DNA of 64,000 nucleotides from assembly GCF_002943465.1 (NCBI RefSeq), contig NZ_PTQY01000003.1, positions 372,001-436,000 of the forward strand, read 5' to 3'. Origin of the DNA: Rhodoferax sp. TS-BS-61-7. GTDB taxonomy: Bacteria > Pseudomonadota > Gammaproteobacteria > Burkholderiales > Burkholderiaceae_C. Both the position numbers and the translations under genes were made by a program. The notes under the pieces are model-generated. The model saw only the letters and a program-made list of their open reading frames with translations. It searched no databases and was not told the origin of the DNA. How positions within the stretch are numbered: position 1 is the first letter of the stretch; every line of letters begins with the position of its first letter. Shown here one piece after another: positions 1 to 64,000 of the stretch.

Positions 1-28
1 AGGCTTGATTCATAAGGGTTTTTTCTTG

Positions 29-56
29 TTGCCGGGGGGTATGCGACCGCTATACT
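29..56 (+). promoter_or_regulatory. possible sigma70 promoter for the M23 peptidase gene
   Basis: A TATACT hexamer at 51-56 is preceded 16 bases upstream by TTGCCG at 29-34, or 19 bases upstream by TTGTTG at 26-31. It lies about 80 bases before the preferred start of the peptidase gene. This is assigned from the hexamers alone. Confidence 0.4.
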
Positions 57-135
57 GCGGGCTCTCTCCTGCAACGTGTTCGTTGCCAGCGGCTGGATTT
101 TAGTCGTGCCGCCCCATCCACCGGAGTCCCAGATT

Positions 136-1503
136 TTGAAACACGGATTGATCCAAGCCGTTGAGACCTGTCTTGTCTTCGCACGCGACCTGACAGAACG
201 CCACCCCAAACGCATTACAGCCGTCGTGGCAGCCCTGTTGGTGGGCGGTACCGGCGCCACTTTTGCGGTCGCCAACCTGGCGCCCGATGCGGCCGACCTG
301 CCTGTGCGCACCGTGGTCGAATCCATCCCTCTGCAAACCAGCGAATCCAACGTGACGCTGACCGCATTTCCTGCCATTCCGCTGTACCGGTCCGAGGTCA
401 CGCGCTCTACCGACACTGCGGATAGCCTGCTCAAGCGCCTGGGGGTGTTTGATGCGGCCGCGGCGGCGTTTCTGCGTTCGAATAGCCAGGTGCAGCAGGT
501 GCTGCTGGGCCGTGCCGGCCGCAATGTCACGGCAGAAGTAGACAGCCAGCAGTCGCTGCTGGGCCTGACCGCCCGCTGGAGCCCGCTGGACGACGGCACC
601 TTCAAGCGCCTGAGCATCCGTAAAAATGGCATAGGCTTCACAGCCCAGCTGGAAACCCTGCCCCTGGTGGCCTCCACCCGCTTGGGCGGCGGCACCATCC
701 AGACTTCTTTGTTTGCCGCCACCGACGACGCCCGCCTGCCCGATGCCATTGGCGTGCAACTGGCCGAAATCTTCTCGGGTGACATCGACTTCCACCGCGC
801 ACTGCGCAAAGGCGACCGCTTCTCGGTGGTCTACGAAACCCTGGAAGGCGACGGCGAACCTTTGCGTTCCGGCCGCGTGCTGAGTGCCGAGTTTGTCAAT
901 GCTGGCAAGGCCCACCAAGCCATGTGGTTCCGCGAACCCACAGCCTCTGGCGCCGCTCCCAAGGGCGGTTATTACACGCTGGAAGGGGACAGCCTGCGCC
1001 GTGCATTCCTGGCCTCACCGATGGAGTTTTCGCGCGTGAGCAGCGGCTTCAAGATGCGATTTCACCCCATCCTGCAAAAATGGCGCGCCCACCTGGGCGT
1101 GGACTACGCCGCCGCTACCGGCACGCCGGTCCGCACGGTGGCCGATGGCGTGGTGGATTTTGCGGGCGTGCAAAACGGCTTTGGCAATGTTGTGATGGTC
1201 AAACACCGCAACAACCAGACCACCGTGTACGCCCACCTGAGCCGCATTGGGGTCAAAAAAGGCCAGAGCGTCAACCAGGGCCAGAACATTGGCGCGGTGG
1301 GCTCCACAGGCTGGGCCACCGGGCCACATCTGCATTTTGAATTCCGCGTCAACGGCGTGCACCACGACCCACTGACCATTGCCCGCCAAAGCGAGTCGGT
1401 CCCCGTCACCGCATCCGCCAAGCCCCTTTTCGACCGGGCAGCGGCCGAAGTCCGTGCCCAGCTCACTGCCGCAGCCCAGGTCAGCCTGGCCAGCGCAGAG
1501 TAA
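136..1503 (+). CDS. M23 family metallopeptidase (murein endopeptidase)
   Basis: Predicted zinc-dependent peptidoglycan endopeptidase facing the periplasm, 455 residues. An N-terminal membrane segment (about residues 28-50, an Ala/Val/Gly-rich run after RHPKRI) precedes a linker/OapA-like region and a C-terminal LytM domain. The domain shows the metal and catalytic pattern HLGVDYAAATGTPV and the HxH motif in GPHLHFEFRVNG. The frame is open back to a GTG at 76, but a TTG at 136 is preferred because GGAG lies 10 bases upstream and the extra 20 residues look non-coding. The family cleaves cross-links during wall growth. A bactofilin gene 1.6 kb away is a common partner of M23 peptidases. anmK follows after 9 bases and is probably co-transcribed, so wall cleavage and wall-sugar recycling are side by side. 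Confidence 0.9.
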   Translation: MKHGLIQAVETCLVFARDLTERHPKRITAVVAALLVGGTGATFAVANLAPDAADLPVRTVVESIPLQTSESNVTLTAFPAIPLYRSEVTRSTDTADSLLKRLGVFDAAAAAFLRSNSQVQQVLLGRAGRNVTAEVDSQQSLLGLTARWSPLDDGTFKRLSIRKNGIGFTAQLETLPLVASTRLGGGTIQTSLFAATDDARLPDAIGVQLAEIFSGDIDFHRALRKGDRFSVVYETLEGDGEPLRSGRVLSAEFVNAGKAHQAMWFREPTASGAAPKGGYYTLEGDSLRRAFLASPMEFSRVSSGFKMRFHPILQKWRAHLGVDYAAATGTPVRTVADGVVDFAGVQNGFGNVVMVKHRNNQTTVYAHLSRIGVKKGQSVNQGQNIGAVGSTGWATGPHLHFEFRVNGVHHDPLTIARQSESVPVTASAKPLFDRAAAEVRAQLTAAAQVSLASAE

Positions 1504-1512
1504 AACCACCCA

Positions 1513-2628
1513 GTGTCTGAGCTGTACATCGGACTGATGTCCGGCACGTCGCTGGACGGCGTGGACGGCGTGCTGGCCGACTTTGCCAACGGACAGATGC
1601 GTGTGGTGCACCACAGCAACGCCCCATTCCCCCCAGATTTGCGCGCAGAACTGTTGGCGCTGAACCGTGACGGCCCCAACGAGCTGCACCGTTCCGCCTT
1701 GGCCGGCAACGCCTTGGTACGAAGTTACTCCGGTGTGGTGCAGGCCTTGCTGGCACACACGCTCACCCCCGCCCATGCGGTACGCGCCATCGGTGCCCAC
1801 GGACAAACCGTGCGCCACCGCCCCCAGGAGTTCGACGGCACCGGCTACACCCTTCAACTCAACCAGCCGGCCTTGCTTGCCGAGTTGTGCGGCATTGACG
1901 TGGTGGCCGACTTCCGCAGCCGGGATGTCGCCGCAGGTGGCCAGGGTGCTCCGCTGGTGCCGCCTTTTCACCAGGCTTTTTTTGGGCGCCCCGACGCAAC
2001 ACAGGCGGTGTTGAACATTGGCGGCATTTCCAATATCACCGTGTTGGACCCGGCATCCGACACTCCAGTTCTGGGTTTTGACTGCGGGCCAGGCAACGCG
2101 CTGATGGACGGCTGGTGCCACACCCACACTGGCCAGGCATTTGACGACGCCGGACACTGGGCCGCCAGTGGCAAGGTCGACCCGGGCTTGCTGGCCACCC
2201 TGCTTTCTGAACCCTTCTTTGCCAAACCGCCGCCCAAGAGCACGGGACGGGACTTGTTCAACGCCGATTGGTTAGCCCACCATCTGCGTGTTTTTGAAAA
2301 TTTGCGGGCCCAGGATGTGCAAGCCACTCTGACGGAGCTGACCGCCCAATCTTGCGCACAGGCCCTGCACACCACCGCACCGGCTTGCCGCACACTGGTG
2401 GTCTGTGGCGGCGGCGCCCTGAACACCCATTTGATGCAGCGCCTGACACACCATCTGCCGGGCTGCCAAGTACTGTCGTCACAAGCCAGGGGCCTGCCGC
2501 CCTTGCAGGTGGAGGCTACGGCCTTTGCCTGGCTGGCGCGGCAAACCTGCCTGCGCCAGACCGCGAGCCTGCCAAAAGTAACGGGCGCCCAAGGCGCCCG
2601 CATACTCGGTGCAATCTACCCTGCCTAA
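1513..2628 (+). CDS. anmK: anhydro-N-acetylmuramic acid kinase
   Basis: Cytoplasmic kinase of 371 residues that opens and phosphorylates 1,6-anhydro-MurNAc to MurNAc-6-phosphate in peptidoglycan recycling. The phosphate-binding signature MSGTSLDGVDG sits at residues 9-19. GAHGQTVRHRP (about 97-107) and the ASKHA-fold segments NIGGISNIT and GFDCGPGNALMD are present. Length matches the family (about 370). It starts with GTG, 9 bases after the stop of the M23 peptidase gene, which supports an operon. The stop codon lies in the loop of a small hairpin (2619-2634). The following gene erpA is convergent. Confidence 0.96.
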   Translation: MSELYIGLMSGTSLDGVDGVLADFANGQMRVVHHSNAPFPPDLRAELLALNRDGPNELHRSALAGNALVRSYSGVVQALLAHTLTPAHAVRAIGAHGQTVRHRPQEFDGTGYTLQLNQPALLAELCGIDVVADFRSRDVAAGGQGAPLVPPFHQAFFGRPDATQAVLNIGGISNITVLDPASDTPVLGFDCGPGNALMDGWCHTHTGQAFDDAGHWAASGKVDPGLLATLLSEPFFAKPPPKSTGRDLFNADWLAHHLRVFENLRAQDVQATLTELTAQSCAQALHTTAPACRTLVVCGGGALNTHLMQRLTHHLPGCQVLSSQARGLPPLQVEATAFAWLARQTCLRQTASLPKVTGAQGARILGAIYPA

Positions 2629-2634
2629 GCAGGG
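2619..2634. terminator. short hairpin around the anmK stop, possible bidirectional terminator
   Basis: CCCTGC-CTAA-GCAGGG forms a 6-bp perfect stem with the TAA stop of anmK in the loop, between convergent anmK and erpA. A stronger GC stem (GGGCGCC-CAA-GGCGCCC) lies just upstream at 2583-2599. There is no good T-run, so termination is tentative. Confidence 0.35.
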
Positions 2635-2643
2635 CTGCAACAC

Positions 2644-3009
2644 TCAGGTCGAAAACGAGGAACCGCAACCACAGGTCGACGTGGCATTGGGGTTCTTGAT
2701 CACAAACTGCGCACCCTGCAGGTCTTCTTTGTAATCGATCTCTGCACCCATCAGGTACTGGTAACTCATGGCGTCAATCAACAGAGAGACCCCATTTTTG
2801 GTCATGGTGGTGTCGTCTTCATTGGTGATTTCATCAAAGGTGAAACCATACTGAAAACCGGAGCAACCGCCACCCTGCACAAACACGCGCAGCTTCAGGT
2901 CGGGGTTACCTTCTTCCGCAATCAGGTCTGCCACCTTGGCAGCTGCGCTGTCAGTGAACAGGATGGGGGCGGGCATTTCGGTTTGGATGTTTTCTGCAAC
3001 GGCGCTCAT
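2644..3009 (-). CDS. erpA: iron-sulfur cluster insertion protein ErpA
   Basis: A-type Fe-S carrier of 121 residues that passes clusters to apo-enzymes in the cytosol. The three conserved cysteines are visible: one in [13 protein letters not shown] and the C-terminal TCGCGSSF pair. The start is set at the ATG giving MSAVAEN; an in-frame ATG 18 bases further upstream (3027) would add six residues without better support. It is the last gene of a minus-strand group, behind a DUF6776-like gene and bactofilin. It could be another A-type protein (IscA-like), but the sequence and the Burkholderiales neighbourhood favour ErpA. Confidence 0.94.
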
Positions 3010-3070
3010 GGCGGACTCCGGTCTCAATCAAGATGGGGCAAATAGTACAGGAATCCGCTCGGGAATTCTT

Positions 3071-3466
3071 TTACTGGTTATTTGCCGCTAGTTTCAGTGT
3101 GGGTTTTTCTTCATTGTCCAGCATCGGGCGCAACTGGCCAGCGATCAGGGCACCTTGGTGCATCTCCAGGGCCGCGTACTCCACGTCGCCTTCAATGCGG
3201 GCTTTGGGTTGCAGCTCCAGCATGTGGCGGGCATGGATGGGGCCCTTCACGGTGCCATTAACAATGATGTGGTCCGCGGTGATTTCGCCCGTAATACTGG
3301 CGGAATCGGAGATGACAAGAATGCTGGCACCTCCATCGCTGGCCAGCACATTGCCAATGATGGCGCCATCCACACGCAGGCCCTCCGAGAAGGCCACATT
3401 ACCTTCTATCTGGGTACCTTCTGCAATCAGGCTTTTGATCGGGGGCTGTTTCTTCTTATTGAACAT
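3071..3466 (-). CDS. bactofilin family (polymer-forming cytoskeletal) protein
   Basis: 131-residue protein with the bactofilin core: an N-terminal basic tail (MFNKKKQPP), then repeats with regularly spaced Gly and Ile/Val typical of a right-handed beta-helix, e.g. GTQIEGNVAFSEGLRVDG and ADHIIVNGTVKGPI. Bactofilins self-assemble into filaments at the membrane and often organise cell-wall enzymes. It starts 18 bases after the stop of the DUF6776-like gene, so the two are probably one operon with erpA downstream. The M23 peptidase nearby is a plausible partner, by family knowledge rather than by anything seen here. Confidence 0.92.
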   Translation of the reverse strand: MFNKKKQPPIKSLIAEGTQIEGNVAFSEGLRVDGAIIGNVLASDGGASILVISDSASITGEITADHIIVNGTVKGPIHARHMLELQPKARIEGDVEYAALEMHQGALIAGQLRPMLDNEEKPTLKLAANNQ

Positions 3467-3484
3467 GGTGAACCTCTGTAAACA

Positions 3485-4213
3485 CTACAGCTTGATGGTC
3501 TGGGTCGCGCGAACGACCGAACCCTCAAGAACCCGTGCCGAGACACTTTTGACAAGCACCTGAGGAGGAAGCGCCAACTCGCCCTCCATGCGTCCGTACT
3601 GCTTGACCTTGATGGGCATGGCGCCATCGGGCAAGGTTGCGGTCCAGGGTTTGCCATTCACCGTGCCCACAAAAGTTATTTCCAAACGACCATTGAACTC
3701 TTGCGTGTTGCGACCCGGCTGCATCACCAGCGTTTGCCATTTTAGCGTTGACGGGGCAATCAATTCTGCTTGTAAACCGCGAATCGCTAGACCTTCCACG
3801 GCCCCCGCAGGAATCAGTTTCTCAAAGAACCCTAAATCGTCGCGCAGCAGACGGTTGTCCGCTTCCAGCTGCTTGACCTGCGCCAGTAGTTTTTCATGCG
3901 AAGCTTTTTCGGCAGTTACCAGGGTATCGGCCGTATTGGCCACCGACTGCGCCTCATCGCGCTCTGCCTTGACGGCCGCCAACTCACCCCGCAGTGCGGT
4001 GACTTCGGTCCGCAACTGCATCAATTCTTCTTTAGAGCCCTTTTCCAAGCCTGCAATGTCTTTGCCAAACTCAAACGCCCACAAACCGATGGCCGCGCAA
4101 AACCCCAGCACGATGGCCAGTACCGCCCAGCGAAACGGCCAGGGCAAAGCGCTGCGCACGGCCATGCGGGGCGCACTGATGGTGAGGCGGCGACGGAGTA
4201 GGCGGAATCTCAT
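3485..4213 (-). CDS. DUF6776-like membrane protein with coiled coil
   Basis: 242 residues. One membrane segment (about residues 27-46, WAVLAIVLGFCAAIGLWAF) is followed by a long Glu/Lys/Leu-rich coiled coil (about 55-125) and a C-terminal beta-rich domain with GRLEITFVGTVNGK. The fold suggests an inner-membrane protein facing the periplasm. The coiled-coil-plus-beta pattern matches what I know as DUF6776 in Betaproteobacteria; its function is unknown. It lies between the rpsI terminator and bactofilin and is translationally close to bactofilin, so a role with that cytoskeletal protein is a guess from position. Confidence 0.75.
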   Translation of the reverse strand: MRFRLLRRRLTISAPRMAVRSALPWPFRWAVLAIVLGFCAAIGLWAFEFGKDIAGLEKGSKEELMQLRTEVTALRGELAAVKAERDEAQSVANTADTLVTAEKASHEKLLAQVKQLEADNRLLRDDLGFFEKLIPAGAVEGLAIRGLQAELIAPSTLKWQTLVMQPGRNTQEFNGRLEITFVGTVNGKPWTATLPDGAMPIKVKQYGRMEGELALPPQVLVKSVSARVLEGSVVRATQTIKL

Positions 4214-4241
4214 GGAGGGCGAAGTCTAGCAGCCCGCAAAA

Positions 4242-4277
4242 CAAAAGCCGCCAGGATTTGCACCCTGGCGGCTTTTG
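4242..4277 (-). terminator. Rho-independent terminator after rpsI
   Basis: A perfect 14-bp inverted repeat (CAAAAGCCGCCAGG and its complement) encloses an 8-base loop. Reading along the minus strand the stem ends in CTTTTG followed by TTTTGC. It sits 26 bases after the rpsI stop and before the DUF6776-like gene, so it separates the ribosomal operon from the next unit. Confidence 0.8.
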
Positions 4278-4303
4278 CAATTGCAACGATTCGTTGCTGG
4301 CGA

Positions 4304-4696
4304 TTAACGCTTGGAGAACTGCTTGCGACGGCGAGCGCCGTGGAAGCCGACCTTCTTACGTTCGACTTCACGTGCATCACGTGTCACGAAGCCAGCCTGG
4401 CTCAAGACGGGCTTGAGGGTAGCGTCGTAGTCGATCAAAGCGCGGGTAATGCCGTGGCGAGTTGCACCAGCCTGGCCGGACTCGCCGCCGCCTGCAACGT
4501 TGACCATGATGTCAAACGTTTCAGCGTGGTTCGTCAACAGCAGAGGCTGCTTGCAAATCATGATGGAAGTTGCACGACCGAAAAAGTTTTCGATAGCCTT
4601 GCCGTTCACCACGATTTGGCCGGAGCCTTTTTTCAGAAACACGCGGGCGACGCTGGATTTGCGACGGCCGGTGCCATTGTTCCATTCACCGATCAT
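4304..4696 (-). CDS. rpsI: 30S ribosomal protein S9
   Basis: 130 residues, normal length for S9. It shows the conserved start [14 protein letters not shown], the internal [15 protein letters not shown] and the basic tail RRRKQFSKR that reaches the ribosomal P site. The start codon overlaps the rplM stop (ATGA), the usual translational coupling of the L13-S9 operon. A strong terminator follows at 4242-4277. Confidence 0.98.
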
Positions 4697-5163
4697 TTGG
4701 CGGCCTCACGTTTCACTGCTGCGGGAGAAATACCGGGAATGTCCAGAACCTTGGGCTGCTGGGCTGTGTGGGGGTGTTCAGCACCGCCGTAGACCTTGAG
4801 CTTCTTGATCATGGCGTAACCCAGAGGACCCTTGGGCAACATGCCCTTGACGGCTTTTTCCAAAGCGCGGCCAGGGAACTTGGCTTGCATGTCGCGGAAG
4901 TTGATGGCAGAGATGCCACCGGGGTAGCCGGAGTGGCTGTAGTACACCTTGTCAATGGGCTTGGCACCAGAGACACGCAATTGGGATGCGTTGATGATGA
5001 CGATGAAGTCACCGGTATCGACGTGAGGCGTGTAAATGGCCTTGTGTTTGCCGCGCAAACGGAGAGCAACTTCGCTGGCTACTCGTCCGAGGACCTTGTC
5101 GGTCGCGTCAATCACAAACCACTCGTGCACGACCTCAGCGGGTTTTGCGCTGAAAGTAGACAT
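4693..5163 (-). CDS. rplM: 50S ribosomal protein L13
   Basis: 156 residues; L13 is usually about 142, and the extra length is a short C-terminal tail ending EAAK. Conserved stretches include [37 protein letters not shown] and [12 protein letters not shown]. First gene of the rplM-rpsI operon. A TATAAT promoter lies about 150 bases upstream, which leaves a leader long enough for control at RNA level, although I do not see a specific L13-binding structure. Confidence 0.98.
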
Positions 5164-5311
5164 GAGATTTCTCTTTAAAAGAAGGGGTTTGCAGGGCTCT
5201 TTTCCACGGTCGGCGTTCCTCTGATGGGAATCTCTTAGGTGGGGTTTGCCGGGGCGCTAGGCGCTTTTGGCAACTTCGCCGCGGAACCACTAAAGCGCTG
5301 CGAAGCCCTCG

Positions 5312-5340
5312 ATTATACAAAAAGTGCTGGGAAATCCAAA
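5312..5340 (-). promoter_or_regulatory. sigma70 promoter for rplM-rpsI
   Basis: On the minus strand a perfect TATAAT (5312-5317) is spaced 17 bases from TTTGGA (5335-5340). It lies just past the 3' end of the kinase gene and about 150 bases before the rplM start, so the operon has a leader of roughly 140 bases. Confidence 0.65.
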
Positions 5341-5349
5341 TTTCCTGTG

Positions 5350-7020
5350 TCAGGGGCTCTGCGCCTTGTTGTTTTGGCTCTCCCAGCGCTTGCGGTCAGC
5401 AATGCACACAGGCAGCTGCGCGTACTCTGCCTTTTGGCACTCCTGGTAGACGCACATGCTGCGAGTCCACACACTGGCATTCACGCAAAGCTCAACCGGA
5501 GCCACGGGGGCAACAGGGGTCGACACGGGCCCTGCGGCGGGTTTTGCCTCTGCGCGGGAAGGCCTGATCGGCACGGCCGGCACAGGCTTTTCCAGCGCAG
5601 AGGGAGGCACTTTCGGGATCACCGGCTTAGGGACGGCCGGGGCCGCCAGCGCCGGACTGACTACCGGGGCACTGGCTGCGACCAGCGCGGCGTCCTCCAC
5701 CAGGACCGGCGCACGGGTCGCCAAGGCGGGCGGCGCCTGCTCCAAGGTGGCCGAGGGCTTGCGCAAGGCCATGTAAGCGCTAACCAGCAGCAAAACTACA
5801 ACGACAACAAACACCCCCCAGCCCACCCAGCGGGCGGAGGCCGAAGGCCGGTTTTTGCGTTCGGCGGAAGCGCGTTTGCGAGGCGATGCACGGGTGGCCT
5901 TGCTATCGCGCCCTTCCCCGCGGCTGCGCTTGGCCCCCAGAGACTGGGTGCGCGGCTGCGGGGCTGGTTGGGTGGTCAACAAGGCCGTGGTGTGCGTGAC
6001 GACTGGCGGCACGTCAGTTTCCAGCGTCACGCCCGTGCCCAGGGCCTCGCGCCAATCAAAGCGTGCCATGTCCGAGGGCGACAACAGCTGCATTTCCTCG
6101 GCAAACGCGTCCACACTTTGCGGGCGGTGGTCGGGCTCTATAGCCAGCGCATGGGCAACAGCACGCACAAATTCGGGCGCATAGGCTTGACCAAAGTGCG
6201 TTTGTGCGGTCTGCGCGACTTGGGCAAAGGGTGGCATGCGGTCGCGCACCACCCGAAAGGTAGCCGGCAAGGGTGACTCATTGCAGACACAGCCATGCAC
6301 CACCGCGGCCAGGGCGTACAAATCGGTCCAGGGTCCCTCCCGCAGGTCGGGCGCATCGGCATATTGCTCGATCGGGGCGTAATTGACCTTCAGAATGGCT
6401 GTGTGTTTGTGGCTACTGTCAAGAATGGCACGCCGGGCCGCGCCCAGGTCCAGCAACACCGGTGGCCCCACATCCTGCAAGAAAATATTGTCGGGAGACA
6501 CATCACGGTGCAGCATCGCGTTGTCATGCAGAACCCGCAGCGCTTCCAGCACCGACCACAGCACCTGGCGCAGCCAAGCCTCAGGCGGCGGGCCACTCAT
6601 TCGGCGCCTAGCCTCCTTGAGCGTGACGCCCTCGTAGAGAGGCATGGCCATGTAGGCGGTGTTGTTGGCCTCCCAGAAACGGTATACCTTGACCAGCGAG
6701 GGGTGCTCAAAACGCGCCAGCAAGCGCGCCTCGTCGATAAAAGACTGCAGGCCGCTCTGAAAGGGCTGGTTGTCGGCAGTAGAGCGGGCCGTGAGCGCCA
6801 GGCTGGCATCACGCCCAACCAGCGCCGATGGCATGTACTCTTTGATAGCCACAGGCCGGTGCAGGGTGTGGTCATACCCTCGGTACACCATGCCAAATCC
6901 GCCTACGCCCAACAGTGACTGAACTTCAAATTCGCCCAGCATGGCACCAGACGGCAACGCGTCTACATGCCCCAAAGGAGGCACGGCAGACGTATTGGGC
7001 GGGGATGTACTTTCACGCAT
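5350..7020 (-). CDS. membrane-anchored Ser/Thr protein kinase (PknB/Hanks type)
   Basis: 556 residues with the chosen start. The cytoplasmic kinase domain covers about residues 30-320: Gly-loop GVGGFG (38-43), lysine in VAIKEY (60), catalytic loop HRDVSPDN (171-178) and metal-binding DLG (191-193) in place of the usual DFG. A basic linker leads to one membrane helix (about 398-419, GVFVVVVVLLLV), then an Ala/Pro-rich extracytoplasmic tail with several Cys near the end (ELCVNAS, RSMCVYQECQ, LPVCIADRK) that may form disulfides. The frame opens at 7122, but the ATG at 7020 (MRESTSPP) is preferred because the upstream 34 residues look non-coding; no start has a clear ribosome site. No phosphatase or substrate gene is adjacent, so the signal is unknown. 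Confidence 0.88.
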   Translation of the reverse strand: MRESTSPPNTSAVPPLGHVDALPSGAMLGEFEVQSLLGVGGFGMVYRGYDHTLHRPVAIKEYMPSALVGRDASLALTARSTADNQPFQSGLQSFIDEARLLARFEHPSLVKVYRFWEANNTAYMAMPLYEGVTLKEARRRMSGPPPEAWLRQVLWSVLEALRVLHDNAMLHRDVSPDNIFLQDVGPPVLLDLGAARRAILDSSHKHTAILKVNYAPIEQYADAPDLREGPWTDLYALAAVVHGCVCNESPLPATFRVVRDRMPPFAQVAQTAQTHFGQAYAPEFVRAVAHALAIEPDHRPQSVDAFAEEMQLLSPSDMARFDWREALGTGVTLETDVPPVVTHTTALLTTQPAPQPRTQSLGAKRSRGEGRDSKATRASPRKRASAERKNRPSASARWVGWGVFVVVVVLLLVSAYMALRKPSATLEQAPPALATRAPVLVEDAALVAASAPVVSPALAAPAVPKPVIPKVPPSALEKPVPAVPIRPSRAEAKPAAGPVSTPVAPVAPVELCVNASVWTRSMCVYQECQKAEYAQLPVCIADRKRWESQNNKAQSP

Positions 7021-7127
7021 TCTGTAACTGTGTAGAGATCGCGGCACGAAGCCTTGCGGAACTTGCGGGCCCCTGTGTCCAACGAATACGCCTGTAGCGT
7101 GGGTGCCCTGCGTGGGTATCATAGGGG

Positions 7128-8018
7128 ATGTTCAGTTACCGCCACGCCTTTCACGCCGGCAACCATGCCGACGTCCTTAAACACACCGTCCTGCTGGCAG
7201 TGCTGCGCCATATGACGCAGAAAGACACCGCCTTGAATGTGTTCGACACACATGCAGGTGCGGGTCTGTACCGCCTGGACGGTGATTACGCCAAAACCAG
7301 CGAAGAAGCCGCCGAAGGCTTTTTGAAACTGGTCGCCACCAAGCCCAAACAACCGTTTGCCCCCGTGTTGCAAGACTATGTGGACATGGTCGCGGGCTTC
7401 AACAACACCGACCACTGGAGCGTCTACCCCGGCTCCCCCTTCATCATCCAGAGTCTGCTGCGCGAGCGTGACAAGCTCAAACTCTACGAGCTGCACCCCA
7501 CCGACACCAAAACCCTGACCGCCAACGTAGCCCAGCTGGAAGCGGGCCGCCAGGTAGCCATCCTGCGCGAAGATGGTTTTGAAGGGCTGAAGAAGTTTCT
7601 GCCACCGCCCTCACGCCGTGCGCTGGTGTTGTGCGACCCCAGCTACGAGGTTAAAAACGACTATGGCCGTGTGCTCGACATGGTGGCCGACGCGCTGCTG
7701 CGTTTTGCCACCGGCACTTACGCAGTCTGGTACCCGATCATTCCGCGGCCCGAAGCACACGACCTGCCCAAACGCCTGAAGACCATGGCCAACAAGGCCG
7801 GCAAGTCTTGGCTGCACGCCACGCTGACGGTCAAGTCCAGCAAGCTGACGCAAGATGCACAGGGTGAAGTGGTACGCCCAGGTCTGCCAGCCAGCGGCAT
7901 GTTCCTGATCAACCCGCCCCACACACTGAAGGCGCAACTCAAGGATGCCTTGCCCCAGATGGTGGAATTGCTGGGACAGGACAGCAACGCAGCGTTTACG
8001 CTGGATTCCGCGGGTTAA
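7128..8018 (+). CDS. rlmJ: 23S rRNA (adenine(2030)-N6)-methyltransferase RlmJ
   Basis: 296 residues, close to the family norm of about 280. Begins MFSYRHAFHAGNHADVLKH, the family N-terminus. The SAM-binding FDTHAGAGLYRL (about 41-52) and the catalytic DPSYEVKNDY are present; DPSY is an acceptable form of the (N/D)PP(Y/F) loop of adenine-N6 methyltransferases. Divergent from the kinase gene. A conserved-loop hairpin lies between its stop and the convergent metF. Confidence 0.94.
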   Translation: MFSYRHAFHAGNHADVLKHTVLLAVLRHMTQKDTALNVFDTHAGAGLYRLDGDYAKTSEEAAEGFLKLVATKPKQPFAPVLQDYVDMVAGFNNTDHWSVYPGSPFIIQSLLRERDKLKLYELHPTDTKTLTANVAQLEAGRQVAILREDGFEGLKKFLPPPSRRALVLCDPSYEVKNDYGRVLDMVADALLRFATGTYAVWYPIIPRPEAHDLPKRLKTMANKAGKSWLHATLTVKSSKLTQDAQGEVVRPGLPASGMFLINPPHTLKAQLKDALPQMVELLGQDSNAAFTLDSAG

Positions 8019-8047
8019 GTTGGTCAACAAACCGCACCCCATCCGCC

Positions 8048-8118
8048 GATGGGGCGTGTTGTCGGGCGGCGATTTCTGCGCGCCCGGCAGTATGAGCCGC
8101 CCGGCAATACACCTCAGC
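8048..8118. repeat. conserved-loop hairpin, family B copy 1
   Basis: A 23-bp inverted repeat (8048-8070 and 8096-8118; five differences, all but one transitions) encloses a 25-base loop at 8071-8095. The loop matches the complement of the loop at 52573-52597 in 22 of 25 positions, although the stems are unrelated. It fills the space between convergent rlmJ and metF and could act as a terminator for both, but the wider family suggests a repetitive element. A small CCCCATC/GATGGGG stem overlaps its left edge. Confidence 0.7.
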
Positions 8119-8132
8119 GGCGTGTCAAAAAG

Positions 8133-8978
8133 CTAGGCGGACAAGCCCAGGTTCTTGCACAGCGCCAAGGTGGCAGCGCTCTGATTCATGGTGTAGAAGT
8201 GCAGAGCCGGAGCGCCACCAGCACGCAGTTGTTCACACAAGTCCGTCACCACTTCCAGCCCAAAGGCCTTGATGGACGCCACATCGTCGCCATAACTTTG
8301 CAGGCGCAGGCGAATCCAGCGCGGGATCTCGGCACCGGAGGCGTCCGAGAAACGCATCAGCTGCGTGGAGCTGGTGATCGGCATGATGCCGGGCACCACC
8401 GGCACCTCCAACCCCAGCGCATCCACCTCTTCCACAAAGCGGAAGTAGGCGTCAGAGTTGTAGAAATACTGCGTGATGGCCGAGTTGGCCCCAGCCTTGA
8501 CCTTGGCGGCAAAGGCCTGCAAGTCATGGGCTGGCGACTTGGCCTGGGGATGCACCTCGGGGTAGGCGGCCACTTCGATGTGGAAGTCATCGCCCGTCTC
8601 GGCCCGGATAAAGGCCACCAGGTCACTGGCATAGTGGAACTCGCCACCCGCACCGTAACCGCTGGGCAGGTCGCCGCGCAGGGCGACCAGGCGCTTCACG
8701 CCCATGGCCTTGAGCGTAGCCAGCTGGGCACGCACGGTGTCTTTGGTAGCGCCGATGCACGAGAAGTGCGAGGCCGCGCTCACGCCTTCGGCCAGGATCT
8801 CACGCACCGCATTGAAGGTGCCCTCTTGCGTAGATCCACCCGCACCAAAGGTGACCGAGCAGAACTCGGGTTGGAGCGTGTAGAGCTGCTGGCGCACGCC
8901 ACGCAGCTTTTCCGCGCCTTCGGGTGTTTTGGGAGGGAAGAATTCCAGGCTCAGGGGAATTCGGTCGTTGGTCAACAT
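8133..8978 (-). CDS. metF: 5,10-methylenetetrahydrofolate reductase
   Basis: 281 residues, typical for bacterial MetF. FAD enzyme that reduces methylene-THF to methyl-THF, the methyl donor for methionine synthesis. Seen: SLEFFPPKTPEG near the N-terminus with the catalytic Glu, VTFGAGGSTQEGT, and HPQAKSP. GGAG precedes the ATG by nine bases. It is the last gene of the ahcY-tlyA-metF unit. The spacer to tlyA (40 bases) is GC-rich and can form a small stem. As part of the SAH-riboswitch transcript it should rise when S-adenosylhomocysteine accumulates. Confidence 0.97.
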   Translation of the reverse strand: MLTNDRIPLSLEFFPPKTPEGAEKLRGVRQQLYTLQPEFCSVTFGAGGSTQEGTFNAVREILAEGVSAASHFSCIGATKDTVRAQLATLKAMGVKRLVALRGDLPSGYGAGGEFHYASDLVAFIRAETGDDFHIEVAAYPEVHPQAKSPAHDLQAFAAKVKAGANSAITQYFYNSDAYFRFVEEVDALGLEVPVVPGIMPITSSTQLMRFSDASGAEIPRWIRLRLQSYGDDVASIKAFGLEVVTDLCEQLRAGGAPALHFYTMNQSAATLALCKNLGLSA

Positions 8979-9018
8979 CAGCTTCTCCGTCTCACCCGCC
9001 CCGCGGGCGGGGATGTGT

Positions 9019-9906
9019 TCAGCCCGCCTTGCGGGCGCAAATGAAAAATTCGCGGTTGCCGTCGCCGCCTTCGATGGGCGAGTCGAACCACGCGGTGACC
9101 GTCAGGTCCAATTCGGCACAGGCCTCGCGCAGGCGCTGCTCGACGATGGCGTACATGGCCGGGTCTTTGACAATGCCACCCTTACCCACCTGGCCAGGCT
9201 GCAGTTCAAACTGCGGCTTCACCAGGGTCAGCAGGGTGCCACCCTCGCGCAACAAAGGCACGGCCGCGGGCAGCACCAAGGTTTGCGAGATGAAGGACAG
9301 GTCGGCCACCAGCAGGTCAAACGGTGGCGCGAATTCTGGTGGCAAGGTGGCCAGCTCGGCCTCCTCGCGGCTATCGTCGGAGCCGTCAAAACCCTCGAAG
9401 GTTTCTCCGTCTTCTTCTACATCAAATTGGCCTTCAGCCCCCGTACTGTCTGCGTAGGCAGCTATCAAATCTGCAGCAGACAGCGTGCGCGCATTGACAC
9501 TTTCCACACACAAGACCCGGGCGTCCTCGCGCAGGCTGGGGTGCAACTGGGCGCTGCCCACATCCACCCCCACCACCGCAGCGGCGCCGGCTTGCAGCAG
9601 GCAGTCGGTGAAACCACCGGTGCTCTGCCCCACGTCCAGGCAACGCAGGCCTTCCACTGATAGGCCCACGTGTTTGAGGGCTGCCTCCAGCTTCAGGCCA
9701 CCCCGCGACACATAACGTGCCTCGGAGTCGTCCAGCAGCTCGATGGCAGCGTCCTCAGGCACGTCGTCGCCATTTTTGACCACGCGTTTCCAGACCTGCC
9801 CGCCCACTTCCATTTTTTGCCATTGCACGCCATCGGCGATCAGGCGTTGGGCCTGCGAGCGGGTGCTGGCCAGCCCGCGCTGTACCAGCAGTTGGTCTAT
9901 ACGCAT
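9019..9906 (-). CDS. tlyA: TlyA family rRNA methyltransferase with acidic insertion
   Basis: 295 residues. An N-terminal S4 RNA-binding domain (MRIDQLLVQRGLASTRSQAQ, 1-60) precedes an FtsJ-type SAM domain with CLDVGQSTGGFTDCLLQAGA (about 89-108) and LLVADLSFISQ. Family members methylate ribose of rRNA, though the target here is unknown. An extra, very acidic stretch (about residues 143-190) interrupts the domain. Its first 17 residues come from an R1 repeat copy (9429-9478), which explains why this protein is longer than most TlyA (about 245-270). It lies between ahcY (12-base gap) and metF. Confidence 0.88.
   Translation of the reverse strand: MRIDQLLVQRGLASTRSQAQRLIADGVQWQKMEVGGQVWKRVVKNGDDVPEDAAIELLDDSEARYVSRGGLKLEAALKHVGLSVEGLRCLDVGQSTGGFTDCLLQAGAAAVVGVDVGSAQLHPSLREDARVLCVESVNARTLSAADLIAAYADSTGAEGQFDVEEDGETFEGFDGSDDSREEAELATLPPEFAPPFDLLVADLSFISQTLVLPAAVPLLREGGTLLTLVKPQFELQPGQVGKGGIVKDPAMYAIVEQRLREACAELDLTVTAWFDSPIEGGDGNREFFICARKAG
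9429..9478 (-). repeat. R1 repeat copy, in frame inside tlyA
   Basis: 50 bases that align without gaps to the other R1 copies: TGCTGC at one end, TAGCTGCCTACGCA in the core and GGGCTGAAGGC at the other end. It encodes residues 144-160 of TlyA in the sense direction. Confidence 0.75.
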
Positions 9907-9918
9907 GGAGTCCTTGGC

Positions 9919-11442
9919 TTAGTAGCGGTAAGTGTCTTTTTTGTACGGGCCGGCTTTGGAGACGCCGATGTACGAAGCTTGCTCGTCGGTCAGCTCGGTC
10001 AGCATGGCACCGACCTTTTTCAGGTGCAGACGGGCCACTTTTTCGTCCAGGTGCTTGGGCAACACATAGACCTTGCCAACCTTGTATTCCTTGGGCTTGG
10101 TGAACAGTTCGATTTGGGCGATCGTCTGGTTCGCAAAGCTGGAGGACATCACAAAGCTGGGGTGACCAGTGCCGCAACCCAGGTTCACCAGGCGGCCCTT
10201 GGCCAACAGGATGATGCGCTTGGCGGGCTTCTTGCCCTTGGCCGGGAAGATCACGTGGTCCACCTGGGGCTTGATCTCTTCCCACTTCAGCTTTTCCAGC
10301 GAAGCGACGTCGATTTCGTTGTCAAAGTGACCGATGTTGGACACGATGGCCTGGTCCTTCATGGCCTCCATGTGCTTGTAGGTGATGACGTTCTTGTTGC
10401 CGGTGGTGGTCACGAAGATGTCGGCCTTGTCGGCGGCGTATTCCATGGTCACGACCTTGTAGCCTTCCATCGCGGCCTGCAAGGCGTTGATGGGGTCGAT
10501 CTCGGTCACCCACACTTGGGCGCTCAGGGCGCGCAGGGCCTGGGCAGAGCCCTTGCCCACGTCGCCGTAACCGGCCACCACAGCCACCTTGCCGGCGATC
10601 ATCACGTCGGTAGCGCGCTTGATGCCGTCCACCAGGGATTCGCGGCAGCCGTACAGGTTGTCGAACTTGCTCTTGGTCACCGAGTCGTTCACGTTGATGG
10701 CGCGCAGGGCCAGCGTACCCTTGGCGGACATTTCTTCCAGGCGCATCACGCCGGTGGTGGTTTCTTCGGTCACGCCCATGATGTTCTTCAGGCGGCGGCT
10801 GTACCAGGTGGGGTCCACTTTCAGCTTGGCCTTGATGCTGTTGAACAGGCAAATTTCTTCGTGGCTGCCGGGTTTGGCCAGCACCTTGATGTCCTTCTCG
10901 GCGCGGGCGCCCAGGTGCATCAGCAAGGTGGCATCACCACCGTCGTCCAGGATCATGTTGGGGCCTTCAGCCGCGGTGCCCTTCTTGCCGTTGAATTCAA
11001 AAATGCGGTGGGTGTAATCCCAGTAGTCTTCCAGCGTCTCACCCTTGACGGCGAACACTGGCGTGCCGGTGGCGGCAATCGCGGCGGCGGCGTGGTCTTG
11101 TGTGGAGAAGATGTTGCACGAAGCCCAACGCACATCGGCGCCCAGGGACTTCAGCGTTTCAATCAGCACACCGGTCTGGATGGTCATGTGCAGCGAGCCG
11201 GTGATACGCGCGCCCTTCAGGGGCTGGGCCTTGGCGAATTCTTCGCGGATGGCCATTAGGCCGGGCATTTCGGTCTCGGCAATGGTCAGCTCTTTGCGGC
11301 CCCAGGCAGCCAGGCTGATATCGGCGATCTTGAAGTCTTCGGCCTTCGCCGCAGCGGCAGGTGCCGCCGATTTGGTCACAGCCTTGGTGACAGCAGGTTT
11401 GGCAACGGGCTTGGCAGCCTTGACGGATTTAGCAGCGCTCAT
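9919..11442 (-). CDS. ahcY: adenosylhomocysteinase
   Basis: 507 residues. NAD-dependent hydrolysis of S-adenosylhomocysteine to adenosine and homocysteine, relieving product inhibition of methyltransferases. Seen: [39 protein letters not shown]-binding [14 protein letters not shown] and the C-terminal [10 protein letters not shown]. The first 35 residues are an Ala/Lys/Pro/Val-rich tail ([16 protein letters not shown]) not found in the core fold, so the protein is longer than usual. An SAH riboswitch precedes the gene (11522-11624), and tlyA and metF follow closely. Confidence 0.98.
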
Positions 11443-11521
11443 GGTTCACTCCAAAAGTTCATGTGAATAAGCACTGGCGGGCGGGGATTTGAGAAGCCAA
11501 ACTCACCGCACACAAACCAGT

Positions 11522-11624
11522 GGGTGAGCGCCGTTGGGGGGCACAGTGCAGGGCGCACCGTGTTTTCCGAGCCTCACTTGCTGTGCCGCGACGGGCACCG
11601 GGCAAGCTGCAACGCTCCTCGGAA
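11522..11624 (-). promoter_or_regulatory. SAH (S-adenosylhomocysteine) riboswitch
   Basis: On the minus strand the element begins CCGAGGAGCGTTGCAGC and closes its first stem with GAGGCTCGG. After a second hairpin (CACGGTGC...GCACTGTG) it ends with CCAACGGCGCTCACC, whose CGCTC can pair with GAGCG of the first loop to make the known pseudoknot. It lies about 80 bases upstream of ahcY. SAH binding is known to turn such leaders on, so excess SAH should raise ahcY, tlyA and metF. A weak TAAAAT (-10) sits just upstream at 11632-11637. Confidence 0.93.
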
Positions 11625-11689
11625 GTGGGCGATTTTAGCGCTTTGCGGATTGCCGCAGTACCCCGCTGGGACAAAGCGCCAAGAAATTT

Positions 11690-12730
11690 TCAGGCAACGG
11701 GCACAAAACCCGTGCTGCTGCCCAGCTGCAAGGCGGGCAAGCGCAGCCGCTGGTAGGGCCCATCTTGCGGCGCGCGCAGCACCTGCATCACCATCTCGGC
11801 TAGGGCCATACCCGTGGTCTGCGGGGTGGGCTGGGTCACGGTGGTCACGTCCAGCCCGGTGAGCAGGGTGTCCTGCGGAATGTCGCCATGCACCACCACC
11901 GAAATGTCTTGCCCCACGCGAATGCCGGCGTCGATGAGCCCCCGGATCAGGCCCACGCCCCCCAGGTTGTTGTCCACTAGCACCGCGGTCGGCCGCGGCG
12001 AGAGGGCCAGCACCTTGGCCACGGCTTGCAGGCCGCTGCGCCGGTCATTCACCCCACCAATACAGTAATCCGCTGGGCAAGCCACACCCGCCGCGCCCAG
12101 CGCAGTCATAAAACCCCGGTGGCGCTGGAAGGCAAAGTTCAGCGCCAGCGGCGCATGCACATAGGCAATGCGCGTGTGCCCCAGCGCCAGCAAATGCTCC
12201 ACCGCCAGGCGGCTGCCCATGTCGTTGTCAAAGTCCAGCCAGGAGTAGTCTGCACATTCGGCGGTGCGGCCGTAGCCAACAAAGGGGTAGCCCTTGTCTC
12301 GCAGGTAGTCGATGCGCGGGTCCTGCACACGTGTGTTGGGCACGATGACCGCGTCCACCCGCCCACCACGGAACAGGCGCTCGTAGATTTCCAGCTCGGT
12401 TTCGTTCTTGGCGACAGCCAGCAGCAGATCCAGGTGATCGCGCTCCAGGCGTTCGCCCAGGCCATCAGCCATGTCCAGAAACTGCGGGTTGCCCAGGTTT
12501 TCCACCGCGGCTGAGTACACGATGCCGACCGCATCGGTGTTGCCGCGCACCAGGCGGCGTGCACCGGCATCGGGCCGATAGCCCAGCGCGGTGGCCATGT
12601 CCTGCACGCGCTGACGGGTCTGCTCGTTCACATCGGTGTAGCCATTCAAGGCGCGGCTGACCGTGGAGGTGGACAGGCCCAAGGCCTGCGCCAGTTGCTT
12701 GATATTCGTTGTGCCACCGCTTTTTTGCAT
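11690..12730 (-). CDS. LacI family transcriptional regulator
   Basis: 346 residues. N-terminal helix-turn-helix with the LacI pattern IKQLAQALGLSTSTVSRALN and hinge helix DAGARRLVRGNT, then a periplasmic-binding-protein-like sensor domain (about 65-340) with VDAVIVPNTRV and GHTRIAYVHAP. Such proteins usually bind a sugar or related metabolite and repress nearby transport or catabolic genes. No such genes are adjacent, so target and ligand cannot be given. The start ATG is supported by family length. Confidence 0.93.
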   Translation of the reverse strand: MQKSGGTTNIKQLAQALGLSTSTVSRALNGYTDVNEQTRQRVQDMATALGYRPDAGARRLVRGNTDAVGIVYSAAVENLGNPQFLDMADGLGERLERDHLDLLLAVAKNETELEIYERLFRGGRVDAVIVPNTRVQDPRIDYLRDKGYPFVGYGRTAECADYSWLDFDNDMGSRLAVEHLLALGHTRIAYVHAPLALNFAFQRHRGFMTALGAAGVACPADYCIGGVNDRRSGLQAVAKVLALSPRPTAVLVDNNLGGVGLIRGLIDAGIRVGQDISVVVHGDIPQDTLLTGLDVTTVTQPTPQTTGMALAEMVMQVLRAPQDGPYQRLRLPALQLGSSTGFVPVA

Positions 12731-12760
12731 GGCGGGAGTGTAGATGCCTACGTGGCCCGT

Positions 12761-13039
12761 TCAAAAGCAGCGCCCTGCAGCACGTTTGCGGCGCAAGCGG
12801 TGTGCCAACCACGCGGCCCCGCAGGATGCGCCCAGGAGGCCCAGCGCCACCAGGGCGTACCCGGCAACGGCCTGTTCATGCAACACCACATCGCCGTCCA
12901 GATAGCTGCCCGTTTCGCTGTACGGGAGCTGTGCCCGCATGCAGGCCAGCCAGGCCACGGCAAGGCCGCCCGCGGCGCCAAGGGCGGCAAGCCCCCACAA
13001 CAGCGATTGCAGCAGCGTGCACCCCAGTGATCTGCGCAT
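12761..13039 (-). CDS. small two-helix membrane protein, unknown function
   Basis: 92 residues with two hydrophobic segments (about 10-33, LQSLLWGLAALGAAGGLAVAWL, and 58-80, AGYALVALGLLGASCGAAWLA) joined by a polar loop containing YSETGSYLDGD. A basic C-terminus (HRLRRKRAAGR) suggests a cytoplasmic tail. It lies 30 bases upstream of the LacI-type gene on the same strand and may share its transcript. I do not recognise a family. Confidence 0.6.
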   Translation of the reverse strand: MRRSLGCTLLQSLLWGLAALGAAGGLAVAWLACMRAQLPYSETGSYLDGDVVLHEQAVAGYALVALGLLGASCGAAWLAHRLRRKRAAGRCF

Positions 13040-13185
13040 GTCCCGTCTCCTCGGTTAGTGAACACCCCCTCAGGCTTCCCAGGGCCACGGGCGGTGCCTG
13101 CGGATCTTGCCAGATCCCCACCTTGGCGCATCGGCCCTAAAATCCACCCCTTTGCCTCAGCCGCTGCTTGCAGCCCTCCCCCTTC

Positions 13186-14817
13186 ATGACCTTTCTCGCC
13201 GAGACGCGCCGTCGCCGCACGTTCGCCATCATTTCCCACCCGGACGCCGGTAAAACCACGCTGACCGAAAAACTGCTGCTGTTCTCGGGTGCGATCCAGA
13301 TCGCCGGTTCGGTGAAGGCACGCAAGGCCAGCCGCCATGCCACCTCCGACTGGATGGAGATTGAAAAGCAGCGGGGCATCTCGGTCGCCTCGTCCGTCAT
13401 GCAAATGGCCTACCGCGACCATGTGGTGAACCTGCTGGACACGCCAGGCCACAAAGACTTCTCGGAAGACACCTACCGCGTGTTGACCGCGGTGGACTCG
13501 GCGCTGATGGTGATTGACGCGGCCAACGGCGTGGAAGCACAAACCCGCCGCCTGATTGAAGTCTGCCGCCAGCGCGATACGCCCATCATCACTTTCGTCA
13601 ACAAGATGGACCGCGAAGTACGCGAGCCGCTGGACATCCTGGACGAGATTGAACGTGAACTGGGCATGCCCTGCGTGCCCATGACCTGGCCTGTGGGTCA
13701 GGGCAAGCTGTTTGGCGGCATCATTAATTTGCGCACCCAGGCCATGACGGTGTTTGAAAGCGGCAGCGAGCGCCGCCCGCAAGACTTTGACGCCGTGCCC
13801 CTGAACGACGCCGATTCGCTGGCCCAACGTTTTGGCCACGAGTGGACCACGGCCATGGAAAGCATGGAGCTGGCCACCGGTGCCTCCCCAGCCTGGGACC
13901 TGGAGGCCTTCTTGGCTGGCAAACAAACCCCCGTGTTCTTTGGCTCCGGCGTGAACAACTTTGGTGTGATGGAAGTGCTGGACGCCCTGGTGGACCTGGC
14001 ACCCAGCCCGCAGAGCCGCACCAGCACCACACTGGTGAACCGCCAGCCCGTGGTGAAAGAGGTGCAACCTGAAGACGAAGCCTTTAGCGGCGTGGTGTTC
14101 AAGGTGCAAGCCAATATGGACGCCAACCACCGCGACCGCATCGCCTTTGTGCGCATGGCCAGCGGCAAGTACACACCGGGCATGAAGCTCAAGGTGATGC
14201 GCACCAGCAAAGAGTTGCGTCCCACCAGCGTGGTGACCTTCATGAGCCAGCGCCGCGAGGCGGTGGAAGAGGCCTACGCGGGCGACATCGTGGGCTTTAC
14301 CACCCACGGCGGCGTGCAGCTGGGCGACACGATTACCGATGGCAGCGTGAACCTGATGTACACCGGCCTGCCCTTCTTCGCGCCCGAAATGTTCATGACC
14401 GTGGTGCTGAAAAACCCGCTGCGCACCAAGCAGTTGCAACAAGGCCTGGCCCAGCTGGGTGAAGAAGGCGCCATCCAGGTGTTCCGCCCCGAGATGGGCG
14501 GCAACATGCTGTTGGGCGCTGTCGGTCAGCTGCAGTTTGAAGTGGTGCAGCACCGCCTCAAGGCCGAGTACGACGCCGACATCCGCCTGGAAGGCAGCCA
14601 ATACACCGGCGCGCGCTGGATCACGGCCGACACACCGGCCGAGCTGCGCGAGTTTGTCTATGCCTACCCCCAGCGCATGGCCAAGGACGCAGCCGACACC
14701 CTGGCCTACCTGTGCACCAGCCCCTACGACGTGCGCCTGGCGCAGGAGCGCTTTCCCAAGATCCACTTCCACCCGCTGCGCGAACACGCAGGCTTGGCGC
14801 TGCAAAGCGCGAGCTGA
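13186..14817 (+). CDS. prfC: peptide chain release factor 3
   Basis: 543 residues, close to the usual 530. Translational GTPase that removes RF1/RF2 from the ribosome after release. GTPase motifs: P-loop SHPDAGKTTLTEKLL (about 18-32), switch II LDTPGHKDFSEDTYR and NKMDRE. The RF3 C-terminal domain is present (GGNMLLGAVGQLQFEVVQ). The ATG at 13186 (MTFLAETRRR) is preferred over an in-frame TTG at 13168, as RF3 begins just before the P-loop domain. It stands alone between minus-strand genes. Confidence 0.97.
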   Translation: MTFLAETRRRRTFAIISHPDAGKTTLTEKLLLFSGAIQIAGSVKARKASRHATSDWMEIEKQRGISVASSVMQMAYRDHVVNLLDTPGHKDFSEDTYRVLTAVDSALMVIDAANGVEAQTRRLIEVCRQRDTPIITFVNKMDREVREPLDILDEIERELGMPCVPMTWPVGQGKLFGGIINLRTQAMTVFESGSERRPQDFDAVPLNDADSLAQRFGHEWTTAMESMELATGASPAWDLEAFLAGKQTPVFFGSGVNNFGVMEVLDALVDLAPSPQSRTSTTLVNRQPVVKEVQPEDEAFSGVVFKVQANMDANHRDRIAFVRMASGKYTPGMKLKVMRTSKELRPTSVVTFMSQRREAVEEAYAGDIVGFTTHGGVQLGDTITDGSVNLMYTGLPFFAPEMFMTVVLKNPLRTKQLQQGLAQLGEEGAIQVFRPEMGGNMLLGAVGQLQFEVVQHRLKAEYDADIRLEGSQYTGARWITADTPAELREFVYAYPQRMAKDAADTLAYLCTSPYDVRLAQERFPKIHFHPLREHAGLALQSAS

Positions 14818-14850
14818 CGGGCAACAACGCCTTGGCCGGCCAATCCCCGG

Positions 14851-15213
14851 CTAAGGCTTGTACTGCCAGTCGTTGGGGTTGGTATCTACCTGGCGGCACA
14901 GCGCCAGGCCCAACTCGGTGACCGAGCCGCTGAAGCAGACAAAAATGGCTTGGTGGTTTTCCCACTGGCGATTGCAGTGTTTTTGGAAGTTGGTTTTGAG
15001 CCGACCCTTGCGGTGCTCGGCCCACATCTGCAGCACCGACGGGTTTTTCGCCTCAGCCTGGTACTCCAGCACCATGGCGTGCCAGTCTTCGATGAGCCCA
15101 TCAATCTTGCTGGCGGCACGCTGGCAGGTAAAGGCTTGGTCGCCCCGCGTCTGCGCGGCAGCGCCCCAAGCCAGCAGCCACAATGACAACCCCATGACGA
15201 CCCAACGCTGCAT
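14851..15213 (-). CDS. small secreted protein, unknown function
   Basis: 120 residues from the ATG giving MQRWVVMG. A clear signal peptide (SLWLLAWGAAAQ, cleavage likely after AAA) precedes a soluble region with four or five Cys (FTCQRAASK, QKHCNRQW, IFVCFSG, LALCRQVD) that could form disulfides in the periplasm. The frame is open far upstream, but that part overlaps the divergent HAD gene and has no protein character. No family is recognised. Confidence 0.65.
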   Translation of the reverse strand: MQRWVVMGLSLWLLAWGAAAQTRGDQAFTCQRAASKIDGLIEDWHAMVLEYQAEAKNPSVLQMWAEHRKGRLKTNFQKHCNRQWENHQAIFVCFSGSVTELGLALCRQVDTNPNDWQYKP

Positions 15214-15273
15214 AACCAACTCCCGGACAATGGCGCCTTTGCGCGCAACAGCCGCAGCATACCGAACCACCGC

Positions 15274-16107
15274 ATGCAAGCCCTGACCCACTGGCCCGAA
15301 GCCGCCCGCCGCAACATAGTGGGCGTGTTCACCGACATTGACGACACCCTGACCACCGAAGGCACCCTCACGCCCGACGCACTGCAGGCGCTGGCCGACC
15401 TCAAGGCTGCGGGCCTCACCGTCATCCCCATCACCGGGCGCCCCATAGGCTGGTGCGAACCCTTTATGGCTGGCACACAGGGCCCGGCTTGGCCCGTGAA
15501 TGCGATGGTGGCAGAAAACGGGGCAGTGGCTTTTGTGCATAAAAATGGCCTGCAGCCCCCGTTGAATCTGCGCGAGCCGCTATCAAAACTGTACCAACAG
15601 GATGCAACCACGCGCGCCACCAACCAGGCCCGCATGCAGGCGATTGCTGCACAGGTGGTGGCCGAGGTGCCCGGCGTGCAGCTGAGCCGCGACAGCGCCG
15701 GACGCGAAACCGACCTGGCGTTTGACTACGCCGAATTCGCCCGCCACTCGACCGACACGGTGCAGCAGGTGCTGGCCGTGCTGCAACGCGCGGGCATGCA
15801 AACCACCGTGAGCAGCATCCACATCCACGGCTGTTTTGGCGACTTCAACAAATGGCAGGGCGCTTGCTGGATCGCGCAGGAGCTGCTGGGGCGCGACTTG
15901 GGCGCGGAACTGGACCGCTGGGTGTTTGTGGGTGACTCGGGCAACGACCAGGCCATGTTTGAACACTTCACCCACAGCGTGGGTGTGGCCAACATTGCGC
16001 ACTTTGCCCCGCAGCTCACCCACCTGCCACGCTACGTTGCCACGGCAGAACGTGGCGCAGGCTTTGCCGAAGTGGCGCGGGCCATTCTGCAGGCACGCGG
16101 CCTATGA
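15274..16107 (+). CDS. HAD-IIB family hydrolase (sugar-phosphate phosphatase type)
   Basis: 277 residues. HAD motif I is FTDIDDTLT (about 19-27), motif II lies in VIPITGRPIGW, and motif III/IV in WVFVGDSGNDQAMF. The arrangement resembles Cof/mannosyl-3-phosphoglycerate phosphatase-like enzymes that hydrolyse small phosphorylated sugars; the substrate is unknown. An R1 repeat (15547-15597) encodes residues about 92-108. Its stop overlaps the ATG of the following transporter (ATGA), so the two are translationally coupled. Confidence 0.85.
   Translation: MQALTHWPEAARRNIVGVFTDIDDTLTTEGTLTPDALQALADLKAAGLTVIPITGRPIGWCEPFMAGTQGPAWPVNAMVAENGAVAFVHKNGLQPPLNLREPLSKLYQQDATTRATNQARMQAIAAQVVAEVPGVQLSRDSAGRETDLAFDYAEFARHSTDTVQQVLAVLQRAGMQTTVSSIHIHGCFGDFNKWQGACWIAQELLGRDLGAELDRWVFVGDSGNDQAMFEHFTHSVGVANIAHFAPQLTHLPRYVATAERGAGFAEVARAILQARGL
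15547..15597 (-). repeat. R1 repeat copy, antisense inside HAD hydrolase gene
   Basis: Read on the minus strand: TTGGTAC, N8, TAGCGGCTCGCGCA, N10, GGGCTGCAGGC, a gapless match to the R1 consensus. The gene reads through it in frame (residues about 92-108). Confidence 0.72.
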
Positions 16108-17297
16108 GCGGCGCTACCGTACGCCGCACATCCGCCGGCTCCCCCATGGGCCTGCTCAGCGTGTTTGGCTCCACGCTGTTCCAGCTGTCGGGTGTGTTTA
16201 TGCTCTCGCCGCTGATGCTGGTGCTACTGAAGGAGCGCGAGGTGTCCACCACCGTGGCTGGGCTGTTTGCGGCCACCACCTGGCTGGGCATTTTTATCGT
16301 CACCCCGTTTGCCTCTGCACTCACCAAACGCTGGGGCCAGCGCACCACCATGTGGTTTGCGTCGGCCGCGCCGCTGCTGGCGGCCATTGGCTTTTTGACC
16401 ACCGACGTGTTGTGGCTATGGTTTGCGCTGGAGCTGCTGGCCGGTGTGGCAGGCGGGTTGCGCTGGGTGCTGGCCGAAGCGTTTATTGCCGAGTTTGCCC
16501 CTTCAGACCGGCTGGGTCGTTACATCGGCATCTACGCCACCATGGTGGGTGCCACCTTCATCATCGGCCCCACCTTGCTGGCCTGGGTGGGGTCCGGCGG
16601 CCACGCGGCGCTGGGGCTGGTCATTGCACTACTCTGCATCGGTCTGGCATGGACCGCGCTGATTCCCGTGGTGCCGCCCCATGCCGAATCAGCCCACGCG
16701 CGCGTCGGACTGGCAGGCCTGTGGCAGGCGGTACGCAGCCATCCCATCATCATGTTGGCTGGATTTATTGGCGGCTTTTTTGAGCTGGGCCTGGCCTCCA
16801 TCCTGCCGCTGTATGGCCTGGCTATCGGCTTGGGCGCAGTGGCCGCAGCGCTGCTGATTTCGGTCAGCGGCCTGGGCAGCACACTGATTGCCATTCCGGT
16901 GGGCATAGTGGCGGACCGTTTTACCGACAAAGTCCGCGGGCGACGCACGCTGATGGTGGTGTGTGTGGCCATCGCACTGCTGGCCGCCTGCGGGCTGCCG
17001 CTGGTGGCACAGCTGCAGTGGCTGGCCTGGCCCATCGTGTTTGTGCTGGGTGCGGCGGGCAGCAGCCTGTACACACTCAGCATGACGGACATCGGTGCGC
17101 GTGAACAGGGCATCACGCTGGTCAACAGCACCGCGGTGCTGGTACTGAACTACACGCTGGGCGGGCTGGTGGCGTCGGCCTTGTCCGGGGCGCTCATTGA
17201 TTGGTCACCCAATACCGGCTTTCCCCTCGTCCTGATTTCGGTAGCCGCTATCGGTTTGGTAGCACTGCTGCGCACCCGGCGCAGCGGCGCGTTTTAA
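16104..17297 (+). CDS. MFS transporter
   Basis: 397 residues with about twelve hydrophobic segments and no signal peptide, the standard major-facilitator layout. The loop after helix 2 contains TKRWGQRTT, a variant of the GxxxDRxGRR signature, and the central loop has VADRFTDKVRGRRTLM. It starts inside the stop of the HAD phosphatase gene, so transport and dephosphorylation of one compound is a reasonable guess. Direction and substrate are unknown. Confidence 0.88.
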   Translation: MSGATVRRTSAGSPMGLLSVFGSTLFQLSGVFMLSPLMLVLLKEREVSTTVAGLFAATTWLGIFIVTPFASALTKRWGQRTTMWFASAAPLLAAIGFLTTDVLWLWFALELLAGVAGGLRWVLAEAFIAEFAPSDRLGRYIGIYATMVGATFIIGPTLLAWVGSGGHAALGLVIALLCIGLAWTALIPVVPPHAESAHARVGLAGLWQAVRSHPIIMLAGFIGGFFELGLASILPLYGLAIGLGAVAAALLISVSGLGSTLIAIPVGIVADRFTDKVRGRRTLMVVCVAIALLAACGLPLVAQLQWLAWPIVFVLGAAGSSLYTLSMTDIGAREQGITLVNSTAVLVLNYTLGGLVASALSGALIDWSPNTGFPLVLISVAAIGLVALLRTRRSGAF

Positions 17298-17316
17298 CGC
17301 CCGGCGCGGATTAGCA

Positions 17317-17967
17317 CTATTTGGTAGTTTTTTTGGTGACGGTTTTGCGCGGTGTGGCGGCCTTCTTGGTCGCCGTCTTCGCGCCCGTTTTGACAGCCTG
17401 TTTGCCAGCAACCTTCTTCTTGGCCTTGGCCGATTTGCGGACGGCGGCCCTCTTGGGAGCGGCCGATTTGGGCGGTATCAGGTCTTCCACCGACATGCCC
17501 GCGCTTTGCGCCATCGCCCCCCAGCTCACGCCCTGGGCGCGCTGTGGCAGCACGCCGGGCAGCGCCTTGGGACCGTTGGCCGTGTCCAAAGTACCGCCAT
17601 GCAAAGCGGCCTGGATTTGCGCGCCGCTGGGCTGGGTCACGCCCTCTTGCGCCAGGGTGGCTTGCGCCAGCTTGAGCGCCAGCCGCGTTTCGCCATAACC
17701 CAGCGCCCCGGTGGCGGGCACCCCGCTGGCCGCCCCACTCGGGTCCAGCGCCTGGCCGCTTTGCAGGCTCTGCACCAACCTCTCGGTGTCTTGCGGGCTG
17801 CCCACCCAGGGGGCGAACTCGGTCACCAGGCGCGCCGTGTAGCCATCGTCAGCATTGGCCAGCGCGGGCACACCGGCGCAAGCCATCAGGGTGCCCAGCA
17901 GGCTGGCCAACAGCCAGCGGCGGGGCCCAGCACACAAGATCGCTGGCAAGCATGAAATTCGGATCAT
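17317..17967 (-). CDS. secreted protein with Lys/Ala-rich tail, paralogue of the protein at 26249-26938
   Basis: 216 residues from the ATG giving MIRISCLPAIL (a GTG 21 bases upstream is also open). A signal-like segment (WLLASLLGTLMACAGVPALA) is followed by a conserved domain (about 40-150) with FAPWVGSPQDTERLVQSL and LAQATLAQEGVTQPSGAQIQ. A histone-H1-like tail (KSAKAKKKVAGKQAVK, TKKAATPRKTVTKKTTK) follows. The same domain with another tail occurs about 9 kb away, so the domain is a recurring unit with an interchangeable end. I do not know its function. The MFS gene is convergent. Confidence 0.75.
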   Translation of the reverse strand: MIRISCLPAILCAGPRRWLLASLLGTLMACAGVPALANADDGYTARLVTEFAPWVGSPQDTERLVQSLQSGQALDPSGAASGVPATGALGYGETRLALKLAQATLAQEGVTQPSGAQIQAALHGGTLDTANGPKALPGVLPQRAQGVSWGAMAQSAGMSVEDLIPPKSAAPKRAAVRKSAKAKKKVAGKQAVKTGAKTATKKAATPRKTVTKKTTK

Positions 17968-18015
17968 GGGACGGGAGCTTATCCGCACCGGGCAGGCCCG
18001 GCACGCAGGATTTTG

Positions 18016-19056
18016 TTAAGCGCTTGTAAAAGCCTGCAGCACATTCACCGCGTTGATGCCCACCTCTTCCACCGCATAACCGCCCTCAAAAATGAAGGCC
18101 GTGGGCAGACCGGCGCGCGCCAGGCGTTCACCCACACGCAGGTAGTCGTCACTCTTCAAGGTGAAGCCCGAGATCGGGTCACCTTCAAACGTGTCCATGC
18201 CCAGCGACACCACCAGCGCCTCGGCGCCAAACGTCTCGATAGCCGCCAGCGCCGCATCCAGCGCCTGCGCCCAGGTGGCGTAGTTGGTGCCACGCGGTAG
18301 CGGCAGGTTCAGGTTGGTACCCAGCCCCGCGCCCTGCCCGGTTTCGTCGGCATGGCCCAGGTAGAACGGGTACTCGGTGCGCGGGTCGCCGTGGAGGCTG
18401 GCGAAGAACACGTCAGATCGGTCGTAAAAGATGGCCTGTGTGCCGTTGCCGTGGTGGTAGTCCACGTCCAGCACCGCGACCTTCTTCATCCCCGCATTGC
18501 GCAGATGCTGCGCAGCGATGGCGGCGTTGTTCAGGAAGCAGTAACCGCCAAAGAAATCCGCACCCGCGTGGTGGCCCGGCGGGCGGCTCAGCGCAAATGC
18601 GGCGCGGTCACCGTCCAGCAGGGCTTGCGCCGCACTCAGTGCACAGTGGGCGCCAGCACGCGCTGCCACCCAGGTACCACTGGTGAACGGCGAACCCGCG
18701 TCGTACGAATAAAGCCCCACCTTGGCCGCAAAATTGTCGGGCTCGATGTCCGTGCGGAAAGTACGCGTGGGCCAGACCGAGGGCAGGATGTCCTTGTCGG
18801 CGTTGGCCGGATCCAGCGCCACCCACTGGTCCCAAGCCGTGGCCAGGAAGTTCAGGTAGCGCGGGCTGTGGATGGCGGTGAGCGCGCTGTCGTCAAACGC
18901 CTGTGGGTTCAACACCGTACCCAACTGGCGGCGCTTCAGCTCGGCCAACACATGGTCGGCGCGCGCCGGCACTTCAAAGCACGGCACCAGCGCGCCGCGG
19001 AACATTTCGACCTTGCCCTGGTGCTGGGCGTGGAGGTGGTTGTAGAAGGTTTTCAT
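18016..19056 (-). CDS. histone deacetylase/AcuC/AphA family protein
   Basis: 346 residues of the arginase-deacetylase fold. Seen: RPPGHHAG (the His-His pair), DVDYHHGNGTQAIFY with the zinc ligands Asp and His, SLHGDPRTEYPFY, and GGYAVEEVG near the end. Bacterial members deacetylate acetylpolyamines, acetyl-lysine or other small amides. The nearest types are polyamine deacetylase/AphA-like, but the substrate cannot be fixed from sequence. An R1 repeat separates it from the upstream murA-like gene. Confidence 0.9.
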   Translation of the reverse strand: MKTFYNHLHAQHQGKVEMFRGALVPCFEVPARADHVLAELKRRQLGTVLNPQAFDDSALTAIHSPRYLNFLATAWDQWVALDPANADKDILPSVWPTRTFRTDIEPDNFAAKVGLYSYDAGSPFTSGTWVAARAGAHCALSAAQALLDGDRAAFALSRPPGHHAGADFFGGYCFLNNAAIAAQHLRNAGMKKVAVLDVDYHHGNGTQAIFYDRSDVFFASLHGDPRTEYPFYLGHADETGQGAGLGTNLNLPLPRGTNYATWAQALDAALAAIETFGAEALVVSLGMDTFEGDPISGFTLKSDDYLRVGERLARAGLPTAFIFEGGYAVEEVGINAVNVLQAFTSA

Positions 19057-19078
19057 GGTTTAGGCATCAAACAGGGCG

Positions 19079-19124
19079 CTAGCCCAGGTGGATATTGCGC
19101 AAGCAGCTACGTTTTGTATAGCAA
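19079..19124 (-). repeat. R1 repeat copy after the murA-like gene
   Basis: TTGCTAT, N8, TAGCTGCTTGCGCA, N10, GGGCTAG on the minus strand, a near-consensus copy. It begins three bases after the TGA of the murA-like gene and ends 22 bases before the next gene. Confidence 0.8.
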
Positions 19125-19127
19125 CCC

Positions 19128-20405
19128 TCAGGCCTTCTGGGTGATGCGTGCACCCAGCGCCAGCAGTTTTTCGTCCAGCTTTTCGTAGCCGCGTTGGATC
19201 ATGTTGGCATTTTGCAGCGTGGACTTGCCGCTGGCGCACAGGGCCGCGCCCAGCAGCGCCATGCCCGCGCGAATATCGGGTGAAGGCAGTGTGGTGCCAC
19301 GCAGCTTGCTGCGCCCGCTGATGACCACGCGGTGCGGGTCACACACCACGGCGGCAGCGCCCATGGCGATCAGCTTGTCCACAAAGTACAGGCGCGACTC
19401 GAACATCTTCTCGAAGAACAGCACATTGCCCTCCACCTGCGTGGCCAGCGTGATCATGCAGCTCATCTGGTCGGTGGCGAACTGGGGCCAGGGGCCATCG
19501 CCAATCACCGGCATGGCGCCGTCGAACTCGCGCGTGACGCGCAGGCTCTGGTTAGCAGGCAGGTAGATGTGTTTGTCGTGCAGCTCGATCTTCACGCCCA
19601 GGGTTTCGAACACGCGGTGGCACATGCCGTAGGCGTGTTTGTCGGTGCCCTCCACCGTGATCTCGCCGCCCGTGGCTGCGGCCAGGGCCAAATACGAAGC
19701 GGCCTCGATGTGGTCGTGGCACACAGTGTAGGTGGTGCCGCGCAGCGACTCCACACCGTCCACGCTGAGCTGGTTGGTGCCGATGCCGGTGATCTTGGCG
19801 CCCATGGCGTTGAGCAGGTGGGCCAGGTCCTGCACATGCGGCTCGCAGGCCGCGTTGCGGATCAGCGTGTGGCCCCGGCTTACGGCGGCGGCCATGAGGA
19901 TGTGCTCGGTGCCGGTGACGGACGGCTCGTCAAAGAACAGCTCGGCGCCTGTCAGCACGCCGGGCACTTCAAAGTCGTAGGTGCCGTCAATCGCCACCTT
20001 GGCGCCCAACTTTTGCAGACCGTAAAAATGCGTGTCCAGCCGACGCCGACCGATCACGTCGCCACCGGGCGGGTGCAGGCGCGCCTTGCCGGTGCGGTGC
20101 AGCAGGCCCGCCACGCAGAGGATGGAGGTGCGCACCTTGTTGCACAGCACCTGACCGATTTCGTTCGTGCGCACGCTGGCCACATGGATGCTCACGCGCT
20201 CCCCGCTACGCTCCACCTTGCCGCCAATCTCGACGATCACGTCCAACATGTGGCGCACGTCAATGATGTCAGGCACGTTGTCCAGCACCACTTCTTGGTC
20301 GGTCAGGATGCAGGCCGCGATCATGGGCAGGATGGCGTTCTTGTTGCCAGAGGCGCGGATGGTGCCCCGCAGGGGCACGCCGCCTTCAATTTCGAATGTG
20401 GACAT
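19128..20405 (-). CDS. murA: MurA-type UDP-GlcNAc 1-carboxyvinyltransferase with Asp at the catalytic Cys position
   Basis: 425 residues, normal MurA length. Transfers enolpyruvate from PEP to UDP-GlcNAc in the first committed step of peptidoglycan synthesis. Lys22 (SGNKNA), Arg121 (GRRRLD), the loop Asp in FATDQMSC and the Arg in DIRAGMA are present. The residue equal to E. coli Cys115, the fosfomycin target, is Asp116 in PPGGDVIGRR. The GAC codon can be read directly at 20058-20060. Asp at this place is known to keep activity and give natural fosfomycin resistance in mycobacteria and Chlamydia. It is not in the bolA-murA-hisG context common in this order, so it may be a second copy or a related enzyme with another product. 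Confidence 0.88.
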   Translation of the reverse strand: MSTFEIEGGVPLRGTIRASGNKNAILPMIAACILTDQEVVLDNVPDIIDVRHMLDVIVEIGGKVERSGERVSIHVASVRTNEIGQVLCNKVRTSILCVAGLLHRTGKARLHPPGGDVIGRRRLDTHFYGLQKLGAKVAIDGTYDFEVPGVLTGAELFFDEPSVTGTEHILMAAAVSRGHTLIRNAACEPHVQDLAHLLNAMGAKITGIGTNQLSVDGVESLRGTTYTVCHDHIEAASYLALAAATGGEITVEGTDKHAYGMCHRVFETLGVKIELHDKHIYLPANQSLRVTREFDGAMPVIGDGPWPQFATDQMSCMITLATQVEGNVLFFEKMFESRLYFVDKLIAMGAAAVVCDPHRVVISGRSKLRGTTLPSPDIRAGMALLGAALCASGKSTLQNANMIQRGYEKLDEKLLALGARITQKA

Positions 20406-20438
20406 GGTTCTATTTGAGAGAGATTAATTGGGACGTTT

Positions 20439-21137
20439 TTACGGGATGTCCACTGCTTGGTCAGCGGCAATGTTCGTAAAGCGCTGCAGCACAAGGCCGG
20501 TACGAGCGCTCTGTGAAACGATGCCGGGCAATACGTTGGTGAAATCAGGGTGCTGCAAAAGCTCGCGAAAGGTAGATGCTACAAAACTCCGCACATCGGC
20601 TGGTGCGGATTTCAACTCGTCCGTCAATTCATCGCGGCCATCGACCACGGAGACAACGTCCTCCAGATCATGGCTCAAGTAGACGTCATTGTTACCCCGG
20701 TCTTTAAAGGCTTCCAGCTTGGTGGCCATAAAGTACGGCGCAGAGAGATGCCGCAGTTGCAAGCCGGACGGCAAGGTCGCGGTGGTCGCCGCTTCAAACC
20801 CGGGCTTGTACCAGCGGTTGGCAAAACCAAGCACCTTCTCGTCCAGTGGCACCAAGTCCAGTTGCATGCCGTTCCAGTACCACCGGAATGGCGGCGTGTT
20901 GTCGGCCATGGTTTGCTTGAAGCCCAAGGCCATCAGTTGCCGGGCAAGTGCGTGGTACCCCACCAGTGAGGCCACTTCCACGATGGCGTCCACATCCTCG
21001 GTGGCCCGTGCATCCGCAACGATGGGCTGGGTTATCAGCAGCCCAGTTGCGCAGCCACCAACAAACACCACCTTTTCACGCAACGCGCCCATCGCATTTG
21101 CAATGGATGTGAGCAACTCAATGTTTGGGTTAGCCAT
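20439..21137 (-). CDS. AbiEii/nucleotidyltransferase-fold protein, probable toxin partner
   Basis: 232 residues. The N-terminal half shows the nucleotidyltransferase fold: VFVGGCATGLLI (about 24-35), then TEDVDAIVEV with the DxD metal-binding pair, and MQLDLVPLDE with a third acidic residue. A second conserved part, YFMATKLEAFKDRGNNDVYL SHDLED (about 140-165), is typical of AbiEii-like proteins. It overlaps the upstream HTH gene by 8 bases. AbiEii toxins of type IV systems have this domain, but they are usually longer (about 300). I infer a divergent AbiE-like pair; an antibiotic-modifying or tRNA-modifying role is possible. Confidence 0.75.
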   Translation of the reverse strand: MANPNIELLTSIANAMGALREKVVFVGGCATGLLITQPIVADARATEDVDAIVEVASLVGYHALARQLMALGFKQTMADNTPPFRWYWNGMQLDLVPLDEKVLGFANRWYKPGFEAATTATLPSGLQLRHLSAPYFMATKLEAFKDRGNNDVYLSHDLEDVVSVVDGRDELTDELKSAPADVRSFVASTFRELLQHPDFTNVLPGIVSQSARTGLVLQRFTNIAADQAVDIP

Positions 21138-21798
21138 ACATGGGCCTCTCTGCGGGCTTGGGCCCGTTGGGATAAATCAACAGCGGCAGCCGCTTGAGCG
21201 CCATGCCCCGCTCGCGGGCACGGCCTACGCGCAATGCATCAAACAAGGCCAGCATTTCGTAGAGCTTGGCATCTTGTGTCGCTGCAAAAGGCACGCTGGG
21301 ATGCAAAGGCTCCAGTCCCTGCCCACGTACCGAACCATTGGGGTGTGGCCACACCCAATCGTCAGAACCCGGGGCAAACACCCCTGAAAACGCCGGCGCG
21401 CTGTGGCTGGTGGGCACGCCCACAGAAACGGGCAACCTGTCGGCGGGAAACGCATACTTGGCCCCGTGCACGGCGAACTCGGCCAAGTTGCGGCTATGTA
21501 CCCGGGCCGGGTTATCCGCGCTGCCCGCGCTGTCATCAGAAGCCGCTTTGGCCCGACGGGGCCTTGCCTGAACGCGATAAACCGCAGCAGCCTCTTGTAC
21601 GCCTGCTGCGGCCTCCGGCGGCGGAATCAGCAAAGCGGCATCGACCAACAGCCCCGCCTGCAACCCCCGCTTGATGCAGGCATGCGCCTCCGACACGCTA
21701 ATGCCCAACTCCTGCGCCAGCCGCGCATACGTCCAGCGCTGCTCACCCCAAGCCACGAGCTTGAGCGCAACCAGGAAGTCTTGGGGTTTGAGCTGCAT
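21130..21798 (-). CDS. winged-helix DNA-binding protein, probable AbiEi-like antitoxin/repressor
   Basis: 222 residues. The N-terminal 55 residues form a helix-turn-helix (RWTYARLAQELGISVSEAHA, then CIKRGLQAGLL). A low-complexity Ala/Arg linker follows (about 65-95), then a C-terminal domain with HGAKYAFPADRLPVSVGVPT and LYEMLALFDALRVGRARERG. It is first of a two-gene unit and overlaps the nucleotidyltransferase gene by 8 bases. A 45-bp perfect inverted repeat covers its start codon, and no ribosome site is visible upstream, so autorepression and perhaps leaderless or structure-controlled translation are likely. Family assignment is by layout, not by a recognised full domain. Confidence 0.72.
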   Translation of the reverse strand: MQLKPQDFLVALKLVAWGEQRWTYARLAQELGISVSEAHACIKRGLQAGLLVDAALLIPPPEAAAGVQEAAAVYRVQARPRRAKAASDDSAGSADNPARVHSRNLAEFAVHGAKYAFPADRLPVSVGVPTSHSAPAFSGVFAPGSDDWVWPHPNGSVRGQGLEPLHPSVPFAATQDAKLYEMLALFDALRVGRARERGMALKRLPLLIYPNGPKPAERPMYG

Positions 21799-21840
21799 TT
21801 ACATTCAATATTCGCGATTCACGAATATTGAATGTAAATG
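21796..21840. promoter_or_regulatory. 45-bp perfect inverted repeat overlapping a start codon (probable operator)
   Basis: Two perfect 19-bp arms (21796-21814 and 21822-21840) enclose the 7-base spacer CGATTCA. The left arm includes the start codon of the HTH gene. The arms are AT-rich in a GC-rich genome (CATTTACATTCAATATTCG). The position fits a repressor site of the HTH protein; as RNA it would also hide the start codon in a stem. Confidence 0.85.
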
Positions 21841-21875
21841 AATTGCCAAGTGAAGGCAAGTTATGGATGAGATTA

Positions 21876-21925
21876 ACCTCTAGCCTCGGCAGGATCTGCG
21901 CAAGCAGCTATCAAAAATGGAGCGA
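21876..21925 (-). repeat. R1 repeat copy after the DUF296 gene
   Basis: TCGCTCC, N8, TAGCTGCTTGCGCA, N10, AGGCTAGAGGT on the minus strand. It begins one base after the TGA of the DUF296 gene and lies between that gene and the 45-bp palindrome. Confidence 0.78.
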
Positions 21926-21926
21926 T

Positions 21927-22337
21927 TCAGCTTCGCGACCGAATCACCAGCTCGTCATACCCGGTATGTGCGTCCGGTTCGCGGGTGAATTGCCAGTCGG
22001 GCAGCAGGGCCAGCAGCACCTCGGCCGTGGTGAGCACAATGCAGCCCGTGGCCACATGCCCACCCAGTACCTGCCCCGTGGCGGTGGAAATGGCCATGTG
22101 CATGTGGGAGGCGGTCTTGTCACACTCCACCGCCACCGTGCCCGACAGCGTAAGGATTTCCATGCTCTCCGTCAGTCGCGTGGGCTGCTCTGCACCCGCG
22201 AGACGGATACCCGCCGTGGACAGGCTGCCGATGCCGGACAACACAAAGGCGGCGCGGCAGTTTTGGCTTTGGACCGCGGCCTCTAGTGCCGCGCGCAGGT
22301 CTTGGCCGGGGGTGAGGCGGATAGGGAAGGTTTTCAT
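21927..22337 (-). CDS. DUF296/PPC domain DNA-binding-type protein
   Basis: 136 residues, a single PPC (DUF296) domain of normal length. Seen: GQDLRAALEAAVQ, the conserved FVLSGIGSLSTAGIRLAG, SHMHMAIS with metal-ligand-like His, GGHVATGCIVLTTAEVLL. In plants the domain accompanies AT-hooks. Stand-alone bacterial members form trimers and have no settled function. The start at MKTFPIRL is preferred over an ATG nine bases upstream. R1 repeats flank it on both sides (21876-21925 and 22356-22405). Confidence 0.85.
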   Translation of the reverse strand: MKTFPIRLTPGQDLRAALEAAVQSQNCRAAFVLSGIGSLSTAGIRLAGAEQPTRLTESMEILTLSGTVAVECDKTASHMHMAISTATGQVLGGHVATGCIVLTTAEVLLALLPDWQFTREPDAHTGYDELVIRSRS

Positions 22338-22355
22338 GGATTCCATGTTAAATCA

Positions 22356-22405
22356 GCCTCTAGCCAACGCAGATATTGCGCAAGCAGCTATATAAAACAT
22401 AGCAA
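22356..22405 (-). repeat. R1 repeat copy after the histidine kinase gene
   Basis: TTGCTAT, N8, TAGCTGCTTGCGCA, N10, TGGCTAGAGGC on the minus strand, one of the best-preserved copies. It begins one base after the TGA of the histidine kinase gene. Confidence 0.82.
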
Positions 22406-22406
22406 A

Positions 22407-23777
22407 TCAGGCCCTGTACGCTGGCAAAACCACCACAATTTCCAGCCCCGGCCGCGCATTGCGCACGGCGAGGCTGCCGCCATGCGCCTGGGCGACTAGG
22501 CGGCAGAGGTAGAGGCCCAGGCCGACGCCGCCGCCTTCGCGGGTGCGAGCGGCGTCGGGGCGGAAGAAGGGTTGGCCCAGGTTGGGGAGCTGGTCTTCGG
22601 CCACGCCGGGGCCAAAGTCGCGCACGGTGAGTTGCACGGCACCATCCGCCAGCGGCAGGACTTCGATGCGCGGCGGGGCGCTGGCGTGGTTGTTGTGCCG
22701 CAGGGCGTTGTCCAGCAGGTTGCGCACCAGCAGGCGCATGCGGGTGGGGTCCAGCGGCAGCGGAGGCAAGGCAGCGGGCAGCGCGGTGTCGATGTGCGGC
22801 GCGTCCGATCCATCGGGCTGGGCATGCGCACTCTGCAGCTCACACACCACGTCGCACACCAGCGCGGGCAGGTCCACCACCTCACGGTGCAGGGCGGCGT
22901 GCGGGCTGGCCAGGCGTTCGCTTTCCAGCAGGTCGGTCACCAGGTCACGCATCAGGGCCAGGTCGCGCAACAGGGCTTCGCGGTTGGGTTGCAGTTCGGT
23001 GGTTTCGGGCAGCAGTTCGGTGTTGAGGCGCGCGCGGGTGAGTGGGCTGCGCAACTCGTGGCTGATGGCCAGCAAGAGGGTGCGCTTGGCTTCCAGCATT
23101 TGGTGGATGTCGGCCCCCATGGTGTTGATGGTGGCGGCCAGCTCGCCCAGTTCGTCTGGCCGGTGGGCGTGGCGCACCGGGATGTTTTGGGCAAAGTTGC
23201 CCGCGCCAAAGCGCAGTGCACCTGCGCGAATGTCGTCCAGCGGGCGCAGCATGCGACGCACCCACTTGTAGGCCACCCAGGTCAGCAACAACAAGGTAGC
23301 TAGGGTGACCCAGCCGATGAAGCGGGGCTTTTGGTTCCAAGCTTCCACGCTGATACCAAACTGGACCCGGTGTCCGTCGGCCGTGGTGCGCTGGAAGAAC
23401 TTGTACTCATCGCCGGGGCCGTGGTCGTCATACATCCAGTCACGCTCGGGCTCCTGCGGGTGGCTGCGCCAGTTGAGCTGCGGGCCGCTGATGCGGATGC
23501 TCAGGGGCAGGCGCTCGGTCAGGGCCAGGGCCCGCTCGGTGCTGGGCGGACTGCCAATATCGGCGGCCAGGCGATCCACGTAATCGGTGAGCAGGGGTTT
23601 GGCCACGGCGCGCCAACTGGCCCCAATGGCAGCCTGCATGCCAAAGGTAAAAGCGGCCGCCATGGTGAGCGCCAACACCACAAACAGGGCTACCAACTTC
23701 ACGCGCAGCGAGTGCCCCAGCGCGTGTTTGGCACGGCGGTGCGCCATGACACAAAACTTGAGGCTCCGGAACTTCAT
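22407..23777 (-). CDS. sensor histidine kinase (HAMP, HisKA, HATPase)
   Basis: 456 residues. Membrane helix 1 (about 28-50, [20 protein letters not shown]), a periplasmic sensor of about 100 residues, helix 2 (about 155-172, VTLATLLLLTWVAYKWV), then HAMP. The dimerisation helix carries the phosphorylated His in LAISHELRSPLTRA. The ATPase domain has NLLDNALRHN, DFGPGVAEDQL and GGGVGLGLYLC. The start overlaps the stop of the response regulator (ATGA). The operon also holds a Spy/CpxP-like lipoprotein, so a CpxA-like envelope-stress or metal sensor is the best guess. Confidence 0.95.
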   Translation of the reverse strand: MKFRSLKFCVMAHRRAKHALGHSLRVKLVALFVVLALTMAAAFTFGMQAAIGASWRAVAKPLLTDYVDRLAADIGSPPSTERALALTERLPLSIRISGPQLNWRSHPQEPERDWMYDDHGPGDEYKFFQRTTADGHRVQFGISVEAWNQKPRFIGWVTLATLLLLTWVAYKWVRRMLRPLDDIRAGALRFGAGNFAQNIPVRHAHRPDELGELAATINTMGADIHQMLEAKRTLLLAISHELRSPLTRARLNTELLPETTELQPNREALLRDLALMRDLVTDLLESERLASPHAALHREVVDLPALVCDVVCELQSAHAQPDGSDAPHIDTALPAALPPLPLDPTRMRLLVRNLLDNALRHNNHASAPPRIEVLPLADGAVQLTVRDFGPGVAEDQLPNLGQPFFRPDAARTREGGGVGLGLYLCRLVAQAHGGSLAVRNARPGLEIVVVLPAYRA

Positions 23778-24469
23778 GCAGCGTTACCGGCCAAGGCCAG
23801 GGTGTAGCCTGCGTTGCGCAGGGTTTTGATGCAGTCCAGCGGCTCCAGCTTTTTGCGCAGGCGGCTCACCACAATGTCCACCGCGCGGGTATAGAGCTCG
23901 GCCTCGTGGCCACGCAGCTGGTTGAGGATGTCGTCGCGGCTGAACACCTTGCCGGGTGCTCGCGCCAGCAGCAGGAGCAAATCGAACTCGGTGCTGGTGA
24001 GGTCCACCATCTCGCCCTGGCGCTGCACCGTGCGCGTGGCGGCGTTGACCTGCAGGCCGTCAAACACCAACGTGTTGGCATCCAACGGCACCACCTTGGC
24101 GGCCACGGGCGCACGGCGGCGCAGCACGGTTTGCACGCGAGCGACCAGCTCGCGCGGCTCAAAGGGTTTGGGCACGTAGTCGTCTGCCCCCAGCTCCAGC
24201 CCCACCACGCGGTCCATCACCTCGCCCCGCGCGGTGAGCATGATGATGGGCAAGTCGCTATCTTTGCGGATGGCGCGGCACAGCGCAAAACCATCCATCT
24301 CGGGCAGCATCACGTCCAAGATGGCGGCGTCGATGCCCCCCTGTTGCAGGCGCGCCAGCCCCTCACTGGGGCGCAGGGCGCACTCCAGCGCCATGTCAAA
24401 GCGCGCAAAGTACGCGGCCAGCGGGCCACCGAGTTGGGTGTCGTCGTCAATCAGCAGGATGCGGTGCAT
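23774..24469 (-). CDS. OmpR family response regulator
   Basis: 231 residues. Receiver domain with MHRILLIDDDTQLGG, phospho-acceptor Asp in AAILDVMLPEMDGF (about 53), Thr in MLTARGEV and Lys in YVPKPFEP. The winged-helix output domain ends VVSRLRKKLEPLDCIKTLRN. The start at MHRILL (24469) is preferred over an upstream ATG at 24505, which would add 12 residues. Its likely targets are its own operon and mipA, which share a 40-bp upstream box. Confidence 0.95.
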   Translation of the reverse strand: MHRILLIDDDTQLGGPLAAYFARFDMALECALRPSEGLARLQQGGIDAAILDVMLPEMDGFALCRAIRKDSDLPIIMLTARGEVMDRVVGLELGADDYVPKPFEPRELVARVQTVLRRRAPVAAKVVPLDANTLVFDGLQVNAATRTVQRQGEMVDLTSTEFDLLLLLARAPGKVFSRDDILNQLRGHEAELYTRAVDIVVSRLRKKLEPLDCIKTLRNAGYTLALAGNAA

Positions 24470-24477
24470 AAAGAGAG

Positions 24478-24777
24478 CTAGTGGGCGGCCTGCGCATTGT
24501 CCCACCGGCTGCGGTGGCGCAGGATTAGGGTGCGCAGGCGCTGCCGCTCGGCCTCGGGCAAACGGTCAAACTGGTCGGCCGCCTGCCGCACGGCCTGCAA
24601 CACCTGTGGCACGTAGCCGGGGCGGCGCTCCAGCAGGCTGTGGGCGTGCTCCCGGTCAAAGCGTGGGCCCCACACCAGTGCCATGAGTTCGGCATGGGGC
24701 TCCTCGTAGCCTTCAAACACGACGGGACCATAAGCGCGCAGCGGCGCGGCGATGGCGTTCAAAGCTGCCGTGGCCAT
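24478..24777 (-). CDS. small protein of a two-component operon, unknown function
   Basis: 99 residues, no signal peptide or membrane helix. Ala-rich start, acidic FEGYEEPHAELMALVWGPRFD, and a helical Arg-rich end (PEAERQRLRTLILRHRSRW). It sits between the Spy/CpxP-like gene (5-base gap) and the response regulator gene. This end recalls the heavy-metal-resistance/LTXXQ helical proteins, but I cannot assign it. Confidence 0.65.
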   Translation of the reverse strand: MATAALNAIAAPLRAYGPVVFEGYEEPHAELMALVWGPRFDREHAHSLLERRPGYVPQVLQAVRQAADQFDRLPEAERQRLRTLILRHRSRWDNAQAAH

Positions 24778-24782
24778 GGCGC

Positions 24783-25265
24783 TTACCCGCGGCTGAACCA
24801 GTGACCACGACCGTCCATGTAGTCGCGTACCTTTTGCTGCTGCACCGGGTTCAGGCTGTTGTAGAAGTCGGCCAGCGCGGCAATGACTTCGGGGCTCTTG
24901 GCCTGCAGGGCGGTGGTTTTTTCGTTGACCAGGGCCTGGGCACGTACGGCGTCAAACTTTTCGCCAGCCACCAGGGCCTGCATTTCGACACGGGGATTCT
25001 TGGTCTGGCCGATGAGCGCGGTGCGCTGCTCAAACAACTTGTCGCCCAGCACGCTCAGGCGCTTTTTCTGGTCCGCGTTCAAGTCCAGCTTGCTGGCGGC
25101 CTTGTCCACCATCTTGTCGCGCTTCTGGGCGTATTGTTCGGCGCTCATGTTGGCGCCGTATTCGTGGCGGTTGCCTGCGCAGGCGCTGAGCCCCCCCACC
25201 AGCACGGTGGCGGTCAGGGCCCCAAGCAAAGTGCGTTTCAGGCTGATGCGGGAGAAGTGTGTCAT
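24783..25265 (-). CDS. Spy/CpxP family periplasmic lipoprotein
   Basis: 160 residues from MTHFSRIS. A lipobox (VGGLSACAG) predicts lipidation at Cys of about residue 30. Two LTxxQ-like motifs are present, LNADQKKRL and LNPVQQQKV, in an all-helical charged domain, as in Spy and CpxP. Family members bind unfolded periplasmic proteins or hold the sensor kinase in check. First gene of the operon that ends with the response regulator and kinase. A conserved 40-bp box lies upstream at 25334-25373. Confidence 0.85.
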   Translation of the reverse strand: MTHFSRISLKRTLLGALTATVLVGGLSACAGNRHEYGANMSAEQYAQKRDKMVDKAASKLDLNADQKKRLSVLGDKLFEQRTALIGQTKNPRVEMQALVAGEKFDAVRAQALVNEKTTALQAKSPEVIAALADFYNSLNPVQQQKVRDYMDGRGHWFSRG

Positions 25266-25333
25266 GGCGGTCTTTCGTGTCCCACAGGACGGGTTGAACA
25301 TGACCGCAATGGTGCCGCGGGGGGCCTGACACA

Positions 25334-25373
25334 GGGTGTCAGGGCGGTATCGCTTTGTTTCGGTTTATGTCGC
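25334..25373 (-). promoter_or_regulatory. 40-bp box shared with mipA (site upstream of the Spy-like operon)
   Basis: Contains the 24-base stretch 25350-25373 that is identical to 26221-26244, with a further 16 bases mostly conserved (GGGTGTCAG at the far end). On the minus strand it includes AAACCGAAAC, a tandem half-site of the kind OmpR-type regulators bind. It lies about 70-110 bases upstream of the lipoprotein start. Confidence 0.75.
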
Positions 25374-26147
25374 TCAGAAGGCGTAATTCAGGGCCAGCAG
25401 GGCCGTGTTGGCGCTGGTCTTGCGCACCATGGGGCCGTCCTTGGCATCGCCCAGCAACTGGGTATGGCGCAGCCCGCCCGTCAGTGACCACTGTGGGCTG
25501 ATCAGGTAGGTGAGCGAGACCCGTGCACTCACATCACGCAGACCGGCTGACGGGGTGTACACCGCGTAGCCGCTGGCCTGCGCCTGCTTGGCCGTGACGC
25601 CAAAGTAGGACTGCAGGTAGTCGGCATTGGCATAGGTGGCCGTCAGTTCGCTACCCAGGCGCCAGCTCGCCCCCAGGGCTTGGCCGTATTCCAGCCCCAG
25701 GTCCCAGAGCGCACCCTTGCTGTCTACGCCGGAGCCCGCACGCAGGCTGGTCTTGACGGCCAAGCCATTACCCAGCGCATAGCGGGCAAAGCCGCCCAAC
25801 TCCGCACTGGCATCCACATTGCCCAAGCCCCGCAGTGCTGTGCTGCGCCCTTCCTCACGCCCCATGTCATAACCCAGCTTGAGGCCGTACTGCAGGTTGT
25901 CCCCCGACTTCCACTGGCGCCCCACACCGTTGACTCCGGCAAACCAGCCGTTGGCCCAGGTGTAGTCCAGCGTGGGCAGCACCAGGGTGCGCGTTTCGTC
26001 GGAGCCCTGGTATTCATAGCCGCCGAGCGCGACCAGACCGACACGCCCACCGTCTTTGGGCGCCTGTTGGGCATGGGCGGCACCCATGCAAGCAGCGCTG
26101 GCCGCAGCCAACGCAGAAAGGGACAGGGCAGATACACGGAAGTACAT
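25374..26147 (-). CDS. MipA/OmpV family outer-membrane protein
   Basis: 257 residues. A signal peptide (SALSLSALAAASAACMGAAHA) leads to a beta-barrel with alternating hydrophobic residues and a C-terminal aromatic (LLALNYAF). MipA/OmpV features: RVGLVALGGYEYQGSDETR and LGLEYGQALGASWRLGSE. E. coli MipA binds MltA in wall synthesis, and OmpV-like proteins respond to envelope stress. It is adjacent to, but transcribed separately from, the Spy-like operon, with the same upstream box, so co-regulation by that two-component system is likely. It ends exactly at the Spy-operon box. Confidence 0.88.
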   Translation of the reverse strand: MYFRVSALSLSALAAASAACMGAAHAQQAPKDGGRVGLVALGGYEYQGSDETRTLVLPTLDYTWANGWFAGVNGVGRQWKSGDNLQYGLKLGYDMGREEGRSTALRGLGNVDASAELGGFARYALGNGLAVKTSLRAGSGVDSKGALWDLGLEYGQALGASWRLGSELTATYANADYLQSYFGVTAKQAQASGYAVYTPSAGLRDVSARVSLTYLISPQWSLTGGLRHTQLLGDAKDGPMVRKTSANTALLALNYAF

Positions 26148-26204
26148 CGCAGAAACCTTTTGAAAAAAGTGAAACGCCGATGGTGGGGGTGCTACCGCCC
26201 CACC

Positions 26205-26244
26205 GGGTGTCAGACCCGTTTCGCTTTGTTTCGGTTTATGTCGC
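26205..26244 (-). promoter_or_regulatory. 40-bp box upstream of mipA, second copy
   Basis: Identical over 26221-26244 to 25350-25373, and similar over the remaining 16 bases. It lies 58-97 bases upstream of the mipA start, on the same strand and at a similar distance as in the Spy-like operon. A duplicated promoter region or common operator is implied. Confidence 0.78.
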
Positions 26245-26248
26245 GGGC

Positions 26249-26938
26249 TTACTTTTTACCGCCCCCGCCACCGCCAGAGTTACCCCCACCCTGGCCAGAC
26301 CGGCCCGAAGCACTTGCCCCGCTGTGGTGCGCGTGTTCACTCTTCTGGGAGTGCTCGGCCTTGCTCGCGTGGGCAGACTGTTTGGCACCAGCATTGGATT
26401 TGTCTGTTTTGCTAGCACTGACCACTGAGCCCAGCTTCACCCCCAACGACTGGGCAATCTGCCCCCAGCCACTGCCCTCTTGCCGCTGCGTCAGCACGCC
26501 CGCCACACTGGTGGTGGAGGTACTGGACGTGATGACACCACCGTTAAGCGCCGCACTGAGCTGCGCAGGCGTCGGATTGGTGATGCCCTGCTGTGCCAGG
26601 GACGCCTTGGCCAAGGACAAGGCAATACCCACCTCCCCCACACCCAGCTTGCTGGTGGCCGGGGTGAACGTACTGGAGGTACCACTACCCGTGCCACTGA
26701 GCGTGACGGACGAACCCGTATTCAACCCCTGCACCAAAGACTTCGCATTTTCCTTGGAACCCGCCCATGGGGTGTATTGGGCAATCAGCTTGCTCAGTGC
26801 GCTGCTGTCTGCTGCGGGTTTGGTGGCGGACGTTGTGGCGGTGCTGGTAGTCTGCGCCCCCACGGTAACGGCGGCCAGCGCGCCGCAAGCCACGGCCAGC
26901 AGGGCCCACTGTTTGAGTACTTTGGGTGTGTGCGTCAT
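26249..26938 (-). CDS. secreted protein with His/Gly-rich tail, paralogue of the protein at 17317-17967
   Basis: 229 residues from MTHTPKVLK. A signal peptide (LLAVACGALAAVTVGAQ) is followed by the domain YTPWAGSKENAKSLVQGLN, VGEVGIALSLAKASLAQQGI, NPTPAQLSAALNGG and VLTQRQEGSGWGQIAQSLGV, which aligns throughout with the protein at 17317-17967. The tail is Ser/His-rich then poly-Gly (EHSQKSEHAHHSG, GGGNSGGGGGGKK), unlike the Lys-rich tail of its paralogue. It ends 4 bases before the mipA box. Function unknown; the His-rich tail could bind metal. Confidence 0.75.
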   Translation of the reverse strand: MTHTPKVLKQWALLAVACGALAAVTVGAQTTSTATTSATKPAADSSALSKLIAQYTPWAGSKENAKSLVQGLNTGSSVTLSGTGSGTSSTFTPATSKLGVGEVGIALSLAKASLAQQGITNPTPAQLSAALNGGVITSSTSTTSVAGVLTQRQEGSGWGQIAQSLGVKLGSVVSASKTDKSNAGAKQSAHASKAEHSQKSEHAHHSGASASGRSGQGGGNSGGGGGGKK

Positions 26939-27020
26939 GGGGACTCCTTCTTTGTGTTCCAACGAAAACCAGTTTAGGCAGGCCCGCACGGTTCGTCCAG
27001 CACCCAAGTGTTACGCCCTG

Positions 27021-30000
27021 TCACCGCGCCAGCACTGCCCCCAGCGCCTTGCCCGTGTGGGTGCCCAAGGCCACCACCGCTTCGGGCGTCGTGGCAGCCA
27101 CCACACGGCCACCACCGTTGCCGCCGTCCGGGCCCAGGTCGATGACCCAGTCGGCTTCGGCAATCACGTCCAGGTCGTGCTCAATGACGACCACACTGTG
27201 GCCACCATTGACCAGGCGGTGCAGCACGTGGATGAGTTTTTCCACGTCGGCCATGTGCAGGCCCACGGTGGGCTCATCCAGCACGTAGAGCGTGTGTGGC
27301 ACCTTGTTGCCGCGCTTGCCCACGTCATCGCGCACTTTGCTGAGTTCGGTCACCAGCTTGATGCGCTGCGCCTCGCCACCGCTCAGCGTGGGTGAGGGTT
27401 GGCCCAGCGTGAGGTAGCCCAGGCCCACGTCCTTGAGCAGTTGCAGCGGATGCGCTATCACCGGCATGGCAGCGAAGAAGTCCACCGCTTCGTCCACTTC
27501 CATCTGCAGCACATCACCAATGTTTTTGCCACGCCAGGTGACGGCCAGTGTCTCGGGGTTGAAGCGTGCGCCCTTGCAGGTTTCGCACAGCACTTTCACA
27601 TCCGGCAAAAAGCTCATACCAATGGTGCGTATGCCCTGCCCTTCGCACGATGGGCAGCGGCCTTCGCCGGTGTTGAAGCTGAAGCGGTTGGACGCATAAC
27701 CGCGCGCCTTGGCCTCCAGCGTATCGGCAAACAGTTTGCGAATGGTGTCCCAGAAACCGATGTAGGTGGCGGGGCAGCTGCGTGGTGTTTTGCCGATGGG
27801 GGTTTGGTCCACTTCGAGCACGCGGTCCACGGACTCAAAACCTTCCACGCCTTCGCAACCGGTCCACTGGATTTTCTCGCCCGCGTCCAGTGCATCACGG
27901 CCTGCCTTGGTGCTGCGCTTCTGTACAGCCACCTGCACGTTGGTAAGCAATACGTCGCGCGCCAGCGTGGACTTGCCGGAGCCGCTGACGCCGGTGATGG
28001 CGACCAGGCGTTTCAACGGCACGTGGGCGGTGACGGTTTGCAGGTTGTGCAGGTTGGCGCCGTTGACGGTGAGCCAGTCTATTTTTGGTTTTGGCCCGTT
28101 AGCTTTTGCTGCGCCCGCAGCGGGCAGCCCTGGGGCGGGCTCCTCGTCGCGTAGCTCAATGTCGTCACCCACCCCAGGGCTACCCGCTGCTGCGACGGAC
28201 ATTTGGGCGGTGCGGCGGTCTGCCAACGCGGCGTATTCGGCGGCTACCTTGGTGCGCTCGGCAAGTTCTATATTTGCCATTTCGCTGGCGCTCACTTGCG
28301 CCGCGGCCACGGCAGCTTTAGCCGCTTTTGCGCTGAGTTTCTTACCTGGCTTAGCGCCAACACCCGCGGGGGGAGTCGATGCGCCGGGTGACGATTTCGT
28401 GGTCCCGTATGAGGAACCCGGCGAAACGGCTTCCGCCGCGTCGAGCGCCAATGTCTCCGAATGGCTAACCATTCCCCTGCGAACAGCCAGCGGATGCTTC
28501 ATCGCATGCAAAAGGTAGCGCCCCGTCTGCGATTCAGGCGCGTTTTGAACGTCCTCAATCGACCCTTGCGCCACCAACCGCCCACCGCGCTTGCCCGCAC
28601 TGGGGCCAATGTCGATGATGTGGTCCGCATGACGAATCGTGTCTTCGTCGTGCTCCACCACCACCAGCGTGTTGCCCTTGTCGCTCAAGCTCTGCAAAGC
28701 GCCCAGCAAAATCTTGTTGTCCCGCGCATGCAGACCAATGGTGGGCTCGTCCAGCACATAACACACACCTTGCAAATTGCTACCCAGCTGCGCGGCCAAA
28801 CGGATGCGCTGTGCCTCTCCACCCGACAGCGTGGGTGCGCCCCGGTCCAGCGTCAGGTAGCCCAGGCCCACTTCTTCCAAAAACTCCAGTCGGCTCTTGA
28901 TCTCCGGGACCAGGTCGCGTGCAATGTCGCCTTCGCGTGTGGTCATGCCACCCGCCACTTGCAGCGTCTGCACCCACTTGCGCACATCGGTCACGCTCAG
29001 GCGTGCAATGTCGGTGATGCCCACATTCGCGAACTTCACATGGCGCGCCGTGGCGTTCAGCCGCGTTCCGCTGCAGGTGGGGCAAGTCGCGTCATGCAGG
29101 TCTTCAATGTCGGCCTCGGCAAAGGTCTGCTCGCGGCCCTTGTTGTCATCGTCCTTCACCGAATCGTCAAACACCTTGCGCTGCTCTTTGGTCAGCGCGA
29201 CACCGGTGCCCACGCAATCGAGGCACCAGCCATGCTTGCTGTTGTACGAGAACAGGCGCGGGTCCAACTCGGCATAGCTGGTGCTGCACACCGGGCAGGC
29301 GCGCTTGGTAGAGAACACCTGCACCTTGCCAATACCTGCTGCGGGCGTGCCGGCCAGCATGGCCTCACGCAGGCCACCAATCTCGCTCAGCACATACACC
29401 ACGCCCTTGCCATGCGTGAGCGCATCGGCCAGCGCCTGGCGCAGCGCGAGTTCATTGGATGGCGTCACGTCCAAGCTCGCCACCGGCAGCTCGATGTTGT
29501 GCTCCTTGAAACGGTCAATGCGCGGAAAGCTGGTGGTCGGCAGAAAGTTGCCATCCACACGCAGATGCGTAAAGCCACGCGGCCGCGCCCAGTCCGCCAG
29601 CTCGGTATAAACGCCCTTGCGGCCTTGCACCAGCGGCGCCAGCAGGCCAATGTGCTGGCCACGGTAGTTCTTCAGCAACTGCGCCGCAATGCTGTCCGCC
29701 GACTGCGGCTCCACCGCCGCACCGTCCTTGTAGCAATGCTGCGTGCCCAGCTTCACATACAGCAGGCGCAAGAAGTGCCAAACCTCGGTGGTCGTACCCA
29801 CGGTGGACTTGCGCCCCCCGCGCGACAGCCGCTGCTCAATCGCCACCGTAGGCGGAATGCCGTACACCGCGTCCACCTCCGGCCGCCCCGCGGGCTGCAC
29901 GATAGAACGCGCGTAGGCGTTCAGCGATTCCAGATAACGGCGCTGGCCTTCGTTGAACAAAATGTCAAACGCCAGCGTCGATTTGCCGGAACCGGACACA

Positions 30001-33000
30001 CCGGTCACCACGCTGAACTTGCCACGCGGAATGTCCACAGACAGCGACTTCAGGTTGTGTTCCTTCGCATTAACGATACGAATGGAATTCGATGCGTCAG
30101 CGAGCAACGCGCCGGAGGTGGATGGGCTTGCGCCGGGTGACGATATTGAGCTACGCGACGAGGAGCCCGGCGCAAGCCCGTCCGCCGCAGCCCGCACCAA
30201 ATACTTGGCCGACGGCTCCGCCACCTCATGCACCACACCCATCGCAGCAGCGTAATCGCGCAATGCCTGCCCGGTGTGCGAGGTTGCATGCAACATCACA
30301 TCCTCAGGCGTGCCATGCGCCACCACTTCACCACCGGCATCCCCACCCTCAGGCCCCAAATCAATCAGCCAATCGGACGCCCGAATCACATCCAGGTTGT
30401 GCTCAATCACCACCAACGAGTGGCCCGCATCCAATAGCTTGCGCAACGCACGCATCAGCTTGGCAATGTCGTCAAAGTGCAAACCCGTGGTCGGCTCGTC
30501 GAGCATGAAAAGCGAGCCACGCTTGGCCAAGAACTGGGCGCTGGCGCTTTTGCCCTTGGCCGCTTCCGCCAGAAAGCCCGCCAGCTTGAGGCGCTGCGCC
30601 TCACCACCCGACAACGTAGGCACCGGCTGCCCCAGCTTCACATACTCCAGCCCCACATCCACAATCGGCTGTAGCACGCGGATCACATCGCGGTCCGCAC
30701 TGAACAGGTCGGCCGCTTCGCTGACCGTCAGGTCCAGCACATCGGCCACATTGACATTGCGGCCCTTGCGTTCAATGGTGACTTCCAGAATCTCGGGCCG
30801 GTAACGCTTGCCATCGCAGTCCGGGCAGCGCAGGTACACGTCGCTCAGGAACTGCATCTCCACGTGCTCAAAGCCGGAGCCGCCACAGGTGGGGCAACGC
30901 CCATCGCCACTGTTGAAGCTGAACTTGCTGGCCGTGTAGCTGCGCTCCTTGGACAAGGCCGCACCCGCAAACAGCTCGCGGATCGCGTCCCATGCCCCCA
31001 CATAACTCACGGGGTTGGAGCGCGCCGTTTTACCGATGGGCGACTGGTCCACAAACACCACTTCGCTGAGTTGCTCGGCACCCAGCAAGCGCGCGTGCGC
31101 TCCGGGCGTCTCGGTCGCCTTGCCGAAGTGGCGCAAGAGCGCGGGGGCCAACACGTCCTGAATCAGCGTGGACTTGCCGGAACCCGACACTCCGGTCACG
31201 CAGACCAAGCGCTGCAGCGGAATTTCTACCGACACGTTCTTCAGGTTGTGCTCGGTCACGCCTTCCAGCACCAGGCGCGGCGTGTTGGGCGCCACCATGC
31301 GCTTGAAACCCATGCCCACCTGCTTGCGGCCGCCCAGGTAAGCACCGGTCATGGTGTCCGCGCTCTTCAAGGCTTCGGTCGTGCCGTCAAACACAATCTG
31401 CCCGCCCTTCTCGCCCGGGCCGGGGCCCATGTCGATCATGCGGTCCGCCGCCAGCATCACAGCGGGGTCATGCTCCACCACCACCAGCGTATTGCCCGCA
31501 TCACGCAGGCGCTGCATGGCCACGATGATGCGGTTCATGTCGCGCGGGTGCAGGCCAATGCTGGGCTCGTCCAGCACAAACAGGGTGTTGACCAGCGAGG
31601 TACCCAGCGCGGTGGTGAGGTTGATACGCTGCACCTCACCACCGCTGAGCGTGCGGCTTTGGCGGTCCAGCGTGAGGTAGCCAATGCCCACGTCGCACAG
31701 GTATTTGAGGCGCGTCCCCACCTCTTCGAACAGCAACTTCAGCGTCTTCTGCTCGGCCTCGGAGGCGGTGTTTTTCTCCGGCGGGGCTGAAGGCGGGGAA
31801 GCGCCGGGCGCCTCACGCATTTGCTGCGCAACTGCAATGTCGGCACCCGACGCTTCCCTGCCCTCAGCCTGGCTGGGGGCGGCAGCAACATCCAACTGCA
31901 ACTGCAGCGAATCAAAGAAGCGTTTCAGTTTGTCCAGTGACATCAGCATCATGTCGTGCAAACACAAGCCCGGTAGCGCCTCCAGTTGATCGCGCGTCCA
32001 CTTCACACCTTGCGGCATGAAACGTTTGGACGGAGGCAACACGGCATCGGTTTGTTCCTTCGTTCCAATGCGCCACAACAAACTCTCCGTCTTCAGCCGC
32101 GCACCACCACAGGTGCCACAGGGCGTGTAGCTGCGGTACTTGGACAAGAGCACACGAATGTGCATCTTGTAGGCCTTGCTCTCCAGGTACTCAAAGAAAC
32201 GGTCCACGCCAAACCAGTGCTGGTTCCACTTGCCGTTCCAGTTGGGCGAGCCCTTGTAGACCCAATTCTTCTGCTCCTCAGTCAGCTTGTACCAAGGGGT
32301 ATCCCGCGGAATGCCGGCGGCCTCGGCGTGGCGCATCAGGTCATCCTGGCACTCTTGCCAGGCGGGGGTCTGCATGGGTTTCACAGCACCCGCGCGCAGA
32401 GTCAGCTTGTCGTTCGGAATCACCAGCCCATAGTCCACCCCCACCACCCGACCAAAACCGCGGCAGGCTTCGCAGGCGCCCACGGCGGAGTTGAAGCTGA
32501 ACATGGACGCAATCGGGTCCGTGTAGCGCAGATCACTCTGCGGGCAATGCAGGCCGGTGGAGAAGCGCCACAGCGTGGGCGCGACATTTGCTACAGTTTC
32601 AGGGGCTGCTTGCGCAGTATCCACGGGTGCTAGAGCCTCATTTAGCACATAAACGTTGAGGCGACCGCTGCCACGCTTCAAGGCTACTTCGATGGCTTCC
32701 AGCACGCGGGCCTTCTCCACACCGTCGATGCGGAACCGGTCTGCCACCACGTCGAGCACCTTGCGGGGGCCGCTGACCGTGGCCACCTCACGCTCCGCTT
32801 GCACCCGCGTGAAACCACTGGCGCTGAGCCACTGGGTCACTTCCTCCTGCGAGGTGCTGGCCGGTAACTCCACCGGAAAGGTCAGTACCAGGCGTGGGCC
32901 CGAAACCTCCGCAGCGCGACGTACCAGCTCCGCGTAAATCGTCTCGGGCGTGTCGTGCTGCACCGGCAGCGCGGTGTCTTTGTCGAACAGATTACCCGCG

Positions 33001-33347
33001 CGGGAAAACAGCAGCTTCAGGTGGTCGTTGAGCTCGGTCATCGTGCCCACGGTGGAGCGGCTGGAGCGCACGGGGTTGGTCTGGTCGATGGCGATGGCCG
33101 GGGGCACGCCCTCCACCTTGTCCACGGCGGGTTTGTCCATCCGGTCCAGAAACTGGCGCGCGTAGGCGCTGAAGGTTTCCACGTAGCGGCGCTGGCCTTC
33201 GGCGTACAGCGTGTCAAACACCAGGCTGGACTTGCCCGAGCCGCTGGGCCCGGTCACCACGGTCAGTTCGCCAGTGCGAATGTCCAGGTCAAGGTTCTTG
33301 AGGTTGTGCTGCCGCGCTCCGCGAATGCGGATGGTTCCCTGGGACAT
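27021..33347 (-). CDS. uvrA: double-length excinuclease UvrA (tandem fusion)
   Basis: 2108 residues, more than twice the usual 940. Two full UvrA units are joined: about 1-1050 and 1085-2108, giving four ATPase sites. Walker A motifs GPSGSGKSS (33-41) and GVSGSGKST (about 716, 1114 and 1782) are visible. Signature motifs (TLSGGE) and zinc fingers (e.g. [32 protein letters not shown]) are intact in both halves. UvrA recognises DNA damage for nucleotide excision repair. The halves are divergent, so this is an old fusion rather than an assembly error; similar giant UvrA proteins exist in other Betaproteobacteria. Linkers carry four conserved-loop hairpins and one R1 repeat, all in frame. A standard uvrA may exist elsewhere. 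Confidence 0.93.
28117..28190 (-). repeat. conserved-loop hairpin, family A copy 1 (in uvrA)
   Basis: 24-bp arms (28117-28140 and 28167-28190, three differences, all wobble-compatible on the minus strand) around a 26-base loop that starts GACGA and ends GAGGA. It encodes residues about 1720-1744 ([14 protein letters not shown]). Confidence 0.8.
28366..28439 (+). repeat. conserved-loop hairpin, family A copy 2 (in uvrA)
   Basis: 24-bp arms (28366-28389 and 28416-28439, five differences) and a 26-base loop with the same GACGA and GAGGA ends; 16 of 26 loop bases match copy 1. Orientation is opposite to uvrA. It encodes residues about 1637-1661. Confidence 0.68.
30116..30189 (+). repeat. conserved-loop hairpin, family A copy 3 (at the UvrA fusion junction)
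   Basis: 24-bp arms (30116-30139 and 30166-30189, four differences) and a 26-base loop identical to copy 1 in 25 positions, while the arms differ widely. Opposite in orientation to uvrA. It encodes residues about 1054-1078, exactly the linker between the two UvrA halves. Confidence 0.8.
31785..31869 (-). repeat. conserved-loop hairpin, diverged family A copy 4 (in uvrA)
   Basis: 24-bp arms (31785-31808 and 31846-31869, three differences) and a 37-base loop. On the minus strand the loop region keeps CGACATTG and GAGG with an insertion of about ten bases relative to copy 1. It encodes residues about 494-521, which include [15 protein letters not shown]. Confidence 0.6.
32588..32637 (+). repeat. 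R1 repeat copy, antisense inside uvrA
   Basis: TTGCTAC, N8, GGGCTGCTTGCGCA, N10, GTGCTAGAGCC, gapless with the consensus. UvrA reads it in frame as residues about 238-254 ([15 protein letters not shown]). Confidence 0.8.
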
Positions 33348-33447
33348 AAGTGAATGCTCTTCTGGAGGAGGAGAGACATTCTAGGCAGCCCCATGGCCGA
33401 AACTGAGGCGTGAGGACAATTTCGCGCCGGGCCGCGGCGCGAGGAGG

Positions 33448-33930
33448 CTAGCCTTTAAGGGCGCGCTCCAATTCCCGGGCCACTTTGCTGCCAACGGCTT
33501 CCTGGATCTTGGGCAACAGGATCAGCAAATCGTCAAACCCGGCGGCAGCTTCCACCGACAGGTTCAGGCGAAAGCCACGCAAACCCAAGCTGGCAGTGAG
33601 CTTGGTGGCAATAGGTTTGGCATCGGCATACCGCTCTTGGGGCGTGCGGTTACTGGGGGGTTGGGCGGCATCCTCAGCCTGCTGCACAGCCTCTGCCGAG
33701 GCCACAGGGCCAGGCACAGCTGCAGAGCCTGCAACCAAGGCCAAGAAGCCCTGCTCCACCATGTGATCTACATCCTCTGCCGTCACCCCCATGCCGCCCG
33801 TGGCGGCCAGGACATGGTCTAGCGTCTTGTTACCGTCGAACAAGATGAAGGTGGACCGCTGGCGTGCAGAAAAGAGCGGCGAGCGTTCTTTGAACGCCTG
33901 CTGCCCTGCTTCTGTTTTGATGTATTTCAT
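33448..33930 (-). CDS. hypothetical cytosolic protein
   Basis: 160 residues with no signal or membrane segment. The N-terminal 65 residues (MKYIKTEAGQQAFKERSPLF, RSTFILFDGNKTLDHVLAAT) look like a small helical/winged domain also found in Burkholderiales proteins. A Pro/Ala-rich linker (about 70-90) leads to a helical C-terminal part (LRGFRLNLSVEAAAGFDDLL). GC-rich inverted sequence follows the stop (about 33421-33441), possibly a terminator. It stands upstream of uvrA on the same strand, 100 bases away. Function unknown. Confidence 0.7.
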   Translation of the reverse strand: MKYIKTEAGQQAFKERSPLFSARQRSTFILFDGNKTLDHVLAATGGMGVTAEDVDHMVEQGFLALVAGSAAVPGPVASAEAVQQAEDAAQPPSNRTPQERYADAKPIATKLTASLGLRGFRLNLSVEAAAGFDDLLILLPKIQEAVGSKVARELERALKG

Positions 33931-34001
33931 GCGGGCATTTTAGGGCGAGCACCCTGCCCTGGCAGCGTTTTCATGCTGCCTGCAACATCACGTTAACCCT
34001 A

Positions 34002-34193
34002 CTATTTGGCTTCACTGGCCGCTGCGGCAGGCGCAGGTGCGGCAACGGGGGCCGATGCAGCCGCCGCGGGCGCCTCGGTGTGCAGGGCTTCTGCGCCATG
34101 CTTTTCACCACCCATGTCGATGTCACCGCCCTTGCTCAAGATAAACAGCGCCAAACCTGCAAATACGGCAAAACCCACAGCAATTTTCCACAT
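34002..34193 (-). CDS. small membrane-anchored Ala/Pro-rich protein
   Basis: 63 residues: an N-terminal hydrophobic segment (MWKIAVGFAVFAGLALFIL), a short acidic Gly stretch with GGDIDMGGEKHG, then an Ala/Pro/Ser tail (APAAAASAPVAAPAPAAAAS). It may be an inner-membrane peptide with a flexible tail. It is preceded by a strong terminator that ends the transporter transcript, so it has its own promoter or depends on read-through. I know no function. Confidence 0.6.
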   Translation of the reverse strand: MWKIAVGFAVFAGLALFILSKGGDIDMGGEKHGAEALHTEAPAAAASAPVAAPAPAAAASEAK

Positions 34194-34205
34194 ACCACTT
34201 CTTTC

Positions 34206-34233
34206 AAAAAAAAGGCCCCCACAAGGAGAGCCT
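34206..34233 (-). terminator. Rho-independent terminator after the MHS transporter gene
   Basis: On the minus strand AGGCTCT-CCTTGTG-GGGGCCT makes a 7-bp stem (with G-T pairs) followed directly by a run of eight T. A second GC-rich stem-loop, GCCCCGGCCA-AGT-TGGTCGGGGC, lies just before it at 34241-34263. Together they close the transporter transcript. Confidence 0.78.
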
Positions 34234-34288
34234 GGAAATTGCCCCGACCAACTTGGCCGGGGCGTTAACTCAAATTGACTCGACTCGC

Positions 34289-35944
34289 TTAGTCGTTGGC
34301 GTAGATGTCCACGTCCTTGGTTTCCTTGACGAACAAGCCGCCAATCACCACGGTCGCAGCCGCAATGATGATGGGATACCACAAGCCGTTGTACATGTTG
34401 CCGGTCTGGGCCACGATGGCGAAAGCCGTAGTGGGCAGCAAGCCGCCGAACCAACCGTTACCAATGTGGTAAGGCAAGCTCATGGAGGTGTAACGGATGC
34501 GGGTCGGGAACATTTCCACCAGCATGGCGGCAATAGGACCGTACACCATGGTCACCAGAATCACCAGGTAGGTGAGGATGATGACAACCTTGACCTTGTC
34601 GAACTTGGCCATGTCAGCCTTGGCAGGGTAGCCAGCGGTCTTCAGGGCTTCGTTCAGGTTCTTGTTGAACTCGGCAGCCTTGGCAGCGCCTTCTTCCTTG
34701 GTCAAACCCTTGGATGTGTAACCGGTGATAACGGTAGCGCCCACAGCAATGCTTGCAGGGGTGCCAGCAGCAGCCACAGCGTTTTCATAGCTCACCGAAC
34801 GGCTGGCCAAACCTTGCTTGGCGATATCGCACGAGCTGGTGAACTTCACGGTGCCAGTGGGGTTGAACTGGAACGAGCACTCGGCTGGATCCGCAGTCAC
34901 CACCACCTTGTTGGCAGCTTGTGCAGCAGCCAGGTCAGGGTTGGCAGCTTTAGTCAGCGCTTCGAACACGGGGAAGTAGGTCAACGCAGCCAACAAGCAG
35001 CCAGCCAAGATGATGGGCTTGCGGCCAATCTTGTCAGACAGCGAGCCGAACAAGATGAAGAACGGGGTGCCGATGATCAGGGAGATAGCCACCATGATGT
35101 TGGCGGTTGCACCGTCCACCTTGAGCGCTTGCGTCAGGAAGAACAAGGCATAGAACTGGCCGGAGTACCAAACCACGGCTTGACCAGCGGTCAAACCGAC
35201 CAGGGCCAAGATCACGATCTTCAGGTTTTTCCACTGGCCGAAGGATTCGGACAAAGGAGCCTTGGAGGTCTTGCCTTCCGCCTTCATCTTGGCGAAAGCG
35301 GGCGACTCGTTCATGCTCAAACGGATGTAAACCGACACGGCCAACAACAGAATGGACACGATGAACGGCACGCGCCAGCCCCAATCGGCAAACGCAGCTT
35401 CACCAATGATGGTGCGGGTACCCAGAATCACCATCAAGGACAGGAACAAGCCCAAAGTGGCTGTGGTCTGAATCCAGGAGGTGTAGGCACCACGCTTGCC
35501 GTGGGGAGCATGCTCCGCCACGTAGGTAGCAGCGCCGCCGTACTCACCACCCAGTGCCAAGCCTTGCAGCAAACGCAGGATGATCAAGATGACGGGAGCC
35601 GCCACACCAATGGAGGCGTAGGTAGGCAAGATACCCACGATGAACGTGGACAAACCCATGATCAGAATGGTCACCAGGAAGGTGTACTTGCGACCGATCA
35701 TGTCGCCCAGACGGCCGAAGAAAATGGCACCGAAGGGACGCACGATGAAACCTGCAGCAAACGCCAGCAAGGCAAAGATGAAGGCGGAGCCTTCGTCCAG
35801 ACCGCTGAAGAACTGCTTGGCAATGATGGCTGCCAAAGAACCGTACAGGTAGAAGTCGTACCACTCAAAAACGGTGCCGAGTGAGGAAGCGAAGATAACT
35901 TTCTTCTCTTCCGCAGACATCGGCCGTGGGGCTGCTGTTGCCAT
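34289..35944 (-). CDS. MFS transporter, metabolite:H+ symporter (MHS) type
   Basis: 551 residues from MATAAPRPMSAEEKK, with GGAGA 9 bases upstream. It has the MHS start ASSLGTVFEWYDFYLYGSLA, the motif FGRLGDMIGRKYTF after helix 2, and QGLALGGEYGGAATYVAEHAP, all typical of ShiA/ProP/KgtP relatives carrying organic acids or betaines. About twelve helices. A loop of roughly 130 residues between late helices (about 350-470), with two Cys (AECSFQFN, TSSCDIAK), is longer than in KgtP and probably forms a periplasmic domain. Substrate unknown. Monocistronic with a strong terminator. Confidence 0.88.
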   Translation of the reverse strand: MATAAPRPMSAEEKKVIFASSLGTVFEWYDFYLYGSLAAIIAKQFFSGLDEGSAFIFALLAFAAGFIVRPFGAIFFGRLGDMIGRKYTFLVTILIMGLSTFIVGILPTYASIGVAAPVILIILRLLQGLALGGEYGGAATYVAEHAPHGKRGAYTSWIQTTATLGLFLSLMVILGTRTIIGEAAFADWGWRVPFIVSILLLAVSVYIRLSMNESPAFAKMKAEGKTSKAPLSESFGQWKNLKIVILALVGLTAGQAVVWYSGQFYALFFLTQALKVDGATANIMVAISLIIGTPFFILFGSLSDKIGRKPIILAGCLLAALTYFPVFEALTKAANPDLAAAQAANKVVVTADPAECSFQFNPTGTVKFTSSCDIAKQGLASRSVSYENAVAAAGTPASIAVGATVITGYTSKGLTKEEGAAKAAEFNKNLNEALKTAGYPAKADMAKFDKVKVVIILTYLVILVTMVYGPIAAMLVEMFPTRIRYTSMSLPYHIGNGWFGGLLPTTAFAIVAQTGNMYNGLWYPIIIAAATVVIGGLFVKETKDVDIYAND

Positions 35945-36112
35945 AGTGTGTGTCTCCAATCGTTGTAGCACCTCCGACATGGAGGTTGACCGTATTCTTG
36001 GAGGGGGCACTGACCCTGCTCTGACACGAAACCAACGCTGGCTTGCGCGAAACTGACTCGCCTCTGACGGTTTAAGGTCTAACCCTTAAACGCCATTTCA
36101 CATGACGACAAC

Positions 36113-36769
36113 TCAGGCCGAGCGCAAGGGTATACCCGATGGCCAGCCTTGCACGCGGTTCCAGCGCGTGTCAGCGTCGCTGCCTACCAAGCTGGCGTCG
36201 CCCCCCAGGTAGGCGCGCAGCATCGGCAGCGCGTCCAGCCCCCAAAACACTTTGCCATCCACCTCAAAACTGGGCACACCAAACACCTCACGCGCAATCG
36301 CCTCGTCGGCATGGGTTTTGAGTTGGGCCTTCACGGCATCGCTACCCGGGTCCTGCACGGGCGCCAGGTCTTGGGCAACTGTGGCCAAGCGTTGTGCATC
36401 ACCCGCATCGGCCCCGCCCACCCACACGTGGCGGAACAGGGTTTCACACACATAACGGTTGGGCTGGCCCTGTGCATCGGTGGCCACGGCCAGGCGCAGC
36501 AAGCCCAGCGGGTTGAAGGGGTGCACCGCCGGAAAGTCCAGCGCCACGCCGTTGCGCTGCGCCAGCCACTGCACGTGGCGGTAAATCCAATGGCGCTTGG
36601 GCGGCACTTCGGCCGGGCCCAGCACCGCGTTGTGTTTGAGCAGCCCCCCCAGAAACACCGGCTTGTAGTGCACCTGGTAACTGAGGCCCTGCAGTGCGCG
36701 CGGCAGCTCCTCAAACGCCAGGTAGGCGTAGGGCGAAATGAAGTCGAGGTAGAAGGTGATCTGGTGCAT
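36113..36769 (-). CDS. 2-hydroxychromene-2-carboxylate isomerase/DsbA-like (GST kappa) protein
   Basis: 218 residues of the DsbA-like thioredoxin fold with helical insert. Seen: FYLDFISPYAYLAF at the N-terminus (Ser in place of the redox Cys, as in HCCA isomerases), then FGVPSFEVDGKVFWGLDALPML near the end with the cis-Pro loop. Such enzymes use glutathione in isomerisation or conjugation. The substrate here is unknown. It is last in the leucine-degradation unit, 24 bases after the ybaK-DUF1289 gene. Confidence 0.85.
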   Translation of the reverse strand: MHQITFYLDFISPYAYLAFEELPRALQGLSYQVHYKPVFLGGLLKHNAVLGPAEVPPKRHWIYRHVQWLAQRNGVALDFPAVHPFNPLGLLRLAVATDAQGQPNRYVCETLFRHVWVGGADAGDAQRLATVAQDLAPVQDPGSDAVKAQLKTHADEAIAREVFGVPSFEVDGKVFWGLDALPMLRAYLGGDASLVGSDADTRWNRVQGWPSGIPLRSA

Positions 36770-36793
36770 GGCGGGCCTCGGACGGCAGAAGAT

Positions 36794-37561
36794 TCAGGCA
36801 AAGGCCTCGGGGTGGGTTTCGCGCAGGCGCTGCGTGATGTGGCTCCACATCACTTGCTTGCCCGCGTCGTCACTGCGGCCCCATTCGCGGATCTCGTCGA
36901 TGGTGCGGAAGCAGCCCTCGCACAGTCCGCTACCGGTGTTCATGCGGCAGACGTTGACACAAGGACTAGGCACGTTTTCGGCCACAGCACCCACAGATAA
37001 TGCGCGAGCAGCTAGCATTTTCATAGCATTTTGGCGCACCAGCAGGTCCAGCTCGCTCTCGGCGTCCGGCGCCTCCACCACATCGGCCACCGGTGCGCCG
37101 GTCAGCGCCACCAGGTGCTCGGGGTGCAGCTTGAACACGCCATGCGGGTGGCCGGCCGCGGCCCACACCTCGTCAAAGCGGAACAGTTCCTGGTCAATCA
37201 GCGTGACACCGGGCATGGCGTGCGCCACCGGGCTCACCCCACCAATGCTGAAGCCGGTGCGCTCTTTCACAAACGCGGCATTGGCCCGGCCCAGCGGCCC
37301 TACCAATGCGGCCACCTTGGCCTCGTCCACACGGCGGTCGCCGGAGGCAACGACCAGCACCGCCACACCGTCCTCAATGCGTTTGAAGATGATGCTCTTG
37401 GCGATCTGGCCCACGGCCACGCCCAGCGCATCGGCGGCCTGCTGTGCAGTGCGCGCGGCGCCATCCAGCATCACTGGGCTGTGCGGGTGGTTCTTCTCTT
37501 GCAGGGCTGCAGCCACGCGCTGCACGCCTTCGGGTAACTCAGTCAATTCAGCTCCACACAT
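36794..37561 (-). CDS. YbaK/EbsC aminoacyl-tRNA deacylase fused to DUF1289
   Basis: 255 residues. Residues 1-165 are a YbaK-type editing domain (AKSIIFKRIEDGVAVLVVAS, GFSIGGVSPVAH, FRFDEVWAAAGHPHGVF), which clears mis-charged Cys- or Pro-tRNA. Residues 198-250 are a DUF1289 domain with four Cys (SPCVNVCRMNTGSGLCEGCF, then EIREWGRS), a probable metal site. The two domains are normally separate proteins. The linker (178-194) is encoded by an R1 repeat, so the repeat probably produced the fusion. It starts 8 bases after mvaB. Confidence 0.88.
   Translation of the reverse strand: MCGAELTELPEGVQRVAAALQEKNHPHSPVMLDGAARTAQQAADALGVAVGQIAKSIIFKRIEDGVAVLVVASGDRRVDEAKVAALVGPLGRANAAFVKERTGFSIGGVSPVAHAMPGVTLIDQELFRFDEVWAAAGHPHGVFKLHPEHLVALTGAPVADVVEAPDAESELDLLVRQNAMKMLAARALSVGAVAENVPSPCVNVCRMNTGSGLCEGCFRTIDEIREWGRSDDAGKQVMWSHITQRLRETHPEAFA
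36980..37029 (-). repeat. R1 repeat copy at the YbaK-DUF1289 junction
   Basis: ATGCTAT, N8, TAGCTGCTCGCGCA, N10, GTGCTGTGGCC on the minus strand. It encodes NAMKMLAARALSVGAVA, the linker of the fusion protein, in the same direction as the gene. Confidence 0.8.
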
Positions 37562-37569
37562 CGTGTTGT

Positions 37570-38478
37570 TTATCCCAGTCGCTTGGTCAGCAGTGCATTG
37601 GCTGCGCGGGAATGCGGCTTGCGCTGCAGGAAGTCGCTGATGAACTTGCCCGCGTCGATGAGCTTGTCCAGGTCAATCCCGGTTTCAATGCCCATGCCGT
37701 GCAGCAGGTAGACAACATCTTCGGTGGCCACGTTACCCGTGGCACCTTTGGCATACGGGCAGCCGCCCAGGCCGGCCGACGAGGTGTCGTAATGCCATAT
37801 GCCCATCTCCAGGCAGGCCAGCGTGTTGGCCAGTGCCATGCCATAGGTGTCGTGGAAGTGACCCGAAACCTGGTCCACACTGTAGTACTGCAGCGTGGCG
37901 TCCAGCGCGCGCTGCACCTTGAGCGGCGTACCCACACCAATCGTGTCGGCCACGCCCACATGCTCCACACCAATGTCCTTCATGAGCCGCGCCACCAGCG
38001 CCACACGTTCGGGGGCAATCTCGCCCTCGTAGGGGCAACCCACGGCGCAGGAGATGGCGCCGCGCACCGCAATGCCGGCCGCCTTGGCCGCCTGCGCCAC
38101 GGGGCGGAAACGCTCAATGCTTTCCTCAATGGAGCAGTTGATGTTCTTCTGGCTGAAGGCCTCGCTGGCTGCACCAAACACCACGATCTCGTCGGGCTTG
38201 GAGAGCACCGCCGCCTCATAGCCTTTCATATTGGGCGTGAGCACCGAGTAGCGCACACCCGGCTTGCGCTGGATGCCCGCCATCACCTCGGCGTTGTCGG
38301 CCATCTGTGGCACCCACTTGGGGCTGACGAAACTGGTGACTTCAATTTCTTTCAGCCCCGCGTCCTGCAGGCGGTGCACCAGTTCCACCTTGACGGCGGC
38401 CGGTACAGGCTCCTTTTCGTTCTGCAGGCCGTCGCGCGGGCCCACGTCGATGATTTTGACTTTGCTGGGAATGGCCAT
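37570..38478 (-). CDS. mvaB: hydroxymethylglutaryl-CoA lyase
   Basis: 302 residues, usual length. Splits HMG-CoA into acetyl-CoA and acetoacetate, the last step of leucine degradation. Seen: KIIDVGPRDGLQNEKEPVPA with the metal-binding Asp, GHFHDTYGMALANTLA and the family signature SSAGLGGCPYAKGATGN with the catalytic Cys. It lies in the liu cluster behind the dehydrogenase gene (35-base gap). Confidence 0.97.
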   Translation of the reverse strand: MAIPSKVKIIDVGPRDGLQNEKEPVPAAVKVELVHRLQDAGLKEIEVTSFVSPKWVPQMADNAEVMAGIQRKPGVRYSVLTPNMKGYEAAVLSKPDEIVVFGAASEAFSQKNINCSIEESIERFRPVAQAAKAAGIAVRGAISCAVGCPYEGEIAPERVALVARLMKDIGVEHVGVADTIGVGTPLKVQRALDATLQYYSVDQVSGHFHDTYGMALANTLACLEMGIWHYDTSSAGLGGCPYAKGATGNVATEDVVYLLHGMGIETGIDLDKLIDAGKFISDFLQRKPHSRAANALLTKRLG

Positions 38479-38513
38479 GGTGTGTCTTTCGTCTTGTTTC
38501 GGCGCCTTGCAGC

Positions 38514-39443
38514 TCAGTAGCCGCGCGCCGCATCCACGCGGCCCGCGACGGCGTCACCGCGCTGCAGCGCGCCAATCTTGCTGGCGATCTGCGCAATGCT
38601 CTCGCTGCGCAGCGTGCGGGCGGAGGTATGGGGGGTCACGGTGATCTTGGGGTGGTTCCAGAAGGCATGGCCTTGCGGCAGCGGCTCCACGCGGAACACA
38701 TCCAGCGTGGCACCGGCCAGGTGGCCGCTGGCTATGGCGGCCAGCAGATCAGCATCGACCACATGGGCGCCGCGTGCCACGTTGATGACATAACCACCCG
38801 GACGGATCTTGGCCAGGCGCTGGGCATTCAGCAGGTTTTCAGTGTCGGGGGTGAGCGGCAGCAGGCACACCACAAAACGGCTGGCCGCCAAAAAGGCATC
38901 CAACTGGTCTTCGCCCGCAAAGCTCTGGATGCCGGGCACGGCCTTGGGTGAACGGCTCCAGCCATTCACGGGAAAGTCGAACTGCGCCACCGCCTTGGCC
39001 ACGCGCTCTCCCAGTACCCCCAGACCCAGCACGCCCACGGGATAGTCCACGCGGCTGCGCGGCTTGCGGAAGGACCATTTGCCCTGGCCCATGTCGGCCT
39101 CGTACCCATCGAGTTCACGGAAGTGGCGAATGATGGCGTGGCACACGTACTCCGCCATCTGCACCGACATGCCTGCATCGTCCAGGCGGATCACGGGCAC
39201 GCCCTTGGGCAGGTTCAGTTTCATCAGCGCATCCACGCCCGCGCCAGTGTTGAAGATGGCTTTTAGGCCCGCCTGCTCGTCCAGCAGTTGCTGGGGCGGT
39301 TTCCACACCACGGCGAAATCCGCCTGCGGCGCGCCGGGCTCCCACAGGGTGACCGAGGCACCGGGCAAGGCCGATTGCAGGCCGGGAATCCAGGAGGCCG
39401 CATCCATGTCGGCCGAGTAGTAGGTAACGTTCAAAGAAGGCAT
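38514..39443 (-). CDS. D-2-hydroxyacid dehydrogenase (glyoxylate/hydroxypyruvate reductase A type)
   Basis: 309 residues from MPSLNVTYYS. NAD(P) domain with GVLGLGVLGERVAKAVAQF, catalytic Arg in VINVARGAHVVD, then Glu in FRVEPLPQGHAFWNHPKI and His in VTPHTSA, the Arg/Glu/His set of the family. It resembles GhrA, which reduces glyoxylate and hydroxypyruvate. Its place inside a leucine-catabolic operon is unusual and its substrate there is unknown. Confidence 0.88.
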   Translation of the reverse strand: MPSLNVTYYSADMDAASWIPGLQSALPGASVTLWEPGAPQADFAVVWKPPQQLLDEQAGLKAIFNTGAGVDALMKLNLPKGVPVIRLDDAGMSVQMAEYVCHAIIRHFRELDGYEADMGQGKWSFRKPRSRVDYPVGVLGLGVLGERVAKAVAQFDFPVNGWSRSPKAVPGIQSFAGEDQLDAFLAASRFVVCLLPLTPDTENLLNAQRLAKIRPGGYVINVARGAHVVDADLLAAIASGHLAGATLDVFRVEPLPQGHAFWNHPKITVTPHTSARTLRSESIAQIASKIGALQRGDAVAGRVDAARGY

Positions 39444-39487
39444 GGGGGGATTTTCGCCGCTTTGCAAAGCCCCTCCGCGGCCCCGGC

Positions 39488-41512
39488 TCAGGCGGCCACC
39501 TCCAGGCGCAGCAGCTCGGCCCCTTCGGTCACCTGGTCACCGGGCGCAAACAGCAGCTCGGCCACGGTGCCGTCGGCCGGCGCAGCAATGGTGTGCTCCA
39601 TCTTCATGGCCTCCATCACGGCCAGCGCCTGGCCCTTGGTCACCGCGTCACCCGCCTTCACCGCAAACGACACCACCTTGCCCGGCATGGGCGCCGTCAG
39701 GCGGCCTCCCTCGGCATGGGTTTCACCGGCATGGGCCAGCGCGTCAATTGCTACGATTTGTATAGCGCCTTGCGCATTAAATACGTGGGCTACATCGCCA
39801 TTTCGATAGATATGGGCTACGACACGCTGCGCACCGAACTGCAGGTCCAGAGCGCCGTTGGCGGCAACAGTCCACTGCAGCGGTAGGGCCTGCCCCGCCA
39901 CGGCCAGCGTGTAACTGCCGCGCACCGTGGTCAGCACTGCAGTGTGAGACTCGCCTGCGTATTCCAGCGCAAAACCGCGCACCGAGGGACCGTGTGAGCG
40001 CCAGCCATCGCGCTGCGCCCAGGGGTCGCGCCAGCCCGTCGCATCGGTCTGCACGCCCTGGTCCAGCTCGGCCTGCAGAGTGTGCGCCACTATGGCCGCA
40101 GCTGCCAGCGGCAGGCCCAGCTTGTCCTGGTGGAACAGCGCGGCGGCTTCGCGCGGAATCAGCGCCGTGTCCAAGTTCGCCTGGGCGAACGAGGCGCTGG
40201 TGGTGACGTGGCGCAGGAACTGCACATTGGTCGCCAGCCCCACGATATGGGTCTGCGCCAGCGCGGCGTCCAAACGCGCCAACGCCTCTTCGCGCGTGGC
40301 GCCGTGCACGATGAGCTTAGCCACCATGGAGTCATAGAACGGGCTGATGGTGTCACCCTGGCGCACGCCGGAATCCACCCGCGTGCCGTGGCTGGCGCGC
40401 TCAAACGTCACATGCGCAGGCAGGCTGTAGACCTGCAGCGTGCCGGTGGCGGGCAGGAAGTTGTTGTCGGGGTTTTCGGCGCAAATGCGTGCCTCGATGG
40501 CATGCCCCTGGATCTTCAGCTCATGCTGTTGCAGCGGCAGCGGCTCGCCGGACGCCACACGCAGCTGCCACTCCACCAGGTCTTGCCCGGTGATGGCTTC
40601 AGTGACGGGGTGCTCCACCTGCAGGCGCGTGTTCATCTCCATGAAGAAAAACGTCATGGCGCCGTCGGGCTTTTGCTCGACGATGAACTCCACCGTACCG
40701 GCACCCACGTACTGGACCGCGCGCGCCGCGGCCACTGCCGCCTCGCCCATTTGCTGGCGGAAGGCCTCGGTCATGCCGGGCGCGGGTGCCTCTTCCAGCA
40801 CCTTCTGGTGGCGGCGCTGTACCGAGCAGTCGCGCTCGAACAGGTACACATAGTTGCCCAGCGTGTCGCCAAACACCTGGATCTCGATATGGCGCGGACG
40901 CTGCACATACTTCTCGATCAGCACCGCGTCATCGCCAAAGCTGTTGATGGCCTCGCGCTTGCACGACGCCAGCGCGGCGGCAAAGTCTTCCTCCTTGTCC
41001 ACCGCACGCATGCCCTTGCCACCGCCCCCTGCGCTGGCCTTGATGAGCACGGGGTAACCAATGCGGTCGGCCTCGCGCTGCAACAACGCGGGGTCCTGGT
41101 CATTGCCGTGGTAACCGGGCACCAAAGGCACGCCGGCCTTTTCCATCAACTGTTTGGACTCGGCCTTCAGCCCCATGGCCAGGATGGCCGATGCGGGCGG
41201 GCCGATGAACACCAGCCCCGCCTTGGCACAGGCCTGGGCGAACTCTTCGTTCTCGCTCAAGAAGCCGTAGCCTGGGTGAATGGCCTGCGCCCCCGTGGCC
41301 TGCGCCGCGGCAATGATTTTTTCCCAGCGCAGGTAGCTGTCCTTGGGCGCGCTGCCGCCAATGTGCACGGCCTCGTCACACGCGGCCACGTGTTTTGCGT
41401 TGGCATCCGCATCGGAGTACACGGCGACGGTTTTGATGGCGAGTTGCGCAGCCGTAGCGGCCACGCGGCAGGCAATCTCTCCCCGATTGGCAATCAGAAT
41501 TTTGGTGAACAT
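39488..41512 (-). CDS. liuD: methylcrotonyl-CoA carboxylase biotin-containing subunit
   Basis: 674 residues, the length of an alpha subunit. Biotin carboxylase domain (1-450): ILIANRGEIACRVAATA, GGGGKGMRAV and FMEMNTRLQVEHPVTEAI. C-terminal biotinyl domain has VMEAMKMEHTI with the biotin Lys. It charges biotin with CO2 for transfer to 3-methylcrotonyl-CoA by the liuB product. Residues about 573-589 come from an R1 repeat read antisense (DVAHVFNAQGAIQIVAI), between the BT domain and the biotinyl domain. Separate propionyl-CoA or acetyl-CoA carboxylases are alternatives, but the operon fixes the role. Confidence 0.95.
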   Translation of the reverse strand: MFTKILIANRGEIACRVAATAAQLAIKTVAVYSDADANAKHVAACDEAVHIGGSAPKDSYLRWEKIIAAAQATGAQAIHPGYGFLSENEEFAQACAKAGLVFIGPPASAILAMGLKAESKQLMEKAGVPLVPGYHGNDQDPALLQREADRIGYPVLIKASAGGGGKGMRAVDKEEDFAAALASCKREAINSFGDDAVLIEKYVQRPRHIEIQVFGDTLGNYVYLFERDCSVQRRHQKVLEEAPAPGMTEAFRQQMGEAAVAAARAVQYVGAGTVEFIVEQKPDGAMTFFFMEMNTRLQVEHPVTEAITGQDLVEWQLRVASGEPLPLQQHELKIQGHAIEARICAENPDNNFLPATGTLQVYSLPAHVTFERASHGTRVDSGVRQGDTISPFYDSMVAKLIVHGATREEALARLDAALAQTHIVGLATNVQFLRHVTTSASFAQANLDTALIPREAAALFHQDKLGLPLAAAAIVAHTLQAELDQGVQTDATGWRDPWAQRDGWRSHGPSVRGFALEYAGESHTAVLTTVRGSYTLAVAGQALPLQWTVAANGALDLQFGAQRVVAHIYRNGDVAHVFNAQGAIQIVAIDALAHAGETHAEGGRLTAPMPGKVVSFAVKAGDAVTKGQALAVMEAMKMEHTIAAPADGTVAELLFAPGDQVTEGAELLRLEVAA
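39748..39797 (+). repeat. R1 repeat copy, antisense inside liuD
   Basis: TTGCTAC, N8, TAGCGCCTTGCGCA, N10, GGGCTACATCG on the plus strand. The gene reads it in the same frame as the copies in uvrA and liuB. Confidence 0.75.
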
Positions 41513-41530
41513 ATTGTTTTCCTCGGGAAC

Positions 41531-42310
41531 TCAGACCAGCCAGTTCGGCTTGCGTTTTTGCAGGAAGGACTGCACGCCCTCCTTGCCTTCGCTGCTGCTG
41601 CGGATATCGGCAATGCCCTCCACGGTGTGGGCGATCAGGGTGCCGTCAATCTCTCGGCCAGCCACGGTCTGCACCAGCTCTTTGCAACTGCGCACGGCAT
41701 TCGGGCTGGCGTTGACTAGGGCCTTGACCAGCTCCGCCACCTTGGCATCCAGCTGCTCGGCCGGCACCACCTCGTGCACAAACCCGATGCGCAACGCCTC
41801 CTGCGCGCTGAAGCGTTCGGCCGTCAAAAAGTAGCGGTGTGCAGCGCGTGCACCCATGGCGCGAATGACATAGGGGCTGATAGTGGCGGGAATCAAACCC
41901 AGCTTCACCTCGCTCAGGCAAAAGCCCGCGCTGTCGACCGCCACGGCCATGTCGCAGGCCGCCACCAGGCCCATGCCGCCGGCGACCACATCGCCCTGGA
42001 TGCGCGCGATGGTGGGCTTGGGGCAGGCGTACATCACGCGCAGCATCTCGGCCAACTTGGCGGCGTCGGCCAAGTTTTCGGCGCGCGTGTAGTCCGCCAT
42101 GCGGCGCATCCAGTTCAGGTCGGCGCCCGCGCAGAAGGCGGGGCCCTCAGAAGCCAGCACCACGGCTCGTGTCTCGGCGCTGGCGGCGGCGGTCTGGAAG
42201 GCCTGGGTCAGCTCGGTGATCACCTCGTCGTTGAAGGCGTTGCGCACCTCGGGGCGGTTCAGCGTGATGGTGAGCAGCGCTCCGGTGTGGGTCAGGGTCA
42301 GTGCAGTCAT
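41531..42310 (-). CDS. liuC: enoyl-CoA hydratase/isomerase, probable methylglutaconyl-CoA hydratase
   Basis: 259 residues from MTALTLTHTG. Crotonase fold: LNRPEVRNAFNDEVI, oxyanion segment GPAFCAGADLNWMRRM, GDVVAGGMGLVAACDMAVA, and VKLGLIPATISPYVIRAMG with the catalytic Glu position seen in AUH-type hydratases. It hydrates 3-methylglutaconyl-CoA to HMG-CoA. Lies between liuB (10-base gap) and liuD (18-base gap), which supports that substrate. Confidence 0.93.
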   Translation of the reverse strand: MTALTLTHTGALLTITLNRPEVRNAFNDEVITELTQAFQTAAASAETRAVVLASEGPAFCAGADLNWMRRMADYTRAENLADAAKLAEMLRVMYACPKPTIARIQGDVVAGGMGLVAACDMAVAVDSAGFCLSEVKLGLIPATISPYVIRAMGARAAHRYFLTAERFSAQEALRIGFVHEVVPAEQLDAKVAELVKALVNASPNAVRSCKELVQTVAGREIDGTLIAHTVEGIADIRSSSEGKEGVQSFLQKRKPNWLV

Positions 42311-42320
42311 GGCCAGCCCA

Positions 42321-43928
42321 TTACATGCGGAAGACACCGAACTTGGTGTCTTCAATCGGCGCATTCAATGCCGCACTCAGGCCCAGGGCCAGCACGCGGC
42401 GCGTGTCGGCGGGGTCGATCACACCGTCGTCCCACAGGCGGGCGCTGGCGTAGTAGGGGTGGCCCTGTTCGTCGTACTGGCGGCGGATCGGCGCCTTGAA
42501 AGCCTCTTCTTCCTCCATGCTCCAGGCGCCGCCCTTGCCTTCAATGCCGTCGCGCTTGACCGTGGCCAGCACGCTGGCCGCCTGCTCGCCGCCCATGACG
42601 CTGATGCGCGCGTTGGGCCACATCCACAAAAAGCGCGGGCTGTAAGCGCGACCACACATGCCGTAATTGCCCGCGCCAAAGCTGCCACCAATGATGATGG
42701 TGAACTTGGGCACAGCGGCAGTGGCCACGGCCGTGACCATCTTGGCGCCGTTGCGGGCAATGCCTTCGTTCTCGTACTTGCGGCCCACCATGAAGCCGGT
42801 GATGTTCTGCAAAAACACCAGCGGGATCTTGCGCTGGCAGCACAGCTCGATGAAGTGGGCGCCCTTGAGTGCCGATTCGCTGAACAGAATGCCGTTGTTG
42901 GCAATGATGCCCACCGCCATTCCCTCGATGTGCGCAAAACCGGTCACCAGCGTGGCGCCGTAGCGCGGCTTGAACTCGTGGAACTCGCTGCCGTCCACGA
43001 TGCGGGCGATGGTTTCGCGCACATCAAAGGGCTTGCGGGTATCGGTAGGAATAACCCCGTACAGCTCTTCCGCTATATATTTAGGAGCTACTGGCGCAAT
43101 AACGGCGAAGGCTTGAGGCTTCTTTTTATTCAAATGGGCGACCGCCTGGCGGGCCAGGGCAATGGCGTGCAGGTCGTTCTGCGCCAAGTGGTCGGCTACG
43201 CCGCTAAGCCGCGTGTGCACATCGCCACCGCCCAGGTCTTCGGCGGTCACCACCTCACCGGTCGCCGCCTTGACCAGTGGCGGACCGCCCAGAAAGATGG
43301 TCCCTTGGTTCTTCACGATGATGGTCTCATCAGACATGGCCGGCACATAGGCGCCACCGGCCGTGCAACTGCCCATGACCACGGCAATCTGCGCAATGCC
43401 CTGCGCGCTCATGTTGGCCTGGTTGAAGAAGATGCGGCCAAAGTGGTCGCGGTCGGGGAAGACCTCGTCCTGGTTGGGCAGGTTGGCGCCGCCGCTGTCC
43501 ACCAGGTAGATGCAGGTGAGGTTGTTTTGCGCTGCGATCTCCTGTGCGCGCAAATGCTTTTTGACCGACAACGGGTAGTAGGTGCCGCCCTTCACGGTGG
43601 CGTCGTTGCAGACGATCATGCAGTCCACCCCGCTCACACGGCCAATGCCCGCCACGATGCCGGCGCCGGGCGCGGCGTTGTCGTACACATTGAGCGCGGC
43701 CAGCGGGGCCAGCTCCAAAAATGGCGTGCCGGGGTCCAGCAGCATGGCCACGCGGTCGCGCGGCAGCAGCTTGCCGCGGGCCACATGTTTGGCACGGGCC
43801 GCCTCGCCGCCGCCTTCTGCAATGCGGGCCACCTGGGCCTGCAGGTCGTCCACCAGGGCGCGCATGGCGCTGGCGTTGGCCGCAAAGTCGGCCGAGCGGG
43901 GGTTGAGCTGGGATTCCAGAATCGTCAT
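42321..43928 (-). CDS. liuB: methylcrotonyl-CoA carboxylase carboxyltransferase subunit
   Basis: 535 residues, normal for the beta subunit. N- and C-terminal carboxyltransferase halves: [36 protein letters not shown] and [37 protein letters not shown]. Transfers the carboxyl group from biotin to 3-methylcrotonyl-CoA. First gene of the cluster, 122 bases from the divergent AraC-type regulator. An R1 repeat encodes residues about 271-287, the hinge between the two halves. Confidence 0.97.
43070..43119 (+). repeat. R1 repeat copy, antisense inside liuB
   Basis: CCGCTAT, N8, GAGCTACTGGCGCA, N10, AGGCTTGAGGC on the plus strand. liuB reads it as [17 protein letters not shown], in the same frame as the copies in uvrA and liuD. 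Confidence 0.72.
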
Positions 43929-44050
43929 GGGCGCATCCGGTCAGGGGTTGGACAGTCAGCAGGCATTGTGCGTCCGCCGCCCGCCGGGCGGGACGCCACT
44001 GAGGTTGCAAATCCTGCCACGACTGGCGCATTTTTTGGCACACTGGGGGA

Positions 44051-45082
44051 ATGCCGCATCCCAGCCCCATCGCTGCCACCCCCATGGCCTTTGTCCAAAC
44101 CATTGTGACCGCCTACGCGCGCTGTGGGCAGGACCCGTCCAACGCCCTGGCGCAGGCACAGATTGCGCCAGAGCAGGTACCGCAGGACCAGGCCCGTATC
44201 ACCGCCTGGCAGATGGAGCGCATCTCGGACCTGGCCATGCGCGAGCTGGACGACGAGGCACTGGGCTGGTTCAGCCGCCGCCTGCCCTGGGGCAGCTACG
44301 GCATGCTGGCCCGCGCCTCCATCAGCGCGCCCACGCTGGCGCTGGCCGTGACACGCTGGTGCCGCCACCACGGCCTGATTGCCGACGACATCACCCTCAC
44401 GCTGCAGACCACTGGCAGCACGGCCAGCATCAGCATTGCCGAGCACCGTGCATTGGGCGAGCGGGGCGCGCTGCGCGAGTTTTGCCTGGTCTCGGTGCTG
44501 CGCAACATCCATGGCCTGGCCTGCTGGCTGGTGGACTCGCGCATTCCGCTCTTGCACGCGCAGTTTCCGTTTGCGGCGCCGGCGCACGCCGAGGCGTACC
44601 AGGTGCTGTTTTCGGGCCCCACCCGCTTCGGGCAAGCACAGGCTGCTATCAGTTTTGATGCGCAGTACCTGCAGCTGCCGCTGCGGCGCGACGAGCGGGC
44701 CTTGCAGCAGATGCTGCAACACGCCCTACCCTTGACGGTTCTGCAGTACCGGCGTGACCGCCTGCTGGTGCAGCGCGTGCGCCAGTTGCTGGGCGCCCAG
44801 CCGCAGGACACGCATGGCGCCGAGGCACTGGCCGCGCTGCTGCACGTGTCGCCGCGCACTCTGCACCGCCAGCTCAAAGAGGAAGGTGCCACGCTGCAGG
44901 CCCTGAAAGACGAGGTGCGCCAAAGCCGCGCCACCGAGCTGCTGCTGCGCACCCAGCGCCCCGTCAAGCAGGTGGCCGAGGCGGCGGGCTTTCAGAACGA
45001 GAAGAGTTTTATCCGCGCCTTCAAAGGCTGGACCGGCCAGTCCCCGGCCGAGTTCCGCCGCAGCGCCACGCCACTGGCGTGA
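44051..45082 (+). CDS. AraC family transcriptional regulator
   Basis: 343 residues. The N-terminal two thirds are the Arabinose_bd-like sensor domain of the ArgR/OruR subgroup (FVQTIVTAYARCGQDPSNAL, WGSYGMLARASISAPTLALA). The C-terminal AraC DNA-binding domain carries LAALLHVSPRTLHRQLKEEG and VAEAAGFQNEKSFIRAFKGW. Divergent from liuB, so it is the likely regulator of the leucine cluster, or of the acyl-CoA ligase gene that follows. A degenerate R1-like stretch lies near 44630-44680. Confidence 0.93.
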   Translation: MPHPSPIAATPMAFVQTIVTAYARCGQDPSNALAQAQIAPEQVPQDQARITAWQMERISDLAMRELDDEALGWFSRRLPWGSYGMLARASISAPTLALAVTRWCRHHGLIADDITLTLQTTGSTASISIAEHRALGERGALREFCLVSVLRNIHGLACWLVDSRIPLLHAQFPFAAPAHAEAYQVLFSGPTRFGQAQAAISFDAQYLQLPLRRDERALQQMLQHALPLTVLQYRRDRLLVQRVRQLLGAQPQDTHGAEALAALLHVSPRTLHRQLKEEGATLQALKDEVRQSRATELLLRTQRPVKQVAEAAGFQNEKSFIRAFKGWTGQSPAEFRRSATPLA

Positions 45083-45136
45083 TTTGTGGCCTTGTTGGCG
45101 CACGCTGCGCCCGCACCGTTCATAGACTAGGGGCCC

Positions 45137-46759
45137 ATGATCGACATTGACGATGCCACCACCATAGGCCAAGCCTTTTTTTCGGCCTGTGCGCGTTACG
45201 CCACCCACAGCCTGCTGGCCGTACCCGCCAACCCGGCACGTGCCTACGACCCCGAGGGCCGCGAGATCACGTATGCCGAGGCCGCCGACACCGTGCGCGG
45301 GTTGATGGCGCAGTACCGCGCCGCTGGCTACGGCCTGGGCCACCGCGTGGGCCTGTTTCTGGAGAGCCGGCCGGAACACCTACTGCACAAGCTGGCGCTC
45401 AACAGCCTGGGCGTGTGCTGCGTGCCCATCAACCCCGACTACCGCCCGCGTGAACTGGCCTACCTGGTGGACCATGCACGCGTGGACCTGGTCGTGGTGC
45501 TGGCCCACCGCCTGGAGGCCGTGCAGGCCGCACTCGCCTTGACCCAGCACCAGCCGCCGGTGCGCGTGCTGGAGGCGCTGGCAGACGCGTCCTTGCCGGC
45601 CCCTGCAACACCCGCCCAGGCCGGAGATCCGGTGGGCGACACGCCGGCCAGCATCCTCTACACCTCGGGCACCACGGGTCAGCCCAAAGGCTGCGTGTTG
45701 TCCCACACCTACGAGCTGGCCGCCGGCCACTGGTACGCCCACCAGGGCGGGCTGGGCGCGGTGCGCGAGGGGCAGGAGCGCCTCTACAACCCGCTGCCGC
45801 TGTTCCATGTGAACGCGTCCATCCTGTCCTTCTATTGCATGTTGCTCAGCGGCGGCTGCCAGGTACAGACCGACCGCTTCCAGCCCAGCCGCTGGTGGGC
45901 CGAGGTGGTGCAAAGCCGCGCCACCATCGTGCACTACCTGGGCGTGGTGGTGCCCATGCTGCTGAACCAGCCCACAAGCCCGCTGGAGCGCGCGCATAGC
46001 GTGCGCTTTGGCTATGGCGCCGGCGTGGAGCCGCAGCTGCATGCCGTGTTTGAGGAACGTTACGGCTTCCCATTGCTGGAACTGTGGGGCATGACCGAGA
46101 TGGTGCGCCCGCTGTGCGACTGCCAGGCGCCCCGACAAGTCGGTACGCGCGCCTTTGGCCGCGCCCGCCCCGGGCTGGACGCCTGCGTGATGGACGAGGC
46201 GGGCCAGGTGCTGCCCGATGGCACGCCGGGCGAGCTGGTCATCCGCCACAGCGCGGCCACCCCACGGCGGCATTTTTTCAGCGGCTACCTGGACAACCCC
46301 GAGGCCACGGCGGATGCCTGGCGCGGCGGCTGGTTCCACACCGGTGACGTGGTGGTGCGCGGGGCCGACGGCATGTTCCATTTCATGGACAGGCGCAAGA
46401 ACATCATCCGCCGCTCCGGCGAAAACATTGCCGCGGCCGAGGTGGAGGCCCTGCTGCTGACACACCCGCTGGTGGCTAATGCGGCCGTGATGGCGCTGCC
46501 CGACGATGTGCGTGAGGAAGAGGTGCTGGCCTGCGTGGTGCTCAAGCAAGGCGCGGAGAGCGCCGACACGGCACGCGCCCTGTTCGACTTTTGCCACCAG
46601 CAACTGGCCTATTACAAGGCGCCGGGCTGGCTCTGGTTTGCGCCCGAGATTCCCACCACGGGCACGCAGAAGATCCAGAAGCACCGCATCTTCCCCGAAG
46701 GCAGCGACCCGCGCACCCTGCCCGGCATGCACGACCTGCGCGCCTTCAAAAAACGTTGA
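45137..46759 (+). CDS. AMP-forming acyl-CoA synthetase
   Basis: 540 residues. ANL-family motifs: ILYTSGTTGQPKGCVLSH (A3), LELWGMTEM (A5), GWFHTGDVVVRG (A7), DRRKNIIRRSGENIAAAEVE (A8) and catalytic Lys in GTQKIQKHRI (A10). It resembles the CaiC-like group acting on small acyl acids. It activates an acid to acyl-CoA, perhaps a branched-chain or related acid given the neighbouring pathways. Follows the AraC-type gene after 54 bases and precedes a GST gene by 11 bases. Confidence 0.93.
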   Translation: MIDIDDATTIGQAFFSACARYATHSLLAVPANPARAYDPEGREITYAEAADTVRGLMAQYRAAGYGLGHRVGLFLESRPEHLLHKLALNSLGVCCVPINPDYRPRELAYLVDHARVDLVVVLAHRLEAVQAALALTQHQPPVRVLEALADASLPAPATPAQAGDPVGDTPASILYTSGTTGQPKGCVLSHTYELAAGHWYAHQGGLGAVREGQERLYNPLPLFHVNASILSFYCMLLSGGCQVQTDRFQPSRWWAEVVQSRATIVHYLGVVVPMLLNQPTSPLERAHSVRFGYGAGVEPQLHAVFEERYGFPLLELWGMTEMVRPLCDCQAPRQVGTRAFGRARPGLDACVMDEAGQVLPDGTPGELVIRHSAATPRRHFFSGYLDNPEATADAWRGGWFHTGDVVVRGADGMFHFMDRRKNIIRRSGENIAAAEVEALLLTHPLVANAAVMALPDDVREEEVLACVVLKQGAESADTARALFDFCHQQLAYYKAPGWLWFAPEIPTTGTQKIQKHRIFPEGSDPRTLPGMHDLRAFKKR

Positions 46760-46770
46760 GGAACTCCGCG

Positions 46771-47439
46771 ATGATTGTTTTGCACCACTGCGTCAGCGCA
46801 CGCTCTCTGCGGCCCCTCTGGATGCTGGAGGAACTGGGCCTACCGTACGAGCTGCGCATGTTGCCGTTTCCGCCCCGCGTGCTGGCGCGTGACTACCTGC
46901 AAGAAAACCCGCTGGGCACAGTGCCACTGCTGGTGGACGGCGCCACGCGCATGACCGAATCCGCCGCCATGTGCCAGTACCTGGCCGCACGCCACAGCGC
47001 AGGCGTACTCGATGTGCCGGTGGACGATGCAGCCTATGGCGCCTACCTGAACTGGTTGCACATGAGCGACGCCACGCTGACCTTCCCACAAACCCTGGTG
47101 CTGCGCTACACCCACTTCGAGCCGCCGGAGCGCCTGCAACCGCAGGTGGCAGCGGACTACGCGCGCTGGTTTCTGGCGCGCCTGCGCGCGGTGGATGCCA
47201 CGCTGCAGAGTGCGGAGTATTTGTGCGCGGGCCGATTCACCGCAGCCGATGTGGCGGTGGGCTATGCACTGCTGCTAGCGCAGCACCTGGGCCTGTCGGC
47301 GCAGTTTCCACCCGCCGTTGCTGCCTACTGGCAACACCTGCAGGCGCGCCCGGCCTACCAGCGCGCGCTGCGGGTACAGCAGCAAGCGGCACTGGACCAG
47401 GGCGTGCCGACCACGCCCTCGCCTGACATCCGGCCCTAA
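46771..47439 (+). CDS. glutathione S-transferase family protein
   Basis: 222 residues. N-terminal thioredoxin-like domain with HHCVSARSLRPLWMLEELGL and the cis-Pro segment GTVPLLVDG, TESAAMCQYLA, then the all-helical C-terminal domain (RFTAADVAVGYALLLAQHL with the N-capping Asp). GAGGA lies just upstream of the ATG. Probably co-transcribed with the acyl-CoA ligase; substrate unknown. Its TAA overlaps the stop codon of the convergent HAD gene. Confidence 0.92.
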   Translation: MIVLHHCVSARSLRPLWMLEELGLPYELRMLPFPPRVLARDYLQENPLGTVPLLVDGATRMTESAAMCQYLAARHSAGVLDVPVDDAAYGAYLNWLHMSDATLTFPQTLVLRYTHFEPPERLQPQVAADYARWFLARLRAVDATLQSAEYLCAGRFTAADVAVGYALLLAQHLGLSAQFPPAVAAYWQHLQARPAYQRALRVQQQAALDQGVPTTPSPDIRP

Positions 47440-48110
47440 CTTGCGTCGCGACGGTCTGCGCCGAGCAGGCGGGCGTGCAGCGCGTCCATGTGTGTAAACA
47501 CCTGGTGGGCGCCGGCTTGGATGAGCGCATCGCCTTGACCCGCTGGCGCATAGGCAAACACCGTGGCACCTGCGGCTACGCCGGCGGCAATGCCTGTCAC
47601 CGTGTCCTCCACCACGGCACAGCGCTTAGGGTCTGCCCCCAAGGCGGCAGCGGCGGCTAGGTAGACATCGGGGTGTGGCTTGGAGCGCGGCATCTCGTGC
47701 CCGCTGAACACGCGCCCGTCAAAAAAGGTCCACAGGCCCACCTTCTGCAGCTGCATTTCCACCTTGGCCCGGTCGGCCCCCGAGGCACAGGCAATGCGCC
47801 CCTGCACACTGGCATGCACGGCCGCCACCGCGGCCACCGCACCGTCAATGGCAGCCACCTGCGCATCCAGCGCCACGTTGCGGCGCACGCGGAATTCGGC
47901 CATCCATTCGGGCGTGAGCGGCTTGCCGGTCTCCGCCTCGATGCGGGCGCGCTCGTCGATCACGGCTTTGCCCACAAAAATGTCCATGCACTCCTGCACG
48001 CTCAGCCGCCAGCCCTGTTCGGCCAGCATGTCGCGCAGCACACCATTGGTAATCGGTTCGCTGTCCACCAGCACACCATCGCAGTCAAACAACACGGCAT
48101 CAAACTTCAC
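47436..48110 (-). CDS. HAD family hydrolase (phosphoglycolate phosphatase/beta-phosphoglucomutase type)
   Basis: 224 residues from a GTG start that overlaps the stop of the YchJ-like gene. HAD motif I FDCDGVLVDSEP (about 6-17), cap domain, motif II around ACASGADRAKVEM, motif III Lys in GHEMPRSKPHPDVYLAAA, and motif IV in CAVVEDTVTGIAAGVAAG. Subfamily IA, acting on a small phosphorylated compound. The GTG is preferred because GGAG lies upstream and the motif then sits close to the N-terminus. Confidence 0.9.
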   Translation of the reverse strand: MKFDAVLFDCDGVLVDSEPITNGVLRDMLAEQGWRLSVQECMDIFVGKAVIDERARIEAETGKPLTPEWMAEFRVRRNVALDAQVAAIDGAVAAVAAVHASVQGRIACASGADRAKVEMQLQKVGLWTFFDGRVFSGHEMPRSKPHPDVYLAAAAALGADPKRCAVVEDTVTGIAAGVAAGATVFAYAPAGQGDALIQAGAHQVFTHMDALHARLLGADRRDAS

Positions 48111-48526
48111 AGGGCATCTCCATCGACATACAGCCAGTGGCCGTTCTCCAAGATAAAGCGGCTGCACTCATGCAGGCGCACGGCGGGACCAATCAACGGC
48201 TTTTGGCGCGCTACAAATTCCACCTCGGCGTGGGTCGCGTCCAGCACCGTATGGCTGCGCACCTCCAGCCCCAGCCATTTCACCCCGGGTTCAAACTCCA
48301 TGCTGGGCGGGCGGTGGCTGGCGTGCCAGGTGCGCAGCAGGTAGGCCACGCGCTCCAGGCAGAAGGCGCTGTAGCGGCTGCGCATCAGGCTTTCGGCGTC
48401 GGGCGCGGGGGTGTCGGTCTCCAGCCAGCGGCCGCAGCAAGCGCCGTAGGCGAGGGGTTTCTTCTGGTACAGCCTGCCGCAGGGGCAGGCGGAATTTATC
48501 TCACAACGTTTCATGCCCGTCATCAT
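48107..48526 (-). CDS. YchJ family protein (SEC-C-like metal-binding, NTF2-like fold)
   Basis: 139 residues. N-terminal Cys cluster CPCGRLYQKKPLAYGACCGRW (SEC-C-like, probable zinc), then the NTF2-like part with LMRSRYSAFCLERVAYLLRTWH. The normal YchJ length is about 130-150. The function is unknown. It overlaps the rhodanese gene upstream (ATGA) and the HAD gene downstream (GTGA), so the three are translationally coupled. Confidence 0.88.
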   Translation of the reverse strand: MMTGMKRCEINSACPCGRLYQKKPLAYGACCGRWLETDTPAPDAESLMRSRYSAFCLERVAYLLRTWHASHRPPSMEFEPGVKWLGLEVRSHTVLDATHAEVEFVARQKPLIGPAVRLHECSRFILENGHWLYVDGDAL

Positions 48527-48945
48527 GCCTTGGCGGCGCGGCGGGCTTTCTGCTGGTCCAGCGTTTCGGTCGGGCCGCCGGCCTGCACCCAGCCCTCCCA
48601 GCCACCGTCCATATGGGCCACGTTGGTCATGCCCATGTCTTGCAGCGCCTTGGCGGCCAGTGCGCTGCGCCAGCCCAGGCCGCAGAACAGGATGAACTCC
48701 TTGTGTTCGTCGGCAAACAGCTTCTTGTGGTACGGCGAGTCGGGGTCCACCCAGAATTCGAGCATGCCGCGCGGCGCATGGAAGGCGCCCACCGCCGTGC
48801 CCGCATCCAGCTCGCGGATATCGCGGATGTCCACCAGTTGCACCCGTGGACTCTGCAACTTGGCCAGCACTTCGGCCACGCTGTAGGTGGTGACCTGCGC
48901 CATGGCGGTGTCCACCAGGGCACGGAATCCTTTGGTGATGGGCAT
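48523..48945 (-). CDS. rhodanese-like domain protein
   Basis: 140 residues, one rhodanese domain. VQLVDIRDIRELDAGTAVG and the active loop FCGLGWRSALAA with the catalytic Cys are present, so sulfur transfer is possible. AAGGAG sits 8 bases before the ATG at 48945. It follows the metallo-hydrolase gene by 16 bases. Cytoplasmic, substrate unknown. Confidence 0.92.
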   Translation of the reverse strand: MPITKGFRALVDTAMAQVTTYSVAEVLAKLQSPRVQLVDIRDIRELDAGTAVGAFHAPRGMLEFWVDPDSPYHKKLFADEHKEFILFCGLGWRSALAAKALQDMGMTNVAHMDGGWEGWVQAGGPTETLDQQKARRAAKA

Positions 48946-48961
48946 GAAAATCTCCTTCAGT

Positions 48962-49879
48962 TCAAGCGTTGAGCACCAGTGACCCCTGCACCGTGGCGGC
49001 GCCGGAGCGCACCAGGTCCTGCACCAAATGGCCGGCAGCGGCTTCAAAGCTCTGCCCCGCAAAGTGCGTGGCCAGCATGGCCGCAAAGTAAGGGGTGCCA
49101 CGGGCCCAGCCTAGCAGCGCGGCCATCTCCAGGCGCTGGGCTTCCAGCAACTTGAACTTGAGCAGCACCTTGGCCGCGTACTGCAGGTGCTTGGCGGGGT
49201 TCTGCACAAAACCGTTCAGTCGCTGGCGCGCAAACGCGATGGCTGCGGGCGCATCGGCAAACGCAGCGCCGTGGCCGGGAATGACGGCGGCAGGGTTCAG
49301 GCGCTCAATAAGGTCCAGCGTGGCCGCCACCTCGTCAAACGCGCCTTCGCCGTCCAGCTCGGGAAACACCACGCCAAAGCCGCGCTCCCACAGCGCGTCG
49401 GCCGACACCAGCGTGCGGCTGGCGGGCTCAAACAGGATGACCGAATGCGGGTCGTGCCCCGGCGCGGCATGCACCTGCCACAGCAGATCGCCCAGCCGCA
49501 TGGTGGTACCGGGCTGCAAGGTGGCATCCAGATGAAAGCGCGGGCAGTTCTGCCCCGTGGGCGTGTAGCTCAGCGCATGTGCATCCCACACACGCACGTA
49601 CTCGGCATGGCCGGGCGGGATGTGGGTCTGCAGCGCCGGGTAGCGGGCCTGGAGCGCGGCGTTGCCACCGCAGTGGTCGCTGTGCAAATGGGTGTTGAGC
49701 AACAAGTCCAGCGGACTACCTTGCAAGGCGGAGTCCACCAATGCCAAGGTTTGATCGGCATGCGTGCAGTAGCCGCTGTCGATCAGCGCACTGCCGCCTT
49801 CGCCCTGGATCAGGATGTTGTTGCTGGACAGCCAGCCGCGCTCGAAAACGGTGACACCGGGAGGAAGCAGCACGGCCAT
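48962..49879 (-). CDS. MBL-fold metallo-hydrolase
   Basis: 305 residues from MAVLLPPGVTVFERG. Metal-binding signature THLHSDHCGGNAAL (about 70-83), later AAPGHDPHSVILF and VIPGHGAAFADAP with the further His ligands. Beta-lactamase fold used for thioester or phosphoester hydrolysis. The frame is open to 50194 but that extension overlaps vapC. Near a rhodanese gene, so a persulfide- or glyoxalase II-like role is possible, though not proven. Confidence 0.9.
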   Translation of the reverse strand: MAVLLPPGVTVFERGWLSSNNILIQGEGGSALIDSGYCTHADQTLALVDSALQGSPLDLLLNTHLHSDHCGGNAALQARYPALQTHIPPGHAEYVRVWDAHALSYTPTGQNCPRFHLDATLQPGTTMRLGDLLWQVHAAPGHDPHSVILFEPASRTLVSADALWERGFGVVFPELDGEGAFDEVAATLDLIERLNPAAVIPGHGAAFADAPAAIAFARQRLNGFVQNPAKHLQYAAKVLLKFKLLEAQRLEMAALLGWARGTPYFAAMLATHFAGQSFEAAAGHLVQDLVRSGAATVQGSLVLNA

Positions 49880-49883
49880 TGGC

Positions 49884-50297
49884 TTAACCTTCAAACCAAT
49901 CCACCATCCGCAGCCCCTGCAGTCCTGCAAAGTCTTTGGTGTTGCGGGTGACGAGGGTTGTGCCATGCGCAATGGCAATGGCTGCAATTTGCCCGTCCAC
50001 AAAGGGCAAGGTCTGGCCCGCCAGTGCGCGCTGGGACCGCAACTCTGCGTGAATGCGTGCAGCAGATGCGTCATAAGGCAGAACCGGAAGCTGCCCGGCA
50101 ACATCTTGCACGAAGCGCCCGATCGCGTCACGGCGCTGGCCTTCAGGCAAGCGTAGCCAGCCAAAGCGCAGCTCATGCCAGACCGGAGCCGCAATCGTCA
50201 TCTCACCTTGATAGCGCTTCAGACTCCCCATCACTGCCGGGTTTGGTTGCGGCCGGATGGCCTCGGACACCACATTGGTATCCAGCAACCACGTCAT
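49884..50297 (-). CDS. vapC: PIN-domain ribonuclease toxin (VapC family)
   Basis: 137 residues from the ATG giving MTWLLDTNVVSEAI; an overlapping GTG at 50309 would add four residues. The PIN-domain acidic residues are visible: Asp in LLDTN, Glu in VVSEA, Asp in FVDGQIAAIA and Asp in TRNTKDFAG. Family members cut tRNA or rRNA and are neutralised by the partner. The gene lies downstream of the Phd/YefM-type antitoxin with almost no gap. Confidence 0.92.
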   Translation of the reverse strand: MTWLLDTNVVSEAIRPQPNPAVMGSLKRYQGEMTIAAPVWHELRFGWLRLPEGQRRDAIGRFVQDVAGQLPVLPYDASAARIHAELRSQRALAGQTLPFVDGQIAAIAIAHGTTLVTRNTKDFAGLQGLRMVDWFEG

Positions 50298-50302
50298 CGC
50301 GC

Positions 50303-50584
50303 TCACCACGCGAAATCCCTCGCATCGTCGGATTGGCGAACGCCATCAAAAGGATTGACATCATCACCGGGCATATCCGGCGCCAAGTACTTGGCGCGCC
50401 AGCCTTCCAAACGATCAGCAAAGCCCAGCCCTTCACCGCTGAGTTGCTGGTACTGCGCAAACGACATCAGCACGCCGCTGGCCTGGCCCCTGCGGGAGAT
50501 CACCATAGGTGCATCCCCAGCCTCCACCCCACGCAACACATCGGCAAGTTGTGCTCTGGCCTCAGAAAAAGGAATGGTCTGCAT
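50303..50584 (-). CDS. vapB: Phd/YefM family antitoxin
   Basis: 93 residues. N-terminal Phd/YefM DNA-binding domain: MQTIPFSEARAQLADVLRGV, then PMVISRRGQASGVLMS. The C-terminal acidic part (PGDDVNPFDGVRQSDDARDF) should be the toxin-binding tail. A 9-bp inverted repeat, AAATGTACA and its complement with a 7-base spacer, lies 12-37 bases upstream and fits an autoregulatory site. Confidence 0.93.
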   Translation of the reverse strand: MQTIPFSEARAQLADVLRGVEAGDAPMVISRRGQASGVLMSFAQYQQLSGEGLGFADRLEGWRAKYLAPDMPGDDVNPFDGVRQSDDARDFAW

Positions 50585-50596
50585 GGCAAGCCCTTT

Positions 50597-50621
50597 AAAT
50601 GTACAAGTCAGATGTACATTT
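50597..50621. promoter_or_regulatory. inverted repeat upstream of the vapB gene (probable operator)
   Basis: AAATGTACA (50597-50605) and TGTACATTT (50613-50621) are perfect complements with the spacer AGTCAGA. It lies immediately upstream of the antitoxin start, where Phd/YefM-VapC complexes usually bind. Confidence 0.75.
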
Positions 50622-50665
50622 TAGCGAACTCGTGAAAAACCGCAAGGTAAGTCATACCAAAAGAC

Positions 50666-51796
50666 TCAGCCCAGCGCGCGCTGGATGATGATCTTCTGCA
50701 CGTCGCTCGTGCCTTCGTAAATCTGGCACACGCGCACATCGCGGTAGATGCGCTCCACCGGGAAGTCGCTCACATAGCCGTAGCCACCCAGGGTCTGGAT
50801 GGCGGCACTGCAGACGCGCTCGGCCATTTCGCTGGCAAACAGCTTGGCCATGGCAGCCTCTTTCAGACACGGACGGCCTGCATCGCGCAGTGCCGCGGCA
50901 TGCCAGATGAGCTGGCGCGCGGCCTCGATCTGTGTGGCGCATTCGGCCAGACGAAAGCCCACGGCCTGGTGGTTGAAGATGGGTTGGCCAAAGCTCTGTC
51001 GGTCCTTGGCATAGGCCACGGCCACATCAAACGCGCTGCGCGCCATGCCCACGCTTTGCGCGGCAATGCCAATGCGCCCGCCCTCCAACCCGCCCAGGGC
51101 GATGCCATAGCCCTCGCCCTCTTTGCCAATCAAGTTCTCGGCCGGGATGCGGCAGTTGTCAAAGTTGATCTGCGCGGTGTCGCTGCTGTGCTGGCCGAGC
51201 TTGTCTTCCAGCCGCGCCACCACATAGCCGGGCGCGTTGGTGGGCACCAGGAATGCGCTCATGCCCTTCTTGCCCGCCCCCTTGTCGGTGACTGCGATGA
51301 CGATGGCCACATCGCCATGCTTGCCGCTGGTGATGAATTGCTTGACGCCGTTGATGACGTAGCTGTCGCCATCCCTCACGGCCGTGGTGCGGAGTGACGA
51401 CGCATCGCTGCCCACATGCGGCTCGGTCAGGCAGAAGGCGCCCAGCAGTTGGCCCTGCGCCAGCGGCTCCAACCATTGCTTGTGCTGCTGCGCGTTGCCG
51501 TATTTCATGAGGATGGCGTTGACCGGGCAGTTGGTCACGCTGATGACCGTGCTGGTGCCGCCGTCGCCCGCGGCAATTTCTTCCAGCACCAGCGCCAGCG
51601 TCACATAGTCCAGCCCCGCGCCGCCCTGGTGCTCAGGTACGCAGATCCCATAGGCACCCAGCGCGGCCAGCCCCTGGTGGGCGGCCTTGGGAAAGGTGTG
51701 GTCCTTGTCCCACTGGGCGGCATTCGGCCAGAGTTCGGCCTGCGCAAAGGCGCGTACGGCGTCGCGCACCATTTCCTGGTCTTGGGTCAGCAGCAT
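50666..51796 (-). CDS. acyl-CoA dehydrogenase
   Basis: 376 residues, normal for short-chain members. FAD enzyme that makes enoyl-CoA. Seen: LGAFCLTEPHVGSDASSLRT, KQFITSGKHGDVAIV, the helix IQTLGGYGYVSDFPVERIYRD and catalytic Glu in QIYEGTSDVQKIIIQRAL. Similar to butyryl-CoA dehydrogenase and to isovaleryl-CoA dehydrogenase, so it might serve leucine catabolism, but no isovaleryl-specific feature can be fixed here. Follows the SDR gene (38-base gap). Confidence 0.94.
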   Translation of the reverse strand: MLLTQDQEMVRDAVRAFAQAELWPNAAQWDKDHTFPKAAHQGLAALGAYGICVPEHQGGAGLDYVTLALVLEEIAAGDGGTSTVISVTNCPVNAILMKYGNAQQHKQWLEPLAQGQLLGAFCLTEPHVGSDASSLRTTAVRDGDSYVINGVKQFITSGKHGDVAIVIAVTDKGAGKKGMSAFLVPTNAPGYVVARLEDKLGQHSSDTAQINFDNCRIPAENLIGKEGEGYGIALGGLEGGRIGIAAQSVGMARSAFDVAVAYAKDRQSFGQPIFNHQAVGFRLAECATQIEAARQLIWHAAALRDAGRPCLKEAAMAKLFASEMAERVCSAAIQTLGGYGYVSDFPVERIYRDVRVCQIYEGTSDVQKIIIQRALG

Positions 51797-51834
51797 GGGG
51801 TTTGTTTCTCTCGGGTCGTTATGGTTTGTGGGAC

Positions 51835-52524
51835 TTACCAGCTAGAGAAGGGCGTGCCGTCCCAGCGCAGGTAGGGCACATCGCTGCAGGCAAAACCGGT
51901 CTTACCCGTTTTGCGCGCGGCCACGGTGGCGCGAATGGCGGCCACGCTTTCCTCGGGCAGCAAGGGCGCATCGGGGGTGCCCATGTCGGTGCGCACCCAG
52001 CCGGGGTGGATCAGAAGAAACTGGGCCTTCGGGTAGTCGGGCTGCGCGGCCACCACGGCCATATTGAGGGCGGCCTTGCTCACGTGGTAAACCCAGCCAT
52101 GGCTGCTTTGCACGCCGCCAATCTGCGCGAAGTCGCTGGTCAAAAACACGAACTGCCCGTGCGCCTCTTCCACCCAGGGCGCAACCTGTGGCAGCGCTTG
52201 CATGGCGCCCAGCACGTTGGCGTGCATCATGGAATCGAACGCCTGTTGCGTGGGCGGGGACTTGGCGTCCTCGTCGGAGAACACGCCGGCCACGTAATAG
52301 GCCACATCAATCTTTTCACCATCCAGCTGCCAGCTCAGGCCGCTGACGCTGGCAGGGTTGCTCACATCCAGCTTCATGGCCTGGGCCCCCAGATCGCGCA
52401 GGCGCGCCAGCCCCGCCTCGTCACGCGCGGTGGCGATCACGCGCTCACCGGCATCCAGGTACTGGCGCACCAGCTCCAGGCCAATGCCGCGCGATGCGCC
52501 TATTACAAAAACAGTCATGCTCAC
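51835..52524 (-). CDS. short-chain dehydrogenase/reductase
   Basis: 229 residues. Rossmann start FVIGASRGIGLELVRQYL (TGxxxGIG variant), MKLDVSNPASV, and an active-site Tyr/Lys pair in SHGWVYHVSKAALNMAV. It uses NAD(P)H on an alcohol or ketone. It lies in the thiolase operon, about 150 bases after the thiolase stop, with a hairpin and an R1 repeat between. Substrate unknown. Confidence 0.9.
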   Translation of the reverse strand: MSMTVFVIGASRGIGLELVRQYLDAGERVIATARDEAGLARLRDLGAQAMKLDVSNPASVSGLSWQLDGEKIDVAYYVAGVFSDEDAKSPPTQQAFDSMMHANVLGAMQALPQVAPWVEEAHGQFVFLTSDFAQIGGVQSSHGWVYHVSKAALNMAVVAAQPDYPKAQFLLIHPGWVRTDMGTPDAPLLPEESVAAIRATVAARKTGKTGFACSDVPYLRWDGTPFSSW

Positions 52525-52545
52525 TCCAAGTTAGTGGCGCCCGCT

Positions 52546-52624
52546 ATGCAGGGGTGCGGAGTGCCGGGGGCCTCATACTGCCAAACGCGCAGAAATCGGC
52601 CCCCGACACTCCGCACCCCTGCAT
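52546..52624. repeat. conserved-loop hairpin, family B copy 2
   Basis: 27-bp arms (52546-52572 and 52598-52624) with a single difference enclose a 25-base loop (52573-52597) that begins TCATACTGCC and ends CGCGCAGAAATC. The loop is the complement of the one at 8071-8095, apart from three adjacent bases. It lies between the thiolase and SDR genes. Confidence 0.82.
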
Positions 52625-52634
52625 GGTCATTTAG

Positions 52635-52684
52635 CATCCTAGCCCACGCAGAACAAGCGCGAGCAGCTCCTCAATTTATAGCAA
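52635..52684 (-). repeat. R1 repeat copy covering the thiolase stop codon
   Basis: TTGCTAT, N8, GAGCTGCTCGCGCT, N10, GGGCTAGGATG on the minus strand. The last codons of the thiolase gene (Leu-Leu) and its TAA lie within the repeat. Confidence 0.78.
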
Positions 52685-53857
52685 CTCCAGCGCCAACGCG
52701 GTGGCTTCACCACCACCAATGCACAAAGTTGCCACGCCCCTCTTCAGGCCACGTGCCTTCAGCGCGTGGATCAAAGTCACCATGATGCGCGCACCGGACG
52801 CGCCAATCGGATGGCCCAGTGCGCAGGCGCCGCCGTTCACGTTCACCTTGTCGTGCGGAATATGCAGCTCGGCCATCAGCGCCATGGGCACCACGGCAAA
52901 GGCTTCGTTGATTTCCCACAGGTCCACGTCTTCTACCTTCCAGCCGGCCTTGGCCAGCAGCTTTTGCGTAGCACCTACGGGGGCGGTGGCAAACCAGTTG
53001 GGCTCTTGCGCGTGGGTGGCGTGGGCCACGATGCGGGCCAACGGCTTGCAGCCCAGTTCGGCGGCGGTGCCGGCGCGCATCATCACCATGGCCGCAGCCC
53101 CGTCGTTGATGGAACTGCTGCTGGCGGCGGTGATGGTGCCGTCTCTTTTGAACGCGGCCTTGAGCGTGGGGATCTTGTCGAATTTGATCTTTCCAGGGCC
53201 TTCGTCCACGCTGATCTGTACCTCGCCTGCGCGGGTCTTCACGGTCACGGGGGTGATTTCCGCCTCAAACGCTCCACTTTTAATCGCTGCTTGCGCACGC
53301 TGCACGCTGGTGGTGGCGAAGTTGTCTTGTTGTTCGCGGGTGAAGCTGTACTTGGCAGCGCAGTCTTCGCCAAAGGTGCCCATGGAGCGGCCGGCCTCGT
53401 AGGCATCTTCCAGGCCGTCCAGCATCATGTGGTCCATCACGCGGTCGTGGCCGATGCGGATGCCGCAGCGGCCCTTGAGCAGCAGGTGTGGCGCGTTGGT
53501 CATGCTTTCCATGCCGCCTGCCACCAGCACATCGTGGCTGCCGGCCAGCAGCATGTCGTGCGCAAACATGGCTGCGCGCATGCCGGAGCCGCACATCTTG
53601 CTCAAGGTGACCGCGCCCGCGCTCTTGGGCAGGCCGCCCTTAAACGCCGCCTGGCGCGCAGGCGCCTGGCCCTGGCCCGCCATCAGGCAGTTGCCAAACA
53701 GCACTTCAGTGACCAGCTCCGGGCTGATGCCCGCGCGCTGCACGGCAGCCTGGATGGCGGCACCGCCCAGGTCATGGGCGGCAAGGCTGGAGAAATCGCC
53801 CTGAAAGGCCCCCATGGGGGTGCGGGCGGCGCTGACGATCACGATGGAGTCTGGCAT
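52676..53857 (-). CDS. acetyl-CoA C-acyltransferase (thiolase)
   Basis: 393 residues, usual thiolase II length. Nucleophile Cys in LSKMCGSGMRAAMFA, His in CALGHPIGASGARIM and second Cys in VATLCIGGGEATAL. It makes or cleaves beta-ketoacyl-CoA, e.g. acetoacetyl-CoA, which would link to the acetoacetate from mvaB. A 28-bp perfect palindrome sits 30 bases upstream. Its C-terminus and stop come from an R1 repeat. Confidence 0.95.
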   Translation of the reverse strand: MPDSIVIVSAARTPMGAFQGDFSSLAAHDLGGAAIQAAVQRAGISPELVTEVLFGNCLMAGQGQAPARQAAFKGGLPKSAGAVTLSKMCGSGMRAAMFAHDMLLAGSHDVLVAGGMESMTNAPHLLLKGRCGIRIGHDRVMDHMMLDGLEDAYEAGRSMGTFGEDCAAKYSFTREQQDNFATTSVQRAQAAIKSGAFEAEITPVTVKTRAGEVQISVDEGPGKIKFDKIPTLKAAFKRDGTITAASSSSINDGAAAMVMMRAGTAAELGCKPLARIVAHATHAQEPNWFATAPVGATQKLLAKAGWKVEDVDLWEINEAFAVVPMALMAELHIPHDKVNVNGGACALGHPIGASGARIMVTLIHALKARGLKRGVATLCIGGGEATALALELL

Positions 53858-53886
53858 GGTGTTCCTCGGTTGGCAGGGGTTGAACG

Positions 53887-53914
53887 CAATTGACGTTTAC
53901 GTAAACGTCAATTG
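53887..53914. promoter_or_regulatory. 28-bp perfect palindrome, operator upstream of the thiolase operon
   Basis: CAATTGACGTTTAC joined directly to its complement, perfectly symmetrical over 53887-53914. It lies about 30 bases upstream of the thiolase start and about 75 bases upstream of the divergent protease gene. The ACGTTTACGTAAACGT core resembles sites of regulators of fatty-acid or branched-chain acid degradation (LiuR/PsrA type), but the regulator is not in this window. Confidence 0.8.
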
Positions 53915-53987
53915 TGGCAGAAAAAACTTTACCGCGGCTTCACCTGCGGCACACACGTCTTCATGCAGGCACTGCACCATGGGTCAC

Positions 53988-55469
53988 ATGAAAGCCTTTG
54001 CCCCTTCCCTGCCGCACCTGGCGCGCACCGCCCTCCTCGCCCTGGCCAGCGCCAGCCTCTTGGCCACCGGCTATGCGCAAACCGCCAGCCCCAGCAGTGC
54101 GCCGCCACCGACCATCCGCACGCTGGGCACGCCCGACTTCACACAGATCGTCCAGCGCTACGGCCCGGCCGTGGTCAACATCAGCGTGAGCGGTACGCGG
54201 CTCATCACGGCCGACAGCAAGGACAGTGGCACCAACGCCAAAGGCGCTGACAGCGAAGACCCCACGCAGCTGTTTCTGCGTAAGTTCCAGGAGCAGTTTG
54301 GTGCCACCGGCGCCAGCATGCAGATTCCGGTGAGTGGGCGCGCCTCGGGCTTCATCGTCAGCGCCGATGGCCTGGTGCTGACCAATGCCCACGTCATCGC
54401 CCATGCCAGCGAAGTCACCGTCAAGCTGACCGACCGGCGCGAGTTCAAGGCCAAGGTGCTGGGCAGCGACGCCAAGACCGATGTGGCCGTGCTCAAGCTC
54501 GAGGCGAGCAACTTGCCGACCGTCGCCATCGGCAAGCCGGCCGACCTGAGCGTGGGTGAGTGGGTGCTGGCCATTGGCTCGCCCTTTGGGCTAGACAACA
54601 CGGTGACCACCGGCGTGGTCAGCGCCAAGAGCCGCACCCTACCGGATGACTACACCGTGCCCTTCATCCAGACCGATGCGGCCATCAACCCCGGTAACTC
54701 GGGCGGCCCGCTGTTCAACGCGCGTGGCGAGGTGATAGGTATCAACTCCCAGATCTACACCCGTAGCGGCGGCTACCAGGGCCTGAGCTTTGCCATCCCT
54801 ATCGACCTGGCGCAATCGGTGCAGCGCCAGATCGTCGCCACGGGCCATGCCTCACACGGGGTGCTGGGTGTCTCGGTGCAAGAAGTGAACCAGGCGCTGG
54901 CCGATGCGTTCAAACTGCCCCGCCCCGTCGGCGCACTGATCTCAGACGTGCGCACGGACACGGCCGCGGCCAAAGCGGGTTTACAGATTGGTGATGTGAT
55001 TGTGGGCATCGATGGCCACGCCATCCTGGCGTCCAGCGACTTGCCTTTGTGGGTGGCTATGGCATTGCCGGGCCAGCAGATGCAGATCGACGTATTGCGC
55101 AACGGCCGGGCCATCCAGGTGCTCGCCACGCTGGAAGACCCCAGCACGGCCAAACCGGCGGCCGACGCGCGGCCCAACGTCCCCGTACTACCCCAACTGG
55201 GCCTGGCCGTGCGCCCCCTGCTGCCCGTGGAACAACGCGCCGCCGAAGCGCGCCACGGCCTGATGATCGAAGGCGTTCAGCCGGAAGCCGATAAGGCCGG
55301 CATCGCTCCCGGCGACATCCTGCTGGCCATCAACCATATGCCCGTCACGTCCGTGGAGCAGGCCCGCGCGCTGCTGGCGCAGGTCAAGGGGTCGGTGGCG
55401 CTGCTGGTGCAGCATGGAGGGGAGAAGAATTTTGTTGCGATGGGGATAAAGACTGAGACCGGGCACTAA
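53988..55469 (+). CDS. DegP/DegQ-type periplasmic serine protease
   Basis: 493 residues from MKAFAPSLP. A signal peptide (LALASASLLATGYAQ) precedes a trypsin-like protease domain and two PDZ domains. The catalytic triad is visible: His in LTNAHVIAHA (about 133), Asp in KTDVAVLKLE, Ser in NPGNSGGPLFNARG. PDZ1 (about 285-370) has VGALISDVRTDTAAAKAGLQ; PDZ2 ends ALLAQVKGSVALLVQHGG. It degrades or refolds misfolded periplasmic proteins. The upstream ATG (53979) is only three codons earlier and the extra residues do not matter. Stands alone, divergent from the thiolase operon. Confidence 0.93.
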   Translation: MKAFAPSLPHLARTALLALASASLLATGYAQTASPSSAPPPTIRTLGTPDFTQIVQRYGPAVVNISVSGTRLITADSKDSGTNAKGADSEDPTQLFLRKFQEQFGATGASMQIPVSGRASGFIVSADGLVLTNAHVIAHASEVTVKLTDRREFKAKVLGSDAKTDVAVLKLEASNLPTVAIGKPADLSVGEWVLAIGSPFGLDNTVTTGVVSAKSRTLPDDYTVPFIQTDAAINPGNSGGPLFNARGEVIGINSQIYTRSGGYQGLSFAIPIDLAQSVQRQIVATGHASHGVLGVSVQEVNQALADAFKLPRPVGALISDVRTDTAAAKAGLQIGDVIVGIDGHAILASSDLPLWVAMALPGQQMQIDVLRNGRAIQVLATLEDPSTAKPAADARPNVPVLPQLGLAVRPLLPVEQRAAEARHGLMIEGVQPEADKAGIAPGDILLAINHMPVTSVEQARALLAQVKGSVALLVQHGGEKNFVAMGIKTETGH

Positions 55470-55532
55470 AGCTGAACGAACAATACCGGTTAATCCGCAA
55501 CCAAGAATGGCGCGACTAGCTCGATCGGACAG

Positions 55533-56102
55533 CTACTCCTCGCTCGCGGAACCGGTCATTTCTGCAGCCGCAGCATGGCGCGCTGGCTCACCTCTGTACA
55601 AGCGCTCGGCTTCTGCACGAAGTTGAAGTATTTGCTGTTCGAGCAGGCCAACGTATTGCTGAAATGTATTTTCAAAGTCCGGATTTATATTAATTTCAGA
55701 CTCGGGGCTGACAAGGGGCCACATCTCTCTGGCAGCGCGCCTTGCATTGAGCAATGCGTCGAACGGGACCTCAGCTTGAATCGCGTCGAGTGGATAGGAT
55801 TGGATTGCATCAGCGAGCTCTTTGAATCGCGAGCTTGGTTCGGCCGGATGGCCCAGTGGCCAGCGTTCCAACTTCCGCTTTTCTAAACGAGCCTCGACCG
55901 CAGAATCTTTGAGATGAATCAGTAGCCTCGCAAGACCGTCATGTGCGCGAGCTTCCCGCTCCGAAATCTCCATACGATTACGCCGTACCTGCCAAACAAC
56001 TGCCACGGCACCAACAATCATCGCAATGGCCCCGACCCCTGCTTGTGTCCATGCAGCCCAATCAGAACTGGACAAATTCGAGAGTACGCAAAGTTCGTTC
56101 AT
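55533..56102 (-). CDS. membrane-anchored hypothetical protein
   Basis: 189 residues. One N-terminal membrane helix (about 18-40, TQAGVGAIAMIVGAVAVVWQV) with a short outside tail, then a charged helical cytoplasmic part (RNRMEISEREARAHDGLARL, FQQYVGLLEQQILQLRAEAERL). Base composition is lower in GC than the neighbours, which hints at acquisition. No family is recognised. Confidence 0.7.
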   Translation of the reverse strand: MNELCVLSNLSSSDWAAWTQAGVGAIAMIVGAVAVVWQVRRNRMEISEREARAHDGLARLLIHLKDSAVEARLEKRKLERWPLGHPAEPSSRFKELADAIQSYPLDAIQAEVPFDALLNARRAAREMWPLVSPESEININPDFENTFQQYVGLLEQQILQLRAEAERLYRGEPARHAAAAEMTGSASEE

Positions 56103-56131
56103 AGTGTGAATTTCCTATTTTGAGTCTCAGT

Positions 56132-57661
56132 CTATAGGAGCAACCTCTCAAACCGCTGCATCAACGCCTTGCACGCCGCCTCGGGATCACCCGCCTTCGT
56201 TATCGCCGAAATCACCGCCGCACTGGCAGCGCCCGTCGCGGCCACATCTGCCACATTACTCGCATCAATGCCTGCAATGCCGACCACGGGCATTGGCAGC
56301 ACATGCGCCCAGTAGCGCAGGTTGTCCAATCCCTGGGGGATCCAGGGCATGTCTTTGCTCTGCGTGGCGAAGATGGGGCCGCAAGCGATGTAGCTGGGGC
56401 GCAGGGCCCAGGCACGGGCGACTTCCCAGTAGCTGTGGGTGCTTAGGCCCAGGCGCACGCCGGCTGCTCTCAGGGCGTCCAGGTCCACGGTGTCCAGGTC
56501 TTCCTGGCCCAGGTGCACGCCATAGGCGCCATGCTGCAGGGCGAGTTGCCAGTGGTCGTTGATGAAGAGTTGTGCGCCCGGAGTCGCATTCGCGATGGCG
56601 ATGCTCTCTGCAATCTGCGCGGCCAGCGTGGGCTCGGCGGGGTCTTTGATGCGCAACTGCACGGTGCGAATACCAGCGGCCAACACGCGGCGTACCCAGG
56701 CGGCGCTATCCACCACGGCGTAGACGCCCAGAGCCGGGTTGCTCAGATCGGGAAAGGCCGTCTGCGCGGCGGGTTGCGCCTGCAGCCACGGCAGGTTGTC
56801 GGCGTGCTGCGCAAAGTCTGGCAAGGCCTGCACGGGGCCCGCGCCTTGCCCTGCGGCATAGGCGTGGCGCAGGGCGTGCGTGGTGGCCATCTTGGCCAGC
56901 ACCACCGCATCGGCCACGCAGTAGCCACTGGCCAGCGCGGCGGCGACTGTTGAAGCAAAGGTACAGCCGGTGCCGTGGTGGTGCGGAGTGTCCACGCGCG
57001 GCAGGCTGAGCCAGCCGCAGGCTTGTGGGCTGCTGAACCAGTCGCTGGCCAAGCCGTTGGCCCTCGCGTCGTCACCACCGGTAATGACCACCGAGGGTTG
57101 TCCCACTTCATATGTTTGTCCCACACGCAGGCATAGGCGTTCGGCCTCCGCGCGGTTGGGCGTGACCAGCGTGGCGCGTGGCAACAGCTTTTGCAGGTAG
57201 GCCTGCACCAAGGCATCCCCTGCAAAGCTGGCCCCGGTGGTCGAGCCCAGTACCGGGTCCACCACCAGCGCCACGGGCTGGCCCTGCGCGCGCAGTCGGT
57301 CCACCCATTGGCAAACCACGTGCAGGTTCTCCACGCTGCCCAGCAGGCCGGTCTTGATGGCCTGAGGCAGCAGGTCCGCAGCAAGGGCTGCCAGTTGCGC
57401 GTCCAGCAACTCGGCGCTGACCGGCTCCACGCGCGTAACGGCCACGGAGTTCTGTGCGGTGAGGGCGGCCACGGCCGTACAGCCATGAACACCAAACGCC
57501 TGCAGCGCCTTGAGGTCGGCCTGCAGGCCGGCACCGGAGCCCGAATCCGAACCCGCAATGCTCCAGACCACGGGGCGTGCGCCGGCAGCCACCGGGGGAG
57601 TTTCAGTACTTAAAGTGCTTCTGGAGCTCATAGGCATTGCGCGAGTAGCTTCTTTTTTCAT
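56132..57661 (-). CDS. thiDE: bifunctional hydroxymethylpyrimidine kinase/thiamine-phosphate synthase
   Basis: 509 residues. N-terminal ThiD (about 25-265): WSIAGSDSGSGAGLQADLKAL, TKVxxN-type loop and HHGTGCTFASTVAAALASGY; phosphorylates HMP to HMP-PP. C-terminal ThiE (about 320-505): VQLRIKDPAEPTLA, LFINDHWQLALQ, GVHLGQEDLDTVD, IACGPIFATQSK; joins HMP-PP and thiazole phosphate. It starts with ATG at 57661, which lies within an R1 repeat just after the thiG stop; GAGG sits six bases upstream. Last gene of the thi operon. Confidence 0.93.
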   Translation of the reverse strand: MKKEATRAMPMSSRSTLSTETPPVAAGARPVVWSIAGSDSGSGAGLQADLKALQAFGVHGCTAVAALTAQNSVAVTRVEPVSAELLDAQLAALAADLLPQAIKTGLLGSVENLHVVCQWVDRLRAQGQPVALVVDPVLGSTTGASFAGDALVQAYLQKLLPRATLVTPNRAEAERLCLRVGQTYEVGQPSVVITGGDDARANGLASDWFSSPQACGWLSLPRVDTPHHHGTGCTFASTVAAALASGYCVADAVVLAKMATTHALRHAYAAGQGAGPVQALPDFAQHADNLPWLQAQPAAQTAFPDLSNPALGVYAVVDSAAWVRRVLAAGIRTVQLRIKDPAEPTLAAQIAESIAIANATPGAQLFINDHWQLALQHGAYGVHLGQEDLDTVDLDALRAAGVRLGLSTHSYWEVARAWALRPSYIACGPIFATQSKDMPWIPQGLDNLRYWAHVLPMPVVGIAGIDASNVADVAATGAASAAVISAITKAGDPEAACKALMQRFERLLL

Positions 57662-57666
57662 AGCAA
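57617..57666 (-). repeat. R1 repeat copy providing the thiDE start
   Basis: TTGCTAT, N8, AAGCTACTCGCGCA, N10, GCTCCAGAAGC on the minus strand. It begins two bases after the thiG TGA, and its ATG (in TTGCTATG) is the thiDE start codon. The repeat therefore encodes the first 15 or so residues of ThiDE. Confidence 0.75.
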
Positions 57667-57668
57667 CC

Positions 57669-58565
57669 TCAGAGCAAAATAGGATGGCCGGCGACGGGCG
57701 TGGAGGCCACAGCCATGTCTTGGCGGGCCATGACGCCAGCTTCAAACGCGAGGCGGCCAGACTCGATCCCGAGCTTGAACGCACGCGCCATGCGCACCGG
57801 GTCCACCGCGTGGGCCACGGCGCTGTTAAGCAGCACGGCGTCCAGCCCCAGCTCCATGGCCTGCACGGCGTCGGCAGGTGAGCCTATGCCTGCGTCCACG
57901 ATGAGCGGCACGCCGGGCAGCCGGGCGCGCAGGGTGCGCAGCGCGCCGGGATTCACCAGCCCCTGGCCCGAACCGATGGGTGCACCCCAGGGCATGAGGA
58001 TGTTGCAGCCCGCGTCCAGCAGGCGCTGGCAGCTCACCAGGTCGTCCATGCAGTAGGGGAAGACTTCGAAGCCGTCTTTCACCAACTGCGTGGCGGCGGC
58101 CAGCAACTCAAACGGGTCGGGCTGCAGGGTGTGGGCGTCGCCCACCACTTCGAGCTTGATCCACGTGGTGTCGAACAACTCGCGTGCCATGTGGGCCAGC
58201 GTGATGGCTTCGCGTGCGGTGTGGCAGCCGGCGGTGTTGGGCAGCAGGTGGGCGCCGGTGGCTTTCACCAGGACAAAGAAGTCCCCTGCTTCTGCGCCAT
58301 GGGCGAGTTGGCGGCGCAAGCCCATAGTGACGACCTGTGCTCCAGAAGCGGCGATGGCGTCCTGCAGCAATTGGGGCGATGGGTAGCTGGCGGTGCCTAG
58401 GAAGAAGCGGCTGGTGAGGGTGCGGCCGCCGATGTGCCATTGGCTCTGGTCATGGGAGCGACTGGGAGGCCGGACGTTCTGCTCCGTGTCCCCCGCCCGC
58501 GCTGCGGGCTCCTCCTTTACCTGCGCAGAACGCCCGACCTCCCAGTCTCTTGGTGTTGCGGACAT
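57669..58565 (-). CDS. thiG: thiazole synthase ThiG
   Basis: 298 residues, about 40 more than usual. TIM-barrel enzyme that builds thiazole phosphate from deoxyxylulose-5-phosphate, the ThiS thiocarboxylate and dehydroglycine. The domain begins at about residue 41 ([19 protein letters not shown]). Schiff-base Lys lies in [24 protein letters not shown] and [20 protein letters not shown] are intact. Residues 7-36 come from an IR-flanked hairpin (58460-58547), a non-conserved extension. The ATG at 58565 has AGGAGG eight bases upstream, so the extension is truly translated. Confidence 0.94.
58460..58547. repeat. inverted-repeat hairpin inside the thiG 5' end
   Basis: 23-bp arms (58460-58482 and 58525-58547, two differences) around a 42-base loop that includes CTCCTCCTTTACC and an inner GC stem. 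Same architecture as families A and B with another loop. It encodes ThiG residues 7-36. Confidence 0.7.
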
Positions 58566-58569
58566 TTGC

Positions 58570-58797
58570 TTAACCTCCTTCTATCGGTTGGAAAGTCAGG
58601 ATGGTGTCGCCCTCGGCCAATGGCTGTTGCGCGCGCAGGCTGCGCGGTACGAAGTTGCCGTTGACGGCAGTTGCCAGGGCTGCAGGTAGCACGCCGCGTG
58701 CATCCACCCAGGCTTGCAGGGTGCGGGCAGTAGTGTTTTCCGGGTTGCCGTTCACCACCACGGTGATGGTGGGCAGTGCAGTGTCTGTTGTACTCAT
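58570..58797 (-). CDS. thiS: sulfur carrier protein ThiS
   Basis: 75 residues; ubiquitin-like carrier ending in the Gly-Gly (FQPIEGG) that is adenylylated and thiocarboxylated to bring sulfur to thiazole. Contains [10 protein letters not shown] and [11 protein letters not shown] few residues longer than typical ThiS (66). Its 3' end holds the thiG ribosome site, and its start overlaps the thiO stop (ATGA). Confidence 0.96.
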
Positions 58798-59840
58798 AGC
58801 GATAACTCGTGCAGGGCCTGCTCCACCAGGGCGGGGGCGATGAGCCAGCCGTGGCGGAAGAGGCCGTTGATTTCTGTTTTGCCTGCGCGGTGGCGCACCA
58901 CGGGCAGGTTGTCGGGCAGCGCGGGGCGCAGGTTGGTCTCCGAATGCAGCACGCGTGCTTCGGCCAGTGCGGGGATGGCGCTGTGGGCGGCGCTCAGCAG
59001 TTCCAGCGTGCTGCGCAGCGACACGGGCGAGCGGTCCTCACTCTCGATCTCGCTGGCGCCGACTACGATGACATCGCCGGGCCGCGGCACCAGGTAGACC
59101 GAATGGCGTGGATGCAGCAGGCGCACGGGGCGGTGCAACTGCACGCCGGGCGCGTGCAGCCAGAACACTTCACCACGTACGCCGCGCACGGGCAGTGCGG
59201 GCTTGGCGCCCACACCGCGCACGTCGAAGACATGGTCAAAGCGGTGCTGTGCATCACCCACGCGCAAAACACTCGCCTCCACCGCACTCACCGTCGTGCC
59301 CCAATGCCATTGCACACCCTGCGCCGTGGCCTGCGCCGCCAGGGCCTGCAGCGCCTGGATCGGATGGATTTTCCCTTCACACGGCAGCAGCCAGGCCAGT
59401 GCCGGGCCGCTGATACTGGGCTCTAGTTCGCGCAACTGCGCGGGCGTCAGGGGCTGCGGCTGGTATGGCGCATCCGCCTTGGCCTGCAGCAACCCGACCA
59501 CGCGTTGGGCGGCGCCTGCATCGCTGCGGTGGGCCAGCAGCAGGCTGCCCTGCATACGCAGCTCCACGGGTTGATCCAAACCTTGCACGATCTGAGGCCA
59601 CAGCGCGCAGGAGCGTATACCCAGCGCAAACACCTCGGCACCCGCGCGCTCCAGCTCGGCCACGGGACTCAACATGCCCGCGGCAGTCCAACCCGCAGCC
59701 AGCGAGCCCGAGTCCGCGCGCGGACCGGGACCGGATGCGGGGTCGAACACCTGCACCGCGTGGCCCGCGCGGCTGAGCGTGTACGCCAGCAGCCGCCCGA
59801 GCACGCCCGCGCCGACAATGCCGATGCGTTTGGCGGCCAC
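58794..59840 (-). CDS. thiO: glycine oxidase ThiO
   Basis: 348 residues from a GTG two bases after the thiC stop. FAD-binding GIVGAGVLGRLLAYTLSRAG at the N-terminus, YLVPRPGDVIVVGASEIES later; D-amino-acid-oxidase fold. Oxidises glycine to iminoacetate for ThiG, the aerobic alternative to ThiH. GTG is chosen because the motif begins at residue 6 and the frame upstream overlaps thiC. Position between thiC and thiS is typical. Confidence 0.93.
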   Translation of the reverse strand: MAAKRIGIVGAGVLGRLLAYTLSRAGHAVQVFDPASGPGPRADSGSLAAGWTAAGMLSPVAELERAGAEVFALGIRSCALWPQIVQGLDQPVELRMQGSLLLAHRSDAGAAQRVVGLLQAKADAPYQPQPLTPAQLRELEPSISGPALAWLLPCEGKIHPIQALQALAAQATAQGVQWHWGTTVSAVEASVLRVGDAQHRFDHVFDVRGVGAKPALPVRGVRGEVFWLHAPGVQLHRPVRLLHPRHSVYLVPRPGDVIVVGASEIESEDRSPVSLRSTLELLSAAHSAIPALAEARVLHSETNLRPALPDNLPVVRHRAGKTEINGLFRHGWLIAPALVEQALHELSL

Positions 59841-59842
59841 GG

Positions 59843-61916
<2,074 letters not shown>

Positions 61917-61962
61917 GGGCGGAGTGTACGCCAAGTCACACGCCGCCCGCCAAGGCCAGCGC

Positions 61963-62616
61963 TCAGGGGCGCGGCATTTTCGCGCTCAGCGCTTTGATGA
62001 AGTTGGGGTCCAATTCGCGCGCACGTGGCGTCTTTTCGGCCAGCAGAATCTTCTCCCATGCGTCCCGGTACCGTTCGACCACGAAGTAGCTGATCGCCCA
62101 GTTTTGCAGGTTCAACGTGTGGTCAGGCGCCTTGGCAAAGATGCGTGCAAATTCCGGCCAGGTGGCCTTCAACTCGGCCTCGCTGTCCGCCAGTTGAGCC
62201 TTGGTACGCACATAGTCCACTTGAAAATCGATGTCTTTAGACATCGATTTTGCGGCCTCCTCAAACAGCTCGCGACCAGAGGCTATGCGCTGTCTGCTCA
62301 TCTCAATCACAGCCATGCCCCACAGGGCAGATCCATCCTCCGGATTTAGCAACCACGCCTGATTGAAGCGACGCATGGCGTCGTCCAGCTTGCCTCCACG
62401 TAGCAACGTCCACCCCCTCGCAGCGACTTCGTTGGCCGCTTTCACACGGTCATTGCCAAATGCCTTGTCTGCACCCGCCAGAAATTCCGCATCCGCCGCC
62501 AGCTGTGCAGGATTTTTCGTCTGTCCACCGTATTTGGGTTGCAAATTATTTTGTGCCTGCGACCACAGGCTGGCCATACAGAGCAGCGCACACACCAGTA
62601 AATTTCTGAATTTCAT
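61963..62616 (-). CDS. periplasmic TPR-like protein, unknown function
   Basis: 217 residues with signal peptide (LLVCALLCMASLWSQAQ). Helical repeats about 55-115 (ARGWTLLRGGKLDDAMRRFNQA, then WLLNPEDGSALWGMAVIEM) resemble tetratricopeptide units. The rest is helical (FARIFAKAPDHTLNLQNWAI). Likely a periplasmic scaffold. Its neighbour is aceK upstream, 12 bases away on the same strand. Function not assigned. Confidence 0.75.
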   Translation of the reverse strand: MKFRNLLVCALLCMASLWSQAQNNLQPKYGGQTKNPAQLAADAEFLAGADKAFGNDRVKAANEVAARGWTLLRGGKLDDAMRRFNQAWLLNPEDGSALWGMAVIEMSRQRIASGRELFEEAAKSMSKDIDFQVDYVRTKAQLADSEAELKATWPEFARIFAKAPDHTLNLQNWAISYFVVERYRDAWEKILLAEKTPRARELDPNFIKALSAKMPRP

Positions 62617-62628
62617 CGTCCCGCCCCA

Positions 62629-64000
62629 TCACACTTTGTTGATAAACCTCTTTTCCCGCTCATACGGAAACACATCATGCACATACCCCGCCGCAATCCG
62701 CTCTTTCTGCGTCTGCCAGAAGGCAGGGTCCAGCAGGTTGGCGTGGTATTGCATGAAGACTTCGCGTACCAGGGGGTTGCCCAGTAGAAAGGGGGCGAAG
62801 GTTTCGGGGAATACGTCGTGCGGGCCGACGCGGTACCAGATCTCGCCGGACATTTCCTCTTCCTCGTTACGCGGCTCGGGCACCTTGCGGAAGTTGCAGT
62901 CGGTCAGGTATTCGATCTCGTCGTAGTCGTAAAACACGACCTGGCTGTTGCGCGTGATACCGAAGTTCTTCCACAACATGTCGCCGGGGAAAATGTTGGC
63001 GGCCACCATGTCCTTGATGGCGTAGCCGTAGTCGATGACGGCGCGGGTGATCTGCTCACGTGCGCGCTGCGCGGCCGGGCTGGTGTTGGCGGGGTCGGCA
63101 CCGCCGGCGTCAAACGCCTCTTGCAAGTACATATTGAGCGGGATCATGCGCCGCTCGATGTAGAGGTGTTGGATGATGACCTCGGTTTGGTCGTCCCCAT
63201 CGCGGTCGCTGATTTCGATCTGGCTGGGGGCGAACTGCAACAACTCGGCCATCAGCACGTCGCTGAAGCGCTCGCGTGGGAAGGCCACGTCGCCATAGTC
63301 CAGCGTGTCGGCCATGCGGCCCACGCGGTCGTGCTGCTTGACCAACTGGTACTTGGCCTTGACCTGATCCCGAGTGGTCTCTTTCTGGTGCGGAAAGTAG
63401 TCCTTGATGACCTTGAACACATAGGGGTAGCTGGGCAGGTCGAACACCAGCATCACCATGCCCTTGATACCCGCTGCAATACGGAACTGGTCGGTGCTGT
63501 GCTGCAGATGGTGCAAAAAGTCGCGGTAGAACAGCGTCTTGCCCTGTTTGGCCAGCCCCAGCGCGTTGTAGAGCTCGTTGCGCGGCTTGCGCGGCATCAT
63601 GCTGCGCAGAAACTGCACGTAAGCGCTGGGTATCTCCATGTCCACCATGAAATAGGCACGCGCAAAACTGAACAGGCGCAGCAAGTCATCCTCACCAAAC
63701 AGCGCCGCGTCGATGCGCAGCTTGCCATTCGGGCCATGCAGCACGGGCAGCGCAAAGCCGTGTTCCACAAAGCCGTTGATGAGTTTGCCGATGATGTAAC
63801 AACCCTTGTTGCGGAAGAACAAGTTGGACAGCACCTGCACCTGGAAGTTGGCGCGCAGCTTCACGTCGCCCAGCTGGGTGCGCATCACCTCGCTCACCCG
63901 GGTGGCGTCACGCTCCAAGTCGTCAAAGGGCACACGCAAATCAAAGTCTTGCACCATGCGCAGCAGCTGGGCCTGCACCTCGTCCTGCGCGGGGTAATAA
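62629..64000 (-). CDS. aceK: isocitrate dehydrogenase kinase/phosphatase, C-terminal part (partial)
   Basis: 457 residues of AceK are visible; the frame stays open through the window end, and the first residues (YYPAQDE) belong to the missing N-terminal part, so the full protein should be near 600. Regulates isocitrate dehydrogenase by phosphorylation and dephosphorylation, steering carbon to the glyoxylate shunt. The AceK kinase segments [40 protein letters not shown] and [15 protein letters not shown] are present. Confidence 0.95.

Follow-up and report, generated by a model that had tools for sequence, protein, structure and literature searches.

The cores of known DNA uptake sequences are about 10–12 nt long. 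In the Neisseriaceae and Pasteurellaceae these sequences (DUS and USS) are described as present in many copies, both in and between genes (PMC2397512, PMC3630211, PMC2346458, PMC1939737), and they show dialects (PMC3630211). The repeat R1, the subject of this report, resembles them in its high copy number, its occurrence in coding and intergenic DNA alike and its lineage dialects; it is far longer, however, and the parallel extends to copy number, in-gene placement and dialects only. ComEC was tried as a correlate of R1 and rejected, being present in 29 of 30 genomes, R1-rich and R1-free alike, and the sole genome without it (G026) is R1-rich. Rickettsia palindromic elements (RPE), which are in-frame insertions in coding genes, are like R1 in that repeat DNA is translated within proteins, and unlike it in that R1 adds no residues in three conserved genes. 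REP-type repeats are also short, present in many copies and often found just after a gene (PMC3733652), but R1 has no supported hairpin.

Two other described repeats can be compared with R1. In Polaromonas naphthalenivorans, whose genus belongs to the same family, the motif pair ATAGCT(N)22CAAAAG is reported in 125 copies, of which 101 are intergenic, 18 are in genes and 6 overlap gene ends; it often lies about 50 bp from the adjacent genes, and Rhodoferax ferrireducens T118 is the genome richest in significant motif pairs, with 140 (PMC5217627). The pair starts with the R1 core ATAGCT, whereas its CAAAAG half has no match in the R1 consensus, and the passages of that paper that concern it are statistical in approach and deal with neither fusion nor coding overlay nor dialects (PMC5217627). 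An earlier statistical survey may thus already have picked up part of R1, as this pair. The beta-proteobacterial repeat element (BRE) is about 90 bp long, has 69% GC in Bordetella and is reported in four copies in R. ferrireducens (PMC3110155). It is, like R1, a short repeat also present in Comamonadaceae that is usually intergenic, with some copies wholly within coding sequences; R1 is about 62 nt long, has 42–57% GC in the window and occurs in at least 150 places in this genome, and on this comparison of descriptions, not of sequences, BRE seemingly differs from R1. Our searches for literature on Comamonadaceae or Rhodoferax repeats and on Comamonadaceae uptake sequences found nothing; DUF1289 is mentioned in four papers, but a search for work naming it together with YbaK found none.

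The R1 motif in the window and the genome

R1 has an approximate consensus of TTTGCTAYnnTTTTAGTAGCTGCTTGCGCAnTATCyACGGGGGCTAGAGGCCnATTTG and an information content of about 45 bits (0.663 x 68), and all 150 candidate places that were scored in the 4.19-Mb genome match it, so that 150 is a lower bound. The window (the whole 64,000-nt stretch of Rhodoferax sp. TS-BS-61-7 DNA analysed here) contains eleven clear copies, one of which lies in the linker of the fused gene discussed below. Six others are in genes: antisense in genes for an acetyl-CoA acetyltransferase (thiolase; 53263..53325, plus strand), a methylcrotonyl-CoA carboxylase beta-type protein (MCC-beta; 43065..43127, plus strand), a biotin carboxylase-type protein (39742..39805, plus strand), UvrA (32582..32645, plus strand) and an HAD-IIB hydrolase (15539..15600, minus strand), and in sense direction in a TlyA-like gene (9420..9481, minus strand). 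The remaining four are at gene ends, all on the minus strand; two begin at a same-strand stop codon (22347..22411 and 21867..21930), one lies directly after such a codon (19066..19127) and one overlaps the 3' end of the thiolase gene (52628..52688). There is also a partial R1-like match of 12–14 bits at 57629–57667 (minus strand). A census of 46 rows, made up of the window and the 30 best-scoring loci of the genome (some overlapping loci are counted twice, and a simple ORF rule was used), has 19 rows whose start falls between -11 and +12 nt relative to a stop codon on their own strand; 18 rows lie in genes, 12 of these antisense. The statement in the preliminary description that R1 usually follows a stop codon is therefore half true.

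In the five R1-bearing relatives compared (G099, G034, G007, G083 and G001), each of the six other in-gene copies is matched at the corresponding position in all five genomes, with an R1 E-value no higher than 1e-3. The linker copy can be aligned in all five as well, yet has no R1 match at E 1e-3 there. The gene-end copies at 19066, 21867, 22347 and 52627 have R1 matches in one, none, four and two of the five, respectively, the missing ones often being due to an alignment that does not span the copy.

An RNA hairpin as the cause of R1 conservation was rejected, since the consensus structure is weak and there is no covariation; no conserved RNA fold is supported in R1, with eight weak pairs and no compensatory changes. 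A search of the window with Rfam gave only TPP and SAH riboswitches (61822–61922 and 11519–11626, both minus strand) and no match at any of its R1 copies. Several other repeats were seen. A strong inverted repeat with 36-nt arms and a 7-nt gap lies at 52546–52624, and its sequence recurs 44 kb away at 8051–8106, perhaps as a second repeat family; a 44-nt direct repeat, 89% identical and 871 nt apart, lies at 25330–25373 and 26201–26244. The uvrA-type ORF (27021–33347, minus strand) encodes 2108 amino acids, about twice the usual UvrA length, and has internal repeats, as would be expected if two UvrA units had fused in tandem. In genome G000, R1 copies lie at near-equal distances from three contig ends (C1:124-185, C14:112-174 and C11:112-172; the first two in L090 and L102), all on the minus strand, and may reflect a shared repeat at assembly breaks.

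The ybaK-DUF1289 fusion in the genus and the family

The fused gene (36794..37561, minus strand) is an ORF that encodes 255 amino acids, a YbaK/EbsC-like tRNA-editing domain followed by DUF1289. The editing domain (PF04073, residues 35–152, 37106..37459, minus strand) has a Pfam E-value of 1.4e-23, and its nearest solved protein by sequence is TTHA1699 (2cx5); it belongs to the PF04073 superfamily, and its score of 48 bits for TIGR00011 (YbaK Cys-tRNA(Pro) deacylase) is well below the curated whole-protein cut-off of 153.25 bits. The DUF1289 domain (PF06945, residues 199–245, 36827..36967, minus strand) carries four cysteines and scores 63.8 bits (E 1.3e-17), above the gathering score of 27 bits. 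Between them lies a linker of residues 166–198 (36968..37066, minus strand), within which the R1-like copy (36980..37032, minus strand) reads in sense direction over about residues 177–194. This segment encodes an alanine-rich stretch that is predicted to be helical, the helix being placed at residues 170–190 by an AlphaFold model of modest confidence (mean pLDDT 63), too weak for a fold search. The gene is flanked upstream by an HMGL-like gene (37570..38478, minus strand) and downstream by a DSBA-like gene (36113..36769, minus strand).

With an R1 model built from the ten other window copies, the linker segment is matched at 37031–36980 (minus strand) with 24.0 bits (E 1.3e-6 over the window), whereas 500 codon shuffles of the fused gene reach 6.8 bits at most. 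With a second model, whose 31 rows comprise 26 from the genome outside the window and 5 from within it (the linker held out), the score is 24.6 bits (E 6.6e-7), a value that 500 synonymous recodings of the segment all fail to reach. The fused ORF is thus real, as are its two domains and the R1-like linker, and the preliminary description, which had reported the fusion of a YbaK-type domain with DUF1289 and a sense R1 copy at residues 178–194, was correct on both points. The repeat lies at the fusion joint, where repeat-mediated gene fusion would place it.

Among 100 genomes of the genus, 99 have a match; 31 carry an unbroken fusion and 14 have adjacent but separate ybaK and DUF1289 genes, in G087 the two share a reading frame that one TAG interrupts, in G068 the fusion is cut by a contig end, and the rest have mostly weaker or unlinked matches only. 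The order HMGL-ybaK-DUF1289-DsbA is common to the fused and split loci of the genus wherever both neighbours are found; the exceptions are L043, which has neither, L028 and L031, which have no HMGL match, and L048, which is cut. In the wider family 248 of 299 genomes have a match at 1e-15, and the pair is mostly adjacent, with a frame-2 offset, in the 27 loci returned by the search and the 60 retrieved by position. After removal of duplicates and of loci with DUF1289 more than 300 nt away (five loci had no DUF1289 nearby and four no ybaK), the genus and named outgroups give 152 loci, 41 fused and 111 split; of the latter 13 are in frame 0 and 98 in frame 1 or 2. The unfused genes usually overlap or nearly touch in different frames. 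The N-terminal tail of DUF1289 varies widely in length across the family, and R1-less tails of the same length and shorter ones both exist. A plasmid origin of the fusion was rejected, as none of the 54 matching plasmid records covers 80% of the query.

The preliminary description had proposed that the protein arose by loss of the ybaK stop codon with read-through into a downstream DUF1289 gene, R1 usually following a stop codon, and had suggested a search for close relatives with separate genes and R1 between them. Adjacent pairs with R1-like junction DNA do exist, but in the 14 split loci of the genus it is the opening codons of DUF1289 that consist of R1-like DNA; for R1, ten of these loci score at least 9 bits, two less than that, and two give no score. 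Repeat-mediated fusion would have the repeat between the unfused genes and outside both of them; in the split relatives R1 is instead already within the DUF1289 ORF, and so not a non-coding stretch that was later translated. Loss of a stop with read-through is plausible from a state like that of G087, with its single in-frame TAG; most split pairs are in different frames, however, and stop loss alone would not fuse them. Nor is the locus a recent snapshot of fusion, as the R1-type groups (L001 and L003–L022) account for 21 of the 31 genus genomes with the fusion, each from a different species. The origin proposed for the fusion is thus only partly supported.

The same fusion also occurs where R1 is nearly absent. 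The preliminary description had named the fusion with a conserved linker in genomes without R1 as what would refute its model, and this is largely what is seen. Eleven genomes of the same genus, clade B (L024–L031 and L046–L048), all carry it; seven of them (G018, G061, G077, G014, G073, G037 and G068) have no R1 match, three (G053, G097 and G006) have one, and G041 has nine. The nine matches of G041 (contamination 6) are on the small contigs C253, C158, C325, C263, C232, C307 and C279, with the fusion on C26, and assembly contamination is a possible reason for them. The clade B linkers have the same length as the R1-type linker and match it without gaps (z 3.1–4.4, p 0.0005–0.0015 against their own shuffles, in a comparison anchored at the SPC motif; the eleven sequences are related and are not eleven independent tests). 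Ungapped matches are also found in Variovorax L067, L071 and L075 (z 4.7–5.1), from genomes without R1 matches, and the matches of L135, L141, L122, L066, L068, L173 and L065 to the R1-type linker fall short of p 0.05. Further fusions in genomes without R1 matches are L129, L168 and L177. Because the same fusion with an alignable linker of the same length is present in clade B genomes almost free of R1, R1 is not needed for the fusion, and it probably did not make it.

The explanation we favour, and consider fairly probable, is an ordinary fusion in place of two adjacent genes that carried along an old DNA-level R1 motif. Neighbouring operon genes for a YbaK-like tRNA-editing protein and a small DUF1289 protein would have been joined either by a frame change together with loss of the ybaK stop or by a single in-frame stop loss from a G087-like state, and the R1-like DNA already at the first codons of DUF1289 would have been carried into the linker without being the cause of the fusion; the fused form, rather than the split one, would be the derived state, and a DNA-binding or uptake protein acting in trans would recognise R1 and maintain it. 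Split and fused genes carry the R1-like motif in corresponding positions, which argues for this, as do the conserved gene order, the fusion in genomes almost free of R1, and the synonymous conservation and branch spelling described below; against it, the variable DUF1289 tail leaves room for an ancient insertion, about 45 bits is much for a motif that arose by point changes, and the linker copy, unlike the six other in-gene copies, has no R1 match in the five relatives at E 1e-3. On a quick tree that has many open forks, parsimony requires eight or more changes. A single fusion for all 41 fused loci is not rejected at 0.05 (p-AU 0.094), though its log-likelihood is lower by 66.7, and neither is one clade for the fused groups A, B and C (p-AU 0.53 without L023 and 0.396 with it, these groups having been picked after the tree was seen).

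This last result is compatible with a different history, in which clade B once had R1 in its linker and lost the spelling in a genome-wide decay of R1, so that R1 could still have founded the linker. Loss of the spelling is seen in L017, a fused locus of G052 (a genome with only 16 R1 matches) in which the linker peptide is kept but recoded with GC-rich codons. This history would, however, need a founder insertion, of which no empty site gives evidence, and the Variovorax-type tails would likewise have to be decayed R1; we think it rather unlikely.

R1 within coding sequence

The observed score of each of the seven in-gene window copies, five of which did not contribute to the model, lies beyond all of 500 synonymous recodings. 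In same-genus genomes that are free of R1 or poor in it, the segment aligns without gaps for thiolase (G061, G077, G018 and G053) and for MCC-beta and biotin carboxylase (both in G061 and G077), and the solved thiolase 8gqk and the solved MCC beta subunit 3u9r also align across it without a gap. Relative to repeat-free orthologues, R1 therefore adds no residues in thiolase, MCC-beta or biotin carboxylase. The uvrA and HAD copies are in loops whose length varies among relatives. On these alignments, R1 in the three conserved genes overlies older sequence and did not enter by simple insertion.

In an older form of the model in the preliminary description, a small mobile R1 would have inserted just behind the ybaK stop long ago, lengthened the DUF1289 N-terminus in frame and so enabled a later fusion. 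The 19 of 46 census rows that begin near a same-strand stop are what such an element would leave, as is the R1-like DNA that in many split relatives separates the DUF1289 core from the stop of ybaK, and L072, L073, L083, L085, L086, L088, L200 and L205, which have no R1 match at the junction, have very short tails with 20–38 nt from stop to core. Genomes without any R1 match nevertheless have tails of the same length that can be aligned to the R1-type tail, and some carry the fusion; R1 overlies native sequence without an indel in the conserved genes, and the six other in-gene copies are at the same places in all five relatives. We regard this insertion as unlikely, and fusion in place around an existing motif remains the explanation we prefer.

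The R1-like codons at the junction are conserved more strongly than the protein accounts for. A score above 3 bits is found at 61 of 151 junctions; for 55 of the 61, 200 synonymous recodings drawn from the gene's own codon usage all stay below it, and in the other six 1 to 7 reach it. When fused and split R1-type loci are compared at four-fold degenerate sites, identity is 0.668 for the linker, against 0.494 in DUF1289 and 0.469 in ybaK, where the highest of 165 overlapping windows gives 0.612; among the fused R1-type loci it is 0.714 in the linker versus 0.568 in ybaK (best window 0.680), and among the split ones 0.635 versus 0.521. These comparisons are unfiltered by R1 score, with L043 left out of the split group and L020–L022 out of the fused group. 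Nine loci in genomes without R1 matches have no four-fold excess in the linker (0.652 versus 0.658 in ybaK). Clade B does show some excess (0.671 in the linker versus 0.556 in ybaK, though below its best ybaK window of 0.732), and this excess weakens the contrast.

The spelling of R1 differs between branches. A model of the other branch's R1, made from 32 copies in three genomes with none from DUF1289, has a spelling of about TAGCTGCTTGCGCTTGnTGGaCGGGCGCTGGAGGCC. In the 20-row tree branch that holds those three genomes, 15 DUF1289 junctions score, of which 13 fit their own branch's spelling better and 2 the home spelling, and 33 of the 36 genus loci score; the home spelling is the better fit for 24 of them and the other spelling for 9 (Fisher p 1.6e-4, with ancestry ignored). 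The window's own linker is among the nine, by 0.8 bits (25.5 with the other-branch model and 24.7 with the home model), and L185 scores 52 bits with its own-branch model and 21 with the home model. On these scores, the DUF1289 copy tends to be spelled as R1 is elsewhere in its branch. A DUF1289 copy of at least 9 bits is present in 26 of 33 R1-rich genomes (at least 15 matches) and 1 of 18 R1-poor genomes (at most 3 matches), leaving 7 of the 33 R1-rich genomes without one at this junction. Of the 61 genomes in which R1 was counted, 55 have a fetched junction, 4 of them being intermediate and left out, and for the genomes at the top of the count the R1 match numbers are at least 84. It is very improbable that the junction signal is instead a protein-level one, a conserved alanine-rich helix with AT-rich codons near a start codon, because, although the LxARA peptide is kept in L017 where the R1 spelling is lost and the segment is at the ORF start in split genes, synonymous recodings with the gene's own codon usage fall short of the score, the signal remains even where fusion has made the segment internal, its spelling tends towards that of R1 in the branch, and 17 of the 18 R1-poor genomes have no junction copy of at least 9 bits.

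R1 as a candidate recognition motif

Within the account of an in-place fusion around an older DNA motif, a broader reading of R1, which we put forward only tentatively, is that it is a chromosome-wide DNA recognition motif of this Comamonadaceae-type family, with a role in uptake, nucleoid binding or segregation. Such a motif would have branch dialects, many copies and old fixed positions, and would be written over coding sequence so that it chooses codons and even residues; it would survive fusion because it is read as DNA, and the DUF1289 start, later the fused linker, would be one such site, spelled in the dialect of its branch. To our knowledge no R1-binding protein has been described.

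The fusion itself is ordinary, and the locus should not be cited as a case of repeats building new proteins. If the reading of R1 as a recognition motif is true, a long DNA signal that shapes coding sequence, is held at orthologous positions and is spelled by branch would be either a further instance of uptake-sequence-like evolution or a new chromosome-organising site.
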